This document shows, one piece after another, positions 1-64,000 of a stretch of DNA of 64,000 nt. Location: NCBI RefSeq assembly GCF_003144115.1, contig NW_020312007.1, positions 677,481 to 741,480 on the forward strand, given 5' to 3'. How positions within the stretch are numbered: position 1 is the stretch's first letter; every line of letters begins with the position of its first letter. Source of the stretch: Tilletiopsis washingtonensis. Lineage: Eukaryota; Basidiomycota; Exobasidiomycetes; Entylomatales. Under the pieces are notes generated by a model. That model was not told the origin of the DNA and did no database searches. It saw only the letters and a list, made by a program, of their open reading frames with translations. Both the position numbers and the translations under genes were made by a program.

Positions 1-14
1 CCGCCGCCGCAGCC

Positions 15-2828
15 ATGGCGTCGGCCGCGGCGCCCGTGGCGCCCTCGCGCGCCCGCCGCCCCGCCCACGCCGCGCACCGCGCCTCGCCGTCGACGCTGCC
101 GACGTTTGGCACGGGCGTGCCCACCGACCTGCTGCTCGCGCTGCTGCTCGACAAGACCGTGCTCGCCTCCGCCGCGCTGCTGGCGCGCCACTGGCTGCTC
201 GTGCGCCATGCCGAGTCGACGCACGAGCCGCTGGCCACCGGCGCCGCGGCGGCCGCCTCGACAGCGAGCTCGATGCTCGAGCCGGCCCTCACTGCCGCCG
301 TGCAGGGCGCCGGCGGGCCGTGGGCCATCGCCACGACGGTGTTCATCGTCGCGGCGCTCGGGCAGGGCGTGTGGTTCCGCGTGTGGCAGTGGGTGCCGTC
401 GCTGCGGCGCAGCGACCCGCACATGCAGCACCTGCCCACGCGCCTCGCCGTGCTCGGCGCCGTCCTCTTTGCGCACCTGCTCGTGTGGCTCATTGCGCTG
501 CAGCGTCTGAGCGCTGCTACGTGAGTGTCGAGATGGAGCGTCCGGCAGCCGCACGCACTGAGCCTGGCTGACGCGCACTGCAGCGTGATCATCTTCACGC
601 AGTTCTGTGAGATCTGGGCTGGCGACCTCTCGCGCTCGATGAAGTCAAAGGTGAGCGAGACACACGCTGCTGCCGAAAGCTACGCACTCACAATGCCCGC
701 CAGTCGTACGGCGGCTACGCCATCGTCTTTGCCCTGGCCGTCTCCTTCATGCTCAACGTGCTGGCGCTCTCTCCTGAGTCGCGCATCGCACCACGAGGCT
801 CTCGCGCACCCTCTTTCTTCTCCGGCTTCGAAGACGACTTCTCCGACCTGCCGGCGTCGCTGCGGCATACGCGGCCCGTCGGATTGGCCAGCCCCAGTGC
901 GCTGCGTGCTGCCAGTGCGCAGGCTGAGGCGGCAGCCGCCGACTACAGCCCGGCGGCAGTGCTGGTCGGCCACCTGGCGCTTGCTGCATACGCCTTCCTG
1001 ACGCTGGAGCGCGAGCGTGCGGCGAAGGTCGCGAGCACCGAGGCCGGTGGCCGCCGGCGTGCAGGTGTGCTGGCCTGTGTCGTGGCTGCCGCTGCGCTTC
1101 TGCCTCTGGGCCTGCTGGGGCGCCTGTTCGGCCTGCCGACCCTGCCGACGCTGAGCTCGCTCTCGCCCTCGTTCCACACGTCGCCGTCGTCGCTGCACGG
1201 CTCGCCAACGACGGGACACTTTGCCGCCTATGCGCTGCTGGCGCTCGGACCGCTGATCCTCGATCCGCTCGTCAGTGCAGCGCTCGAGCCGCATGCCAGC
1301 GCAGCCGCGCGTGTGGCACAGGGCTGGCCGCTGGCAGTCGGCGCCGTCATGATGGTCGGGCGCGTCGGCTTCGGACTGCGCATCAGCTGGGCCAACCTCA
1401 TTGTCGGAGGCATCGTGGGCTGGGGCCTGCGCACGATTCTCAAGACGTCGCCGGTCTACGCCGACGCCGATGCGCACGATGCGTCGCCGTCGCAGCGAGA
1501 CGTCTCGCGCTCCCACAAGCGCCACACGTCGGATCCGTCCGGCCTGCACGAGGTTGGCAGTGCGGTGCGTGCCTTCATGGCGACGGGCAAGCGCACGATC
1601 GCCACGATCTGGGAGTCGGACGACTCGCGCAAGATCTTCCAGTTCCTCTGTCTCAACCTCGTCTTCATGGGCGTGCAGCTGCTCTGGGGCGTGTGGACGA
1701 ACAGCCTGGGCCTGATCTCCGACGCGATCCACATGTTCTTCGATTGCGCCGCCATCGGCATGGGCCTCTTTGCCGCCGTCATGGCGAGCTGGGCGACGGA
1801 CAGCACCTTCACGTACGGCTACCACCGCGTCGAGACGCTCAGCGGCTTCGCCAATGGCGTGTTCCTCATCCTCATCAGCGTCTTCATCGTCTTTGAGGCC
1901 GTGCAGCGCATCATCTCTGCGCCCGAAATGCACAACACGACGCAGCTGCTCATCGTCTCGAGCATGGGCCTCGGCGTCAACCTCTTCGGCATGTTCGCCA
2001 TGGGCGGGCACCACCACCACGGGCACGGCCACTCGCACGGGCATGACCATGGCCACGACCACGGCGTGAGTACTTTGAAGGTCGCGCAGTCCAGAGACGC
2101 TTGACTGATTCTTCCCTTCCACCGCAGCATGGGCACGGACATGACCACGGACACGGCCACGGGCACTCTCACAACATGATGGGCGTCTACCTCCACGTCA
2201 TGGCAGACACTGTGCGTGCTGTGCCTGGCCTCGCTGCCACCCAGCTGACACACTCTTCCTGCGCAGATGGGCTCCGTGGGCGTCATCATCTCGACGATCC
2301 TGCTCAAGTACTTCGGCTGGACGGGCTTCGACCCGATCGCCTCGCTCTTTATCGCCGTGCTCATCACAGCTTCTGTGATCCCGCTCGTGCTCGAGTCTGG
2401 CAAGATTCTCATCCTCGACGTGTCGGGGCACGAGCAGGAGATCGCCAGTGCGCTGGAGGAGGTGCGTGCCCTGCTGTGCCGCTGCCGACTCATCCTGACG
2501 CCTTCGCCTGCAGCTCACAGCGGTCGAGGGCCTCGAGAGCTTCTCGCAGCCGCGCTTCTGGCCGAAGGACAGCGGCACGCTGGTCGGCAGTCTGCGCGTG
2601 CAGGTGCGCACCGTGCCGCCGGCAGATCCCAGTGCCGCGATCACAAAGCCCAATGGCGAGTCGGCAGCCTCGTCGTGGCCGCCGGCGGCGTCGCCCGAGA
2701 ACATCTCGGCGCAGGTGCAGGCCATCATGCGGCGACGACTGCCGACGCTCGAAAGCCTGGCGGTGCAGCTCGAGCGCGGGACGCCGATGCTGCTCACGCC
2801 AGCAGCAGGCGGTGCAGGAGGGGGATGA
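15..2828 (+). CDS. MSC2: Msc2-type zinc transporter (cation diffusion facilitator)
   Basis: Predicted multi-pass zinc/proton antiporter of the CDF family, Msc2/ZnT5 type, which loads zinc into the ER and early secretory pathway. Six exons give 842 aa: 15-520, 584-650, 704-2065, 2128-2211, 2267-2461, 2514-2828. The N-terminal half carries several extra membrane segments, as in yeast Msc2. The CDF domain starts near residue 500 with a DAIHMFFDC metal-binding helix near 530. A histidine-rich loop (GHHHHGHGHSHGHDHG and on) is split by intron 4. The second metal-binding motif, HVMADT followed by GSVGVII (H668, D672), is rebuilt exactly across intron 5, which supports the model. The frame is open upstream of the ATG to the window edge, so the true start may lie outside. 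It converges on the Scap gene, 143 bases away. Confidence 0.88.
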
Positions 2829-2971
2829 GCGACACACACTAACTTAACGTAAACAGAGTTTTGATGACCGGCACAATTACAGAGACGCGGTGACAGAGGA
2901 GGTGGCCAGCGGAAGAAGGCGAGGAGATGGATGCGCCGAGGCGCAACGGGGATGCAGTGCGCGGAACTGGG

Positions 2972-5900
2972 TCAGATGCCGTAGTCGGAAGGTCGGCGAG
3001 CGCCGCGGCGGCGCATGTGCTGCGCGCCAGCAAGCTCGCTGCTCGCACGGCTGTTGTCGGGCAGCGTCACGACGCCTGCGTTCTGCCGCAGCGGCACGAC
3101 GTGCGCCAGAGAGTTGCCGAAGCCGAGCAGCAGCGCGGGCGGAGTGTCTTGTGGTGCCGCGATGCTGCTAGTGCCGCGAGTCGAGAGCAGAACGGGCTTG
3201 AGGCGCGTGAAGGAGAGCGGCATCGCGGAGGGGCCAGCGCCATTGAGCGCCGTCGGGCGCAGGGAGAGCGAGGGCCAAGCAGGTGCAGAAGACGCATCAG
3301 GTGCGTCTGCCTCGGGGTGGGCGGCCTCTTCGCTCTCGAGCTCGAGCAGACTGGTCTCCAGATCCGACTCAGAGGCGTAGACCTGCGGTGCGGCGCAACC
3401 TGCGTTCTGCAGGTGCCACAGCTCCCAGCGAGAGGCGTCTTCTGCCTGTCGGCGGCGCACGCCCAGCACGACAGGCTCGCCGCGCGGATCGCGCGCCAGC
3501 ACTGCGCCGCCACGCTTGATCGGCTCTCGCCGGATGGCGCGCAGAGCACTGTCGCCGGGCAAGACGCCGTCGCGCAGTGCATCGAGCACGTCAAGCGAGA
3601 CGCGGTCGGTGCTGGTACGGAAGCGGGAGCTGCGCGGCGAGGGCGCCACGCCGGTGGAGGCCGTCTCTGTGCCGACGACGTGCCCTGCGGCATTGAGACT
3701 GCCAGTGCCTGCCGAGCTGGGCCGCGATCCGCTGCGGACGCGTCCGCTGTTCGAGGGCGTCATCATCTGGCTGCCGGCGTCGCTGGGCCTGCGCATGCCC
3801 GACAGGTGTGGCAGACCTGCGCGCGAGCCTGACGGCGACGATGGAAGCGTCAGGCCATTGAGTGGCCGACCGGGCGAGATTCCAAGCTCGCTAGCCGGCC
3901 CGGCATGCGGAGCGCCGCTGAGACGAAGCAGGAAAGCGCTGGTTGCCGTGCAAGCCAGTGCAACGTCGGATGGCGCGCTACCAGCATCGCTGCTCGGAAG
4001 CACTTGCAGAGACAAGATGGCGCCATCGTTAAGATCGAGCGAGGAGATGAGCTGAGAGCTGCTCAGGTCCCACGCCTGCACAGCGCCAGTCAACGTGCCG
4101 CACAGCACCGTGCCTACGAGCGGCTCGCTCGATCGCGATGCGGGCTGCGGCGTCGACTCGGGGCTGTCGCTGCTCGCGAAGTGCAGCGACGATAGAGCCA
4201 CGCAGCGATAGAGCGCGCGCGGCGCGCCGACGAGGCTGAAGACGCTCTCGAGACGCCCAGCGCGCCAGTGGCGCAGCTCGAGGCTCGAGGAGGACGACGC
4301 GAATGCCACGAGATCGGACTGCTGCATGCTGGCTGAAAAGGCGGCAGCAAGCGGCACAGCGTACGACGTCCAGCTGGCCTCGCTGCGTGGCGCCACGACT
4401 TCACCAGGGCTCGCGCCATGCTCGGCGGGCCAGACGTAGGCAGAGCCATCGCGATGGGCCGAGACGAGCTGTGCAGAGCCCTTGTCGGAGCGCGGCACGA
4501 AGCACACGTGCTGCACTGGCGATGTCGTCGGCGTAGCGCTGGCAACGACAGCCAGACTTGAGAGCAACAGCACGCTGATCGCGCCTGAGCGAAAGCCCAC
4601 TGCGGCGAGATCGGCTGCCTCGTCGACCGCCGCACAAGTGGCTTGCGGTGCGCGGGCCGACACGGCGCTGCCCGGAGATGGCGTCTGATGCAAAGATGCG
4701 ACAGAGCGCGCCGGTCCACCGACGCGCCACACGGAGATTGACGAGTCGATCGCGACACTGACCACAGTGTCGCCGTCCTGAGCGACATAGTCGACGTCCG
4801 AGCCATGCAGCGCACGCGCCGCGGTCAGCTGCACCTTGAGTGGCGGCGCAGCCTCGCGGTCGCTGTCATCACCGGCGCCGCGATCCGTCGCGCTGTCGTC
4901 GAAGAGCGCATCTTCCTTGTCTTCCTGTGCATAGAGCAGCTCGGTGTCCTTGAGCAGGTAGAGCAGGAGGACCCAGAGCAGCCCGGTCGTGCCCGCGATC
5001 GGCAGTACAGACAGCTTGAAGAACCAGATGAGCGCGCGCACGCGCGGGCGGAAGAGGGCCCAGGCTGCGAACGCCACGGGACGCGCGTGCTCGGGGCCCA
5101 CAGAGGTGGCTCCGCGCAGGGAGACGATCGTCCAAGGCGCCACGACGATGCGCACGTACGGCGCTCCGCGCGGGTTAAGCGCCTGCCAGAAGGGTGCCGA
5201 GGGCGAGCTCTGCCACCACGGCTGCTGCACGCTCTGCTCCGCATCGGACGGCAGGTGCGCCAAGGGGTCGAACGTCTGACTCGAGAGATGCGTGCTCGTC
5301 GGCCGCACGTCTTGGCTGCCGAACACGCTCGACGACGGATAAGCCTCAGCAAACGGCAGCGTCGGCCCATGCACGCCCTCGGCCTGGTAGCCCGTGCCGT
5401 AGTAGAGGTACAGCCCGAAGAGTGCCGCGAGGAGGCCCGAGAGCGTTGCGGTGCGCGCAGTCCGCGCCCGCCAGGCGGCCTTGCAGCTCATCTTGAGATA
5501 CGAGTCAGTCCGCTCGCTTCTGCCCGAGCTCGGCTGTGGCCCGCGAGTGCTTGACGGCTGCAGCGCATCCGCGTCCTCGTCCTCGCTATCTACGGCCGTA
5601 TCATCCTGTTCGTCAGGCGAGCCGATCGGCTCGGCTTGCCCGCGACCGCCCTGTGCGAGTAGATCGGCGAGCTCGAGGCGCTGCAGATCGATGCTGAGCA
5701 CAGTGACGAAGAAGGTCATCTGCATAAAGAAATCGACGACGAGGCTGCAGATGGCAAATAGGCAGAACTCGCGCACGGCGGGCACGCCGACGACGGCGGC
5801 GATGAGCGCCATGAGCGCGACGTCCGACACGACTGTCACAGCGATCGGCACGCCGGCCGCGTTGAGCCCAGCACCGATGCGTGCCGGCACAGTGAGCGAG

Positions 5901-7388
5901 AGCGGCGTCGAGACGATTGCGTCGGTGAGGACGAACATGTTCTCGGAGCCGACGAGCACGATGACGAACGGCAGGATCTCCCTGCGGCGAGGCAGAGGCA
6001 GTATCAGCTCACTGACAGCAGAGCACACTCGCGCGACACGCACCACGGCACAGCAGTTAGACGAAGCCCGCTGAGCGCGCAGATGCTGACACTCATGATC
6101 GTGCTGATCAGCAGCTCGATCGTGCCCGTGAAGGCAAGGCCCCATGGCGAGTGCACCTTGCGCACTTTGACGAGGCCGAGCGCGATCCATGCCACAAAGG
6201 CCAGGTAGCCGAGGCCCAGCAGCACCTTGCGCAGCTTGGGCACTGCGGCGTCGGGCACGAACTGCATGAAGATGGTCAGCCGCAGGCTTGCGCTGAAGAG
6301 CGAGGCTCCACACTCACACGCAGCACCACCTCCTTCTCAAAGCGAAGCTCGCTCTCTACGATGCGCGTGCCACTAGCGACGTCGTCGAGCAGGCCACGGA
6401 ACGCATCATGCTGGCCTTCATCTGCCCCGCACGCCGGGTCCTGCAGCCAGAAGCTGAGCACCAAGAACTCAGCGCGCGGGCTGCGGCTGAAGAGCGGCCC
6501 GCGCCCGGCCAGCGTCGTTGTGAGCGCCAGCGGCACGCCGCGCGACGAGACATTGTGCTGCGGCTCGAGCAGCGCCGATAATGTCGCATCTGACTGCAGT
6601 GGCAGCGCCGCAGCCTGCCAGTAGTCGAGCGGGCTCAGCGTGAGGCACTGTCCGGTGGGCGTGCGAACGCAGCGAGGCGCTTGTGCTGTCCCTGCCGCAG
6701 CTTCGCCCGCCAGCCTGGCTTCGAGCGCGGCCTGCAGGCGCTGCGCCGAGTTGAGCACGGCCGCCTGCAGCACGCCGCCACGGCCAGCGGTGCCGCGCAT
6801 CACGTCGTCGGTGGTGACGAGGACATGCTCGAGCCTGGCGCACTGCGGCTCGGGCTGCTGCCGGCCGCGCTGGACGACGGTGTCGCGCGGGTCCTTGGCA
6901 GATAGATCCGGCGCATCGTCCCAAACCATGCGCAGGTCGCGCAGCGAATTGAGGTGCGTGCGCCCAGACGAGGCGAACGAGTCGAGCAGCGGCGTCGAGA
7001 GCGTGCGCCAGACGGACGTCGTGTCGCTGCGGCTCAGGCCCGGCCCGCCCTGCGACGCGAAGAGGTAAATGCCCGCGGCGGGATAGAAGAGCGAGGTGAT
7101 GAAGAGACAGCAGAGCAGCAGCGTACGGATCGGATGTCGCGAGACAGAGGCGCCGTGCCGGCGAAAGAGGCGAGCCACGACGGCGGATAGGCGCTCCGAG
7201 GCGGCCGCGATGCGCGAGGCGGGCGCCTTGCTGCTGCCCGTCGCGCGCGCCGAGGGGCGCCGCGGCCGCGGCGGACGGCGCAGTGCGGGCAGAGCGACGG
7301 GCGCTGCGGGTGCGCCGCCGAAGGGATCGAGGACGTTGGCGGCAGGCCCGGGCCGTGGCCGGCTGGGCCCAGCTCGCGCCTGCGACAT
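2972..7388 (-). CDS. Scap homologue: sterol-sensing-domain and WD-repeat escort of SREBP
   Basis: Predicted SREBP cleavage-activating protein, the ER sterol sensor that escorts SREBP for proteolysis when sterol or oxygen is low. Three exons (7388-6318, 6261-6044, 5981-2972) give 1432 aa. A first membrane helix lies at about residues 88-110 after a basic, proline-rich N-terminus, followed by a long lumenal loop. The sterol-sensing domain is at about 370-560. Its junction across intron 2 reads LTAVPWEILPFVIVLVG, then SENMFVLTDAI, which matches the family closely. Two further helices flank a region before a C-terminal half with WD-like repeats (for example DTVVSVAIDSSISVWRV). Length is in the usual range for fungal Scap. 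No SREBP gene is in the window. Intron 1 (56 nt) is the least certain boundary. Confidence 0.88.
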
Positions 7389-8483
7389 GGCGCCGGCTGT
7401 GCGAGTGCGCGCGACGTGGAGGTCAGGCCGGGAGCGGCTCCGGGCGCACGCTCACCTCGGCCGGCACTCGCTGGCGCGCACGAAACGCAGCTGCAAGTGT
7501 GCGCCGAGTGTGCGGCGAGAGAGGCGCACGGCAGGAAGGGCTGCGTGGTGAGCGAAGGGCGTGGAGACGAGGCAAGGTGTGAGTCCGAGTGCGCCGCAAC
7601 CCTGCAGCAGCTCCGCGGAAGCGAGGCGCCGCGCCGCATCGGCGCGCTTGTCATGCTGACGCCTCTCCGCCGCGCCGTCGCTCGTGCCGGCCCGCGGCTT
7701 CAGCCTCTTGGCTTGCACGCGCCGCGCGGGAATCGTCCGCAGGCCCAGACCGCAACGGCGACGAGCTCTGCCAGGCCCTGACATGCGCTGGCCACGCCAA
7801 CATCGCTTCTACTCGAAGTCTGCGAAAGCGGCGCTGGTCTGCGAAGCTTTGCTCTCCAACACAGGGGCGTGCGGAGGGCCGGAGCCGATGCAGGAGGCGT
7901 CATCGTGGCATAAAGTAGAGTGTGAGCGCCGAGCCTTCGCCTAGCGCGCACGCAGCCCTGATCGCATGGCCAGTGCGCAAAAGAGCCCGGATGGCGAAGC
8001 CCGGGGGCGCCGTATGAGCATTTATCTCGGATGCTTGCTCCTGCTGGTAGCTGAGAGGATGAGCTGGTCCAGTTCGCAGGACTTTGCAAGCAGAGTGACC
8101 CGGGAAGGTCGCTCGGCCCGGCTCGCAACGAGGGATGGAGGAGGACCGAAGAAGCCTCAGCCGCAGTGCGGCCGATGCAGCATATGCACGCGGCCGCACC
8201 GCACTCGCTCGATGCTACGTCCACACACCCACGGTCGCGAGTGCAAGCAGGCGCTGAGGAGCAGCGTCTTATGCAGACGGACATTCCGAAGCAAACCTGG
8301 AGCCTGCTTGGGCCGGAGCTCGCTGTCCAGCATGGCCAGAGTCCTTCAGAAACGCGTAGGAGCGTCGGAGTGCGGGGAGCTGACCGCGCTGGGGCGCGCG
8401 ATGGATGCGGCACCGCGCGCCGCGTTGCTCCTTGCCTTACCTCCACCACTCCAGCATCAGCTCCTGCTCACTCCGACACGGCC
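7389..8483. other. Divergent intergenic region, no gene seen
   Basis: This 1.1-kb stretch lies between the start codons of the Scap homologue (minus) and Use1 (plus), so it must hold both promoters. Open frames here are GC-driven and lack family similarity or plausible splice structure. I see no tRNA-like element or strong repeat. Confidence 0.6.
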
Positions 8484-9735
8484 ATGTCCTTCGCATCCTC
8501 CTCCGCACCCACGCCCGCGCGCCTTCTCTCCGCGCTCGAGGCACAGCTGGCCGCGGGCGGCGGCAGTGCGCCGGCGCCCGGCAGCTGGGCCGAGATGCAG
8601 CTGCGCATGGGCCTGGCACAGCTGCAGACGCTGCTGCGCTCCCGCGCCAGCGAGGCCGACGAGCGTGTGCGCACGGCACGGCTGGAGAAGGTGCTGGCGG
8701 GAAGCGTGAGTGGGCTGTGGGCTGCGCCGAGGCAAGCTGGGCCTGGAGAATGCAACCTGCCCGGAGCGGAGCAGTGTGGCCAAGCAAGATGGGCTAGGGG
8801 GGCCGGATGCACGGAGCAAAGGCGAGAGGGGCCTGTTCTGCCTCTCCACGTGCTGCGAGACTGTCTGTCCGCACGGATGATACCTTCGCGGCCCCAAACC
8901 GCTTCTCTTGCGCTGTCTCGCGCGCTCATGGGCAGCACATCTGACCCGCTGTCCTCAGACATCGACACTGGCGCCCAGCACTCCACGTCGCCCGAGTCGC
9001 TCGCCGTCCGCTGCATCCGCGCTCTCTCTCAACGCTGGAAGCAGCGCGCATGCCAGCCAGCGCGCGACTCGCGCATATCTGCTCGCCGGGCTGTCCGACT
9101 CCGAGTCGGAAGGGAGCATCAGCGACTCTGAGGACGAGCGCAACGGGCGCTCGACGGCCTCTACGTCTCTCGCGCAGTCTCCTCGCGCGGATGCTGCGGC
9201 ATCGTTGGCGCCGGGACAGCAAACGCTGAAGCGCAAGCCGAGCATCACCATCACAGACATGGACCGCGCTCCAGGCCAAGCGCGAGAGCTGGACGAGGAT
9301 GAGATGGCCGGCGCGTCGGCGGACGAGGAGGCGGGCGACGAGTGGGACGAGTACGAGGCTGCCACGGCCGCACGCCGCGCTGCGCCGAGCACAGAGTCTG
9401 CTCTCCAAGAGCAGGTGGAGGAGAAGCCGGCGAAGGAAGACGCGATGGCGTCGGACCGCGCGGTCCACGACTCGCTCACGTCGGAGCTGCTGCGCATGGC
9501 CGGCGTGCTCAAGGCCAACTCGATTGCCTTTGGCGAGGCGCTGGAGCGCGACCGCCGCATTATCGAGCAGGCGGGCGAGAAGCTGGAGCACAACCTGGAC
9601 CTCATGACGCGCACGCGCGGCCGCCTGGGCGAGTACGCCAAGAAGGCGCGCGGCCTGGGATGGGCGACGCTCGGCGCCGTGCTGGCCGTGTGCTTCAGCT
9701 GGGTGTTCATGTTTGTCCTCATCAAGCTGACGTGA
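8484..9735 (+). CDS. USE1: Use1-like SNARE of the ER (Golgi-to-ER retrograde fusion)
   Basis: Predicted tail-anchored SNARE of the Use1/p31 family, which works with Sec20, Ufe1 and Sec22 and the Dsl1 tether in COPI vesicle fusion at the ER. Two exons, 8484-8705 and 8959-9735, give 332 aa. After the junction comes ATRAYLLAG, then an acidic, serine-rich linker. The C-terminal SNARE helix begins near LTSELLRMAGVLKANSIAFG, with heptads running through EALERDRRIIEQAGEKLEHN. The chain ends in one hydrophobic anchor (GWATLGAVLAVCFSWVFMFV) with only a few residues after it. The 253-nt intron is long for this window, so an additional small exon inside it cannot be excluded. Confidence 0.82.
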
Positions 9736-10488
9736 GAGGCGATCGCGAATGCATCGATGCGTCAATCTGCGTGCTCTGATGAGTCTGCCCTTGCTCATCC
9801 GAAAGCGCGGGTAACAAGCTCGGCGTGGTGCAGCGCGGCGACACAGCCGGCTCACCCGAGAATGTTCGGCTGTTTGAAGGTCCGCCAGCCGAAGTGCGGG
9901 GGCGGCGCAACGCTGCATATGGCGCGCGTGGGAACGGGCGCGGTGCGGGGCAGCGCGCCCAAGCCTCGCTCGCTGCTCTCGCTGCTGCTGGCCGTTCGCA
10001 GCCCAGCTCTTGCAGGCCGGATGCGCTGCGTCTGCCGTTTCAAGCAGCTATCGCACAGGGGCGAGCGCTGCGAAGAGGCCAATATACGGCAGAGCTGTGG
10101 TGAGAGGTGGGCGTCGAAGTGCGCTTATCGTGTGAGCCGTGCACCTGTGCGGTCCAGAGGGGCTCTTGTGCAATGCATCATGCCGTCCTGGGCACAGGAG
10201 AGAGCGGGAGAGCGGCGGCGTGCTGCTGGCTGGATGCATCGGAGCAGCATGCAGCGGCAGGCGCTTGCGAGGTGCTGCCCGCGCCTGCCTTACCCCGCGT
10301 TGCGCACGCTGCGCCCAGCGCTAGCAGCCGTCTCGGACCGCCTGATTTCGCAGCGGCTGCTTCCCGCTTCTCCACCACCGCCACTCCCTGTGCTTCTGTG
10401 TCCCTGTCGCGTATGCCCCGTCGATAGACTGTCCCGGCCCGCACTCCCGTAGACGTTCCTGCGCCACCCTCTCTCTCCCTCCTCCAGC
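9736..10488. other. Intergenic region upstream of the F-box-like gene
   Basis: About 750 bases between two same-direction genes. The last 200 bases before the next start codon are C/T-rich with few purines, as expected for a fungal core promoter. No further gene or repeat seen. Confidence 0.6.
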
Positions 10489-12308
10489 ATGACCGACATG
10501 CTCCTCAGCGCGCCCGCCTCGCCCGGCGCCGACAGCGACGCCGGCGCACTGCTGCCGCCCGAGGTGCTGGCCCTCATCTTCGCCCACGCCGACCCCGCCA
10601 CGCTGCTCGTCTCGCTGCGCGCCCTCTCGCGCACCTGGCGTGCGCACATCGACACCATCCTCCTGCCCTCGCTCTTTGCCGCCGGCACGTGGCGCGTGGG
10701 CCTGCAGGTGACACGCAAGCCACGCTTCGGCCGGGCGTGGCGCGGCGCCATCGTCGGCCCTCCCGCGGCGGCCGTGGCAGCCAGCACGGCACCGGCGCCG
10801 ATGGATGCGCACGAGGCCGCCGCGCTCGCCGCCCGCCTGCGCTCCATCCCTGGCGTACGCGAGGACGAGCTGCCGGCGTTTCCCGGCGGGCCGCCGCCGC
10901 AGCCGCTCACGCACGTCATCCCGCTCGCCTTTACCGGCATCGCGCCCGACGGCCTCAGCTTCGCCACGCCCAAGAACACGTACCACGCCCTCTTCGAGCC
11001 GGCGCACGCGCCCCTCGGCGGCGAGCCTGATGCGGCGCGCGACGAGGCTGCCGCCAATGCCATGCGCGACGCCCGCCGCGAGGCGCGCCTCGACCTCGAC
11101 TTTGCCGTCGTGTGGCGCTTCCCCGGCGACGGCGGCGAGGGCGAGTGGGACACGCCCGACACCGAGGGCGGCTGGATCAGCCGCTTCTACTGCGTGAGTG
11201 GCTTGCTCGTGATGTGCGCAGCGCCGTCTGCTCACCACTCTGCCTACCAGTCGCATCACGACGTCTCCGAGCCCGCGCCGCGCGCGGCAGAGGAGCCACC
11301 TCTGATGCAGGGTCTCGATCCGCAAGTCGTGGCAGAGGAGGGCGTTGAGCGCGCCATTGCGTACAGCACACCCGTCGCGCGCCGGACGCGCGCCATCCGC
11401 ACCGACGAGCTCGGCGAGAGATTGTTGAATGCAGAGCGCTCGGGACACGCGCTTGACTGGGACGACTCGGGCATGGAGGTGAGCATCAACGCTGGCGAGA
11501 TGCGCAGCGCTTGCTGATCGGATCGCCATATTAGTACGGTTCCTTCAACCTGTCGCTCGGCCCCGAGTTCTTTGGACGTCGGTCCGCGCGCTCAAACCGC
11601 CTGCTGCGTCTCCTGCAAGCAGAGGCCTTCCGCTCCTCGCTCCCGTCTCGCGGAGCCTCACCAGCTCCTGGATCACGCGGGTCGTTCAACGGCCGCCACT
11701 CGGCCACCGCCACGCCTTCGTCTTCGCTCGACACGCCCGCACGCAGTGGCCTGCACACGCCGCTGCCTTCGCTGGCTTGCCCTACGCCTGCCGAGAAGCG
11801 TCCACCCGGAGGAGGCGGGCCAGTCGGCAAGAGCGCACTGGCACGCCTCGTCGCCTCCGAGTTCTCTTCACCAGGCTCAAGCAATGGCGGCCTTGGCTCT
11901 GCATCCGCAGGCCCAAGCAACCGAGGTACAATGTCACCGCTTGCTGCAGCGCTGGCAGCTGGATCAGTGGGCGCTGCCACGCCTCGCAGCGGCGCGCGCA
12001 CGCCCAGCAAGAGCGGCGCGCGGACACCATCGAAGAGCGGCGCACGCACGCCCAAGCTGCGCACGCCCAGCGGCGCCCACACGCCGGCGCGCGCCACGTT
12101 CGAGGCGCGCCTGGTCAGCGCCGAGGACCTCGTCACGCGCTTGGAAGAGGAGGTGGACACGATGAAGCTCGACGACGAAGAGAAGGAGGAGGACAAGGAA
12201 GAGGAGGAGGGCAGTGTCTGGCGAGGCAGGACGGAGTATGGCACGGGCGCCAAGAGAGTAGCCAAGCTGAGGGCAGATGCGGGAGTCAAGTGGAGCTGGC
12301 AGCGCTAG
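10489..12308 (+). CDS. F-box-like protein with a repetitive basic tail, function unknown
   Basis: Three exons (10489-11193, 11251-11478, 11535-12308) give 568 aa. An F-box-like segment lies near the N-terminus: LLPPEVLALIFAHADPATLL, then VSLRALSRTWRAHID. F-box proteins usually tie a substrate to the SCF ubiquitin ligase, so such a role is inferred, not shown. The middle (WRVGLQVTRKPRFG onward) looks like a conserved domain that I do not recognise. The last third is low-complexity and holds three close copies of SGARTPSK or SGARTPKL, then a glutamate/lysine-rich stretch. The intron boundaries keep one frame and are canonical. Substrate and family remain unknown. Confidence 0.68.
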
Positions 12309-12654
12309 CCGTTTCTGCCCCTCACTCTCTTGCCCGCCTCCATTCGCGCTCAGCCCTGCATCTGCCTCTCTGGACCACCTGTCTCTGCTCCTTGTACACT
12401 CTCTCGTCCGCACACGATTCACCCGGCTCGCGTCTCTTCCCGCTGCAGCCCGACTGCCGCCCCTGTGCTATACATGTCTCAATAGATCCTATGGCTGCGG
12501 ATGAGTCGATGAAGACCAGGAGCTGCCGTACTGAGGCACCTCCGGGCCTGCTCAGACTCGATGGGTCACTCGATGGTATTGCTACTGCTTCGTCTCGACC
12601 GGCGAGGAGTGCCAGGCGTGGGTCACTGTGTTTGCACGAGCTTGCGCGGGTGGC
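12309..12654. other. Convergent intergenic region
   Basis: About 350 bases between the stop codons of two convergent genes; it should contain both 3' untranslated regions. Nothing else recognised. Confidence 0.6.
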
Positions 12655-14120
12655 TCAGTGCAGCTCGAAGATGCTGGGGTCGGGCAGGCCCTGCCAGTTG
12701 CGCTTCTCGTAGTCCTTCAGCGCGATGGCAGTGGCCTCGAAGCTGTGCGTGCGATTGTCAGCATGCTGGACGGGCCATGCTCTCTCGTGGCAGCTCACGT
12801 GTTCTGCAGCGTGTGGTATTGCACGCCGAGCACCTTGGCCGTCTTCTCGCCGCTGAGGCCGTTCTGCACGACGGCGCCGCCCGTCTGCGGCTTGCCCGTG
12901 GGCACGTTGCCGCGCCACTCGGCGGGGATGCGCGCGCTGGAGTGCACGATGTCGGCGACGTCCTGCAGCGTCCACTTGCCTGCGGTGGTGTCAGCGGAGC
13001 GAGGCTGCGGCGATGGGCTGCGCAACTCACCGATGGTGGGTGCGAAGCGGTGACCGCCAGCCTCGGTGTGCAGCAGTGCCATAACGTGCGCGTCCGCCAC
13101 GTTGCGCACATCGACAACGCAGCCGAGCAAGCCGGGCATGTCGTCCTCCTTCTTGGCGCCGTGCAGAATGTCCCAGCACGTCTTGGAGCTGGTGTTGAGC
13201 TTCTCGGCGCTGGCACACGGGTGGATCGGGGGGCCGATAATGTACGGCGGGTTGATGGTGGCGAGATCCCAGCTCGGCTGCTCGCGCTCGACGAACGCCC
13301 AGGCAGCACGCTGCGCAGAACGTTGTCAGCGTGGCCAGCGCGCTCTATAAAGGCTTCGCACTTCTGCCTGGGTCTTACTACTCCTGTAGCTGGAGACCGC
13401 TGCAATGTAATTGTCAGAGCTCAGAGCGGAAGCGAGCTCGGGGGGAGCTGCAACACTTACGCTCCTGCGCCTCGCCGTCGCGCTCGGTCTCTTTGACCGA
13501 CGTCTCGTTCCAGTCCTCCTCGGTGTACTGCTGCGGCACGGGCTTGGCCGTGTCGAGGATAGCGGCGAACGAGCTCGTGATGACGACGCGCTTGAGCTTG
13601 TCGCCGTGCTTGAGGCACGACTGCAGCATGTTCTCCGTGCCCTTGAGCGCTGGGTTGATGAGGGCGGTGATCGCCTTGCCGTCGGTGTTGAAGTGGAACG
13701 GTGAGGCCGTGTGCAGCACGCCGTCAACGCCCTTCACAGCCTCGTCGAACACGCCAGGCTGAGAGAGAGCAGGAGAGTGTCAGCACCGTGGCAGAGAGCG
13801 AGACAGCTACGCGAGCGGCGCTGCGTCGGGCCAAGCGTGCCCTGCGGCGCATCCCCTTCGCATTCCCTTCGCCTTGCCGCACTATGCACCACACCGCCTC
13901 GCTTCATACGCACCGTCTCGAGGTCGTCGGCCATGACGGTCTCGAACTGGCCGGGGAAGTCGCGGTCGAAGAGCTGCTGCAGGTACTGCGCCTTCTCCTC
14001 GCTGCGGCACGCGCCGCGAACGCGGTGGCCGCGCTGCAGCAGCACGCGGCAGCACCACGCGGCGACGAAGCCCGAGGCGCCGCTGACGAGCACGGTCGAG
14101 TTGGCGGGGATGGGTGCCAT
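12655..14120 (-). CDS. Gre2-type NAD(P)-dependent aldehyde/ketone reductase
   Basis: Predicted extended short-chain dehydrogenase of the dihydroflavonol-4-reductase/Gre2 family, which reduces aldehydes and ketones, methylglyoxal among them, with NADPH. Six exons (14120-13914, 13758-13461, 13399-13362, 13310-13031, 12979-12799, 12742-12655) give 363 aa. The N-terminal nucleotide-binding motif is VSGASGFVAAW. FDEAVKGVDGVLHTASP and VVITSSFAAILD follow. The catalytic Tyr-x3-Lys (Y173, K177 in SYRSSKTQAE) is encoded by the 38-nt third exon, and splicing then gives ERAAWAFVERE and ATINPPYIIGPP, as in the family. All five introns have canonical ends. The true substrate cannot be told from sequence. 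Confidence 0.87.
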
Positions 14121-14558
14121 GTTGAGCTTGTGTGTTGCGGTGTTGATGTGGTGGGAGGGAAGCCGGCGGCAGCGTGGAGCGCTCGTGCTTCGTTCTGCGC
14201 CGGGCTGCCGGCGGCTGGCGCGCGGGGCGAGCGCTCCTCACCCGACGCCGTCTGCCTGCCGCTGCCCTGCCGCGGTCGTGTCTGCCACGCCGTCCACTCG
14301 GCATCGTGCCGAGCTTGACGCGATTGTGCCGCGCTGGTGACGCAGCAGAGGGATGCGCCAGGTGGAGGCCGAGCTGCGGCTGCTCCCACGCCTACGCGCC
14401 GCGGATGCCACGGAGCTGCGCTTCCCCGCGCTAGCGCAGCAAGATGCGCCGCGAGCACGTTCCACCCTCGAGCTTCTTCCTGTCGAGTTCTGGCGCAAGC
14501 ATTTCTCGTCCCAACCACCACAAGCAATCATCTCTCAAGATCAGCCCGGCGCCGCTGC
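14121..14558. other. Divergent promoter region
   Basis: About 440 bases between the start codons of the reductase (minus) and the unknown gene (plus). An open plus frame crosses it from 14337, but its translation looks like noncoding GC-rich sequence. No other element recognised. Confidence 0.5.
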
Positions 14559-15782
14559 ATGCGCCTGACGGCTTCTCTGCGTCTACGCACATTCCGACGC
14601 CTTGCTGTGCGCGCAACGGGCCGCCTGCCCGCGCGCTCCCTCGCCTTCGCCCGCCGCGCGGTGCCGCCTTCGCCGCTGCACAGCCAGCCTCCGCTGCGCC
14701 GCACGCTTCACGTCGCCATGCCGCTACTCGCTCTCTCCGACACACGTCAGGTGCAGGGCGACGTCGCCGCACGCCGCAGCGCCGCTATCGTCGAGCGCTT
14801 CGCCGAAAGCGGCATCGCAACCAAGCGGCCGCTGCTGCTCGACGTCGTGCAGGCGCTGCTGCTCGCTGCGCTCGCGCAGCCGGCCGAGATCCCGCAGCAG
14901 GTGCGCTTCATCGCCGAGCTGCTGCCGGAACTGCAGCGCTGCGACGCCGAGTACTTCTGCGAGGCCGAGGAGCCTGCGTATCAGCAGCCCGGGCGCGCAG
15001 AGACCGAGGGCGCTGGCGACGCTCTGCGCGCTCTGTTCTTTCAGGCGCTCGGCCGCGATCTACTGCGCGCGTGCGTGCCGACTTCGACGCCGGAACCGCT
15101 CGGAGACGGCGACGCATCTTCCTCTACGCACTTCCTGCCGGCGCTTGCTCACTCGCTGCTGGCCGCTGAGCTTCTGCGCAGCGACGAGCTGCGCGACGAG
15201 GCCTGGCGCGTCGTCGATTCGCTGCTTGCGCGCTGCCTCTTCACGTCGACGCCGCACGCCGCCAGCCTCGTCGCTCTACCGGCGCTCCTCTCGTCGCTCG
15301 ACACGCTGCGTGCGCATCTCGAGCCGACTGGCTCTGCGCGCGGCAAAGGCAGGAACTACGTCTGGTACGACGACGCTTTCAGCTCGCCCTCCGCGACATG
15401 GGGCTTCGACGAGGTCTGCGCTGCGTTCACCGCCGGCCCTCCGAAGGCAGTACTCCCACGCGCCGGCACGGACTCGCTCTCCGACGGTCTGCTGCAGCAG
15501 TACACAGCTGCAATCTCGCGCGTCGAGGCCGCAGAGCAAACCGATCGCAGCGTCGCTCAGATGCTAGAGGACTACCGCTTTATCTGCGAGGGCAGCGAGA
15601 CGCTGGCCAGCATGCGCGGCGGTCTGGACCAGCTCGAGGCCCGCGCCGGCAGCATCACGTCGCTCTTGCAGAAGAAGCGCCGGCAGCTCAACGGTGCGAC
15701 GACGGCGGAACAGGCGGACGCGATCGCTTCACTTTGCGACGAGCTCGACGCCCTCGAGGGCAAGCTGCGTGCATTGGAATAA
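14559..15782 (+). CDS. Uncharacterised protein with a possible mitochondrial presequence
   Basis: Single-exon gene, 407 aa from the ATG at 14559. I do not recognise the family. The first 50 residues are rich in Arg, Ala, Ser and Leu with no acidic residue (MRLTASLRLRTFRRLAVRAT and on), typical of a mitochondrial targeting peptide, which is why this start was chosen over 14337 and 14718. The body is helix-rich and Leu/Ala-rich, with KGRNYVWYDDAFSSPSATWG as its most distinctive segment. The C-terminus looks like a coiled coil (SRVEAAEQTDRSVAQMLEDY, and ASLCDELDALEGKLRALE at the end). It converges tightly on the PX-domain gene: only 89 bases separate the stop codons. Confidence 0.66.
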   Translation: MRLTASLRLRTFRRLAVRATGRLPARSLAFARRAVPPSPLHSQPPLRRTLHVAMPLLALSDTRQVQGDVAARRSAAIVERFAESGIATKRPLLLDVVQALLLAALAQPAEIPQQVRFIAELLPELQRCDAEYFCEAEEPAYQQPGRAETEGAGDALRALFFQALGRDLLRACVPTSTPEPLGDGDASSSTHFLPALAHSLLAAELLRSDELRDEAWRVVDSLLARCLFTSTPHAASLVALPALLSSLDTLRAHLEPTGSARGKGRNYVWYDDAFSSPSATWGFDEVCAAFTAGPPKAVLPRAGTDSLSDGLLQQYTAAISRVEAAEQTDRSVAQMLEDYRFICEGSETLASMRGGLDQLEARAGSITSLLQKKRRQLNGATTAEQADAIASLCDELDALEGKLRALE

Positions 15783-15871
15783 TCATACAGAGTAGAAGTA
15801 CATCTGGCCGGCATCGGCCGTGCAATCGATACAGTAGAGTAGGGAGCCAGGCCCGCGCAACGAGAGACTTG

Positions 15872-18800
15872 CTAGCGCAAGACTCGTGCCAAGGCGGCCC
15901 GGAAGCCCGGACGGAAGCGGTCGAGGGCCGGCGTAGGAGCAGCCGGCTTGACGGGCGGGGCCAAGATCGGGTCGGTCCTCGTCTTGCCGCCGGAGCCCTG
16001 CAGCTGGATCGGCGAGTACGCATCAACGTCGCCTGCGGCCCATCGGCACGTCTCGCGCATCTCTGCGACAGCGCGGCGCCGCGCCGCCGCCTCGAGCTCG
16101 CTCAGGTCGCGGCGCAGCTCATCAAGCGGGACTGCGCCTCCTTGCGGGACTCCTGGCGCGGGCTTGCTCGCGCTGCTGGGCGTAATAATGGGTGGCGCCC
16201 AGGCCACGCTGACATCGGACGTGCCGCTGCCGATGATGCGCGCGAGACTGTGCAGCCATGCGAAGAGCTGCTCGACGAGGTTGTCCTTCGCGGAGAGCGA
16301 GTGCAGGACGCCGTACCATGCAGGCACGGCATCGTCCAGCAGCGTCGCGATGGTAGAGACGCTGCGCCAGGGCTCTTGAACGCGGGAGCGCAGGCCGGAG
16401 AGCACGTCAAGGAGTCGCGAGAGGAACTCGCGCAGATCCTCCACGACGCTGGCAAGCGGCAGACAGCGATGCACACGGCGCAGCGTGTGCATGAGAGGCT
16501 CGAGCAGCGTCTCGACCATGCGCTTGATCTCGGGCATCTGCAGCGTCTCGCGCACCAGCGTGGCGTCGCGTCGCAGCGAGAGCAGCCGCAGGGCGCGCTG
16601 CATGTCGTAGATGAGGCGGACGTCGACATTTGCCTTGAGCTTGGCTGCCACCTCCTTGTCTGCAGCAGAATGTCAGTCACGCTCGGCTCTGCGCATCTCA
16701 TCGCTACTGACCGCTCGGCAACGTCTCGACGAACTCGCGGTGCGCACGCGTGGCCTTGACGATGCGCTGCACGCCCTCGGGGGTCAGCCTTGGGCTGTCC
16801 GAGCCGCGCGCAATGGCAGCGACGAGCGGAATGCACGCCATTTCGGCACTCTGCCGGACGAGCCGCTTCTGCGCGTCCTGCATCTGCACGAAGTTCTCGA
16901 TCTTGCGCATGATCGTCGAGCCAAATCTGCGCTTAAGATCAGCCAGCTCGGCCTGCATGCCGGCCAGCCCGCCATCTTCGAGCAGCACGGCGAGTAGGCG
17001 GCCGACAAAGTCGCCGCCGGCAATCGCACTGCGCACTCGTTGCAGCATGATGCCTCCGGGCTGATCCATCGCTTGCGAGAGGCTGCGCCAGGGGAAGGCG
17101 TGGAAGAGATCCTGCGCGCGCTGCAGGTTCTTGCCGGACTCGCTGCCCGACACGAAAACGCCGAAGAGACCATGCGACAGGCGCAGATTTGCCAGGGAGA
17201 CGGCCCGCTGATACGCCAGCGGCAGAGCGGAGAATGTGCTGCTATCTTGAATTGCAGCGTACGCGCGCAGGAGCTCGTCTGCGTTAAGATCAGGTCAGCA
17301 AGCGTGCAGGAGGACCACACTGCCTGTACCCACCTCCGTCAGTGCAGGCGCGCCATAAGGTCTCGAGCTCATCGTGCAGCTCGAGCGCCTCTGCTGCAGC
17401 TCCGGCTGCGACAGCTTCGCGATCCGCGCGCTTGGTCTCGTCAATGGCTCTCCGAACCTCGGCATCGGCTCGCGTCCCTGGCCGCATCTCCTTGTCCGTG
17501 AGGCTGCCCACCGACAAGAAGGCTTGCGTCTCGGAGCCATGACCTGCACCCCGGACAGCGAGAGCATCGCGCAGCCAGGCCCGCAGATGGTGGCGCCGGA
17601 GCTCGTGATGAGCTGTTGCAGCACCAGAGGAGCTTTCCTCGGGCCTCGCGCCGATGGGTGAGGTGCCGCGTGACGAGACCCGCCGCCCAGCGAAGATGCG
17701 TGAACGGCGCGGCGGCTTCTCGCCTGAAGCAAACTGCTCAAAGGTCCGGACTGAGGCAAGCCCGGGCGAGAGAGGCATCGAGTCGGGCGAGCCAGCTCCG
17801 TACGGGTCGGTGCGTCCGCGCGGCAGTCCTCGCTCGCTGGCTGTGAGGGACACTTGACTTGTGTTGGCTCCTGGAAATTCTTGTGCAGGTGCAGGCGAGA
17901 GGGCCAGGCCGCTCCCTGTCGAGTCACTGCTTCGCGAGCGCTTGGGCTGGGGCCTCGAGCCGCCGTAACGCGGCGGGCGGGTGCCCGATGAGACGTCCAT
18001 GTTGATGCTCGAGCGAGAGCTCTGGATCGAGCTCGTCTTTTCCATACCTGCGCTGCGCGGCGAGAGTATGCTTTGCATCGAGGCGACCGAAGAGCGGCGC
18101 TGGCTCTCGAGTGCCGCATTGCCGGTGAGAGGCCCGAGTGAGCCTGCGTCGGCAGCGTCCATGCCAGAGCCACGCCAGCGCGGAGGCAGCGGACGCACGC
18201 GCGCTTTGGGGCCCAGCTCTGCAGCGAGGCTCCGGGCGAACTGGAAGAAGTCCTCCTCGCTGCGCAGCACATACACGATGGGAAACCCGTAGCGCCGCAC
18301 CGACAGCAAGAATTCGCAGTCGGTGCCGGATCGGGCGCGCAGCGAGATGATGTCCACTTCCATGCCGCCCTGCTTGAGCTGTGAGACTTGCAGTCGGTGA
18401 GCGACGTACGCGCTCGGCGGCATGACTGCTATCAGCTCCGGTGCTCGGGGCCAGGGCACTGCAGCGACCTGAGCAGCAGACTTGCGCGACAGGCCTTTTC
18501 TCAGCACCGCGGTGATGTACTTGACAAGCAGTGCGGAGATTGCGCGGCTGACGACGTTCAGGGTGGACTTTGCGCTGTAGTCGGAGCCGTCGCCCTCGCC
18601 GTGCCGGTCGACAGGCTCGCTGAGCGACAAGTCCTGGCGCTTGCGGAGCAGAGGTAGCACGCCCTCTGTGACGAACCTGTGGACGTCTGGCGCGCCGGCC
18701 GAGGCCGGCGAGAAGAGAGGACAGGTGGAGAGCGCTCGGGCGAGAAGGAAATGGATGATCGGCAGGCGTGGACGCGGCAGTGCGGCGAAGGCAGGCCGCT

Positions 18801-20664
18801 TCTTGAAAATTGCGAGCTCGTCACGGCCCAGGGCTGCGGGCTTCGATGGCGCCGAGATGCCATCAAGTAGCCATGCACGATCGAGCTCCCAGCGCAGCTG
18901 CCTGGCCACCATCTCGCGCACAAAACAATAGAGCTGCGCGGGCGCGAGCTCGGCTTTGCGCAGCCAAGTGTAAGTCGCTGGTGCGACGGCATGGAACTGC
19001 GGCGGCTCGGGTAGCTCCGCCGCCGCCATTGCGAGAGAGGATGCCTCGGATGCTGCCTTGATCGAGTCTGCAATGGACACTGGGGCCGTCGACTCAGTCG
19101 CAGTCGAGTCCGTGGTGGCCGAGCGTGAGTGAGATGTGGCCTCAAAATAGGAGGTCCGTTGTGCTGCATGTCCCCGCGGCGTGTCAACCTCGTCGGCGGG
19201 GGTCTGCGTGCGTGCTTCACACAGCGACAAGGCAAGCAGTTGCGCAGCAGGAGGCCCGGCAGCGTCCGTCGAGTCACTGAAGGGTGAGGGTGCTTCGTCT
19301 ATGCTCGAGTGCCGCGAATGCGCATCCAAGTACTCCGACGACTCGCGAGGAGGGTGTGCGCTCTCATCGGCAGACGTCGATGCGCCATTTAGCTGCAGCG
19401 CCGGTGGAGCTTCAGCTTGCGGCGTGGACAGCGGCGAGACCGCATCGGCGGCAGCATCGGGAACCCATGTGAAGGCACCTGGGAAGCTCGGCTGTCGCCG
19501 ACGATTGAGTGCCCGCTCAGCGGCTGATGACGGGGGTTGGCCCAAGGCGAAGGTCGAGGGCGGACCGGCAGCGAAGTTAGCTGCAGGCGCCGGCTTGTCG
19601 ACACGTGGCGCGCCTTCCATCGGCGTTGCAGGATCTTCTGGCTCTGCTTCTTGCAGAGCCCACGCGGGAGGAGCTGGGCTGAGCTCAGTCGTCGCGTCTC
19701 CGAACTCATCTCTTCGCCGTTCCTCGACACGCTGCTCCAGCCAGTGCTCGTCGAAGTTGAGCGCGTCTTCCTCCTCTTCCTCGTCGCTGTCCGCTCTGAT
19801 GCTTTCGTCGTCGACAAGACTGGGCTGCAGCGAGTGTATGCGCTCGCGGCTCGGCCGCGCGGAGCCGTCGTAGACAAAGTGCGGCGTGCGCTCGACGCCA
19901 GGCAGGTCCTTGAAGAAGATGGGCGACGGCGGCCCGCGTCCTTGCACGGCGCTCACCGACGGCAGCTCGCGCAAGGCTCTCTGTGCCGCAGGCTCCTCGG
20001 CTGAGCCAGCAGAGCTCCATTCCTGGACCGAATCCATCACGCTGGGCGGCGGCGAGGTGACAGCGTCGGGCGTTGCTGGCGTCACATGACTCAGAGTCGA
20101 CGCATCGAGGCTGTGCCGCTGAGCGTCCCGTGCCTCTCGCTTATTGATGCGTCGCAGCCGGCTCAGGATGCCCGTGCCGGTGGGCCGCCGCCGCGCCTTT
20201 GCTGGCACCGGTGGCGGCGACGTCGCCGGAGAGCTCGGCCCCGCCGACTCGGAGCCTAGAGACAGGCCGAGGGCCTCTGGAACTGGCCGTTGTGGCGACT
20301 GTAGTGGCGGCATGCTGGCGCGACGAAGCGAGCGAGAGCGTGCCAGCGACGGAGCAGCTGCGCCAGAGAGCGGCTCAGGATCCTCGTCGTCGGCGATGGC
20401 ACGCGCAGCTTGCGCCCAGAAGATGGCCGGCTCGACGCCGAAGATGGTGGCCGATGGTCCGGGCGTCGGCGAGCGCTGCTCCTCGTCCGAGTCGCCGTCG
20501 ACCGAGCCGAACCAGGACATACGGCCCAGCACCGCCGGCGAGACGGGCGACGAGGCGCTGCGCTGCGACGCAGCACGGACAGGCCCGCCAGGACGCGCGG
20601 CCGTCGTGCTGATCGGCGGCGGCGCCGCCGGCGCGGTGATGTATGCCTCGGCGCTGGACGACAT
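15872..20664 (-). CDS. Giant PX-domain lipid-binding protein of the YPR097W type
   Basis: Three exons (20664-17334, 17278-16712, 16659-15872) give 1561 aa. The first 570 residues are low-complexity, Ser/Pro/Ala-rich and probably disordered. A PX-associated region follows at about 570-740 (LYCFVREMVARQLRWELDRA is typical), then a PX-like fold at about 780-830 (YGFPIVYVLRSEEDFFQFAR). The C-terminal half has the helical domain seen in yeast YPR097W and its fungal relatives (SGSESGKNLQRAQDLFHAFP, LLAVLLEDGGLAGMQAELAD). PX domains bind phosphoinositides, so a peripheral membrane role in lipid or organelle contact is likely. It is longer than the yeast protein because of the N-terminal extension. 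Both introns (55 and 52 nt) are phase 1. Confidence 0.8.
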
Positions 20665-21587
20665 GGTGCTCTGCGGCGGTCACACGCACGGCGGTGCCGG
20701 ACAAAAGGCCGCGACGGCCCAGCAGCGGAGAGGGCCGAGGCAGCAGGGAGAGAGGAGAGAGACGAGGGTGGAGCAGGTCGCTGCCGGTGCCTCACCGCGA
20801 GACGAAGGGCGTGCACTGCTGGGAACCACGGCGGGAACGCGGGTATATGGCGGGTCTGGACGGGAGGAGGGAGGAGACGGGAGAGGAGAAGTGCAGAGCG
20901 TGTCCAGCTTCTGGGCGCTGCCGGGTTGCGGGCGCCATGGGCCGCGCCCCGATGCTGGCTGTGCTGCCCGGCGCGGCGGCTCGCGGCTCCGCATGCCGGT
21001 TCGAGGCAACGTCGATCCCTCGACCCAGCGTCAGACTCTCGCCTCGCTCGCGTGCTGAACATCGAAGGCCGGCAGCTGCCTCTGCATTAGACAGCATCAC
21101 CCTCGACATACAGAGGCGAGCATGCCTGCCTCTCGGCGGGCAGCTCTCTCAAGGCGAGGCGAAAGTTTGCGAGGAGCGAGCGTGTCTCACCGAAGGCGTG
21201 CGAGCGCGGCGCGGCATGCGCCGTCATCGTGCGGCAGCTGCCGCGCCGCGCGCGCGTGGGCGATCCGGGGTGCCGTCGGCAGAGAGGAGCGCGGACATGC
21301 AGATGCACGGGGCAGGCAGGCATGCCGCACGCTGCTCACCTCCTCCATCTCCACGCCGCTGTCTCGCGTCCAGCACCGTCGTCTTGCGTCGCCCTCGTTC
21401 TTCTCAGCCGGCTGTGCAGCTCGGCGCTTGTTGTGCCACTCGCCTGCTCGCGCTCTCACGCATCGTCCGGGCGCGCGCCGCTTCTGCAGCGCCCGGCGCC
21501 CGTCGCACACTCCTCGCAGCTCGTGGTCCGCTTGCCCGACGGTTCTGCGCATCGCCACGCTCCGAAGCGCCACCACACGCCTGTAGT
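20665..21587. other. Divergent intergenic region, no gene seen
   Basis: About 920 bases between the starts of the PX-domain gene and the PSME3IP1-like gene. Long open frames on both strands are by-products of high GC. No repeat or RNA gene recognised. Confidence 0.55.
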
Positions 21588-22522
21588 ATGGCCGATCCGC
21601 GGCATGACCCGCCGCTGGCGCTGGCGGCGCCCAGCGCGCCCGCGGCCGCACGGCCAGCGTCCACGGCGGCGGCATATGGCTCCGTCAAGTCGCGCTTCGT
21701 CAGCCAGGATGCCATCGGCGAGGCACGCGCTCGTGAGTCGTGTGCTGGAAGAATGCGTACCTGGGGCTCAATGCTAGGCTCCGCTTCCAGGCAAGGAGCA
21801 GGAGCTGCAGGAGGCCTACGCGCGCATCGGCCAGGAGCCTCCCAAGGCGCCCGAGGACGAGGTGTACGACCCGCGCACGCTGTACGAGGTGGGTGCCGAC
21901 GAAGACGCACATCGCTTGCTGTGCGATGCGGATGCTGATATGTGGATGCCGTCTGCAGCGCCTGCAAGCGAACAAGGATGCCAAGCAGGAGGCGTTCGAC
22001 GAGAAGATGAAGCTCTCGAACCAGTTCCGCGGCATCGACCAGGAAGAGTCGGTCTTCCTGGCCGACGTGCAGGCGCAGAAGCAGCGCGAGGAGCGCGCCA
22101 AGCGCAACGAGGAGCTCGAGGAGCTGAACCGCTTCAGGAAGTGAGTGCCGCTGCTGGAAGAGGACCCTCGGCCGCTCACGCGCGCCGGTCTCGCCTGCAG
22201 GGCTGCTCAGAGGAGCTCGCCTCCTCCTCCGCTCGTGCAGGGGCTTGCAGGCTCGCCGCCAGCGGCCAGCGGCTCGTCAGGCCCAGCATCCGCTCGAGCC
22301 GCCGCTGCAGCTCCTGCTGGCGCTTCCGCCGCTGCTGCGAAGAAGGGCAAGCGGAAGCGCGAGGGCCTGCTGGGCGTCGTTCGCAAGAAGCCCGCCCCTG
22401 CGCCAGCCGCCTCGGCCTCGTCGGCGGCAAGCAGCGCCGCGACGACGAGCGGCGGCGCGGCAGCTGTACCGCAAGCAGCCGCTTCGTCCGACGGCCAGGC
22501 AGAAGGGGATAAGAAAGGGTGA
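21588..22522 (+). CDS. PSME3IP1/NIP30 (FAM192A) family nuclear protein
   Basis: Four exons (21588-21732, 21791-21888, 21959-22140, 22201-22522) give 248 aa. The N-terminal NIP30 domain is clear: SRFVSQDAIGEARARKEQEL, then DEVYDPRTLYERLQANKDAK and NQFRGIDQEESVFLADVQAQ, ending in a charged helix. The animal relative binds the proteasome activator PA28-gamma in the nucleus; whether that partner exists here is unknown. The C-terminal half is Ala/Ser/Pro-rich with basic clusters (KKGKRKREG), likely nuclear localisation signals. Each splice junction falls inside the conserved domain and restores it, so the model is firm. Confidence 0.85.
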
Positions 22523-22663
22523 ATGTATTATATGCGATCAGGCGCGTGCACATGCGACAGGCCATAGCTCATCGAGCCGGCGCGCCGCGCCCGGTGCGGC
22601 TGAGGCCCCTCCCAGCCCGTCCATCGCCGCGCCTCGCCCAGCCACCCTCCGGCACCCGCTGCC

Positions 22664-25643
22664 TTACCGCTCAGCACCCGCGTCTTGCCAGCTGCCGCTG
22701 CCGCCGCTGCCGCTGCCCTCCGCATCGGGCGCGCTGGGGTCGGACAGCAGGTCCGCTGTCTTTTCGTTGCCTTCCTGCGCGCTGGCAAGCGCCTCCGCCG
22801 TGGCGGGCGTCGGCTGCTCGTCGCCGATGGTGAAGCGCTCGTCTGCGTCGTCCGGCTCGTCGCGGTACCCCTGCGGGTTTGCGCCGCGGCGCACGAGCTT
22901 GTCCTCCTCGCCCTCGTCCTCTTCGTCGGTCGCCTCGCCAAAAGCATCGTAGAGCTCCTTTGCGCGGCGTCCGCCGCGGCCGCCACCGCGCGTTCCAGAG
23001 CCGGCGCGTCCGGGCAGCGCAGACATGGCCAGGTCGTCGTCCTCTCCCGGCACGAACTCGTACGCGGCGGCATCGCCAATGCGGCGGGCGCGAGCGCGGC
23101 GCCGCCGCAGCAGGAAGAAAGTGCCGAGCGACGCCGCGAAGATGATGACGATGCCCGTCGCGACGAAGAGCCACGTCGAGCTCTTGAGGCCGGAGATATA
23201 GCCCGTGTCCGCCTCGGGCGTCGGAGTCTGCGGGGAAGCAAGCAGCACAGGTCAGCACAGGGCGGTAGGCACGTGTCCGCTGCCAGACGCACAAGAGTAG
23301 GGCGGCTGTGGGTAAAGTCGGCGCTCGTCTCTCCCGGCTTGCTGCCGTGGTCCTCCGGAAGATGGTCGGTGGGCTTGGGGCGCTGGCTCGACACGAGCTC
23401 CGGCTGGTACACCGTCGTGGTGCTCGGCGCGGCAGGCAGAGTCTCGTGGTACTCGACGGAGTCTTCCGGGAAGTTCCAGACCTTGGCCTTGGACGCGTCC
23501 ATCGTCTCGCCCCACAGCGTCATCGACCACGCCCAGAAGTTGCCCGTCTGCTTGGGGTTCGCGCGGTCGAAGACCTCCATCGTCCAGGTGCCGACGGGGT
23601 CCTCGCCCCAGTGTTTCAGCGACATGAAGCCCCAGCCGACGAAGCCGGTGCGCGCGTCGTCGTAGCGGCGCGGGCGCGCCAGTACACTGCGCGTGCCGTG
23701 CGGACTCGTGAGCTCGACGTCAACGTCGCCGCGGCGCTCGTGCGTGATCCAGACGCGGGCCGTAACGTGCTCGATCGACTCGAGATTCTGCTCCGCGAGC
23801 CAGTCCTTCGTCACTGTGAACGTGCTCTTGACGCCCTCGAGGCCGATGAGCGTGTCGTCGCGCGCAATGCTGATGTTCGGGCTGGCGGCCCATGCCTGCG
23901 GCTTGACGAGCACGTGCCGCTTCGCCTCCTCGACGAACTGATATGCGTCGATGACGCCGTAGCCGAACTTGTGGTTGTAGTGCCTGCCCGCCTGCGTCTG
24001 CTGCCAGTCCTTGTCGTCCGGCGCGACCATGACGGCGGACTTGACGGCGATGTGCTGCATATCGCGCCACGTGAGGTCCGGCCGCGTGGCCAGCGCCAGC
24101 GCCACCACGCCGGCGACCAGCGGCGCGGCAGCACTCGTGCCGCCGTGGTGCGTCGTGCAGCGGTTCACGCCGTTCCAGGCGACGTCGGTCGTGTGGATGT
24201 GGTCGCCCGAGCCGCTGCTCCAGCCGCTGGCGATGTTGGCTGCGCACATCTCCGAGTAGTACGGGTGCAGGCCCTCGCGATCGACGGCCGCAATCGTCAT
24301 GCTGTAGATGGAGTTCGTGTAGCCGTCGAAGTTGCACTGGTCGTCCGACGCTCCGCCGTTGCCGCCGGCGAACACAAAGATGCTGCCCTTGCCGCCGCGC
24401 CCGTTCTGGATGCCGTTGAGCATGGCCTTGGCGATCAGGCCCTTGGGCGCGTCCATGCTGCGTCCGTCGTCCGGCGGACCCCAGGAGCAGCTGTACACGT
24501 GGTTCTCCTGGTAGCGGTAGTTGAGCGCCGCGGCCTCGTCTACGTCCGAGATCGGGCCCGAGAGAATGCGCACGCCGGCCACGTGCGCCTCATACGCCAC
24601 GCCCACGCCGCACACGTCGTTCTTCACAGCCGCAATCTCGCCGGCGCAGCGCGTGCCGTGCTGGTCGTCGGAGTGGCGCGGCTCGGGCAGTGCAGTATGC
24701 GTGTTGAAGTCGTACGAGCCGGCCTCGAACTGCGCGAGCGGGTAAGTACCTCGACGCACGTCCAGCCTCGTGGCAGACTCACGAAGTTGTCCTTGAGGTC
24801 CGGGCTCTTGAAGTCCAGCCCGTCGTCGATGAGGCACACGTTGACGCCCTTGCCTCGCTGGCCCGAGGACCACACGTCCGAGATGTTGAGGTCGTTGGTG
24901 CCGATGCGGTCGTTGGCGAGATGCCACTGCTCCGCAAAGATGGGGTCGCGGATGTCGTGCGTGCCCATCATCTGTGCCGCCTTGGCCGAGGGAATCGGCG
25001 GCGGCCGCGGCAGCGGGTCCGGGTATGGATGCGGCGCCGGGCCCGGCACCGGTGCGCGCATCTCGGGGTAGAGATGGCGCATCGTCGGCGGGTCGTAGAT
25101 GATGTCGCGCTTGTGCCGGCGGCGCAGCTCCTGCCGCTCGACGCTGCGGATCGCCTCGGCGGCGGAGAGGGTGCGCGGCGAGAACGCGGCCGTGCCGGCT
25201 GGCGCAAAGCGCGCGTGCGAGAGGCTGTGCCAGCGTTTCATGACAGCATCCTGGTGCAACGGCACGTCGGCGAAACGCTCCGGCTGGCGCGCCTGCAGAG
25301 CGGCTTCATCGTCTGTCGCGCGGACGAGCGGCTTGGGGCTGCGCACGAGCCAGTGGTCGCGCAGCTCGCCGACGCGCTCGACGAACTCGGCGCCGAGCGC
25401 CTCGGCGACATCGCGCGGATCCGTCCATGCCGAGTGCGACGCCCGGATCTCGACGGCGTAGTAGTGGTGCGAGTCGTAGCTGCGGCGCGCGGGCAGGTGG
25501 TAGGCGGGCGCGGCGCCGACGGCGGCGCGCGCTGCCAGCTGAGCGAGCTCGCGGCTGTCAGGCTGCGCCGGCGACGCGGCCGCGGCGAGCAGCGGCGCGG
25601 CAAGCGCAGCGAGCGCGACGAAGCGCAGCAGGGGCGAGAGCAT
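22664..25643 (-). CDS. KEX2: Kexin-type proprotein convertase
   Basis: Subtilisin-family serine protease of the late Golgi that cuts secreted precursors after Lys-Arg or Arg-Arg. Three exons (25643-24783, 24729-23293, 23227-22664) give 953 aa. Order: signal peptide (residues 1-22), propeptide ending at RRRHKR (residue 179), catalytic domain, P-domain, Ser/Thr/Pro stalk, one membrane helix (about 785-806) and an acidic cytosolic tail. Predicted catalytic residues are D273 (LIDDGLD), H311 (DDQHGTRCAGE) and S486 (HHGGTSAAAP), with oxyanion N411 (AGGNGG). Intron 1 joins DLKDNF to FEAGSYDFN exactly as in the family. The tail has tyrosines (AAYEFVPGEDDD, KELYDAF) that could serve in Golgi retrieval. 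It diverges from the argininosuccinate lyase gene. Confidence 0.94.
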
Positions 25644-26760
25644 GCTGGCGGGCGCCGGCGGCGAGCGGCCCGGGCGGCGGTGTGGTCGCGTGGGTGGTCT
25701 GGGCGTGCAATCGTCGGCGGGGCGGGGCGGGCGCAAGTGTGGGCAGTCCGGGCGCGTGAGGCAGGTGTGGGACGTGGAAGCCGAGCAAGGGATAGCCGGA
25801 GGTCTGCTGCCGGAGGTGCGGGCTTGGTGGTGTGAGGAAGAGGAAGAAGAAGTGAGAGTGGGCGATGCGGCGTGTCTTGTGCTGCGCCGCCCTACCTCGC
25901 TTGCCTGCCACGCGCGCCAGCAGGTGCTGCACGCGCGCGCGCCTCTCGCTCTGCGCACAGACGCGCGCGCATCCCGGCGGCGTGCCCGATGATGGCGACA
26001 CGCCTCCTCGCAGCAGCCTCTCAGCGTCAGACGTCGGCGAGGCACGCACCGAGCAGCTGCTCCTCCGACGAGCACCCCTCGCTGCTCCCTGCACGTGCGC
26101 CGCGCCTCCCTTATTCCAGCTCGCCGGCGGCGGCGTGCGGTGGGCGCAGCGCACTTTAGCGCATGGCGCCGGAGCCGCCGCTGCGCCGCGCACGCGGTGT
26201 TGCACCGCATCTCGCCGCCTGCTGCTGCGCCGCGCCTGCCGCCCGCGAAGCTCTTCAGCTTAGGAGGCAAGCCTCTCTGTGCACCTCCTTTCGTCGGCAG
26301 GGCCAACGTGCCGAGAGATAGGCCACGTTCAGAGAGAGATACGCGCTCCCCTGAGATCAGGCGGGTGGAGCCTGTTTCCGACTGCTCGGAGCCGAGAGAT
26401 CGGCTCGTCCAGACGAAAAGAACGGAGCCGGGAGTCGGGCGAGAGCGGAAGCATGACTCGGCTGGCGTTGCGGCCGCTCGCCGCTTCTCTGCCTGGCAGC
26501 CGCTTCCCAACGGGCGGAAGAGGGCGTGGAGAGGAGCAGCTGTGTTCCGAGTGAATACTGCGCTGTACTGCTCGCGCATCGTTGGATGTCGGCGGCAAGG
26601 AGGGCGAGCGAGCGATCTGCGGCGGTGAGATAAGATCAAGCGGCCGGCGGCCGGCGCGCCGCGGCGGCGGGCGAAATTCGCGAAGGACGGCGTCGGGCTG
26701 GGACGGCGCGGACGTCCCGCACCACCACCACCCCCGCGCCCCTCGCTACACTATTCTAGC
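25644..26760. other. Divergent promoter region of the KEX2 and ARG4 homologues
   Basis: A 1.1-kb region between two start codons. An open minus frame continues upstream of the kexin start but lacks any signal peptide or conserved character, so it was not used. The last 60 bases before the plus-strand start are C-rich with CAC repeats. No gene recognised. Confidence 0.6.
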
Positions 26761-28476
<1,716 letters not shown>

Positions 28477-28551
28477 ACGTCGCAGCCAATGCACAAAGTG
28501 AAATCTGGACCCAGCGACGCCGGGCCGGCGGAGTGCGCACACACAGCTCTC

Positions 28552-29643
28552 TCATTTCTTGCCGTACGCACGGCCGAAGCCGCCGTTCTGCCGGAGTGTG
28601 CTGCCCAGTGCGCCGCCCATCTTCCTGCGGTGCTGCCAGTCGTCGTGCTTGACGTTGTTCGCCAGCAGCCGGTCCTTGCGGTGTCCGATCTCGACCGGCA
28701 CGACATCCTCAGACGCCTTCTTGAGGCGGCACGGCCGCGAGCCAATGTACTTGCCTGGAGCACAGCGGGTCAGCGATGCTGTGATGGCCCGGCGCAGCGC
28801 GCGGCAGCGCGCTTGAGCCGCCTGGCACAGGATCAGGCTCTCGCCTGCATCGCTGAGAGCGAAGAGGGCGCCTCCACACGAGCAACGCTCTGCTGCGAGC
28901 GACTCACCATCCATCTCCTTCCACGCCTTTAGGAAGTCCTCAGGATCGCCAAAAGCGACGAAGCCGTAGCCGCGCGACTTGGCGTCTGTCTTCTTGCGCA
29001 CCACGCGCGCCTTGGAGAAGGACGGGTACTTCTGGAACGCCGCGGTCAGGACAGCGTCTGAGACGTCGTTGCCCAGATCGCCTACGAAGAGGCGCTTGTG
29101 CGCTGGGTGCAGGCATGGCCGTCAGCCGTGAAGCACATGCCCAGCTGCGTGCCCGCAGTATATTCGGTGCTGCGGCCGGCTTGCACTCACTGGGGTTCCA
29201 CTCGAGCAGCGTCTGGTCCTCATACAGCTTGCCGACGGCCTTGCGCAGCACCGTTGTGCGCTTCTCGCCGCGCTTCAGGTTGCCGGCGAGGGCATTGCCC
29301 TCGGCATCCTTGGGTCCGAGCTGCTTCTTGGCCTTATTGGCGGCCGCCGTGGCGGCGCTGATCGGTGCGCCGCCTGTGCCGCCACCTGGCGCACCAGGCG
29401 CGCTGCCATACGCCGAGGCCTGCGCCGAGGCCTGCGCGGCAAAGTCGGGGTCGTACGTCGGCTGCGCGACGGGCGGGTGCGCAGCGTAGTAGGCGTCGTA
29501 GTCAAAGGCCCAGCCGTTCGAGTGTGGGTCCCAGTAGCTGTGGCGCGGGCGTCAGTGGCACGGACGGAGCTGCGCAGCAGTGCGACGCACTAGAAGGGCG
29601 CGTACGGGTCGGCGCTGGCGCTCGACGGGCCAGCAGCAGACAT
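28552..29643 (-). CDS. RBM42-like RNA-binding protein with one RRM
   Basis: Four exons (29643-29591, 29537-29191, 29102-28908, 28754-28552) give 265 aa. The N-terminus is Ala/Gly/Tyr-rich, followed by a lysine-rich region (KRGEKRTTVLRKAVGKLYED). One RRM covers about residues 130-220, with RNP2-like HKRLFVGDLG and RNP1-like KSRGYGFVAF, followed by EDFLKAWKEMDGKYIGSRP, which is the RBM42 pattern. RBM42-type proteins are associated with spliceosomes and with RNA granules. The C-terminus is basic and Gly-rich. Intron 1 begins at TAGTGCGT, so the first exon looks as if it stops, but TA joined to C restores a tyrosine codon. The gene converges on ARG4 with 75 bases between stops. Confidence 0.85.
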
Positions 29644-30004
29644 GCTGGCAGTGGCGCGTGCCGGATTGGCCGGGCGTGTGGGGACGGCGGGCAGAGACGA
29701 AGCTATGTAGCGATGTGCGCGCGAATGCGGTGCGAGGGCGCGGGAGGGCAGGCAGGGACAGGCGGTGGTGGTGGAAGGAGAAGAAGCGGCGGCTGGCCGC
29801 TGCGCGCAGGCCCAGCCGCTGTGGCGCGCCGTGCGGCAGCAGGTGGCCCTCTCCCTTGGCGCGCCGCGCGCCTTGCCCCTCTCCACTTCGAGCTGACACC
29901 TCGTGGCGCGTGCCTCCTGCCTTCCGCACACCAGCAAGCATCGCCGCACGCGGCGTCAGAACCATTCTGCAGCCTGCTGCTTTGCACGTACCGCTGCCGG
30001 CGCC
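29644..30004. other. Divergent promoter region
   Basis: About 360 bases between the RBM42-like and uridine phosphorylase start codons. It contains a purine-rich GGTGGTGGTGGAAGGAG tract near 29763 and nothing I recognise as a gene. Confidence 0.55.
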
Positions 30005-31555
30005 ATGAAGGAGACGCTGCTCGACGCCAACTTCCCCCGCGACGCCGAGGGCCGCACATACCATGTGCGTCAGGGACGACCGGGCGCGCCTAGAGCGAGG
30101 CATGCCCCGAGCATGGCATGCCGCTCCGCCAGCGCTGATGCTCGCCCACCCTGCTGCAGGTCGGCACCAAGCCAGGCGAGATGGCCAACCGCATCGTGCG
30201 TTGGAGAGTCCGGACATTGTGCCTCATGCCCGCTCACCGCCTGCCCCATGCAGATCACCGTCGGCGACCACGCCCGCGCTCGTCGCATCGCTGCGCACTT
30301 CGACGGTGGCGCCCCGCTGTGGCAGCGCGAGTCGGGCCGCAAGTTTGTGAGCGCCGCGACGGCCGTCTGGGACCTCGCGCATGCCGGCTCACGCTCCACA
30401 AGCTCACGCTCACAGGCACGTACCGTGGCACACCGCTGACGGTCATCTCCATCGGCATGGGCTTCAGCGTCAGTCGCAGCAGGGCCGCGCTCGTTCTTGC
30501 AACAGCTCAATGATGCCTCGCACCCAGCTTGTCGACTTCTTTGTGCGCGAGACGCGGGCGGTCGTGCATGGCGAGCTCATCATCGTGCGCCTCGGCTCCG
30601 TGAGTGAGGACCCGCCCCATGGGCCACTCCAGGTGCTGACTGCCGCGCTCTCGGCAACGCACAAGTGTGGCTCGCTCGCAGCCGAGGCGCCCATCGGATC
30701 TGTCGTGGTGCCCAAGACCAGCGTGGGCATCACGCGGAACTATGACGCCTTCCACTCGGATGCAGCAGCCGACGAGGAGCCTTACCACATTACGCGGCCC
30801 GTGAGCGTGACGGGAGTAGAGCGCCTGGTCTGCCGACTGACAGCACTACTGCCAGCTCGACTGCGACGCAGACGTGCACGACGCGCTGCTCGCTGCTCTG
30901 CAGAGCTCGCGCCCAGCAGCCACCGGAGCGCTGTTCGGAGGAGAACAGCCGAGCGTGGTCGGACAGGTTGTCAACGCGAGCACAGACAGGTCAGCACAGC
31001 CAGGCCCCGAGCATTGCGCAGTGGACTGAAGAGCGCGCCAGCTTCTACTCGTCGCAGGGCCGGAGCGGCACCTTCTTCGACGACCGCAACAGCGACCTCA
31101 TCGACAAAGTCATCGGCAAGGGCGTGCAGACCTTTGAGATGGAGGTGGGCGAGGCACGGCGCTGCGTCTGGCCATTGTCGTCTGGCTCACCGGCGCCGTC
31201 TCCCATAGACCTTTGTGATCAACCACCTGGCCCGGGCGAACAACGTGGCAAGCGCCGACACGAGCCGTCGCATCCGTGTCGGTGCGGCACAGATGGTGTG
31301 CGTGTCGAGCGCGCCGTCACCGTGCAACATAACTGAGCACCGCCCGCAGCTTTGCCAACCGAGTCACCGCCGGCTTCATCACGCCCAGCGAGGTCGAGTG
31401 TCTCGAAGGCTGGGCCGGGCGAGCCGTGTGCGAAGCGCTCGTCGGCCTCTCCATTGCAGCAGAGGTGAGCAACGCGCACATCGAGCGTGCTTCTGGCTCT
31501 CAACCACCGTCCGCCTTCGCAGAACCTGCAGCCCGAGGGTGTCTGGATACGCTGA
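30005..31555 (+). CDS. Uridine phosphorylase
   Basis: Pyrimidine salvage enzyme converting uridine and phosphate to uracil and ribose-1-phosphate. Eleven exons give 311 aa: 30005-30064, 30160-30195, 30254-30346, 30403-30468, 30528-30599, 30666-30800, 30856-30989, 31042-31144, 31209-31297, 31350-31464, 31523-31555. Family motifs rebuilt by splicing are ITVGDHARARRIAAHFD, TLTGTYRGTPLTVISIGMG, LVDFFVRETRAVV, VRLGSCGSLA, SFYSSQGRSGTFFDDRN, TFEMETFVINHLA and AAQMVFANRVTAG. Two introns (ending at 30402 and 30665) appear to use AAG acceptors. The last exon carries only ten residues. The many short exons mean that an automatic model could easily miss or merge some. Confidence 0.88.
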
Positions 31556-31692
31556 GTGCGGTGAGCGCTCGCTCGGCTGGCCCGGCGGCGTGGCACTTCA
31601 CCCTCGCGAGGGGCGGCGTTCGACGACTCTGCGCACAACCAAGCGATCTGCAATGACATCGGCGGTAGAAGCGCCCGCTGGCCACTGCTCAA

Positions 31693-32921
31693 TCACTTCT
31701 TTGATTGAGCGCCGTCTAGTCTGCCGAGCAGCACGCCCGTGCATGCGACCAGAGCCTGCTGCTCGCTCGGCTCGGCGAATGCGCCGCCAGCCCAGCGAAT
31801 AAGCCCGTCGGGGCCCACGAGGTACGTGTATCCGACGTGCTTGTTGTGCAGGCCGATGGCCTCGCGCTGCAGGTCCATCGACTGCGCGCAGAGCATGTAC
31901 GTCTCTGCCAGCGGCGGGGCGATCTTCTGGCGCAGCGAACTCAGGAACATGCGCACGAGCACGCTCTTGAGGCGGTTCTCTTGCAAGTTGATCTGCAAGT
32001 GGGGGCATCAGCACTGCCGGCGCACTCTCCCCCATGCCAGCGCGCACCTGGACCAGCTGAAACGCGGGGTGTGACCCGTGCGCCTCAAACGCCGCCGTGT
32101 AGAAGCTCTTCGTGTGTTCCTAGAATCTCGGCATGAGCAGCTGCTGGGCGCCTGCTCGTGTGCACGCGCCGGTCACGCACCTCAGAGACGGCACTTGTCA
32201 GGATCGCGACGATGCTGACCTTGCCCGGTAGCAGCTGGGCCGTGTCGATCTCCTTGCCGTCGGCGAGACGCGTGCCCGACATGAGCGGGAAGTACAGCGA
32301 TCGCTGTGGCCGCAGTCAGCACGAGCGCCTGCTTGCAATGCACGAGACGCCAGCATCACGCACATCGTCTCTGATCAGCGTTCCCGGCGCACGCCATGTC
32401 TTGCCGCCGTGCGAGCGCAGCTTGTGGAAGTCGTGGAAGTAGCCCTGCGTCGCTTCCTTGACGCTGGCAACGGGAGATTTCAGGGGGCGCTCAATAGTGC
32501 GGGCCCAGCACAGCGCTCACATGTTCTGGCGCACCTGCAACCGCCTGTCGCGATCCAGAGCCCTGCTGCGCACCTCGGACCAGGTGAGCTTGCGGTTGGA
32601 AGGACGCTCCGGCACGCCGAGCGGGTGCGAGAGAAAGGGCAGCGGCTGGAGGTTGGCCGCGGCTGCGGCGGTAGACGTCGACTGCGAGAAGTCAGGCTTG
32701 GGCGCCTGCGCCTGCGCTGGAGCTGGCGCTGCAGAGGAAGAGGAGGAGGCAGCGGCGGAGGAGGCGGACGCCTTGCCGAGCGAGCTCTCGCCCGAGCTCG
32801 GCGCGGGCGAGTGCGGTGGTGTCTCGTCGCGCGGCGTGGAGTATAGGCGCTGCTGCCGTGCGAGCGCGGCCCCTGCAGGCACACGGCATGCGCTGCGGGC
32901 TGCGCTGGTGAGATGCTGCAT
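31693..32921 (-). CDS. ATP10: Atp10, mitochondrial F1Fo-ATPase assembly factor
   Basis: Inner-membrane chaperone needed to insert Atp6 into the Fo sector of mitochondrial ATP synthase. Five exons (32921-32521, 32463-32364, 32303-32181, 32119-32048, 31992-31693) give 331 aa. The start at 32921 was chosen because the translation opens with a presequence-like MQHLTSAARSACRVPAGAAL; an upstream in-frame ATG at 33125 is also possible. A Ser/Ala-rich linker leads to PLPFLSHPLGVPERPSNRKL. Splicing then gives KEATQGYFHDFHKLRSHGGK and TWRAPGTLIRDD joined to RSLYFPLMSGT, the hallmark of the family. The C-terminal half (HNKHVGYTYLVGPDGLIRWA) has a thioredoxin-like character. It diverges from the TMEM19 homologue. 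Confidence 0.9.
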
Positions 32922-33150
32922 GGTCGAAGGGGCGGAGGCAAGCGAGGATGGCGTCGGGAGAGAAGGCGGCGCTGTGCGAACAAAACCGCAGCCGGCCGGA
33001 AGGCGCATGGCGGGCGCGGCCAGAGCAGTGCCGCGGATTTCGCGGCCGCGCCCGGCCAGCAGCCGCCTAGCACGCGGCGCCGCTCGTTGCGTTGCAACGA
33101 CCACAAGCCGTCCGTCCGCCGCCACGCAAGCTCGCCGAGGCGCCCGCGCG

Positions 33151-34359
33151 ATGCCCGCAGTCGACCTCTACCCCGTGCCGCTGGGCCTCGCGGCGCTCCT
33201 GGCCTCGCACGGCCTGCGCCGCGGCTCGCTCGCGCCGTCGGGGGCCGCTGCCGCGTTTGCGGTCGGCTACGCTACGCTCGCATGCCCGACGCCGGCCTTT
33301 GGCTCCATGCTGCTGGCCTTCTACCTGGCAGGCAGCCGTGCCACGCGCATCAAGGCCGAGGTGAAGGCCACGCTCGAGCTCGAGGCCGGCGACGAGCGCC
33401 CGAGCCGCGACCATGCCAAGCAGCCCGCACACAAGGCGCAGGCCGGTGGACAGCGCGATGCCACGCAAGTGCTCTGCAACTCGCTCTTCGGCGCCGCTGC
33501 GGCGTGCACGTATCGCGTTCTCTTCTCCGGCGCACCCGCAGCCACATCGCAGCTGGCGCACACGCTTCGCAGCATCGTGGCGTCGCTGGGTGGACCTCGC
33601 GCCGGGCCCGAGCTGCACGCCCAGACACTTCTGCTGCTCGCACTGGGCCACTTTGCCGTGAGCCTGTGATAGGCCGCAGAGCGCGGCCACACCATGCTAA
33701 CACTCTGTCGCGTGCAGTGCTGCACGGGCGACACGCTGGCATCTGAGCTAGGCATCCTCTCTCGCTCGCGCCCACGGCTGGTCACGACGGGCCAGACCGT
33801 GAGTCTCGTGTCTGCTCCGCCTGACCTGCGATTGCTCACACGTAAGCCGGCCTAGGTCCCTCCCGGCACGAATGGTGGCGTCTCACTGCTCGGCGTAGCG
33901 TGTTCCATCGGCGGCGGCGCCCTCATGGGACTCGTCTGTGGCGCCGCACTGTACGCGTCTGACACTGCCATGGCGCCGTCCAAAGCCCTCTCGCTGCTCC
34001 TGATCGGCGCCGCTGCTGGCGGCACTGGCAGCATGGTGGGTCGCACCGTACCTCACGCTGCTGACGACGCGCTGACGTCCACGATAGATCGACTCGCTGC
34101 TCGGCGCCACACTGCAGAGAACGTGGTACAGCGAGACGCGGCGGCAAGTCCTGGTCGGGCGGCGCCCTCCGCCGCCGAGCAGCGAGTGGCGCGTGGTCAC
34201 AGGATACGACGTGTGCAGCAACAGCGCCGTGAGGAGCGCCTGCGGAAGCATCGGACGAGGCGCCTAGCTGACCCCTCCGCCGAGCAGGTCAACCTCATCT
34301 CCTCGCTCGCGACTGCAGTGCTGACTGCGCGCCTGGGCAATGCCGTCCTCGCCAATTGA
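33151..34359 (+). CDS. TMEM19/DUF92 family membrane protein
   Basis: Five exons (33151-33657, 33718-33798, 33856-34035, 34088-34228, 34288-34359) give 326 aa. The protein is mostly hydrophobic, with about six predicted membrane helices. Conserved DUF92 motifs are spread over exons and restored by splicing: AFYLAGSRATR, CCTGDTLASELGILS, VPPGTNGGVSLLG, GSMIDSLLGATLQ and, at the end, SNSAVNLISS. The last intron contains an in-frame stop, and skipping it recovers the conserved C-terminus. The plant member VTE6 is a phytyl-phosphate kinase and the archaeal and bacterial members are linked to isoprenoid phosphates, so a polyprenyl-phosphate role is possible here but unproven. Stop codon lies 41 bases from that of the Irs4-like gene. 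Confidence 0.86.
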
Positions 34360-34400
34360 TGGATTGCTCTGTCTTGAGGCCCGGTTTGTGGCTCACAGCG

Positions 34401-36404
34401 CTAAGCCACCGAGCGCCGCCTGCGGCTGAGCTCCAGGTCGATGGCAGCCATGGCGCGGACGAAGGACTCTCGGTCGAGATATTGCTCGTGCGCGGACGAG
34501 ACAGCAGCGTCCCACACCTGCGAGAGGAATGCCAATGGAAGACGGGAGCGCCGCCACAGTCTCGCGACCCTCCGTGCGCCGAGCCTGGCCTGGGCTGCAC
34601 CGGCGCCGATTCCGTCATTCATCATCGAGGCGGGCGGTGCGGTGCCGCGTGGCCCGTCTCGAGCTCGCGCTTTGCGCGATGCGTCCCGGCGCACCTCGTT
34701 GTCGTACAATGCTTCGTAGCGCTTGCGGGCGCCTGGCTCTGGCGCACAGGACTTTGGCCCCACGCCGTGCGGATTGAGCGCAGAACGGACAGCTGCGACG
34801 CGGGACGCAGTCTCGAAGTGTCGCGGAGGAGGGACCGTGCTGCTCGTCGACGTGGGCGGGACGCTGCGTTGCGGAGACTGGGCACGTGCGGAAGCTATGG
34901 CGCCTGAGGACCGCTCTCGGACCCGCCGAGGAGGCGGAATGTTGGCTCTGCCTGGCGACATGGGGCTCGCAGCGCCGGAAGCCTGTGGCGGCGGCACGAT
35001 GAGGCCCGTGTCTGGCTCCTCGGCACTCCGCATCCCTGTAGCACGGGATGCCGCCGCACTGCGTTCGCTCGTGGCGTGCAGGTTCGAATCGGAGAGGCGC
35101 GAGTGAGAGCGCTGCCGGGCTGCAACACCCATGCCAGCCGGCCTTGGCGGCGCGGGCGGAGGCGAAGAGTGTGACTGCAAGGACGCGCCACCTGTCTCGG
35201 CCGACGCAGCTGCGGGCCTGGTGCCCGACATGCCGCGCAGACGAGACGACGGCGCAGGCGCTCTGACCTTGTAAGGCGAGACGACAGGCGCGTCCTGCGC
35301 TTCAGACGGATCGGACTGACTGCGACTGGGCAGGGCAGGAGCCCGGCGCGGCTTTTGCTCCCGGTCACGTCTGTCGTCATCGTCTTGCGTCGGCTTGCGC
35401 GGCGGCAGCGAGGGAGGCGCATTTGCCATCGATGGAAGCCTCGCAGAATCGACACTCACCGCCGCGCCATGCTGCGACCGGGCGGGCAGGTGCGACTGCC
35501 CTGCCTGCGCTGCCGTGGGCGAGAATGCGTCTGCGAGGCTCTTCGGCGACCTGCCCTCGCTCGGACGCTGGGGACGAGGCGGCGCAAGAGACTGCGATGC
35601 AGACTTTGTGAATGGGCCTGTCAGGAGATGGGCCGGAGCAGAGCTGGGCTGCAGTGCGTCGTCTGCCTTGAGAGAGACGGCCGTGCCCGGGTCGCGCGCG
35701 AAGCTTGATGTGGCGTCGGCGCTGAAGCCTGCCCGGGAGGAAGCTGCGTCGACGCGAGCGTCTCTCGTGTGTGACGAAGAGCTACCTGCAGCAGGGGTCG
35801 TGGCACGGGGCGACGGTGCGAGCGACAAGGAGCTCTCTGCGCTGCCGCGCCGATCTGGCGGAGCGCCGTACAGAGCGATGATGCTCTTGACGCCCAGCCT
35901 TGGACTGCTTGTTGCACTGCGTGCTGGGCCTACAGACGTGCTAGACGCAGTGCTGCTGCTGCGACTGCGGGTCGCCTGGCCCCTCGCAGCGGCTGCAGCA
36001 CTCAGCTCGTTGAGACTCGCGCCGCTCTCGCTTTTGCGCAGCTGCGAGCGTGATCCGACACTCAGAAGAGAGGAAGATGACTGGCTCGCGGCCGAGCTGC
36101 TGCGCCCGTTGCCGAGGTAAGGCGCGTAAGGTGCATACGGAAGAGTCGAGGGTCGGTCCTTCGCCGCCGCGGCAGAGGTCGGCACGCCGAACTCGGACAC
36201 GCCTGCCGAGGACGGGCCGGCGCGAGCCCACGGTAGCGATGCTGTGCGCGCGATCTCGTCATGAGGGGGCGCCGCCTTGCCCCCGCCCTGCCGGGCAGCA
36301 GGCGGCGGTGGCCGTGCAGCTGGCGCACTGAGCACACCGCCGCCAAAGGCAGCGATCCGTGCCCGAACATCGATCGGCTGTGCCGCCTCGTCGTTGGCAG
36401 ACAT
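34401..36404 (-). CDS. Irs4/Tax4-like EH-domain protein
   Basis: Single exon, 667 aa from the ATG at 36404, chosen because it opens with PIDVRARIAAFGGG, the usual N-terminal motif of fungal Irs4 proteins; an in-frame ATG further up, at 36611, gives an unlikely Arg/Ala-rich extension. Most of the chain is Ser/Pro/Arg-rich and disordered, with a second conserved patch SPRLGVKSIIALYGAPP and several proline-rich SH3-type ligands. The C-terminal EH domain (about residues 565-660: RKRYEALYDNEVRRDAS, VARLWRRSRLPLAFLSQVWD, LDRESFVRAMAAIDLELSRR) binds NPF-type peptides. In yeast, Irs4 and Tax4 control the phosphoinositide phosphatase Inp51 and cell-wall signalling. Fungal members have the same layout. 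Confidence 0.82.
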   Translation of the reverse strand: MSANDEAAQPIDVRARIAAFGGGVLSAPAARPPPPAARQGGGKAAPPHDEIARTASLPWARAGPSSAGVSEFGVPTSAAAAKDRPSTLPYAPYAPYLGNGRSSSAASQSSSSLLSVGSRSQLRKSESGASLNELSAAAAARGQATRSRSSSTASSTSVGPARSATSSPRLGVKSIIALYGAPPDRRGSAESSLSLAPSPRATTPAAGSSSSHTRDARVDAASSRAGFSADATSSFARDPGTAVSLKADDALQPSSAPAHLLTGPFTKSASQSLAPPRPQRPSEGRSPKSLADAFSPTAAQAGQSHLPARSQHGAAVSVDSARLPSMANAPPSLPPRKPTQDDDDRRDREQKPRRAPALPSRSQSDPSEAQDAPVVSPYKVRAPAPSSRLRGMSGTRPAAASAETGGASLQSHSSPPPAPPRPAGMGVAARQRSHSRLSDSNLHATSERSAAASRATGMRSAEEPDTGLIVPPPQASGAASPMSPGRANIPPPRRVRERSSGAIASARAQSPQRSVPPTSTSSTVPPPRHFETASRVAAVRSALNPHGVGPKSCAPEPGARKRYEALYDNEVRRDASRKARARDGPRGTAPPASMMNDGIGAGAAQARLGARRVARLWRRSRLPLAFLSQVWDAAVSSAHEQYLDRESFVRAMAAIDLELSRRRRSVA

Positions 36405-38031
36405 GCCAAGGCGCGGCGCGAGGTGGCCGGCGAGTGGCCGAGCTCGGGCAGCGGCAGCCGCGAAGGGCAAGACAGAACGGGCGACGCAGGCGGAAGTGAG
36501 GCGAGAAGCGCGACAGCGGGGCTTCAGGCGACGCTGCAGAAGGAACGGGTGTGGTGGAGAGGAGGAAAGAAGCATGGGTCGAGCGCGGCGGAGTGTGGAG
36601 GCCCCGCGCACTGGCAGGGGGGCCGCGGCGCGGCGTTTCTATTCACTGAATACAACGCGCGTTTGCATTCCGCGGCGAGGTTGTTGTAGTGGCGCGGCGC
36701 GCCTCTCGCGCCGCGCCTGCCACATCTACGCACGCGTGTCCGCACCGCCCTCTCTCTGTGACAAGGCTGCTACAGGTCCCCAGCGCCTCGAACACCGCCA
36801 ACTGCGCTTTGAGCACTGCTCTATCACCTGATAGCGCTCTTGTCACCAGCAAGCATCGGGTGAAGCCAGTGTGGCACTGGCGCTTCGCAAAGGCGTCCAT
36901 GTGTGGCCTGAAGGCGCTCCCGATGCCAATGTGGCGCAGCCGCACCGCTGAAGCTACGGCGTCCCTGGGTTGCGGCAGCAGGGGTATCCGGGACTGCTGT
37001 CGCGGACGCAATGGCCTCAGTCCGCGCCCTCTGCCCTTGCCCGGTCGTGCCGGCATGGCAGACCCTGCGGTCACGCTTGTACACTACGTCGGCACGTGGT
37101 ATCTGCCCCCGGCATCGCTGCAGGGTGCATCTCTAGGCGCGGCTGTTCACTCCGCTGCACTGCTTCCAGGAAGCACGAGCAAGGCGCTCGTGCCTGGAGC
37201 GCGCATCACCGGGCGTACGGCATCCGCGCGTGGCGCGAAAACGACGTCGCGCGTGGCTGACGGCGCATAATGGCGGCGCGATCAAGACGCGATCCGTGTG
37301 CCTTTTCTGCCCGCAGCTGCATGCTGCACAGGCACGACTGTTTTCATACGCGCGCGTCACGCTTGCTCTACAGCTAGACAGCGCATCTGCATTGACCTCA
37401 GGCGCGTTGATATGGCTCCTGCGCGACTGTCGCTTTGCCAGGGCTTGAAGCGCCTCATCTGGCACTTCCAGCCATCTGCTGCCCCATGTGCGCGCTTAGA
37501 CGAGGACTGGGCAGCACGCCGCCACAGGCACAGCCCTGCTTGACCTCATGTCAGCCGGAGCGACAGGCGATGATGAGCACAAGCACCTTTAAGCGGCCGC
37601 CAGCTTGCCGCTGACGCACGCGCCGCTCGCCGCAGAGCGATATGCTCGCCATGTCGCGGCGCAGCAGTAGCGAACTCGAGCGCGGCAGCTATGCACGTGG
37701 CCGTGCGGGGTCTGACTCTAATGGTGTGGCATTGCGGAACACAGCACGCAGCGCGCAGCAGACAGCTGCTACAGACAAGCGCAACCTAGCGCTCAAGCAC
37801 CCGGGCCTGTCAATGCACGGTCAGCGTGCGGCAGCATGAGCGCAGGCAGCAGCGACACACTCACGCCGCTGAGACGGTGGCGGAGCGTTCATGGCCTCCT
37901 CAATCGTCTGCTCCTTGGCCGGCGCGGGCGGCGCCTGCACGTCGGTGTCGCGCGCCGTCACGCGGCCGCGGTGCGTGTCCACGCTGGGGGCGCGGGTCAG
38001 CGAGCGTGCAGCGGTGCGGCAGTGCCTGGAC
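36405..38031. other. 1.6-kb gap without a recognised gene
   Basis: Lies between the Irs4-like start and the 3' end of the PFKFB gene, both on the minus strand. It includes the Irs4-like promoter and the PFKFB 3' untranslated region. The longest open frames, 193 aa on plus (36689-37270) and 143 aa on minus (36643-37074), show no domain and no codon pattern like the neighbours. G+C looks a little lower around 37280-37400. No tRNA seen. Confidence 0.5.
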
Positions 38032-40642
<2,611 letters not shown>

Positions 40643-41264
40643 GGCTGGTGGGTGATCTGGGCGGCTGCGAGGCGGGCAGGCGGCACTGGTCTAGGCGCAA
40701 GGAAGCGATACGAGGTGATGAGCGACGAGCACTTGCAGGTGGTGGAGGAGCGGGATGATCCGGAGGGGCCCCGTGCGAGCCGCGCCGCGTTGCGCGGCCA
40801 GCGGGGAGCGCCGCCGCGGCCGCGCCGCGGGCAGCGTAAGGCGGCGCCGCACCGCGGCGAGCAGCGTGCGACTCTTGCCTGAGCTGCCGTGCGGGTGCGG
40901 GCGCTCCGGGTCGGACCACCTTCCTTCGCGCCCACCTGCCGAACCCCGCACCACCGCATCCGCCCTCGCTCCGTCCCCTCTGCGCGCACCGCTCAGCTCT
41001 GCTCGCATCTGCAGGCCAGTCTGCCGGCGCAACCTCGGCCGCAGACGATCTGGGAACGCGAGTGACCCGACCTTCTAGTCTCGAGGGACGCTGTCCGGCG
41101 CGCAGTCTGCCTCGTAGCCGTCCGCGGCCTCGTCCAACCGCAGAGCGCACCAGCTGCGCGCTTGTCGAGACGTCCGCTCTCGCTGCTCGCCGCGTCGCAT
41201 CGCGCACTGCATTGCCCGTCCAGCTCCGTTTGCACGCGGCGGGCTACGCGTCGCGCATGTGGAC
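40643..41264. other. Divergent promoter region
   Basis: About 620 bases between the PFKFB and Zn2Cys6 gene starts. No gene or repeat recognised. Confidence 0.6.
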
Positions 41265-44155
41265 ATGAAGCGAGCTCGCTCCTCCTCCTCGTCGGTCTCG
41301 AACCTCTCGGGCGCCGTCGAGCCCGGCGACATTCTGCGCTCGTCGCGGCTGGCGGCCGAGGCCAGAATGGGCCAGGCTGGCACGTCTCAGCCGCGCCCAT
41401 CTTCGCCGCCGGCGCCGATGTCTGAGCCGGGTGCGAGCGCGTCGAAGTCCGACGGCCTGAAGAGGTCGACAGCGGACAGAACGCTCTCGTGCGCCGAGTG
41501 CCGCAGACTCAAGTTCAAGTGCGACCGCGAGTGGCCGTGCTCGATGTGTCGCAAGCGCGGCGTGGAGAGTCTGTGTCCTGATGGCGTCCAGGAGAGCCGC
41601 AAGGCACCCCGCTCGAAGTAAGTGTCACGGACGTGCGGCGCCGCGGAAGGGACGTTGTACTGACTGCTCTTCAGAGTGGACGATGCCGTGCTCGAAGGCC
41701 TGGCGGATCTCCAACGCAAGGTCGACTTCCTCGTGCAGACTGCTCGCGCGGCCGGCCCGTCGACGAGCGGCGCCACATCCCTGCCTTTCTCGGCCAAGTC
41801 CTCCGCCTCCGAGAAGGCGGGCAGCGCTCGCCCCGAATCCTCGGCGTCAGCGCTGTCCGGACTTGGCAGCCACGCCTCTGCGCTGCACTCTCTGGCAGAC
41901 GCCGCCATGGCTGGACCTAGCACGGCCGCGTTTGCGTCGCCGCAGCTTGCGCTTGCTTCTCCCCGAGACCCGGCAGCCCTCAGCCTCGATCGGCGCGGGC
42001 ACGGAACTCTGGCTGTCGCGCAGGATGGTCGTACGCACTACGTCGGGCCGAACGCGCAGAGCATCTACCTGGCTCGCGACCGCAACGAAGGGAGCAGTGG
42101 GCGCGAGACGCGCCCCGGCAGCCCGGTGGATGGCCTGGCTTCGGCCGGCGCATCCGCCGCAATGCCGGCAGATCCTTCGCGATGGCAGTACGACACGCCG
42201 CCGGACCAGATCGAGCATACGGCGATGACGTGGGTGACGCCCGGCATCCGCTCGCCGCACTCGACTGCAGCGATCCTGGCGCACCTGCAGCCGCGCCTGC
42301 CGCCGAGAGAGCAGGCGCTGCGCCTCGCATCCATCTACTTCGCGACCTGGACGTATATGTGGGACCCGCTGCCGCGCAGCGACTTTGACGAGATCTTCTC
42401 CGCATTCTACGATGCGCGCAGCGACCAGGTGTCCGCCGTCGAGCCGCACCGGCTGGCCGTGCTCTTCATGGTCCTGTCTCTGGGCGCGCACTTCGACGAG
42501 CGCACCGAGGTGTCTTCGATCCTGAGTCGCAGCCTGTACAGCAATGCGTGGGGCGCGCTGAGCCTCTCAAACTTCACCGAGGTCCCGTCGCTCGAGGCGC
42601 TCACTGCACTGCACCTGATGGGCCTCTACCTCACCAGCCGCAAGGGCGGCCGGTACGCCGAGTCCTTCTACGGCCTGATGGGCCTAGCCATGCGACTCGC
42701 CATTGCCATGGGCCTGCACCGCGATCCCGGCACCTGGAATCTGCCGCAGGAGATGCGCGAACGGCGGCGGCGCATCTTCTGGGAGCTGCACGCCTTTGAC
42801 GTGTTTCGCAACCTGGCCTTCTGCCGCCCGCCGGCGCTCTTGGTGCGTTACTTGCCCTGCAGCGCACGCGGCGCGAGCTCACGCGCTATCCTCACGCAGG
42901 AAGGGCACTTGGACGTGCAATTGCCACAGGCTTGGCACTGCGAGCCGGGCGCGCCGCTGGGCGCAGCTTTCCAGTGAGCAGAGCAGCGAAGGTAGCCGTG
43001 GGCAGCACTGACGCAGTGCACAGCGCAATGAAGTGCAGCCTGGTGCGGCTTCACTCGCGCATTCTCAACGAGTGCCTGTGCAGCAACACCTCGACGTACG
43101 CCTCGACGCTCGCATTCGACGCCGAGCTGCGGCAGCTGCAGCACCAGACACTGCCGTGCATGGAGCCCCTGATCAGCCATGCTCAGGCGCAGGCACCGCC
43201 CTCTAGAGCCCTGCAGTCTGGCCTCATCGACGACGCGACGAGTGCGGCAATGCGCGAGGAGCTGCAGCGGCACACGCACGGCGTCAACCTGCACCAGGCC
43301 TTCCTGCTGCTGCACCGGGCGTGGTTCGTCAAGTCACTGCAAGAGTCCGACGGCGACCCGCTCAGCGGGCCGTTTGCCAAGAGCATGGTGGCCGTGAGCG
43401 AGTCTGCAAGCAAAGTGTGAGCGTCCGCCGCGCGGTGCCTAGCTAGCCATGCGCTGACGAGCCGGCGCTGCATAGCATCGTTTTGGTGCGCTCGCTCTTC
43501 TACCACTATCCGACAGTGCTGCCGCGCTTCTACTTCCTGTGGAACGGAGTCTTTAGCGCCGCAGGTGAGTTGCGATGCTGCGCGGCCCAGGCAAGCCGCT
43601 GATGGAGCGCATCCGTCAGCTGTGCAAGGACTGCACGTGGTGCGCGCGCCGGGCTCGCTCATGAGCACGACGGCGTTCGAGAACCTGCAGAACGCCATCG
43701 CACTGCTCGAATTAGCTGCGCCGCAGGAGGCTGCGCTCTCGCTGTCCTTGTCCATTCTGCGCCGCCTGCTGCGGCGCGCGGAGCGTGCGCTGTCCGGCGG
43801 CAGACAGGCGCGCGACGCCGGCACGAGCACCGGCAACGCGAGCGACGAGGAGCCAGCCGAGCTCGACCTGGTCGGCGAGCAGACACGACTGCTGTCGCAC
43901 CGCAACCGCGGCAAGATAAACGACTCGAAAAGCCACGCATCCTCGCTGCCGCTCGAGGTGCCCGGCCTGCCCTCGCGCGGCCTCGAGCCTGCCGTGTGGC
44001 AGGCGTTCGATGCCGACACGGGCCCGTTTGTGTCCGAGCGTGCAGGCACTGCCGCGGGCGCCGACGACACGACGCACCTGCTGCAGCTCCTCGGCGACAA
44101 CGCTCTGGCGTGGGACGATCTCACTGGGTGGGAGGACCTGCTGGCGCAGATCTAG
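41265..44155 (+). CDS. Zn2Cys6 transcription factor with fungal-specific regulatory domain
   Basis: Predicted nuclear DNA-binding regulator. Six exons (41265-41617, 41675-42842, 42900-42973, 43024-43416, 43476-43564, 43620-44155) give 870 aa. The binuclear zinc cluster is CAECRRLKFKCDREWPC, then SMCRKRGVESLC: six cysteines from C76 to C104 in a C-x2-C-x6-C-x5-C-x2-C-x8-C pattern. A linker and coiled-coil follow (VLEGLADLQRKVDFLVQTA). The fungal-trans domain is clear: ASIYFATWTYMWDPLPRSDF, GRYAESFYGLMGLAMRLAIA, MGLHRDPGTW, MRERRRRIFWELHAFD and CRPPALLEGHLDVQLPQ across intron 2. The next junction, AAFHAMKCSLVRLH, is also typical. Target genes are unknown; it is not in an obvious metabolic cluster, although it faces the PFKFB gene head to head. 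Confidence 0.87.
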
Positions 44156-44214
44156 GCCTTACTCGTCACGAATGCATCCGTCAACCAGTGGAAGGCGTGT
44201 TACTCAGCGTCACG

Positions 44215-46064
44215 TTAGCGCGTCCGCGCCACGCGGCTCTGGATGGCGGCCAGACGCATCGCGCTGTCCTTGCGACGAATGCCGTCGGCGAGTGCCGTGC
44301 TCACGTCTCGCGCCATTCTCCATGCGCGCTGGTCCCGGGCCTTTGAACCCGACGCCTGCGTGCCGAGCGTCTCGAGCGCGGCGGCCAGCTCTCCCACACG
44401 CGCCGAGAAGGTGCTGGCGATGCGATCGTCGCGCGCCATGAAGTATGCCGGCAGCGGCGCAGAGAGCTCTTGCTGATCGCTCGTCGGCTCGGCCGCGAGC
44501 GCGCCCAGCTCCGACGGGCGCAGGCGCACGAGGTCCCACAGTGCCATGAGAAGCACGTCGCCGGTGGCGTTCGCGACGAGGTCCTCCACGGCTGCGATGC
44601 GCTCGGCGCCCTTGGCGAACTCGGCGGCAGACGTGCGCGTGCGCAGGCCGGCATTGAGAAAGCGCTCGACGGCTTGCTGCGCGACCTGCACGGGCGGCGG
44701 CGAGATGGCGCCCTCCAGAGGCAGCAAGGCTCGCTGTGCAGCCTGCACCGTGTCGTGGATGAAGCCCTCGCCCTCGATCATCAGCAAGACCTGCGCAAGC
44801 GTGAGCCTCCTGCCCGACACTATCCGGCCCCGCCGTCCTCACCTGACAGTAGCTCGAGATGAGCCTCGTTTGCTCCTTGCCCAGAGAATGACTGTTGTCC
44901 AGCCAGTCAGCCAGCGGCCCGCACTAGCGCTGCGCCAAGCATGCGACCCACTCAATGCCGAGCTTGAGACAGCCCTTGATCTTGCGCAGGCGCGCCTCCG
45001 TCCGCGGGTCGAGGCGAGCGCGCTTGGGCTTTCCGCCGTGCGCCTGTGCTACGTCGTCGGGCAGTTGATTCACAAAGCGACTGAGGGCACCGAGGATGAC
45101 TGCAGCGAAGATGTGTCAGATGCCGACCTTTACGCACAGCTTCCTTGGCAGCGCACCGATGGCTACACCTTCATGCGCAGGACCGAGCGAGATCGCGCTG
45201 GAACACATAGAAGCCGTTAATGGGGCGATGCAGAGCGCATCACATCGCGCTGACTCACTAACCCAGAGGCGTGCTCACTCCGGCACCGCCGCTGCCACCG
45301 CCGATGCCGGAGCTGGCGCCGCCCTGCAGATCGAGCAGCAGGTCGAAGTTGACGTCGCGGATGTGCATCAGCAGCTCGGTGTCTTTCTGCTCGATCGCTC
45401 GCAAGACGTCGTGCGTCTCGTAGTTTCTCTGAAACTTCCTCTGTCCTGCGGCGGCATGGTCTTGCGCTCGATCTTCGGCTGCAAAGGACACCTGATCGTG
45501 CTCAGAGTCGCTCTCGCCTGCTGCGAGATCGCGCGAGCTGGCCATTGAGCTCCGAGGCTCTGCGCCTTCCGCGTGCGATGTTAAGGTCGCAGAGGAGACG
45601 AGTCGCAGGAGTGCGGCAGCTCCGCGATTGCTCGCCGTCCGCTCGCCGCCGAGCGTGCGAGGATCGATGCTCCACTCGAGTGCTCGTTCGTGCCAGAACT
45701 CTGTCACGGCAGCACGGATCTCTGCGTCGGGGAAGAGCTCCGCAAGCACAGCGGCAGGCGGAAGCGGCGGGAAGACATCGACATCGCCGACAGCCGCCTG
45801 GAGCGCCACAGCGGGAGCTGAGCGTGGTTCTCGGTCGGACTTCTCGGTGGTGGACTGCTTGGAGTGGCCTGAGAAGAATGAGGCGAGCGAGGCGGAGACG
45901 GCGGCAAAGGACGCGGGCCGCTGAGCGGCGGAGGGACGCGGCGATGAGGCGCCGGCAGCTCGCGCCGGTGTGCCGCTATCGGCGCCGTCGAGAGCAGAGC
46001 CTAAGGTAGCCTCAGCTATGCCCTCGCCTGAGCGCCGCGCGCTTGGTGCTCCTTGTGAGCTCAT
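44215..46064 (-). CDS. Uncharacterised fungal protein; one in-frame stop or an odd intron
   Basis: Exons 46064-45259, 45197-45157 and 45099 onward are well defined, as is the last exon, 44790-44215. Splicing builds [20 protein letters not shown], then [16 protein letters not shown] and [17 protein letters not shown], and later [20 protein letters not shown], which I take to be a conserved fungal family without known function. Between 45099 and 44843 one frame reads through as coding-like sequence ([13 protein letters not shown], then [20 protein letters not shown]) except for a TAG at 44926-44924. Either a 72-nt intron (44947-44876, AAG acceptor, 535 aa), or a very short 33-nt intron (44924-44892, 548 aa), or a real stop or sequence error explains this. 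The N-terminal 100 residues are low-complexity. Confidence 0.58.
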
Positions 46065-46555
46065 GCTTCAGCTTGTGGTGCTCGTCCCGCCTGCGCCGGA
46101 AGAAAGAGCAAGCCGCCGCGGGCCGCGCGCTCGCGCCGGTGCGGGAGGCGCCTGGGATGCTCGGAGAGTGGAGGACCTGTGCGAGGCCACAGCGCCGCCG
46201 GTGTCGGAGCGAACAGTGCAGTTTGTGTGCTGCGGCGCAGTGGGCTATGCTGAGCTGGCACGAGCAGAATCGGGATAGGCGGCTTGCGGCTGTTGCTGTG
46301 GTGGAGGCATGGATGGCACTCTGCGCAGCCTCGCTGCGCACGAGCCGCCGCGGCGGCTGCGGGATGCGGATGGCGTGCTGCTCCCATGCCGTCTCCCGCC
46401 GCGGCGCCTCTTCGCGGCCGATCCTCCCGGCCGTAAGGACCGTCGCGACCACCATCTCCCTCCATTCCTTCGGTGCGACAGAGCAACGCCCGCCAGCTCG
46501 GCCTCGCCTTGGCGCTGCACCACTGCACTGCGCCCATCTCTTCTCGCTCGCAGAC
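46065..46555. other. Divergent promoter region
   Basis: About 490 bases between the start codons of the unknown gene (minus) and the O-acyltransferase gene (plus). An open frame on plus continues upstream of the chosen start but lacks targeting or conserved features. Confidence 0.55.
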
Positions 46556-48508
46556 ATGCGGCTCGGCCATGCCAACGTCGCTGCAGCCCTGGCGAGCGCT
46601 GCGCCGTCGTCCAGCAAGCTGGTGCTCTCCCGCCAGGTGCCGGCGGCCAGTGGCGCACAGCGCACGCTCTTCACCGGCGCCGCTTCGCCGCAGCGGGCTC
46701 GTCTGCGAGTCGCCGCGCACGTTGCTGCGCGGCGCGCCCTCTCGACACCCTCGTTCCCCTGCGTGGATGCCAACGAGGCGCGCACGGCACGCCTGCTGGC
46801 CCAGGGCCCGTCGCTGCAGCCGGCGTCGGCCTCGCCGACGGCCGTCGACAGCGGCCCGGAGCCGATGTACGGTGCGCCGCGCGGCTACAAGACGTTCGCC
46901 TGCGAGGAGAGCATGTCGCTCGACTACGGCGGCGAGCTGCCGCGCTTCGACATTGCCTACGAGACTTGGGGCACGCTCTCGCCTGCGGCCGACAATGCCA
47001 TTCTGCTGCACACGGGCCTGTCCGCCTCGAGCCACGCCGCCTCGACGCCGAGCCATCCGACGCCCGGCTGGTGGGAGGCCTTCATCGGCCCAGGCAAGCC
47101 CATCGACACGGACCGCTACTTTGTGATCTGCACGAATGTCATCGGTGGCTGCTACGGCAGCACTGGCCCGTCGTCGCCGCACCCGCTGGACCCCGCGGGC
47201 CGCCCGTATGCGTCGCGCTTCCCGATCCTGACGCTCTTCGACATGCTGCGGGCGCAGTTCCGCCTGCTCGATCATCTCGGCATCCAGCGGCTGTATGCCT
47301 CGGTGGGCAGCTCGATGGGCGGCATGCAGAGCGTCGCTGCCTGCCACATGCACCCCGACCGCGTAGCCCGTGTGGTCAGCATCTCTGGCTGTGCACGCTC
47401 GGCGCCGGCCAGCATCGCACTGCGCTATGCTCAGAGAAGTGGTGAGTGGGCGCGGGCAGATGGAAGAGTGCGCGGCAGTCGGCGCCTTCAAAGGCTGCCC
47501 AATGGGTCCGGATTGGCGGATCGGGCCCGCGCTGACTCTCTGAGCCTCAGTGCTCATGGCGGACCCGAACTGGAACAGGGGCTTCTACTACGACGAGGGC
47601 CGGCTACCGCCGCATATGGGCATGAAGCTCGCGCGCCAGATCGCGACGATCACCTACCGCTCGGGGCCCGAGTGGGAGCAGCGCTTTGGGCGCCATCGTC
47701 GGCTGGCCGCGCCGCGCAAGGAGAACAAGGCCAGCGCCGGCCGGGTCTCGGACCGCTCGCCAGAGGACCAGGAGCAGGACCCGGCGCTGTGCCCCGACTT
47801 TCTCATCGAGACGTACCTCGACCACCAGGGCGAGAGCTTCTGCCTCAAGTACGACGCCAACTCGCTCATCTACATCTCCAAGGCGATGGACCTCTTCGAC
47901 ATGTCCGACTTTGCGCTCGCAGATCTGGCGCGACGGCGACGCGCTGCCGCCGTCGCGAGCGCAGCCGACGGCAGCACTGCGGGCAACGCGGACCAGTATG
48001 CGCGGGAGACGAGCTGCCTCGCCGACGAAGAGTCTGGGCAGGGCGACGAGCCCCGCATGCCGCGGCGTCAGCACATCCACACGCTGTCGAGTCCGTCGGC
48101 GCACGCCTACCTGCCTGCGCTGGCGCGCGGCCTGAAGCGGCTCAGCAACACGCCGACGCTCATTCTCGGCGCCCAGGTGAGCCGGTCCGCCAGCGTGGCG
48201 CTGGCTGCACTTCTGACGTCTTGCCACACCCAGACCGACATTCTCTTTCCCGTGGAGCAGCAGCGCGAGCTCGCTGAGTGCCTGCGCATGAATGGCAACG
48301 ACCGCGTGCGCTACTACGAGATCGACGCACCGCACGGCCACGACAGCTTCCTGTGAGAGATCGCTGGAGTTCTGCGGGCCTGAGCCGAGCTGACGCCGAG
48401 CCCAGCATCGACGTGGCCAACGTGGGCGGCGCTCTCAAGGTGCGTCGCCGCGCCAGAGCTTCCGCTGAACCGTGCTGACGTGCCTCTTCCCAGGGCTTCC
48501 TGGACTGA
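46556..48508 (+). CDS. Mitochondrial serine (or homoserine) O-acyltransferase, alpha/beta hydrolase
   Basis: Predicted enzyme of the homoserine acetyltransferase superfamily that activates serine or homoserine for sulfhydrylation in cysteine or methionine synthesis. Five exons (46556-47441, 47551-48176, 48234-48352, 48406-48439, 48494-48508) give 559 aa. An Arg/Ala/Ser-rich presequence of about 65 residues suggests mitochondria. Motifs: [50 protein letters not shown] and the nucleophile elbow GSSMGGMQ (S253). The C-terminal catalytic His lies in APHGHDSFL. The STGPSS variant and the mitochondrial presequence favour the fungal serine-specific group (Aspergillus CysA, fission yeast Cys2) over cytosolic Met2. 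The last two exons (34 and 15 nt) recover [16 protein letters not shown] and follow an apparent early stop. Confidence 0.86.
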
Positions 48509-50158
48509 TGCTGGGGAAAGCAATGCAACGCGATCCGTGAAGAGTTGGCTTGGCGCCTTGACTCGAACGCCCAGCGAAGGGCGTGTACTTGTGCCGGGAT
48601 GCCCGCAGAAGGAAGACGCGACGTTGAGCTTGACAGATGGGAGAACGCGTGCGATGTGTTGCGGTGACACGCCTCAAAGCTGCATTGTGCTCGATCAGGC
48701 CGAGTACAGCGACAGCGCACTTTGTCTGTGGGTACTGCCGTGTGGACTCAGGCGAACCCTGCTGGCTCGCCGCTGGGTCCGCCCTGGTAGCATGCTCTAG
48801 AGGCTGGCCGAGGAGGCGAGTCGTCGCCCTTGCACGCGCGGCTCCTCAGGGACAGCGCCGCGCTGTGCCCGTTCCCACGCGATGGTCCGCCCGGTCGCCT
48901 CGCACACGGCGCTCGTTCTTCATGCGAGAGCGCACCCGAGAGTCATCTGTTCAGCTCAAAATTGAGAGGATGCTTGCATGATGGCCTCCGTCCAGGCACA
49001 GTGGGGCATCGACGGCGTGCGGGTGCCTAGGCCAGGTGGCTGTCAAGGCTAGCACAGGCCACGCGGCGCAGAGGTGCATGCGCGCGCTGCGTGTCTCTCG
49101 CCTGCTCGTCGGGTGATGCCCTCGGCGCCGCATGGCGCCGCGATCAAGCTGCGCCCGAGCACAAAGCGGTGCACAATCGCACAGGCTGAGCTAGGCCATG
49201 TCCCAAGGAGAGACAGAGGGATCACCTTGCGAGAGCGCAAGCCGGCATTGACGGCGGCGACAAGGTTCAGGCCGTGTCGGCGACCGGTCTCGCACGCGCG
49301 CCGTGCCGTCAGCTCCACGTTGCGCCGCGCAACGCGCCACCGAGCGCGCAGCGCGCATGACCCCTGAGCAATACCAGAGCCGCTCACTTGCAGCGACGCA
49401 GCAGCAGCAGCAGCAGCAGCAGCAAGACTTTGCAGCGCGTGTCATCCCTTTGCTCACAGCAGCAGCAGCAACACAGGGTGCAGCTCTCCTCGAGGTTAAG
49501 CCGAGTCCAGCGGCGAAATCAAGAGTCGCCTCCCGAGGGCCTCTGCATCGGGCAGCCTGACCGCTGTGCTGTGCGGCGCTTGCCGACGACACCCACGCCA
49601 CAGGGCAGCGCGCGGAACCTGTCGTGCTCACCCATTGAGCGGATGCCCACGCCACAGTTCAGCTCGAGCTTGTGTGGTGCTGCGGGTGGTCATCGCAGCG
49701 TCAGCATGCAGCTCGCGCGGAGGAATGACCTGCTGGAGGCGCTGTTGTCCGGACAGCGCGCTGCCGGCCCCGGCGCAGATCGCAGATCGCCGCGCCCCGT
49801 CTTGCTGCAGCGGGGCGCATGCGGGTGCCGGCGCCGAGCGCAGTGCGGAATGTGCATGCAGCCGGCGTCGGAGTATATTCGCGTGCATGGGGGCACGGCC
49901 GCAGCAGCATGCAGCGCTCATGCATGCGCCAGGCGGCAGCGCGCCATCTGCGGCGGCAGCCCCAGGAGGCAGCACCCTGCAGCTGTCGTCCTCGCAGCCG
50001 CCGGCCGTGGGAGCCGGAAATGCAGGCGCCGCCTCGCTCGGCCGCTTCGAGCATCTACAGCTGCACCTCGTCTCATCCCCCGACGCCACACCCACCTCGC
50101 AACCACCACCACGCCCCGCCCGCCGCTGCACCGCTGCCCAGCCAAGCCGCAGCCCAGC
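48509..50158. other. 1.65-kb gap marking the edge of the subtelomeric block
   Basis: Separates the housekeeping genes from the telomere-proximal carbohydrate genes. It contains CAG/GCA microsatellites near 49,400 and 49,460 and several GC-driven open frames without family similarity. The last 100 bases before 50,159 are C-rich with few G, as in promoters here. Confidence 0.5.
49398..49424 (+). repeat. (GCA)9 microsatellite
   Basis: Nine uninterrupted GCA units; a second short CAG run of about four to five units lies some 30 bases downstream. Both are in a gap with no recognised gene. Confidence 0.95.
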
Positions 50159-51346
50159 ATGAGCAACACGACGGCGCAGCAGGTGCTGAGTGTCGGCGGC
50201 CTGCCCGTCGGCTTCGTGCCGCAGTTTCATGCGTCGGCCACCCCGATGGCCGACATTCAGCGCGTCATCGACAGCGCAACGCCGGCGTCGCTGAACATGA
50301 CGCTGCGCCCGGCCACGTACGGCTGGTATGCGCAGACGTACCCGCACGAGCACTTTGACGGCGAGCAGCTGCTGCGCGTCAAGGACGACGTCGTCGCCTC
50401 GGGCGCCATCTTCGAGCCGGCCGTGATGCCGCTGCAGGGCTGGACGGGCTACACGGCGGCCAACAACTCGCACGCCCTCTCGATTGCGCGCGTGCTGAAG
50501 CAGTTCACCGACGAGGGCGTCGAGGTGCGCCTGCGGTGAGCTGCAGGACGTGCTGCGCTCGGCGGGCCATGCTGACACGCCTGCCAGCTTTGCCCATGAG
50601 GTCAACTACTACACGTCGGAAGCGGGCGGCATGATCTACGGCAGCGGGTCGTCGGCAATGCAGGACTTCAAGACGGCCTTCGGACAGGTGGCACAGGCAT
50701 GCGCAGACATTGCGCCCGACGTACGTCTTGTCTACTCGCCTAATTACGATCCCGACGATGCCGTGTACGACGCCTGGGCGCCCTCACCGGAGCAGTACCA
50801 GTTCGTGGCCGCGGACTACTACCCAGACGTGGCGAACCAAGCCACCGCAGCAGATGTGAGCAGCCTCGGGCGGCCTGCGGAATGCACGCTCACGTCACGC
50901 TGCGCAGTACATCAAGAAGTTGCAGGCCTTCCACGACCGCTACACGCAGAACTCGACGACGAAGATGATCATCGCCGAGACGAGCCTGAAGCTCAACGTT
51001 ACGTCGCAGACGCGCATCGACTGGCTGCGCCAGCTGGCCAGCTCGTCGGTGCGGGAAGCCATGCCGAATCTCGTCAGTCTCTCGTGGTACAACGTGGACG
51101 TCGAGTCGTGAGTGCAGCGATGCCGAGACTGCCCGCCGCTTGCTCACATCGCCTCTCAGGGAGTACGACTACCGGATCGTCGATCCACCGAACGACGACT
51201 ACAACGAGCCGTTCAAGCGCTTCATCGAGCGTCTGACAGCAAGGCAGTCGAACGGTGCCTGCCGGTCAGCCGTCCCGAGCCTGCGCTACGCCGGCAGCGC
51301 GGTCCGGCGGCAAGTGCTCAAGTATACCCGGCGCTATGCGTCCTGA
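50159..51346 (+). CDS. GH26-like glycoside hydrolase (beta-mannanase clan), no visible signal peptide
   Basis: Four exons (50159-50535, 50588-50855, 50908-51107, 51160-51346) give 343 aa, about one TIM-barrel domain. The pattern fits family GH26: VEVRLRFAHEVNYY with a candidate acid/base E130, a middle RLVYSPNYDPDD, then YQFVAADYYPDV, and TTKMIIAETSLKLN with a candidate nucleophile E239. The 109-residue spacing is close to that of the well-studied bacterial GH26 mannanase. GH26 enzymes mostly cut beta-1,4-mannan, less often other beta-glycans. Unlike typical secreted mannanases, the N-terminus (MSNTTAQQVLSVGGLPVGFV) shows no signal peptide, and none is visible in frame upstream. It lies 3' to 3' with the ManC-like gene, 183 bases apart. 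Confidence 0.7.
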
Positions 51347-51529
51347 GCAAGCCGCAGTCGCGCCGTCGGACACGCACAGCACAGCAGCAATAGACAGATT
51401 GTGAAAGAATGTGGCATTGATGCAGAGCAGGGAGCAAGAGAGACCCGGGATATGGATGCGGAGGCGCGGCAGACAGTAGTGACACTGAAGAGAGGGCAGC
51501 ACGGGTATAGGGAGAGAGGCTCGAGGCGG

Positions 51530-53095
51530 TCAAGCAACCGCGGGCGAGGCGGCTTTGCACGCGGCGACGAGCTTCTTGATGTCCTGCGCACGGCTCGCCA
51601 GCGTGACGAGCAGCGCGTGCGGCGTGTCGACGATGACGACGTCGTCGATGCCCAGGCAGGCAATCATCTTGCCGCCGGCGGGCACGATGAGGCCAGAGGC
51701 CTCCTGCGTGAAGACCTGGGTCGCGTCGCCGAGCACCTGCACGTGCTTCTCGGCGCACGGCGCCTCTTCGCGGGCAGCCAGCTCGGCGAGCGCCTCGAAG
51801 CTGCCGACGTCGGTCCACTTGAGCGGCGCCGGAATGACGAGCATGCGCCCGCGGGCCGCAGCGGGCTCGGCGATCGCGTGGTCGATGCTGATCTTGGGCA
51901 GCGTCGGCCAGACGGCGGCGAGCACCTCGTCGCGCTTCTCCTTGACGTCCCAGGCCGATGCGATGAGCGTGAGCTTGTCGAAGAGCTCCTTGTTCTCCGC
52001 CTCGAGCAGCTCGAGGAGCACCGAGGCGCGCGTGACAAACATGCCCGCGTTCCAATAGTACTCGCCGGAGGCCACGAAGGCGGCCGCAGCAGCCTCGGCC
52101 GGCTTCTCCTTGAAGCGCTCAACGCAGTACGCCGGCGCCGTCTCGGCGTCGAACGCAATGGCGGCGGGCTCGGCACCCTTGGGCCACTGTCGCAGGCCTC
52201 CGCGCTGAATGTAGCCAAAGGCTGTCGATGCCTCGGTGGGCTTGATGCCGATGGTGACGATGTCGCGGCTGGCGCGGGCCGCCGCCACAGCGCTGGCGAC
52301 GGTGACGGCAAAGGAGTCGTCCGTGACCGTCTCGATGACGTGGTCGGCCGCGAAGCTTGCGAGCACCGCCTCGGGGTCGCGCCGGTGGAGAATCGCTGCG
52401 GCAAGGCCGATTGCCGCCATGCTCTCCTTGGGGCTCGGCTCGTGGAGCAGGTTCTCCTCGCGCAGCTGGTCGAGCTGCGAGCGCACACCATCGAGGTGGC
52501 CTGCGCCGGTGACGACGAGGACGCGCTCCTCGCCACAGAGAGGTGCGAGCCGTGCGAAGGTCGTCTGCAGGAGGCTTGAGCCCTTGCCCTCGACGTCGAG
52601 GAGGAACTTGGGCCACACGTCGCGGCTCAGCGGCCACAGCCGCGTGCCGGAGCCGCCGGCGGGGATGACGCTGTAGACGTCGATCGGCCCGGGCTGCGGT
52701 CGTGCGGTTCTTGGGCTGGGCGACTCGGCGATCTGCAGCGAGGTCTCGGCGCCGGTGAAAGTGCTGAGGCGAGGCAGCGGCGTCCGGACCATCCGCGGCG
52801 ACGGCAGCGGCGAGAAGTAGCCCGGCGGGCTGAACGGCGGGACCAGCGAGCTGCTCATGGCGCGGCCCATCGTGGCGCGCTCCAGCGCCTGCACGGAGGT
52901 CTGTAGAGTGAGGACCTACGATGGATTTGAGCAACTGTGCGCATGTAGCTCAAGGGAGGGAAGACTCACCTCTTGCTGCACGCTCAGCATCAGCGTCATG
53001 AGCGCCTCGAGCGTCGGCGCTGGCTGGCTCGGCTCCGCGTCCGTGACCATATTGAGGAGCATGCCCTTGGGGCCACGAATCGGCGCAACGAGCAT
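51530..53095 (-). CDS. ManC-type mannose-1-phosphate guanylyltransferase
   Basis: Predicted to make GDP-mannose from GTP and mannose-1-phosphate. Two exons (53095-52970, 52900-51530) give 498 aa. A 115-residue N-terminal extension, unlike bacterial enzymes, precedes the nucleotidyltransferase core, which starts with YSVIPAGGSGTRLWPLSRDV and WPKFLL (about 118-144). Later motifs are EPSPKESMAAIGLAAAI, FAADHVIE, TAFGYIQRG, FKEKPAEAAAA, YYWNAGMFVTRASVLLELLE and APLKWTDVGSFEAL, all of the bacterial ManC/RfbM type. The usual eukaryotic enzyme (Psa1/GMPPB) begins with a different GGYGTRLRPLT motif. The cupin isomerase domain found in long bacterial ManC/AlgA is absent, so it should be monofunctional. 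It is the likely sugar-nucleotide supplier of the neighbouring glycosyltransferase. Confidence 0.85.
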
Positions 53096-53810
53096 GGCTG
53101 AGAGTGTGTAGAGGTGGTGGGAGGAGTGCAGAGTGTGAGGAACAGCGAGACCGGTTCTTCGGGCCAGCCTTAGCGTGCTCTTGACTGAGCCGGGTCGCGG
53201 TGCGATTCATCAGGCGCACGCGGCGGAGAACGTGGGCGTGCGGAGCATGCGCGCGTGCACGGCGGAGGGTGCAGCGGGAGCGCGGGGACGGCCAGTGCAG
53301 CGGGACGCATCGCAGCGGCCGCATTCGGAGGGGTGCCTGGCGGGACGTGCAGGTGCCTGGCGCCGGATGACTCAACGCACCAGCCTGCGGGGCCCGTCCA
53401 TACGGCGTCCTGCGTGCTGCAGCGACAATGGACGGATGCGACCGAAGCCACCGGCCCGGACGTTGCTCCGCCCTCCCGCGGAGGCACGCACGCCGCAACA
53501 TCGCCCGCATCTGCTGTCCTGCACGTCCAGCGGGCACTCCGGCCGCCGCTTCGATCGGCCTCGCTGCGGCCCAACCACGGCAGTCAGTGCCGAAGCAGCA
53601 GAGTACGGCAGCCGAGGCTCGTCCCGGAACCTTGCCGAGCGGCCGAGCAGGAAGCGGAGCCCCCGGGATTCTCAGGCGCGAAACAGGTCAGAGCTCGGAG
53701 GGTCGCGCAGGCTGGTGACTGTGGTCTATTCTCTATGTGCCGCTTCGGGCGATAGTGGTGCTGGGTATGCAGGTCTAGGGAGTGTGATACAGAACGAGCC
53801 TCCGCCGAGG
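53096..53810. other. Intergenic region, promoter of the ManC-like gene
   Basis: About 700 bases between two minus-strand genes. It should hold the ManC-like promoter and the 3' untranslated region of the acyltransferase paralogue. No gene recognised. Confidence 0.55.
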
Positions 53811-56567
53811 CTACTTTGGGCTGCCAGGGCCGTCGTTGCCGGGCCCCAGCGGCGAAGGCGGCTGGACCGACGGCAGGGCCACGCTGACGCGGCGCAGGGG
53901 CGAAGGCGGAGGGTGTAGGGGTAATGCTAGGCTGTCTCTTCGCATAGGCGATGGTGGCGGAAAGAGTGTGGGTGCGAGGCTGTCGCGTCGCAGGGGAGAG
54001 GGCGGTGCGAGCAGCGACGGTGTGAAGCTGTCCTTGCGGTACGGGCTCGCCGGCTCGCACAGCGTCGGCGCGAGGCTGTCCCTGCGGTACGGCGATTCTG
54101 GCGTGTACAGCGTCGGTGCGAAGCAATCCTTGCGGGGCGAGTCGGTGCCATAGAGTGTCGGCGCGAAGCTGTCCCGGCGAGGCGAGTCCTTGCCGTAGAG
54201 GCTGGGTGTGAAGCTGTCCTTGCGCGGAGAGTCGGTGCCGTAGAGCGTCGGCGCGAAGCTGTCTCTGCGAGGAGAGTCTTTGCCGTAGAGCGATGGGGCG
54301 AAGCTGTCCTTCCGAGGCGAGTACTTGTAGAGCGTCGGCGCCATACTGTCTCGGCGCGGCGAGTCTTTGCCGTAGAGCGACGGTGCGAAGCTGTCCTTGC
54401 GGGGCGAGTAGTCGTAGAGCGTCGGCGCCATGCTGTCCTTTCGCGGAGAGTCGGAGCTGTACAGCGTTGACGTGAAGCTGTTCTTGCGCAGGGGGGAGTC
54501 CGGCAGGCTGTCCTTGACTAGGACCATCGGAGTGGGCGGAGCGACTAGAGTAACGGCTGGGCTGGCCTTCTGCGGCGCCTCCGGAGGGGGCGGAGGAGGC
54601 GACTCCGGTGTGGCGCTGAGGTTCGGAAGGAAGAAGCGAACACACAGGCGCGCCATCACCTCCGACGGCAGCTCTGCGAGCATGGCGATGAGCGGCGCGG
54701 CTGCAAGCGACAGGCCAAGCGTCAGGCCCCAGAGCCGCAGAAGCACCGAGCCGGCGCTATGGTCCACCGCATCGAACGAGGGCTGGTAGAGCCGAGGAAC
54801 GAGGTAGAATAGCACCAGAGGATGCGAGATGGCGACGGCTGCGGCACCAAAGCGTCCGAGGGCTGCCAGGGGCCGGAAAGAGAGGACCGCGCGCACGGGC
54901 CACGCCACCTCGGCGAGGAGCACCATGAGTGCTGCGCTGATGACGTCGGAGAAGCGAAGAAGCTGATGGCCCGAGGTGAGAGGGTCGCCTTCCGTGCCAT
55001 GCAGCACCTGCGCGTGCGCAAGTGCGTTCGAGAGGCCCTCACGCAGCGGCGCGACAAAGAGGAACACGGCGAGCAGGGCCGCGACGGCGCACTGCAGACC
55101 TGTGCGGAGAGCTCTGTTGCTCGTGCCCCCTGCGCTGAGGCGGGTTAGGGTGCCGCACACGCTCAGGTCGGCGATGATGAGGCCGAGCATGAACGGCGTC
55201 AGGAACGAGTACGTGCACCAGTTGACGACGGCGAGGAAGACAAAGAGGGCCTGCCGCGAGCTGTTCTTGAACAGTCCGGAGAACGTTGCGACGCCGAGGA
55301 TGTACAGGCTGCCCTGGAGGAGCCACGGGGTGGTGTACAGCGTCGATGAGGTGCTGCGCAGATGCACGGACATGTCACTGGCGACGAAGAGCGACGTTGC
55401 GACCCCTGCCCACGCTCGGTCGTTGGACAGTGTCCACTGCGGCAGCTCGGCAACGCCTCCGAAGAGCTGGCGCAGCGGCTCCGACGTGGCGAAGGGGCCG
55501 CCTGCGCGTCCGACGGCGTACTGCAGCCCGCTGATGAGCAGCACGGGCAGGAAGCGAAACGGACGCCGGAGAAGGGCTTGTCCGAACTGGCGCATTGACG
55601 CCGGGATGGTGGGTGCCGCAGCCTTGCCGGACGCCAGCGGCTCGAGCCAGGGCAGCGGCAGGATGCGACCGACGAGCACCATGAAGACGGAGAGGGCAAA
55701 GTCGGAGCGCACGGGGTAGAGAAGCGTCGAGGCGCCGGCCCACTCGCGCGTGGCGCTGGTGAAGACGGTCGCAGTGAGAAGTGTGATCGCGGCGATGAGC
55801 TTCAGCGAGTCGAGGTAGCGCAGCCGCCCGCCGTCGGCCGTCCAGTCGAGCGCGCCGGGCCATTTGCAGAAAGCGCGGAGGCGTGCGCTGAGCTTCGGAC
55901 CACGCGGCGGGTCGGACGTGTCGCCGCGTGTGAACGCCGGCAGCAGGTCGACGGCGTCCTCCATGCCCGTGGTGGAAGGAGCGAGTGTGAGAGAGGAGGG
56001 TCGTCGAAGCTTGTACTTGGCCGGCCTCAGCGGCGCAGGCGCCACGAGCGTCATGGACGAGGCCCTTCTCCGGCCCAGCCTCGCGGGAACGTACACGCTA
56101 GGGCCGGCCTCCGTCTTCTCCTCATCGACGGACTTGCGAAGCTTGTCATCGTCGAGGGACTTGCCGAGCTTGTCGTCGTCCTCGCCGAGCTCGTCGTCAT
56201 CGAGGGACTTGACTTTGGCATTCTCGAAGGACTTGAGCTTGTCACCGTACGGCTCGTCGGGGAAGAGCGTCGCGCTTGAAGAGGCACGTCGCCGCCCGAG
56301 GCTCGGGGGCGCCTTGAGGTATGAGTCGGAGTCTGCCGCGCTCGGAAGCGGGGGCCGGCTGTTGCCAGCCGGGGATGGCGCGGGCCGGTCGACGAAGGTG
56401 ACGGTCGAGGCCCGGCGGCGCCCCATGCGAGGATGGGCGCCCGAGGCCGACTCGAACGACGCCTCGCTCGAAGGCGTCGGCCGCGTGGGCGAGAACTGCG
56501 AGCGGTCTGGCGCCGGCTGCTCCCGGAAGGTCACGGTCGACCCGCTTCGCGCTCTTTGGTGGGCCAT
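53811..56567 (-). CDS. Acyltransferase-3-like membrane protein with tandem phosphosite-like repeats
   Basis: Single exon, 918 aa. The N-terminal 240 residues are cytosolic-looking, with three GRRRAS motifs and an acidic stretch repeating KSLDDDKL. The middle, about 245-650, has around ten hydrophobic helices laid out like acyltransferase family 3 and aligns with the N-terminal half of the fusion protein next door: RYLDSLKLIAAITLLTATVF, PVRSDFALSVFMVLVGRIL, FRFLPVLLISGLQYAVGRAG, LYTTPWLLQGSLYILGV. The histidine expected after the first motif is missing, so activity is doubtful. The last 230 residues are about 14 copies of a 14-16-residue repeat such as DSPRKDSFAPSLYGK. The protein may be a regulatory or transport partner of the fusion enzyme. 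The two genes are divergent. Confidence 0.75.
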   Translation of the reverse strand: MAHQRARSGSTVTFREQPAPDRSQFSPTRPTPSSEASFESASGAHPRMGRRRASTVTFVDRPAPSPAGNSRPPLPSAADSDSYLKAPPSLGRRRASSSATLFPDEPYGDKLKSFENAKVKSLDDDELGEDDDKLGKSLDDDKLRKSVDEEKTEAGPSVYVPARLGRRRASSMTLVAPAPLRPAKYKLRRPSSLTLAPSTTGMEDAVDLLPAFTRGDTSDPPRGPKLSARLRAFCKWPGALDWTADGGRLRYLDSLKLIAAITLLTATVFTSATREWAGASTLLYPVRSDFALSVFMVLVGRILPLPWLEPLASGKAAAPTIPASMRQFGQALLRRPFRFLPVLLISGLQYAVGRAGGPFATSEPLRQLFGGVAELPQWTLSNDRAWAGVATSLFVASDMSVHLRSTSSTLYTTPWLLQGSLYILGVATFSGLFKNSSRQALFVFLAVVNWCTYSFLTPFMLGLIIADLSVCGTLTRLSAGGTSNRALRTGLQCAVAALLAVFLFVAPLREGLSNALAHAQVLHGTEGDPLTSGHQLLRFSDVISAALMVLLAEVAWPVRAVLSFRPLAALGRFGAAAVAISHPLVLFYLVPRLYQPSFDAVDHSAGSVLLRLWGLTLGLSLAAAPLIAMLAELPSEVMARLCVRFFLPNLSATPESPPPPPPEAPQKASPAVTLVAPPTPMVLVKDSLPDSPLRKNSFTSTLYSSDSPRKDSMAPTLYDYSPRKDSFAPSLYGKDSPRRDSMAPTLYKYSPRKDSFAPSLYGKDSPRRDSFAPTLYGTDSPRKDSFTPSLYGKDSPRRDSFAPTLYGTDSPRKDCFAPTLYTPESPYRRDSLAPTLCEPASPYRKDSFTPSLLAPPSPLRRDSLAPTLFPPPSPMRRDSLALPLHPPPSPLRRVSVALPSVQPPSPLGPGNDGPGSPK
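53841..54505 (-). repeat. Coding tandem repeat, consensus SP-x-RRDSFAPTLYG
   Basis: About 14 consecutive units of 42-48 bases encode variants of DSPRKDSFAPSLYGK. Units near the middle are almost identical at the DNA level and later ones drift (PSPLRRDSLAPTLFPP). Nearly every unit keeps Ser-Pro and an Arg-Arg/Lys-Asp-Ser core. Confidence 0.9.
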
Positions 56568-59177
56568 GTGGACGGACAGATGGGGGTGGTGGGGCTGTGA
56601 GCACGGGTGAGCGGGGCGCCTGGGTGTATAAGAGGCCGGCTGTCATCCTTCGTGCCGAGGCGAGCGGTGTGGCGCCGCGGGCCTGTGTCAGTGCGTATCT
56701 TTGCGTCGCGGACGATTTGTCGAGCATGCGCTGATCGGCGCGAGCAGCGCGAGTGGCGCTCTGCCCTGAGCCTGCTGCTGCTCGAAGCGGCACGGCCGGA
56801 AGCGTAGGATCATCAAGACGGATGCGCAGCGTATGCCCGCAGCCCGCAGGTCGAGGACCCGGCTGGCGGTCCAGTCCGCGCCGAGCACGCCTCTGGCCGG
56901 CCGTGCTGCCGGCGCGGCAGCAGCATGCGGCCCGCTCGATGGGAGAGCCGTGGGAGCCAGCTGCGCGACACGGCAGCCTGCGGCGCGCGAGGGGCGCACG
57001 CTCGGCGGCCGACGTCGTCGTCGTCGACGAGTCGCTGCGCTGCGTGCGCCGTCGGCGGAGGTGCCGCACCGCGGCGGCGCAGAGCAAGCCGGGACCTCGC
57101 GGCCAGCGCCCGGAACAGCATGCGGCAGCAGCATTGCGCATGCAGCGCTTGCCTCAGCAACGCTGGGCTGCCCACCCGACGATGGCCCAGCTGCGACGCT
57201 GCCGGGCGTGCATGCACGCTGATGGCGCGGCACTGCTCTGGGGGCTGACGGGCGGCGCTGCGCGTCTGGCGTGCGTTCCTGCAGGCGTGCGCGCTGCGCG
57301 GCGACGGGCGCCACATTCATGCGTGCATGCGCCGGTGGAATGGCAGTGTGCGGCACGCTGCGCTGCTGCCCTGCGGAACGGCGGAGCGGCGGAGCAGCGG
57401 ACCCTGGGCGGCAGCGTGCGTCGGGCCTATGGGTCGAAGGGGCAAGAGGCCGCGCGGGCAACCTGCGGCTGTCCGACGGACGGGGCACGGCAGCAGCACG
57501 GCGCAAGCGCCCCTTCCGCCGTGTGCGGTTTCCACCGGGGCTTTACGCATTCCAGATGCAGCGCGCGAGGGCAACTCCTGCGAGCGCTCAGCCCAGGCAC
57601 CGCAGCAGCGCACAGCCGGCAGGCATGGTGCTGGCTCGGGGCTGCCTGCGCAACGCGGCGGCGGCGGCACCGCAGGCAGCATCTGCTCATGCGCAGGCGG
57701 CCGGCGCAGGCCAGCGCAGAGCGGCAGGTGCACCACCCGCCCCACAGGCACCGGGCACACGCAGGGCTGCAGTGCCGAGTGGTGAGTACCAGCGCAGGAG
57801 CAATGCATGCGCGCAGGACATCTCGCCGGACCGGACGCTGCGTCGCCTCCTGCGCGGCGCCGTGCGCGCACCACCGGATGGACGCGCGCGCTGCCCTGGG
57901 AGCGGCCGCCAGCATCCAGCATCGCAGGGGTGGGGCTCGCTGCGCCAGATGCAGCATCCGGCCTGCAGGACCGCCAGAGCCAAGTGCGATGATGTCGCGC
58001 AGTGTGAACCGCCCTCAATTCCGCAGCGGCGGCGGCGACCCTTCGTTGCGCGAGAAGGGCGGACGCTGCGATGCGCGCGGGCGGCGGCGCGCTCCGAGCG
58101 CGACCCGATGCCGGGCCTGCCGAGCATTGCGTTGCAGGGTGCAGCGGAGCGACATGTCAGCCGGGCGTCCCGGTGCCGAATCAATGCGGGCGGAGGTGCA
58201 CGTCAGCGGCGGGATGCAGCGCCGGCGCCCGCCGATGCGGGGCGTGCAGCGTGGCTGGCGAGGCGCGCCGGGAATGTCGCGCGCGCAGCAGCGCAGGGGG
58301 CGAGCGGGCGCGCCAGCACGACCTCTGCGCAGGGCCGCCGCAAGTATCGGGGGCAAGCAACGGCAGCCGAGTATCAAGTGCCCGCCCAGCCGGGTCAGGG
58401 GCGGGTATGTCCAGGCGCCGGATGCGTGCGGCGTCCACGGCCGACCGGCGCGACACGTCCAGCCTCGCCGCTGCTCCTCGCCACGCACAAGCCACACCTC
58501 GCCTGGCGCGCCCGGCCCTGGCGGCCGACGAGCAAGTGTGCGTCCGCTCCCAAGACCACGGTGCCGTGCTCCGCCCTGCCGTCTAGATTCCACCTCAGCG
58601 GCGGAGCTCGGCGGCGCTCATCATGGTGCATCTGCCGGGCGCCGCGACTTGCCCTCCTGGTCCGGATGTGCTGGATGGACATGCTGCGGCTGTGCGGCGA
58701 ATCCACAGCGCAGCCGGCTCCAGAGACCCTGAAGGGCGGTTCTTTGTCCGGGAGGCGGCGGCGCGCGCGGCGAGAGCTTCGTGTCTCGCGGCGCCCCTTG
58801 CCGCTGCCGGCGGCTCCCCGTGGCGCATGCCCTGCAGCGGCTGCTCGCTCTCTACATTCTTCCGCGGAGGAGAGCAACACCTAGCCAGCCAGTGCGCGAC
58901 ATGTTCTGTTCGCGCGCACGTTCCTCGGGCGCGGAACCTTGCTGTGGATGGCTGGGGCCAGCGACAAGCTCGGGCGCTGCCAGCGAGAGGGCAGCAGGTC
59001 TCGCCTGAGGCGCGCCGCGCGCTGCCGTGGCTTCGCTCGCCCTTACCGCGGCGGCGACCAGCGTTCGGCAGCGCGATGCCGGGTCGGCTGGGAGCTCTGA
59101 CAGCAGGCCCGGCCGGCCTTATCGACGGCGCGAGACGCCGCGCCCTTTTCCTCTCCACCACATCCATCCCCGCCACC
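56568..59177. other. 2.6-kb divergent region between the two acyltransferase genes
   Basis: Must carry the promoters of both paralogues. It is very GC-rich and has long open frames on both strands (for example 56753-58732 plus, 659 codons; 57271-58884 plus, 537 codons), but the translations are rich in Arg, Ala, Cys, His and Trp without domain structure and overlap each other, so I read them as chance. Words such as GCATGC, CAGCAGC and ATGCGGCCCGCT recur; the last also occurs near 63,215. Confidence 0.5.
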
Positions 59178-62100
59178 ATGAGCGGCATCGGCGAAGCAAG
59201 CAGCGCGCCGCGCGCCCGCGCCCGCGCAATGTCGGTCATGACACTCGTCGCGCCCGCCAACATGCCGAGCGTCAAGGAGGACGAGAGCCAGTCGGAGACG
59301 TCGAGCGGCAAGGACGTCGACTACATTGCCGACCCTGAGAAGACCGACGCCGACCCGGAGGCTGGCGAGACGTACGCCGACCTCGAGCTCGAGGCCGACG
59401 ACGGCGCGTGCTGCGCGCACTGCCGCTTCGCGCGCGAGCCACCAGCACTCGGCAAGGCCGAGTCGCTCTTTGAGAAGGGCAACGTGTTTGAGAAGGACTT
59501 TCAGCAAGTGGAGCAGAGCAACGCGCTCTTCTTCGACCGCGGCAACGTCTTTGCCGATGATTACGAGAAGCGCCTCTCGGCGGGCAGCTTGGGCAAGGGC
59601 AAGGGGCCCGAGCTCTACTCCGAGAAGGTCTCGCCGTTTGACGAGGAGATCTCGCCGCTGGACAAGTTGGCCATGGACGAGGACTTGAAGAAGGAGCTAG
59701 TTCTCGAGCCCGTGCCGGAGCCGCCCGCGCCAGTCGCAGCCCCGGCCAAGGCGCCCGAGAAGAAGGCGCGCAAGCCGTTCCGCGAGGGCGACACGGGCTA
59801 CCTCGACGGGCTGCGCGGCCTCGTCATGATTATGGTGTTCACGCAGCACTTTGCCGACAATACATGGCTGGTGAGTAGTGTCAGCGACACCACGGACACA
59901 GCGGCTGACACGCGCGCAGGGAACGCACCCCAAGGTCATGGAGACGGGCACGGCCGTCGACATTCTGCGCTCCAAGGTGAGTGGGAAGCGCGCCACCCTT
60001 GGCCTCTGCTGACCTTCGCCACAGATCAGTCTGGTCCTCTTCTTTGCGCTCTCCGGCCGGCTCAACGTCACGTCGTACATGCGCCGGCTGGGCACGGACT
60101 CGCCGATCCAGTGGTTCACGCTGCCGGAGGCCATGTTCCGGCGCACGCTGCGCCTCTCGGTGCTGTCGTGCGTGATGCTGCTCCTGCAGAAGGCGCAGTG
60201 CGCCGGCGGCGCCTTCTACCCGACGATGGACGCGCAGGCCGTGCTGCAGACCGACGGCAACCTGTGGTACCCGTCGTGGTGCCCGACGACGCGCGACCCC
60301 AAGACGCTGCGCATCACCGACGCCTGGACGACGCCCGGCGACATCCTCACGGCCCTGCTGCGCCTCATGACGAACACGGACAACGCCGAGCAGCTGCGCG
60401 AGACGTCGATGCTGTGGTCGATGCAGCCGCAGATCTGGGGCATGCTCTACGTGCTCATGCTCATGCCCGTCGTCGCGCACATGACGCAGTCGCGCCGCTT
60501 TGCGTTCTATGCGCTGCTCGTCACGTTCCTGGGCTACACGCAGAACCTCAACCTGCCCTTTGTCATTGGCGTCATCATGGCGGACCTCAAGTGCACGGGC
60601 ATCCTCAAGCGCTGGCAGTCGACGTCGCGCGTGACGTACCTCGCCACCGAGTGCGCCCTCGCCGGCGTGTTTCTCGTGTTTCTGTGCTACAACACCATCG
60701 AGGGCACGATTGTGCGCGCATGGGCGCCGACGACGTACAAGCACGGCGTCGTCGGCGTCGACACCAAGGCCGGCGACTTTGGCGGCCAGCCGATCATCAT
60801 CTTCCGCGCCACGCTGCTCTTCCTCTGGCTCGAGATGTCGAACACGTTCCAGTGGCTCGTCGGCAACTTTATGTTCAAGATCCTCGGGCGGCACGCGTTC
60901 GGCATCTACGTCACGCAGATGAGCGCCATCTACCTCGTCGTGCCGCCGGTCGCGATGCACTACGCCGCGCGCGACCAGCTCTACTGGAAGGGCATCGTCA
61001 ATGCGTATCTCGCGACGTTTGCGGCGAACTTTGCCTTTGGCTGGGTGCTCAACAAGCTCGTCGACGCGCCCGCGCTGACATTCTCCGGCTGGCTCTCGCG
61101 CACGATGCGCAAGGAGGGCTTCCTCGCCGTGTTCACGCAGGGCTGGCGCAACACGGTCGCCGCCGTGCGCGGTGCGCCAGCCCGCGCCGGGGCGATCCCC
61201 GGCAAGCTGCGCGTCAAGTGGGCGGCGACGAAGAAGCTCGGCTCGCAGATCCGCCACTGGCGCACGCCCGTGCCGATCATCCCGCCGCCCGAGCACCCGC
61301 TCGCCTACGGCCTCGACCCCGCCGAGATGCACTCGACGCTCTTCGACGCCGACATCAGCACGGACCCGCAGGCGGTGCGCACGCGGCGCCTGCTCATTGC
61401 CTGGTCGTACATCTGGCCGTTCAACGCGATTGTGATCCCCGGCATGGCGCTCTCGTGGGGCCTGCTCAACCCGTGGCACAACTACATCACCACCGACTTT
61501 GCCACGTTCTCGACGCTCTGGCGCCTGCTCTGGCTGCTCGCGCTGCCGTACTGCCTCATCACCTGGATCGGCTACATGACGCCCGACATTACGCGCACGC
61601 CCGAGGCGATGAAGAAGCGCCCCGTGTGCCGCGAGCAGCTGCGCCACTTCTACATTGTGTCCGTCACGCGCGGCTCCAACGAGGACGCCACCCGCCGTGC
61701 CCACACGAAGCTCAAGCTCCTGGAAAAGTACCACCCGGCCGTGCGTGTCATTGTGCTCACCGACGAGCCGTATGCGTACCCCGACCTGGACAACATGATG
61801 ACGCCGAAGAACTACAAGTCGCCGCTCGGCCTCGCCAAGCACAAGGCCAAGGCGCTCGACTACTTCCGCACCACGATGAAGCTCTCGCCGTACGACTTTG
61901 TGCTGCACATGGACGAGGAGTCGACGATGGACGCCGAGTCGCTGCGCGGCTGCTTCGACTTTGTGCGCTACACGCCGCACCACATCGGCCAGGGCATCAT
62001 CATCTACAATGGGCACCGGTACTTTAAGGACTGGCGAGCGTGGTGCTTCGGCATCGCGGACACGATTCGCGTCGGTGGTGAGTGCAGACGTGTGAAGTGC

Positions 62101-62763
62101 GGCAGAGCAGGCGCTGACCCCCCTCCAGACGATCTGGCGCGCTTCTCGCTGCAGGGCAACATCGTGCAGCGGCCCATCTTTGGCATCCACGGCTCGTTTC
62201 TGCTGCTCAACGGCGAGGCCGAGAACCAGGTCGGCTGGGACTTTGCCAGTCTCGCCGAGGACTTTGAGTTCTCGCAGGCGGCCTGGCAGAAGGGCTTCAC
62301 GCTCGGGCGCATCCACGGCATCGTGCGCGAGCAGTCGCCCGAGGGCTTCCTCGACTTTATGAAGCAGCGCCGCCGCTGGTACATTGGCATCTGCCAGATC
62401 AAGGGCTGCTACCACCTGCCGCAGATCGCCATCAAGCTGTGGACCGCCGGCATCTTCTGCCTCGTCGCGACGGTCCTCAACGTCATCTTCTCGCTGCTCC
62501 TCGAGTGGAGCGGCCCGAGCCCGTACTGGATCTACGTCCTCGCGTGCTTCTGCTTCGGCGCCTTCCAGTGGCTCTACATCGGCGGGCTGCTCTTCCAGGA
62601 GCTCGACTACGGCTACGAGTGGTGGCAGTGGTGGCAGATTCCCGCGCACGCCATTGCGCTCATCTTCATCCAGCCGTTCATGGCCGTCGTCGAGGGCTGC
62701 GCCGTCATCTGGGCGATGTCGACGGACCCGGCCGAGATCGGCTTCCAGGTCGTGAAGAAGTAG
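59178..62763 (+). CDS. Fusion of acyltransferase-3 membrane domain with egghead-like GT2 mannosyltransferase
   Basis: Four exons (59178-59870, 59920-59976, 60025-62077, 62129-62763) give 1145 aa. Residues 1-205 are an acidic, lysine-rich cytosolic tail. An acyltransferase-3 domain follows, starting YLDGLRGLVMIMVFTQHF (Y208, candidate catalytic H224) and LVLFFALSGRLN, with about ten helices. Two or three more helices (about 690-790) lead to a GT2 domain: HFYIVSVTRGSNEDATRR, VIVLTDEP, LHMDEESTMDAESLRG (metal-binding D-x-E near 879), IGQGIIIYNG, WDFASLAEDFEFSQAA and the acceptor-site QRRRW (about 1014), then further helices. The GT2 half resembles animal egghead beta-1,4-mannosyltransferase, so GDP-mannose is the likely donor. 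The start has a strong Kozak-like context (CGCCACCATGAG). It is the last gene before the telomere. Confidence 0.85.
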
Positions 62764-63905
62764 GAGCGGGTTGCGCCACTGCAGCGCAGCGCAGCGCCCA
62801 GCACTCCACACTCGACGACGGCAGCGCGCAGCGACGACGGCAGCGCGCAGCAAAGCAACGAGCGCGGCAGAGCGTGCTCGAGATGCGCCTCGCTCGGCGG
62901 CTGCGTGCGCGGCTCGACTCGTCGGCGACGACGCGTCCAGTCGAGCAGCCCACGCCGAGCAGCCCGACACCATCCGCCGACCCACGCCGCCGCACTCGCC
63001 AAGGATCCCCTTTCTCTCACCCCCGCACGCAGCGATGCGCTGCCACACTCTCTAGACGTACACTCCTTCCCCAATAGACCGCACCTGCCGGGCCCCGACG
63101 CGGCTCACCTGCTGCTCGCGGCGCCTCTTGTCACCACGAAGAAATATACCCCGTCCGAACGTCATCTGCGGCAGGGATGAGCGGCCCAATGCGACGCGTG
63201 CGGCACGCTGCAGATGCGGCCCGCTGCGGAGCATCGCCAGCTGCGGGGCGTGCGCGCTGGGCGTAGCGTGCTGTCCCGTCCAGCGAGCTGCTGAGCGGGC
63301 GGCTGCTGAGCGGGCGGCGGGCTGCCGAGCTTGCGGCGCGACGTGGCGAGCGCCAACAGCGATGGCGAGCTGCTGAGCGTCGAGCGCGCTGCAGAGCGTC
63401 GTGGCGAGCCGCTGAGCGTCGTGCGAGCTGATGAGCTTCGTGGCGGGCTGCAGAGCCGGCGGACGCGCGCGAGTGCGCTCTGGCGGGCGTGCTCGAGCGA
63501 TGCGGCGCCGGCAAGACGTGCGGCAGAGCCTCGGCGGCGTGTTGCCTCTAGACGTACGGCGGGTGCCTGTGCGGACGGGGCGCTGCAACGTGCCTGAGTG
63601 CGACACGGCGCAACGAGCGTACTCCAAGCATGCGACCTGCCCAGCAAAAGCGTGGCAACGGGAATGTGTGGCATTGCGGGATGTGCGAGGCGTGGTGGTG
63701 GAGGGAGGCATGCAGCGGCGAGGCGGAAAGGCGCGAACGTGCACGACTCGACTGCGGTCACGTGCAAAGCAGTCACCTGACCAGCAGCAGTGAGTCAGAG
63801 CACAGGCAGTGCAGCACATCCTGCTGCTGCTTTGCGCCTACCCTCCAAGAGCTGTTCCAGGACCATTGACAGCACAGCCAACCAGCAAGCCTTGCGTTGC
63901 TCCTC
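62764..63905. other. Subtelomeric noncoding region
   Basis: The 1.14 kb between the last stop codon and the telomere repeats. It has no recognised gene, helicase or transposon. The first 250 bases are rich in GCAGCG and CGACG words; 63,270-63,450 holds imperfect short repeats. Confidence 0.6.
63270..63450 (+). repeat. Imperfect subtelomeric repeat with GCTGAGCG core
   Basis: Words of the form GCGAGCTGCTGAGCG recur five to six times with drift (GAGCTGCTGAGCGGGCGG, GGCTGCTGAGCGGGCGG, GAGCTGCTGAGCGTCGAG, GAGCCGCTGAGCGTCGTG, GAGCTGATGAGCTTCGTG). Spacing is irregular, so this is a degenerate array and not a clean tandem repeat. Confidence 0.6.
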
Positions 63906-64000
63906 TTAGGGTTAGGGTTAGGGTTAGGGTTAGGGTTAGGGTTAGGGTTAGGGTTAGGGTTAGGGTTAGGGTTAGGGTTAGGGTTAGGGTTAGGGTTAGG
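63906..64000 (+). repeat. Telomere repeat (TTAGGG)n, chromosome end
   Basis: Fifteen perfect TTAGGG units plus TTAGG, with no variants. The G-rich strand runs 5' to 3' toward the right edge, which is the orientation of a true right-hand chromosome end. The window stops inside the array, so its real length is unknown. Confidence 0.98.

Follow-up and report, generated by a model that had tools for sequence, protein, structure and literature searches.

Four genes beside a fungal telomere raise the question of whether they serve a single pathway for an acylated mannoside, as an earlier note on this DNA had proposed. The explanation that we favor, tentatively and at slightly less than an even chance, is a fungal gene set of the exopolysaccharide type that resembles the one for galactosaminogalactan (GAG) in Aspergillus but is based on mannose.

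Organization of the subtelomeric locus

The window, i.e. the whole 64-kb stretch of DNA that was analyzed, contains the gene set at positions 50159–62763, from the first base of the hydrolase ATG to the last base of the GT2 gene stop codon (Table 1). The four genes are adjacent and lie beside the telomere, as the earlier note had stated, and the set stops 1.1 kb short of the TTAGGG repeats. All six predicted introns, found in the GH26-like and fusion genes, are 48–52 nt long and read GTGAG...AG. GC in the four genes is 0.82–0.93 at codon position 3 versus 0.44–0.56 at position 2. In the gap between the AT3 paralogue and the fusion gene, GC differs little among positions 1–3 (0.68–0.80) in 14 of 14 frames longer than 150 codons, which thus lack a coding pattern, and frames of at least 100 codons at 48357–50158, 52871–53810, and 62764–63905 are without coding periodicity. 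The codon-position GC of the gap frames gives no sign of a further coding gene among the four, and tRNA and Rfam scans of the whole window had no hits. The genes are split over both strands with gaps of 0.2–2.6 kb, which bears on co-regulation and which we count against the favored explanation.

Table 1. Features of the gene set and the adjacent telomere, in window positions
Feature	Position	Strand	Remarks
GH26-like glycoside hydrolase, 343 aa	50159..51346	+	exons 50159-50535, 50588-50855, 50908-51107, 51160-51346
ManC-type mannose-1-phosphate guanylyltransferase (GDP-mannose pyrophosphorylase)	51530..52870	-	single exon; frame open to 52915
AT3 paralogue, probable pseudo-acyltransferase	53811..56567	-	single exon; frame open to 56642
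Tandem repeats, SPR[RK]DSFAP[TS]LY-type tail of AT3 paralogue	54012..54488	-	TRF
Gap separating two divergent genes, AT3 paralogue and fusion	56643..59177	.	without coding periodicity
AT3-GT2 fusion, 1145 aa	59178..62763	+	exons 59178-59870, 59920-59976, 60025-62077, 62129-62763
Telomere	63906..64000	+	15.8 copies of TTAGGG, TRF, 100% match

A ManC-type enzyme of actinobacterial character

The ManC-type assignment is secure at the level of sequence and confirms the GDP-mannose pyrophosphorylase proposed earlier. The protein contains the Pfam domains NTP_transferase (4e-35) and ManC_GMP_beta-helix (2e-10), and it matches PDB entry 2x5s (3.2e-37). The alignment displays GGSGTRLWPLSR..PK, F.EKP, and WN.GMF, which we take to be the signature motifs of ManC. 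An N-terminal extension of ∼65 residues is present and the isomerase domain is absent; the protein falls short of a bifunctional ManC/PMI (TIGR01479), with 230.2 bits versus a cut-off of 372.95, covering profile positions 2–347 of 467.

The enzyme appears to be bacterial, of actinobacterial type and ancestry, a feature that the earlier note had missed. Identity to actinobacterial ManC reaches ∼50%, and in a tree of 54 rows the window ManC and 33 Actinomycetota rows form one side of a branch with 100/100 support. The tree does not discriminate between a position inside Actinomycetota and one sister to them (p-AU 0.48). An imported operon was rejected as far as sampled. Around 53 bacterial ManC loci, taken with up to 8 kb on each side (13 of the 53 being shorter than 16 kb), the ORFs included no match to the GT2, AT3, or GH26 proteins of the window at either setting used (at least 150 aa and E ≤ 1e-3; at least 120 aa and E ≤ 1e-2), and a donor operon was therefore not seen. 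Among open-licence PMC papers, none on horizontal transfer of ManC in Malassezia was found. The window ManC alone is a strong candidate for inter-kingdom transfer at a central sugar-nucleotide step.

Such an enzyme might be the main or only cellular source of GDP-mannose, having replaced the eukaryotic one and serving all mannosylation, with its position next to the GT2 gene incidental. In favor of this, ManC is intact and its codon-position GC is host-like. We nevertheless regard it as improbable, because a gene on which the cell solely depended would be unusually placed so near the telomere and because a carbohydrate-type gene lies on either side.

The AT3-GT2 fusion protein

Pfam and the splice model both bear out that a GT2 and an acyltransferase-3 (AT3) domain are joined in one protein. 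The fusion matches Glyco_trans_2_3 (3e-25) and Acyl_transf_3 (3e-13; 50.1 bits versus a cut-off of 31), and its third intron (62078–62128) was located by homology. The AT3 half has the features of an AT3 acyltransferase, with R-X10-H present as RGLVMIMVFTQH (residue 213) and, in addition, RRTLR, which fits RXXR. Each of His-25, Arg-14, Arg-69, and Arg-72 is described as indispensable in OafA, and a set of 30 bacterial AT3 acetyltransferases is reported to share R/K-X10-H without exception (PMC7448272).

The GT2 half contains HMDEES at 878, ED at 978, and QRRRW at 1014; this HxDEES...ED...QRRRW core is intact and invariant across six aligned proteins. The D.., ED, and Q..RW core, the transmembrane helices that follow it, and a synthase-like fold in the predicted model are those of a putative processive membrane GT2 synthase. 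The fold was compared with a model of the GT2 domain (mean pLDDT 56.9, transmembrane helices poorly modeled), the whole-fusion model (mean pLDDT 43.0) being left out; both models include 17 residues from the unspliced third intron. The 195 Foldseek matches at E ≤ 0.001 are led by Xenopus hyaluronan synthase 1 (3.1e-8), followed by the hyaluronan synthase of a Chlorella virus; rank 4 is the non-polymerizing human B4GALNT1, ranks 6 and 10 are cellulose synthase entries, and rank 13 is an archaeal mannosyltransferase. TM-scores by query length are low, 0.26–0.45 for the best 50 of the 195 matches. Against the PDB, the GT2 profile retrieved only three BcsA-type sequences at E ≤ 0.01 (best 2.5e-7). 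PF13632 occurs in 12 of 14 control genomes and is therefore too widespread to be diagnostic.

A 916-residue GT2 reading has matches at E ≤ 0.001 in 13 of 296 genomes. A six-row GT2 profile passes 1e-20 in 4 of 396 genomes, two of which had supplied members of that profile. GT2 relatives are also present in four IMG/VR contigs; an IMG/VR scan with the window GT2 protein alone found none, and scans with two viral relatives recovered only themselves. On these searches, an actinobacterial origin of the GT2 was rejected, and no GT2 donor can be named.

The sugar donor of the GT2 half would be GDP-mannose, as suggested by the adjacent ManC and by the HxDEES/GxHGS/QRRRW layout, which we take to be Egghead-like. 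Egghead in animals transfers mannose onto a lipid such as glucosylceramide. By the same layout, the GT2 could place one mannose on such a lipid and AT3 could acylate the mannolipid, with no polymer being formed; a role in fungal natural-product clusters has been proposed for AT3 proteins (PMC12423673). This glycolipid route seems unlikely to us. Polymer synthases supply the top fold matches and all of the profile matches, although non-polymerizing enzymes rank high too, and it is difficult to see what an endo-hydrolase of the GH26 type would do in a pathway that adds one mannose.

A second AT3 protein without the catalytic histidine

The adjacent AT3 paralogue had been listed as a second acyltransferase. 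Its kinship to the fusion AT3 half stands (BLASTP 2e-10 in a single comparison, 25% identity), although it has zero Pfam matches up to E = 1. Alignment and motif scans found the Lys of R/K-X10-H in helix 1, in a stretch without His; with the catalytic histidine missing, acyltransferase activity is doubtful and the label is probably overstated. The protein has a tail of RRxS repeats and contains 17 R[RK]x[ST] sites, compared with a mean of 1.5 and a maximum of 8 in 1000 shuffles. Judged by these features, it is probably an inactive, regulatory pseudo-enzyme. Fungal GWT1, a member of the AT3 superfamily, is described as lacking the histidine of HGSNAT and yet being an enzyme (PMC12423673).

A GH26-related hydrolase, probably intracellular

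The spliced model of the hydrolase gene is free of stops, and coding periodicity starts at the ATG. On its own, the protein matches nothing in Pfam up to E = 1 and no glycoside hydrolase among PDB entries up to E = 5; GH26 was reached via actinobacterial relatives. A related Paenarthrobacter plasmid protein hits PF02156 at 1.7e-9, and a four-row profile of the window protein and three relatives finds GH26-type enzymes in the PDB (7e-9). Glu-130 and Glu-239, presumably the catalytic glutamates of GH26, are invariant in the four-row alignment. Profile and glutamates thus place the putative hydrolase in GH26, only through its relatives. GH26 was found in 0 of 9 actinobacterial genomes and in 1 of 296 genomes of a larger set, at 3e-4.

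Of the beta-mannanase-clan hydrolase of the earlier note, the GH26 kinship is retained; a mannanase is not implied by GH26 alone, and the best solved match of the profile is "Endoglucanase H", followed by mannanases. We assume "Endoglucanase H" to be the lichenase CtLic26A. The GT2 might accordingly use a UDP-sugar for another glycan, e.g. β-glucan, with a lichenase-like GH26 protein and an unrelated ManC, and the top fold matches of the GT2 model are indeed UDP-sugar synthases. However, those matches mirror which GT2s have solved structures, and they include the archaeal mannosyltransferase; the GH26 profile matches β-mannanases too, and a GDP-mannose enzyme adjoins. We give a UDP-sugar GT2 a distinctly low probability.

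Neither a signal peptide nor an upstream signal-peptide exon was found, and 49000–50170 contains no GT[AG]AG donor, the one donor type tested. A secreted hydrolase was rejected on these grounds. Trimming outside the cell is therefore doubtful, and the GH26-like protein probably acts inside it.

A possible route to an acylated mannan

In the mannose-based exopolysaccharide system that we favor, ManC, with its intact motifs and actinobacterial ancestry, would make cytosolic GDP-mannose. Fold and motifs suggest that the GT2 half of the fusion converts GDP-mannose to a mannose-containing chain and may pass it through the membrane in the manner of hyaluronan and cellulose synthases. The AT3 half, in which domain and motif are seen, would move an acyl group across the membrane to the emerging sugar. 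The second AT3 protein could be a non-catalytic partner whose tail of kinase-type sites regulates or scaffolds the synthase, and the GH26-like protein may cut or edit mannosyl or mixed-linkage products. Of the single acylated-mannoside pathway first proposed, the adjacency of a GDP-mannose enzyme, a GT2-acyltransferase, and a GH26-related protein stands and does fit such a pathway, and the second AT3 and mannanase labels are corrected.

Taken to its full extent, this would be an undescribed fungal exopolysaccharide system whose product is an O-acylated mannan or mannoside, with synthase and transmembrane acyltransferase in one protein, a dead AT3 sister with a phospho-repeat tail in control, and an actinobacterium-derived sugar-nucleotide supply, which we consider somewhat unlikely as a whole. 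No such cluster was found by title among open-licence PMC papers, which is weak evidence of novelty. If true, the locus would represent a mannose-based counterpart of GAG, in a fungus that uses one polypeptide both to build the chain and to acylate it and that owes its precursor enzyme to bacterial DNA, and surface-glycan variation at chromosome ends would become directly testable.

Comparison with known systems

In plan, the locus would resemble the GAG cluster of Aspergillus as well as the synthase-dependent operons with which bacteria make exopolysaccharides. Among bacterial operons, those for alginate and acetylated cellulose contain a GDP-mannose enzyme (alginate), a GT2 synthase, an O-acetyltransferase, and a chain-cutting enzyme. 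The window locus likewise unites a GDP-mannose enzyme, GT2, acyltransferase, and hydrolase, but it has eukaryotic gene structure, a fusion, AT3 in place of MBOAT, and no secretion partners seen. At the level of motifs, the window GT2 shares HxDEE(S/T), GxHGS, ED, and QRRRW with the β-1,4-mannosyltransferases Egghead and BRE-3; unlike them, it is fused to AT3.

Emt1 of the mannosylerythritol-lipid cluster is a non-GT2 enzyme. This Ustilago cluster (emt1, mac1, mac2, and mat1) provides a further case of fungal clustering of a GDP-mannose mannosyltransferase with acylating enzymes, whereas its acyl- and acetyltransferases are separate and ManC and GH26 do not figure in the account given of it (PMC12375547). 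MoGT2, a conserved fungal GT2 of 483 aa with DxD, four predicted transmembrane domains, and orthologues named in Z. tritici, F. graminearum, N. crassa, and C. neoformans, is by its description also a fungal membrane GT2 with QxxRW, but has DxD where the window protein has DEE and an AT3 fusion (PMC6731526).

A precedent for operon-like exopolysaccharide clusters in fungi is the GAG cluster (uge3, gtb3, agd3, ega3, and sph3), which its authors liken to bacterial exopolysaccharide operons (PMC4817252). As presented there, it groups fungal genes for a membrane glycosyltransferase, a hydrolase, and enzymes acting on nucleotide sugars and on acyl groups, like the window locus, a likeness by gene type that implies no pairwise orthology. 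Whereas GAG relies on UDP-Gal/GalNAc and a deacetylase, the window locus combines GDP-mannose with AT3, and its synthase and acyltransferase are fused.

Gene models and composition at the chromosome end

On its right side, the window reaches a chromosome end, with 15.8 perfect TTAGGG repeats (63906–64000), and the last recognized genes before this telomere are the four that the earlier note had placed in a subtelomeric set. They encode a GH26-like hydrolase, ManC, a second acyltransferase-3 (AT3) protein, and a fusion of an AT3 acyltransferase half with a GT2 glycosyltransferase half. The six predicted introns are 48–52 nt long, with GTGAG donors and AG acceptors. The third intron of the fusion gene (62078–62128, 51 nt), through which the frame stays open, splits the conserved R.GDD motif of the relatives, which reads RVGDDLARF once the intron is removed.

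G+C at codon position 3 is 0.87, 0.90, 0.82, and 0.93 in the four genes (position 2: 0.45, 0.51, 0.56, and 0.44); of seven further reading frames from the window, six lie at 0.72–0.88 and one at 0.70. Neither the gaps separating the four genes nor their flanks show this codon-position pattern. A G+C-rich stretch of 2.5 kb (56643–59177) contains many long open frames without coding periodicity, the longest of them 665 codons; in this genome, the length of an open frame is poor gene evidence. The host is a fungus, as indicated by domains in the window, namely those of a fungal transcription factor, a Kex2-like protease, and a protein of the sterol-sensing SREBP-cleavage-activating type. The α/β-hydrolase presumably resembles homoserine O-acetyltransferase.

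Positions of the features (in the window unless a locus is named; L072–L074 and L084 are IMG/VR viral contigs, L054, L076, and L077 bacterial plasmid loci)
Feature	Position	Strand	Remarks
GH26-like hydrolase	ATG 50159 to stop 51346		4 exons
ManC	51530 to about 52870	-	single reading frame
AT3 paralogue	53811 to about 56567	-	single frame
Basophilic-kinase-like R[RK]x[ST] sites	53811–54490 and 55990–56420	-	AT3 paralogue
AT3-GT2 fusion	59178–62763		4 exons
Sterol-sensing/SREBP-cleavage-activating-type protein	2972–6190		Pfam
Kex2-like protease	22528–24456		Pfam
α/β-hydrolase	46157–48356		Pfam
GT2 relatives	L072 4758–6071; L073 4755–6077; L074 4767–6065; L084 3001–3723		IMG/VR contigs
Hydrolase relatives	L054 4560–5807; L076 1066–2433; L077 1177–2433		plasmids typed conjugative, Arthrobacter and Paenarthrobacter

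The AT3-GT2 fusion

The proposed fusion of a GT2 enzyme to an AT3 domain is confirmed by Pfam, which recognizes Acyl_transf_3 (residues 208–588, 2.7e-13) and Glyco_trans_2_3 (residues 875–1099 in the numbering before removal of the third intron, 3.2e-25) in one protein. Glyco_trans_2_3 is widespread, occurring in 12 of 14 control genomes. The GT2 half, putatively Egghead-like, shares an invariant core (TD, HxDEES/QRRRW type) with five other proteins, two of them actinobacterial and three from viral contigs, at 31–33% identity. Four IMG/VR contigs code for GT2 proteins of this HxDEES/QRRRW type, with ∼30% identity to the fungal enzyme; in the three contigs whose frames were examined, they stand alone.

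In the structural model of the GT2 half (mean pLDDT 56.9), the core blocks reach 74–91 and the transmembrane helices are poor. The best Foldseek match is Xenopus hyaluronan synthase 1 (3.1e-8), followed by Chlorella virus hyaluronan synthase, with human B4GALNT1, which is no polymer synthase, at rank 4, cellulose synthase entries at ranks 6 and 10, and an archaeal mannosyltransferase at rank 13; query TM-scores are 0.26–0.45 among the 50 matches listed. The GT2 sequence profile matches only three sequences in the PDB at E ≤ 0.01, all BcsA-type (best 2.5e-7). Together, the Foldseek ranks and the profile matches support a predicted membrane synthase plan and leave the sugar without firm indication.

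The AT3 half retains RGLVMIMVFTQH, an R-X10-H motif, and its RRTLR fits RXXR. According to the available text of PMC7448272, R/K-X10-H is common to all bacterial AT3 acetyltransferases studied there, and an alanine substitution of R14, H25, R69, or R72 in OafA leaves a signal of ≤0.33%. Among bacterial AT3 fusions, an excerpt of a review names those to SGNH and alanine-racemase domains (PMC9558356). Because AT3 fusions with other domains are already noted in eukaryotes (PMC9833829, in part), the AT3-GT2 architecture may be on record among Pfam architectures.

The second AT3 protein

The second AT3 protein has no Pfam family match up to E = 1 and aligns to the AT3 half of the fusion with 2e-10 and 25% identity. 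Its designation as a paralogue stands, and a catalytic role is called into question by the missing motif histidine. Where the fusion has YLDGLRGLVMIMVFTQH, the paralogue has YLDSLKLIAAITLLTATVF, in which lysine replaces arginine, as the motif permits, and histidine is absent (two-sequence alignment and motif scan); RXXR is retained as RRPFR. The frame contains 17 R[RK]x[ST] sites compared with a mean of 1.5 and a maximum of 8 in 1000 shuffles. Thirteen of the 17 lie in a tail of SPR[RK]DSFAPTLY-like repeats, and four, of the GRRRASSMTL type, toward the N terminus. By eye, a similar stretch, RARAMSVMTLVAP, is seen at the N terminus of the fusion.

We read the paralogue as a putative non-catalytic, kinase-regulated partner. 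However, the alignment with the fusion comprises two sequences only, and fungal GWT1, of the same superfamily, lacks the HGSNAT histidine and yet is an enzyme, according to the text available from PMC12423673.

ManC

The assignment as a ManC-type GDP-mannose pyrophosphorylase is borne out by a nucleotidyltransferase domain (4.2e-35), a ManC β-helix (1.8e-10), and the closest solved relative, PDB 2x5s (3.2e-37), presumably a Thermotoga enzyme. The protein has no isomerase part and differs from the ordinary eukaryotic type, which we take to be Psa1/GMPP. Among the best 10 of 449 plasmid records (tblastn), an Arthrobacter megaplasmid ranks top (49.9% over 80% of the query), with Deinococcus second (36–39%). 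In bacterial and archaeal genomes, 229 pattern matches gave 53 ManC loci; the patterns were derived from the query itself, so the sampling is biased toward look-alikes. In the 54-row tree, in which the window ManC is the sole fungal row, a branch with 100/100 support separates it and the 33 Actinomycetota rows from all others, making the gene a candidate for inter-kingdom transfer. The window ManC has a long branch (1.0) and may lie either inside the actinobacterial rows or as their sister (p-AU 0.481). Contamination is an unlikely source of the gene, given its host-like codon-position G+C, its long N-terminal extension, and its intron-bearing neighbors on the same stretch as the telomere.

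The GH26-like hydrolase

On its own, the hydrolase has no Pfam hit (up to E = 1) and retrieves no glycosidase from the PDB (up to E = 5), whereas its proposed GH26 kinship is recovered via plasmid relatives. It weakly matches Paenarthrobacter and Arthrobacter plasmid proteins (tblastn, 11 records within E = 10, the best at 3e-3), and a Paenarthrobacter relative matches PF02156 with 1.7e-9. At E ≤ 0.01, a profile of the hydrolase and three plasmid relatives picks up 18 sequences in the PDB (best endoglucanase H, 7e-9; mannanases from 1e-5). One of the 18 is named 'YdhT'; all others bear the names endoglucanase H (some as fusion constructs), GH26, or mannanase. As three of the four rows are bacterial, the GH26 argument is transitive. 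All four rows share glutamates 130 (RFAHE.N) and 239 (I.ET), presumably acid/base and nucleophile of GH26 enzymes; the bacterial GSW after HEMN is substituted in the window protein. A search for a signal peptide was negative, with the coding pattern beginning at ATG 50159 and no GT[AG]AG donor in 49000–50170. The plasmid relatives are annotated as glycosyl hydrolase or hypothetical, and L054, the sole one scanned, is GH26 by Pfam.

Proposed working and comparison with known systems

Alongside the observed domains, motifs, gene order, and ManC kinship, we infer a joint working of the genes that probably runs from ManC through GT2 to AT3. ManC would provide GDP-mannose, from which the GT2 half may polymerize or transfer mannose at the membrane, with donor, polymer, and acceptor all putative. 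The tethered AT3 half would acylate the product on the far side of the membrane, the putatively dead AT3 sister may regulate the process, and GH26 could edit products in the cytosol.

As the earlier note had held, the layout differs from the mannosylerythritol-lipid cluster, at least in that acyl- and acetyltransferases are separate there (PMC12375547, in part). The closest published idea in the available sources is the galactosaminogalactan cluster of Aspergillus, whose five co-regulated genes its authors liken to bacterial exopolysaccharide operons (PMC4817252, in part).
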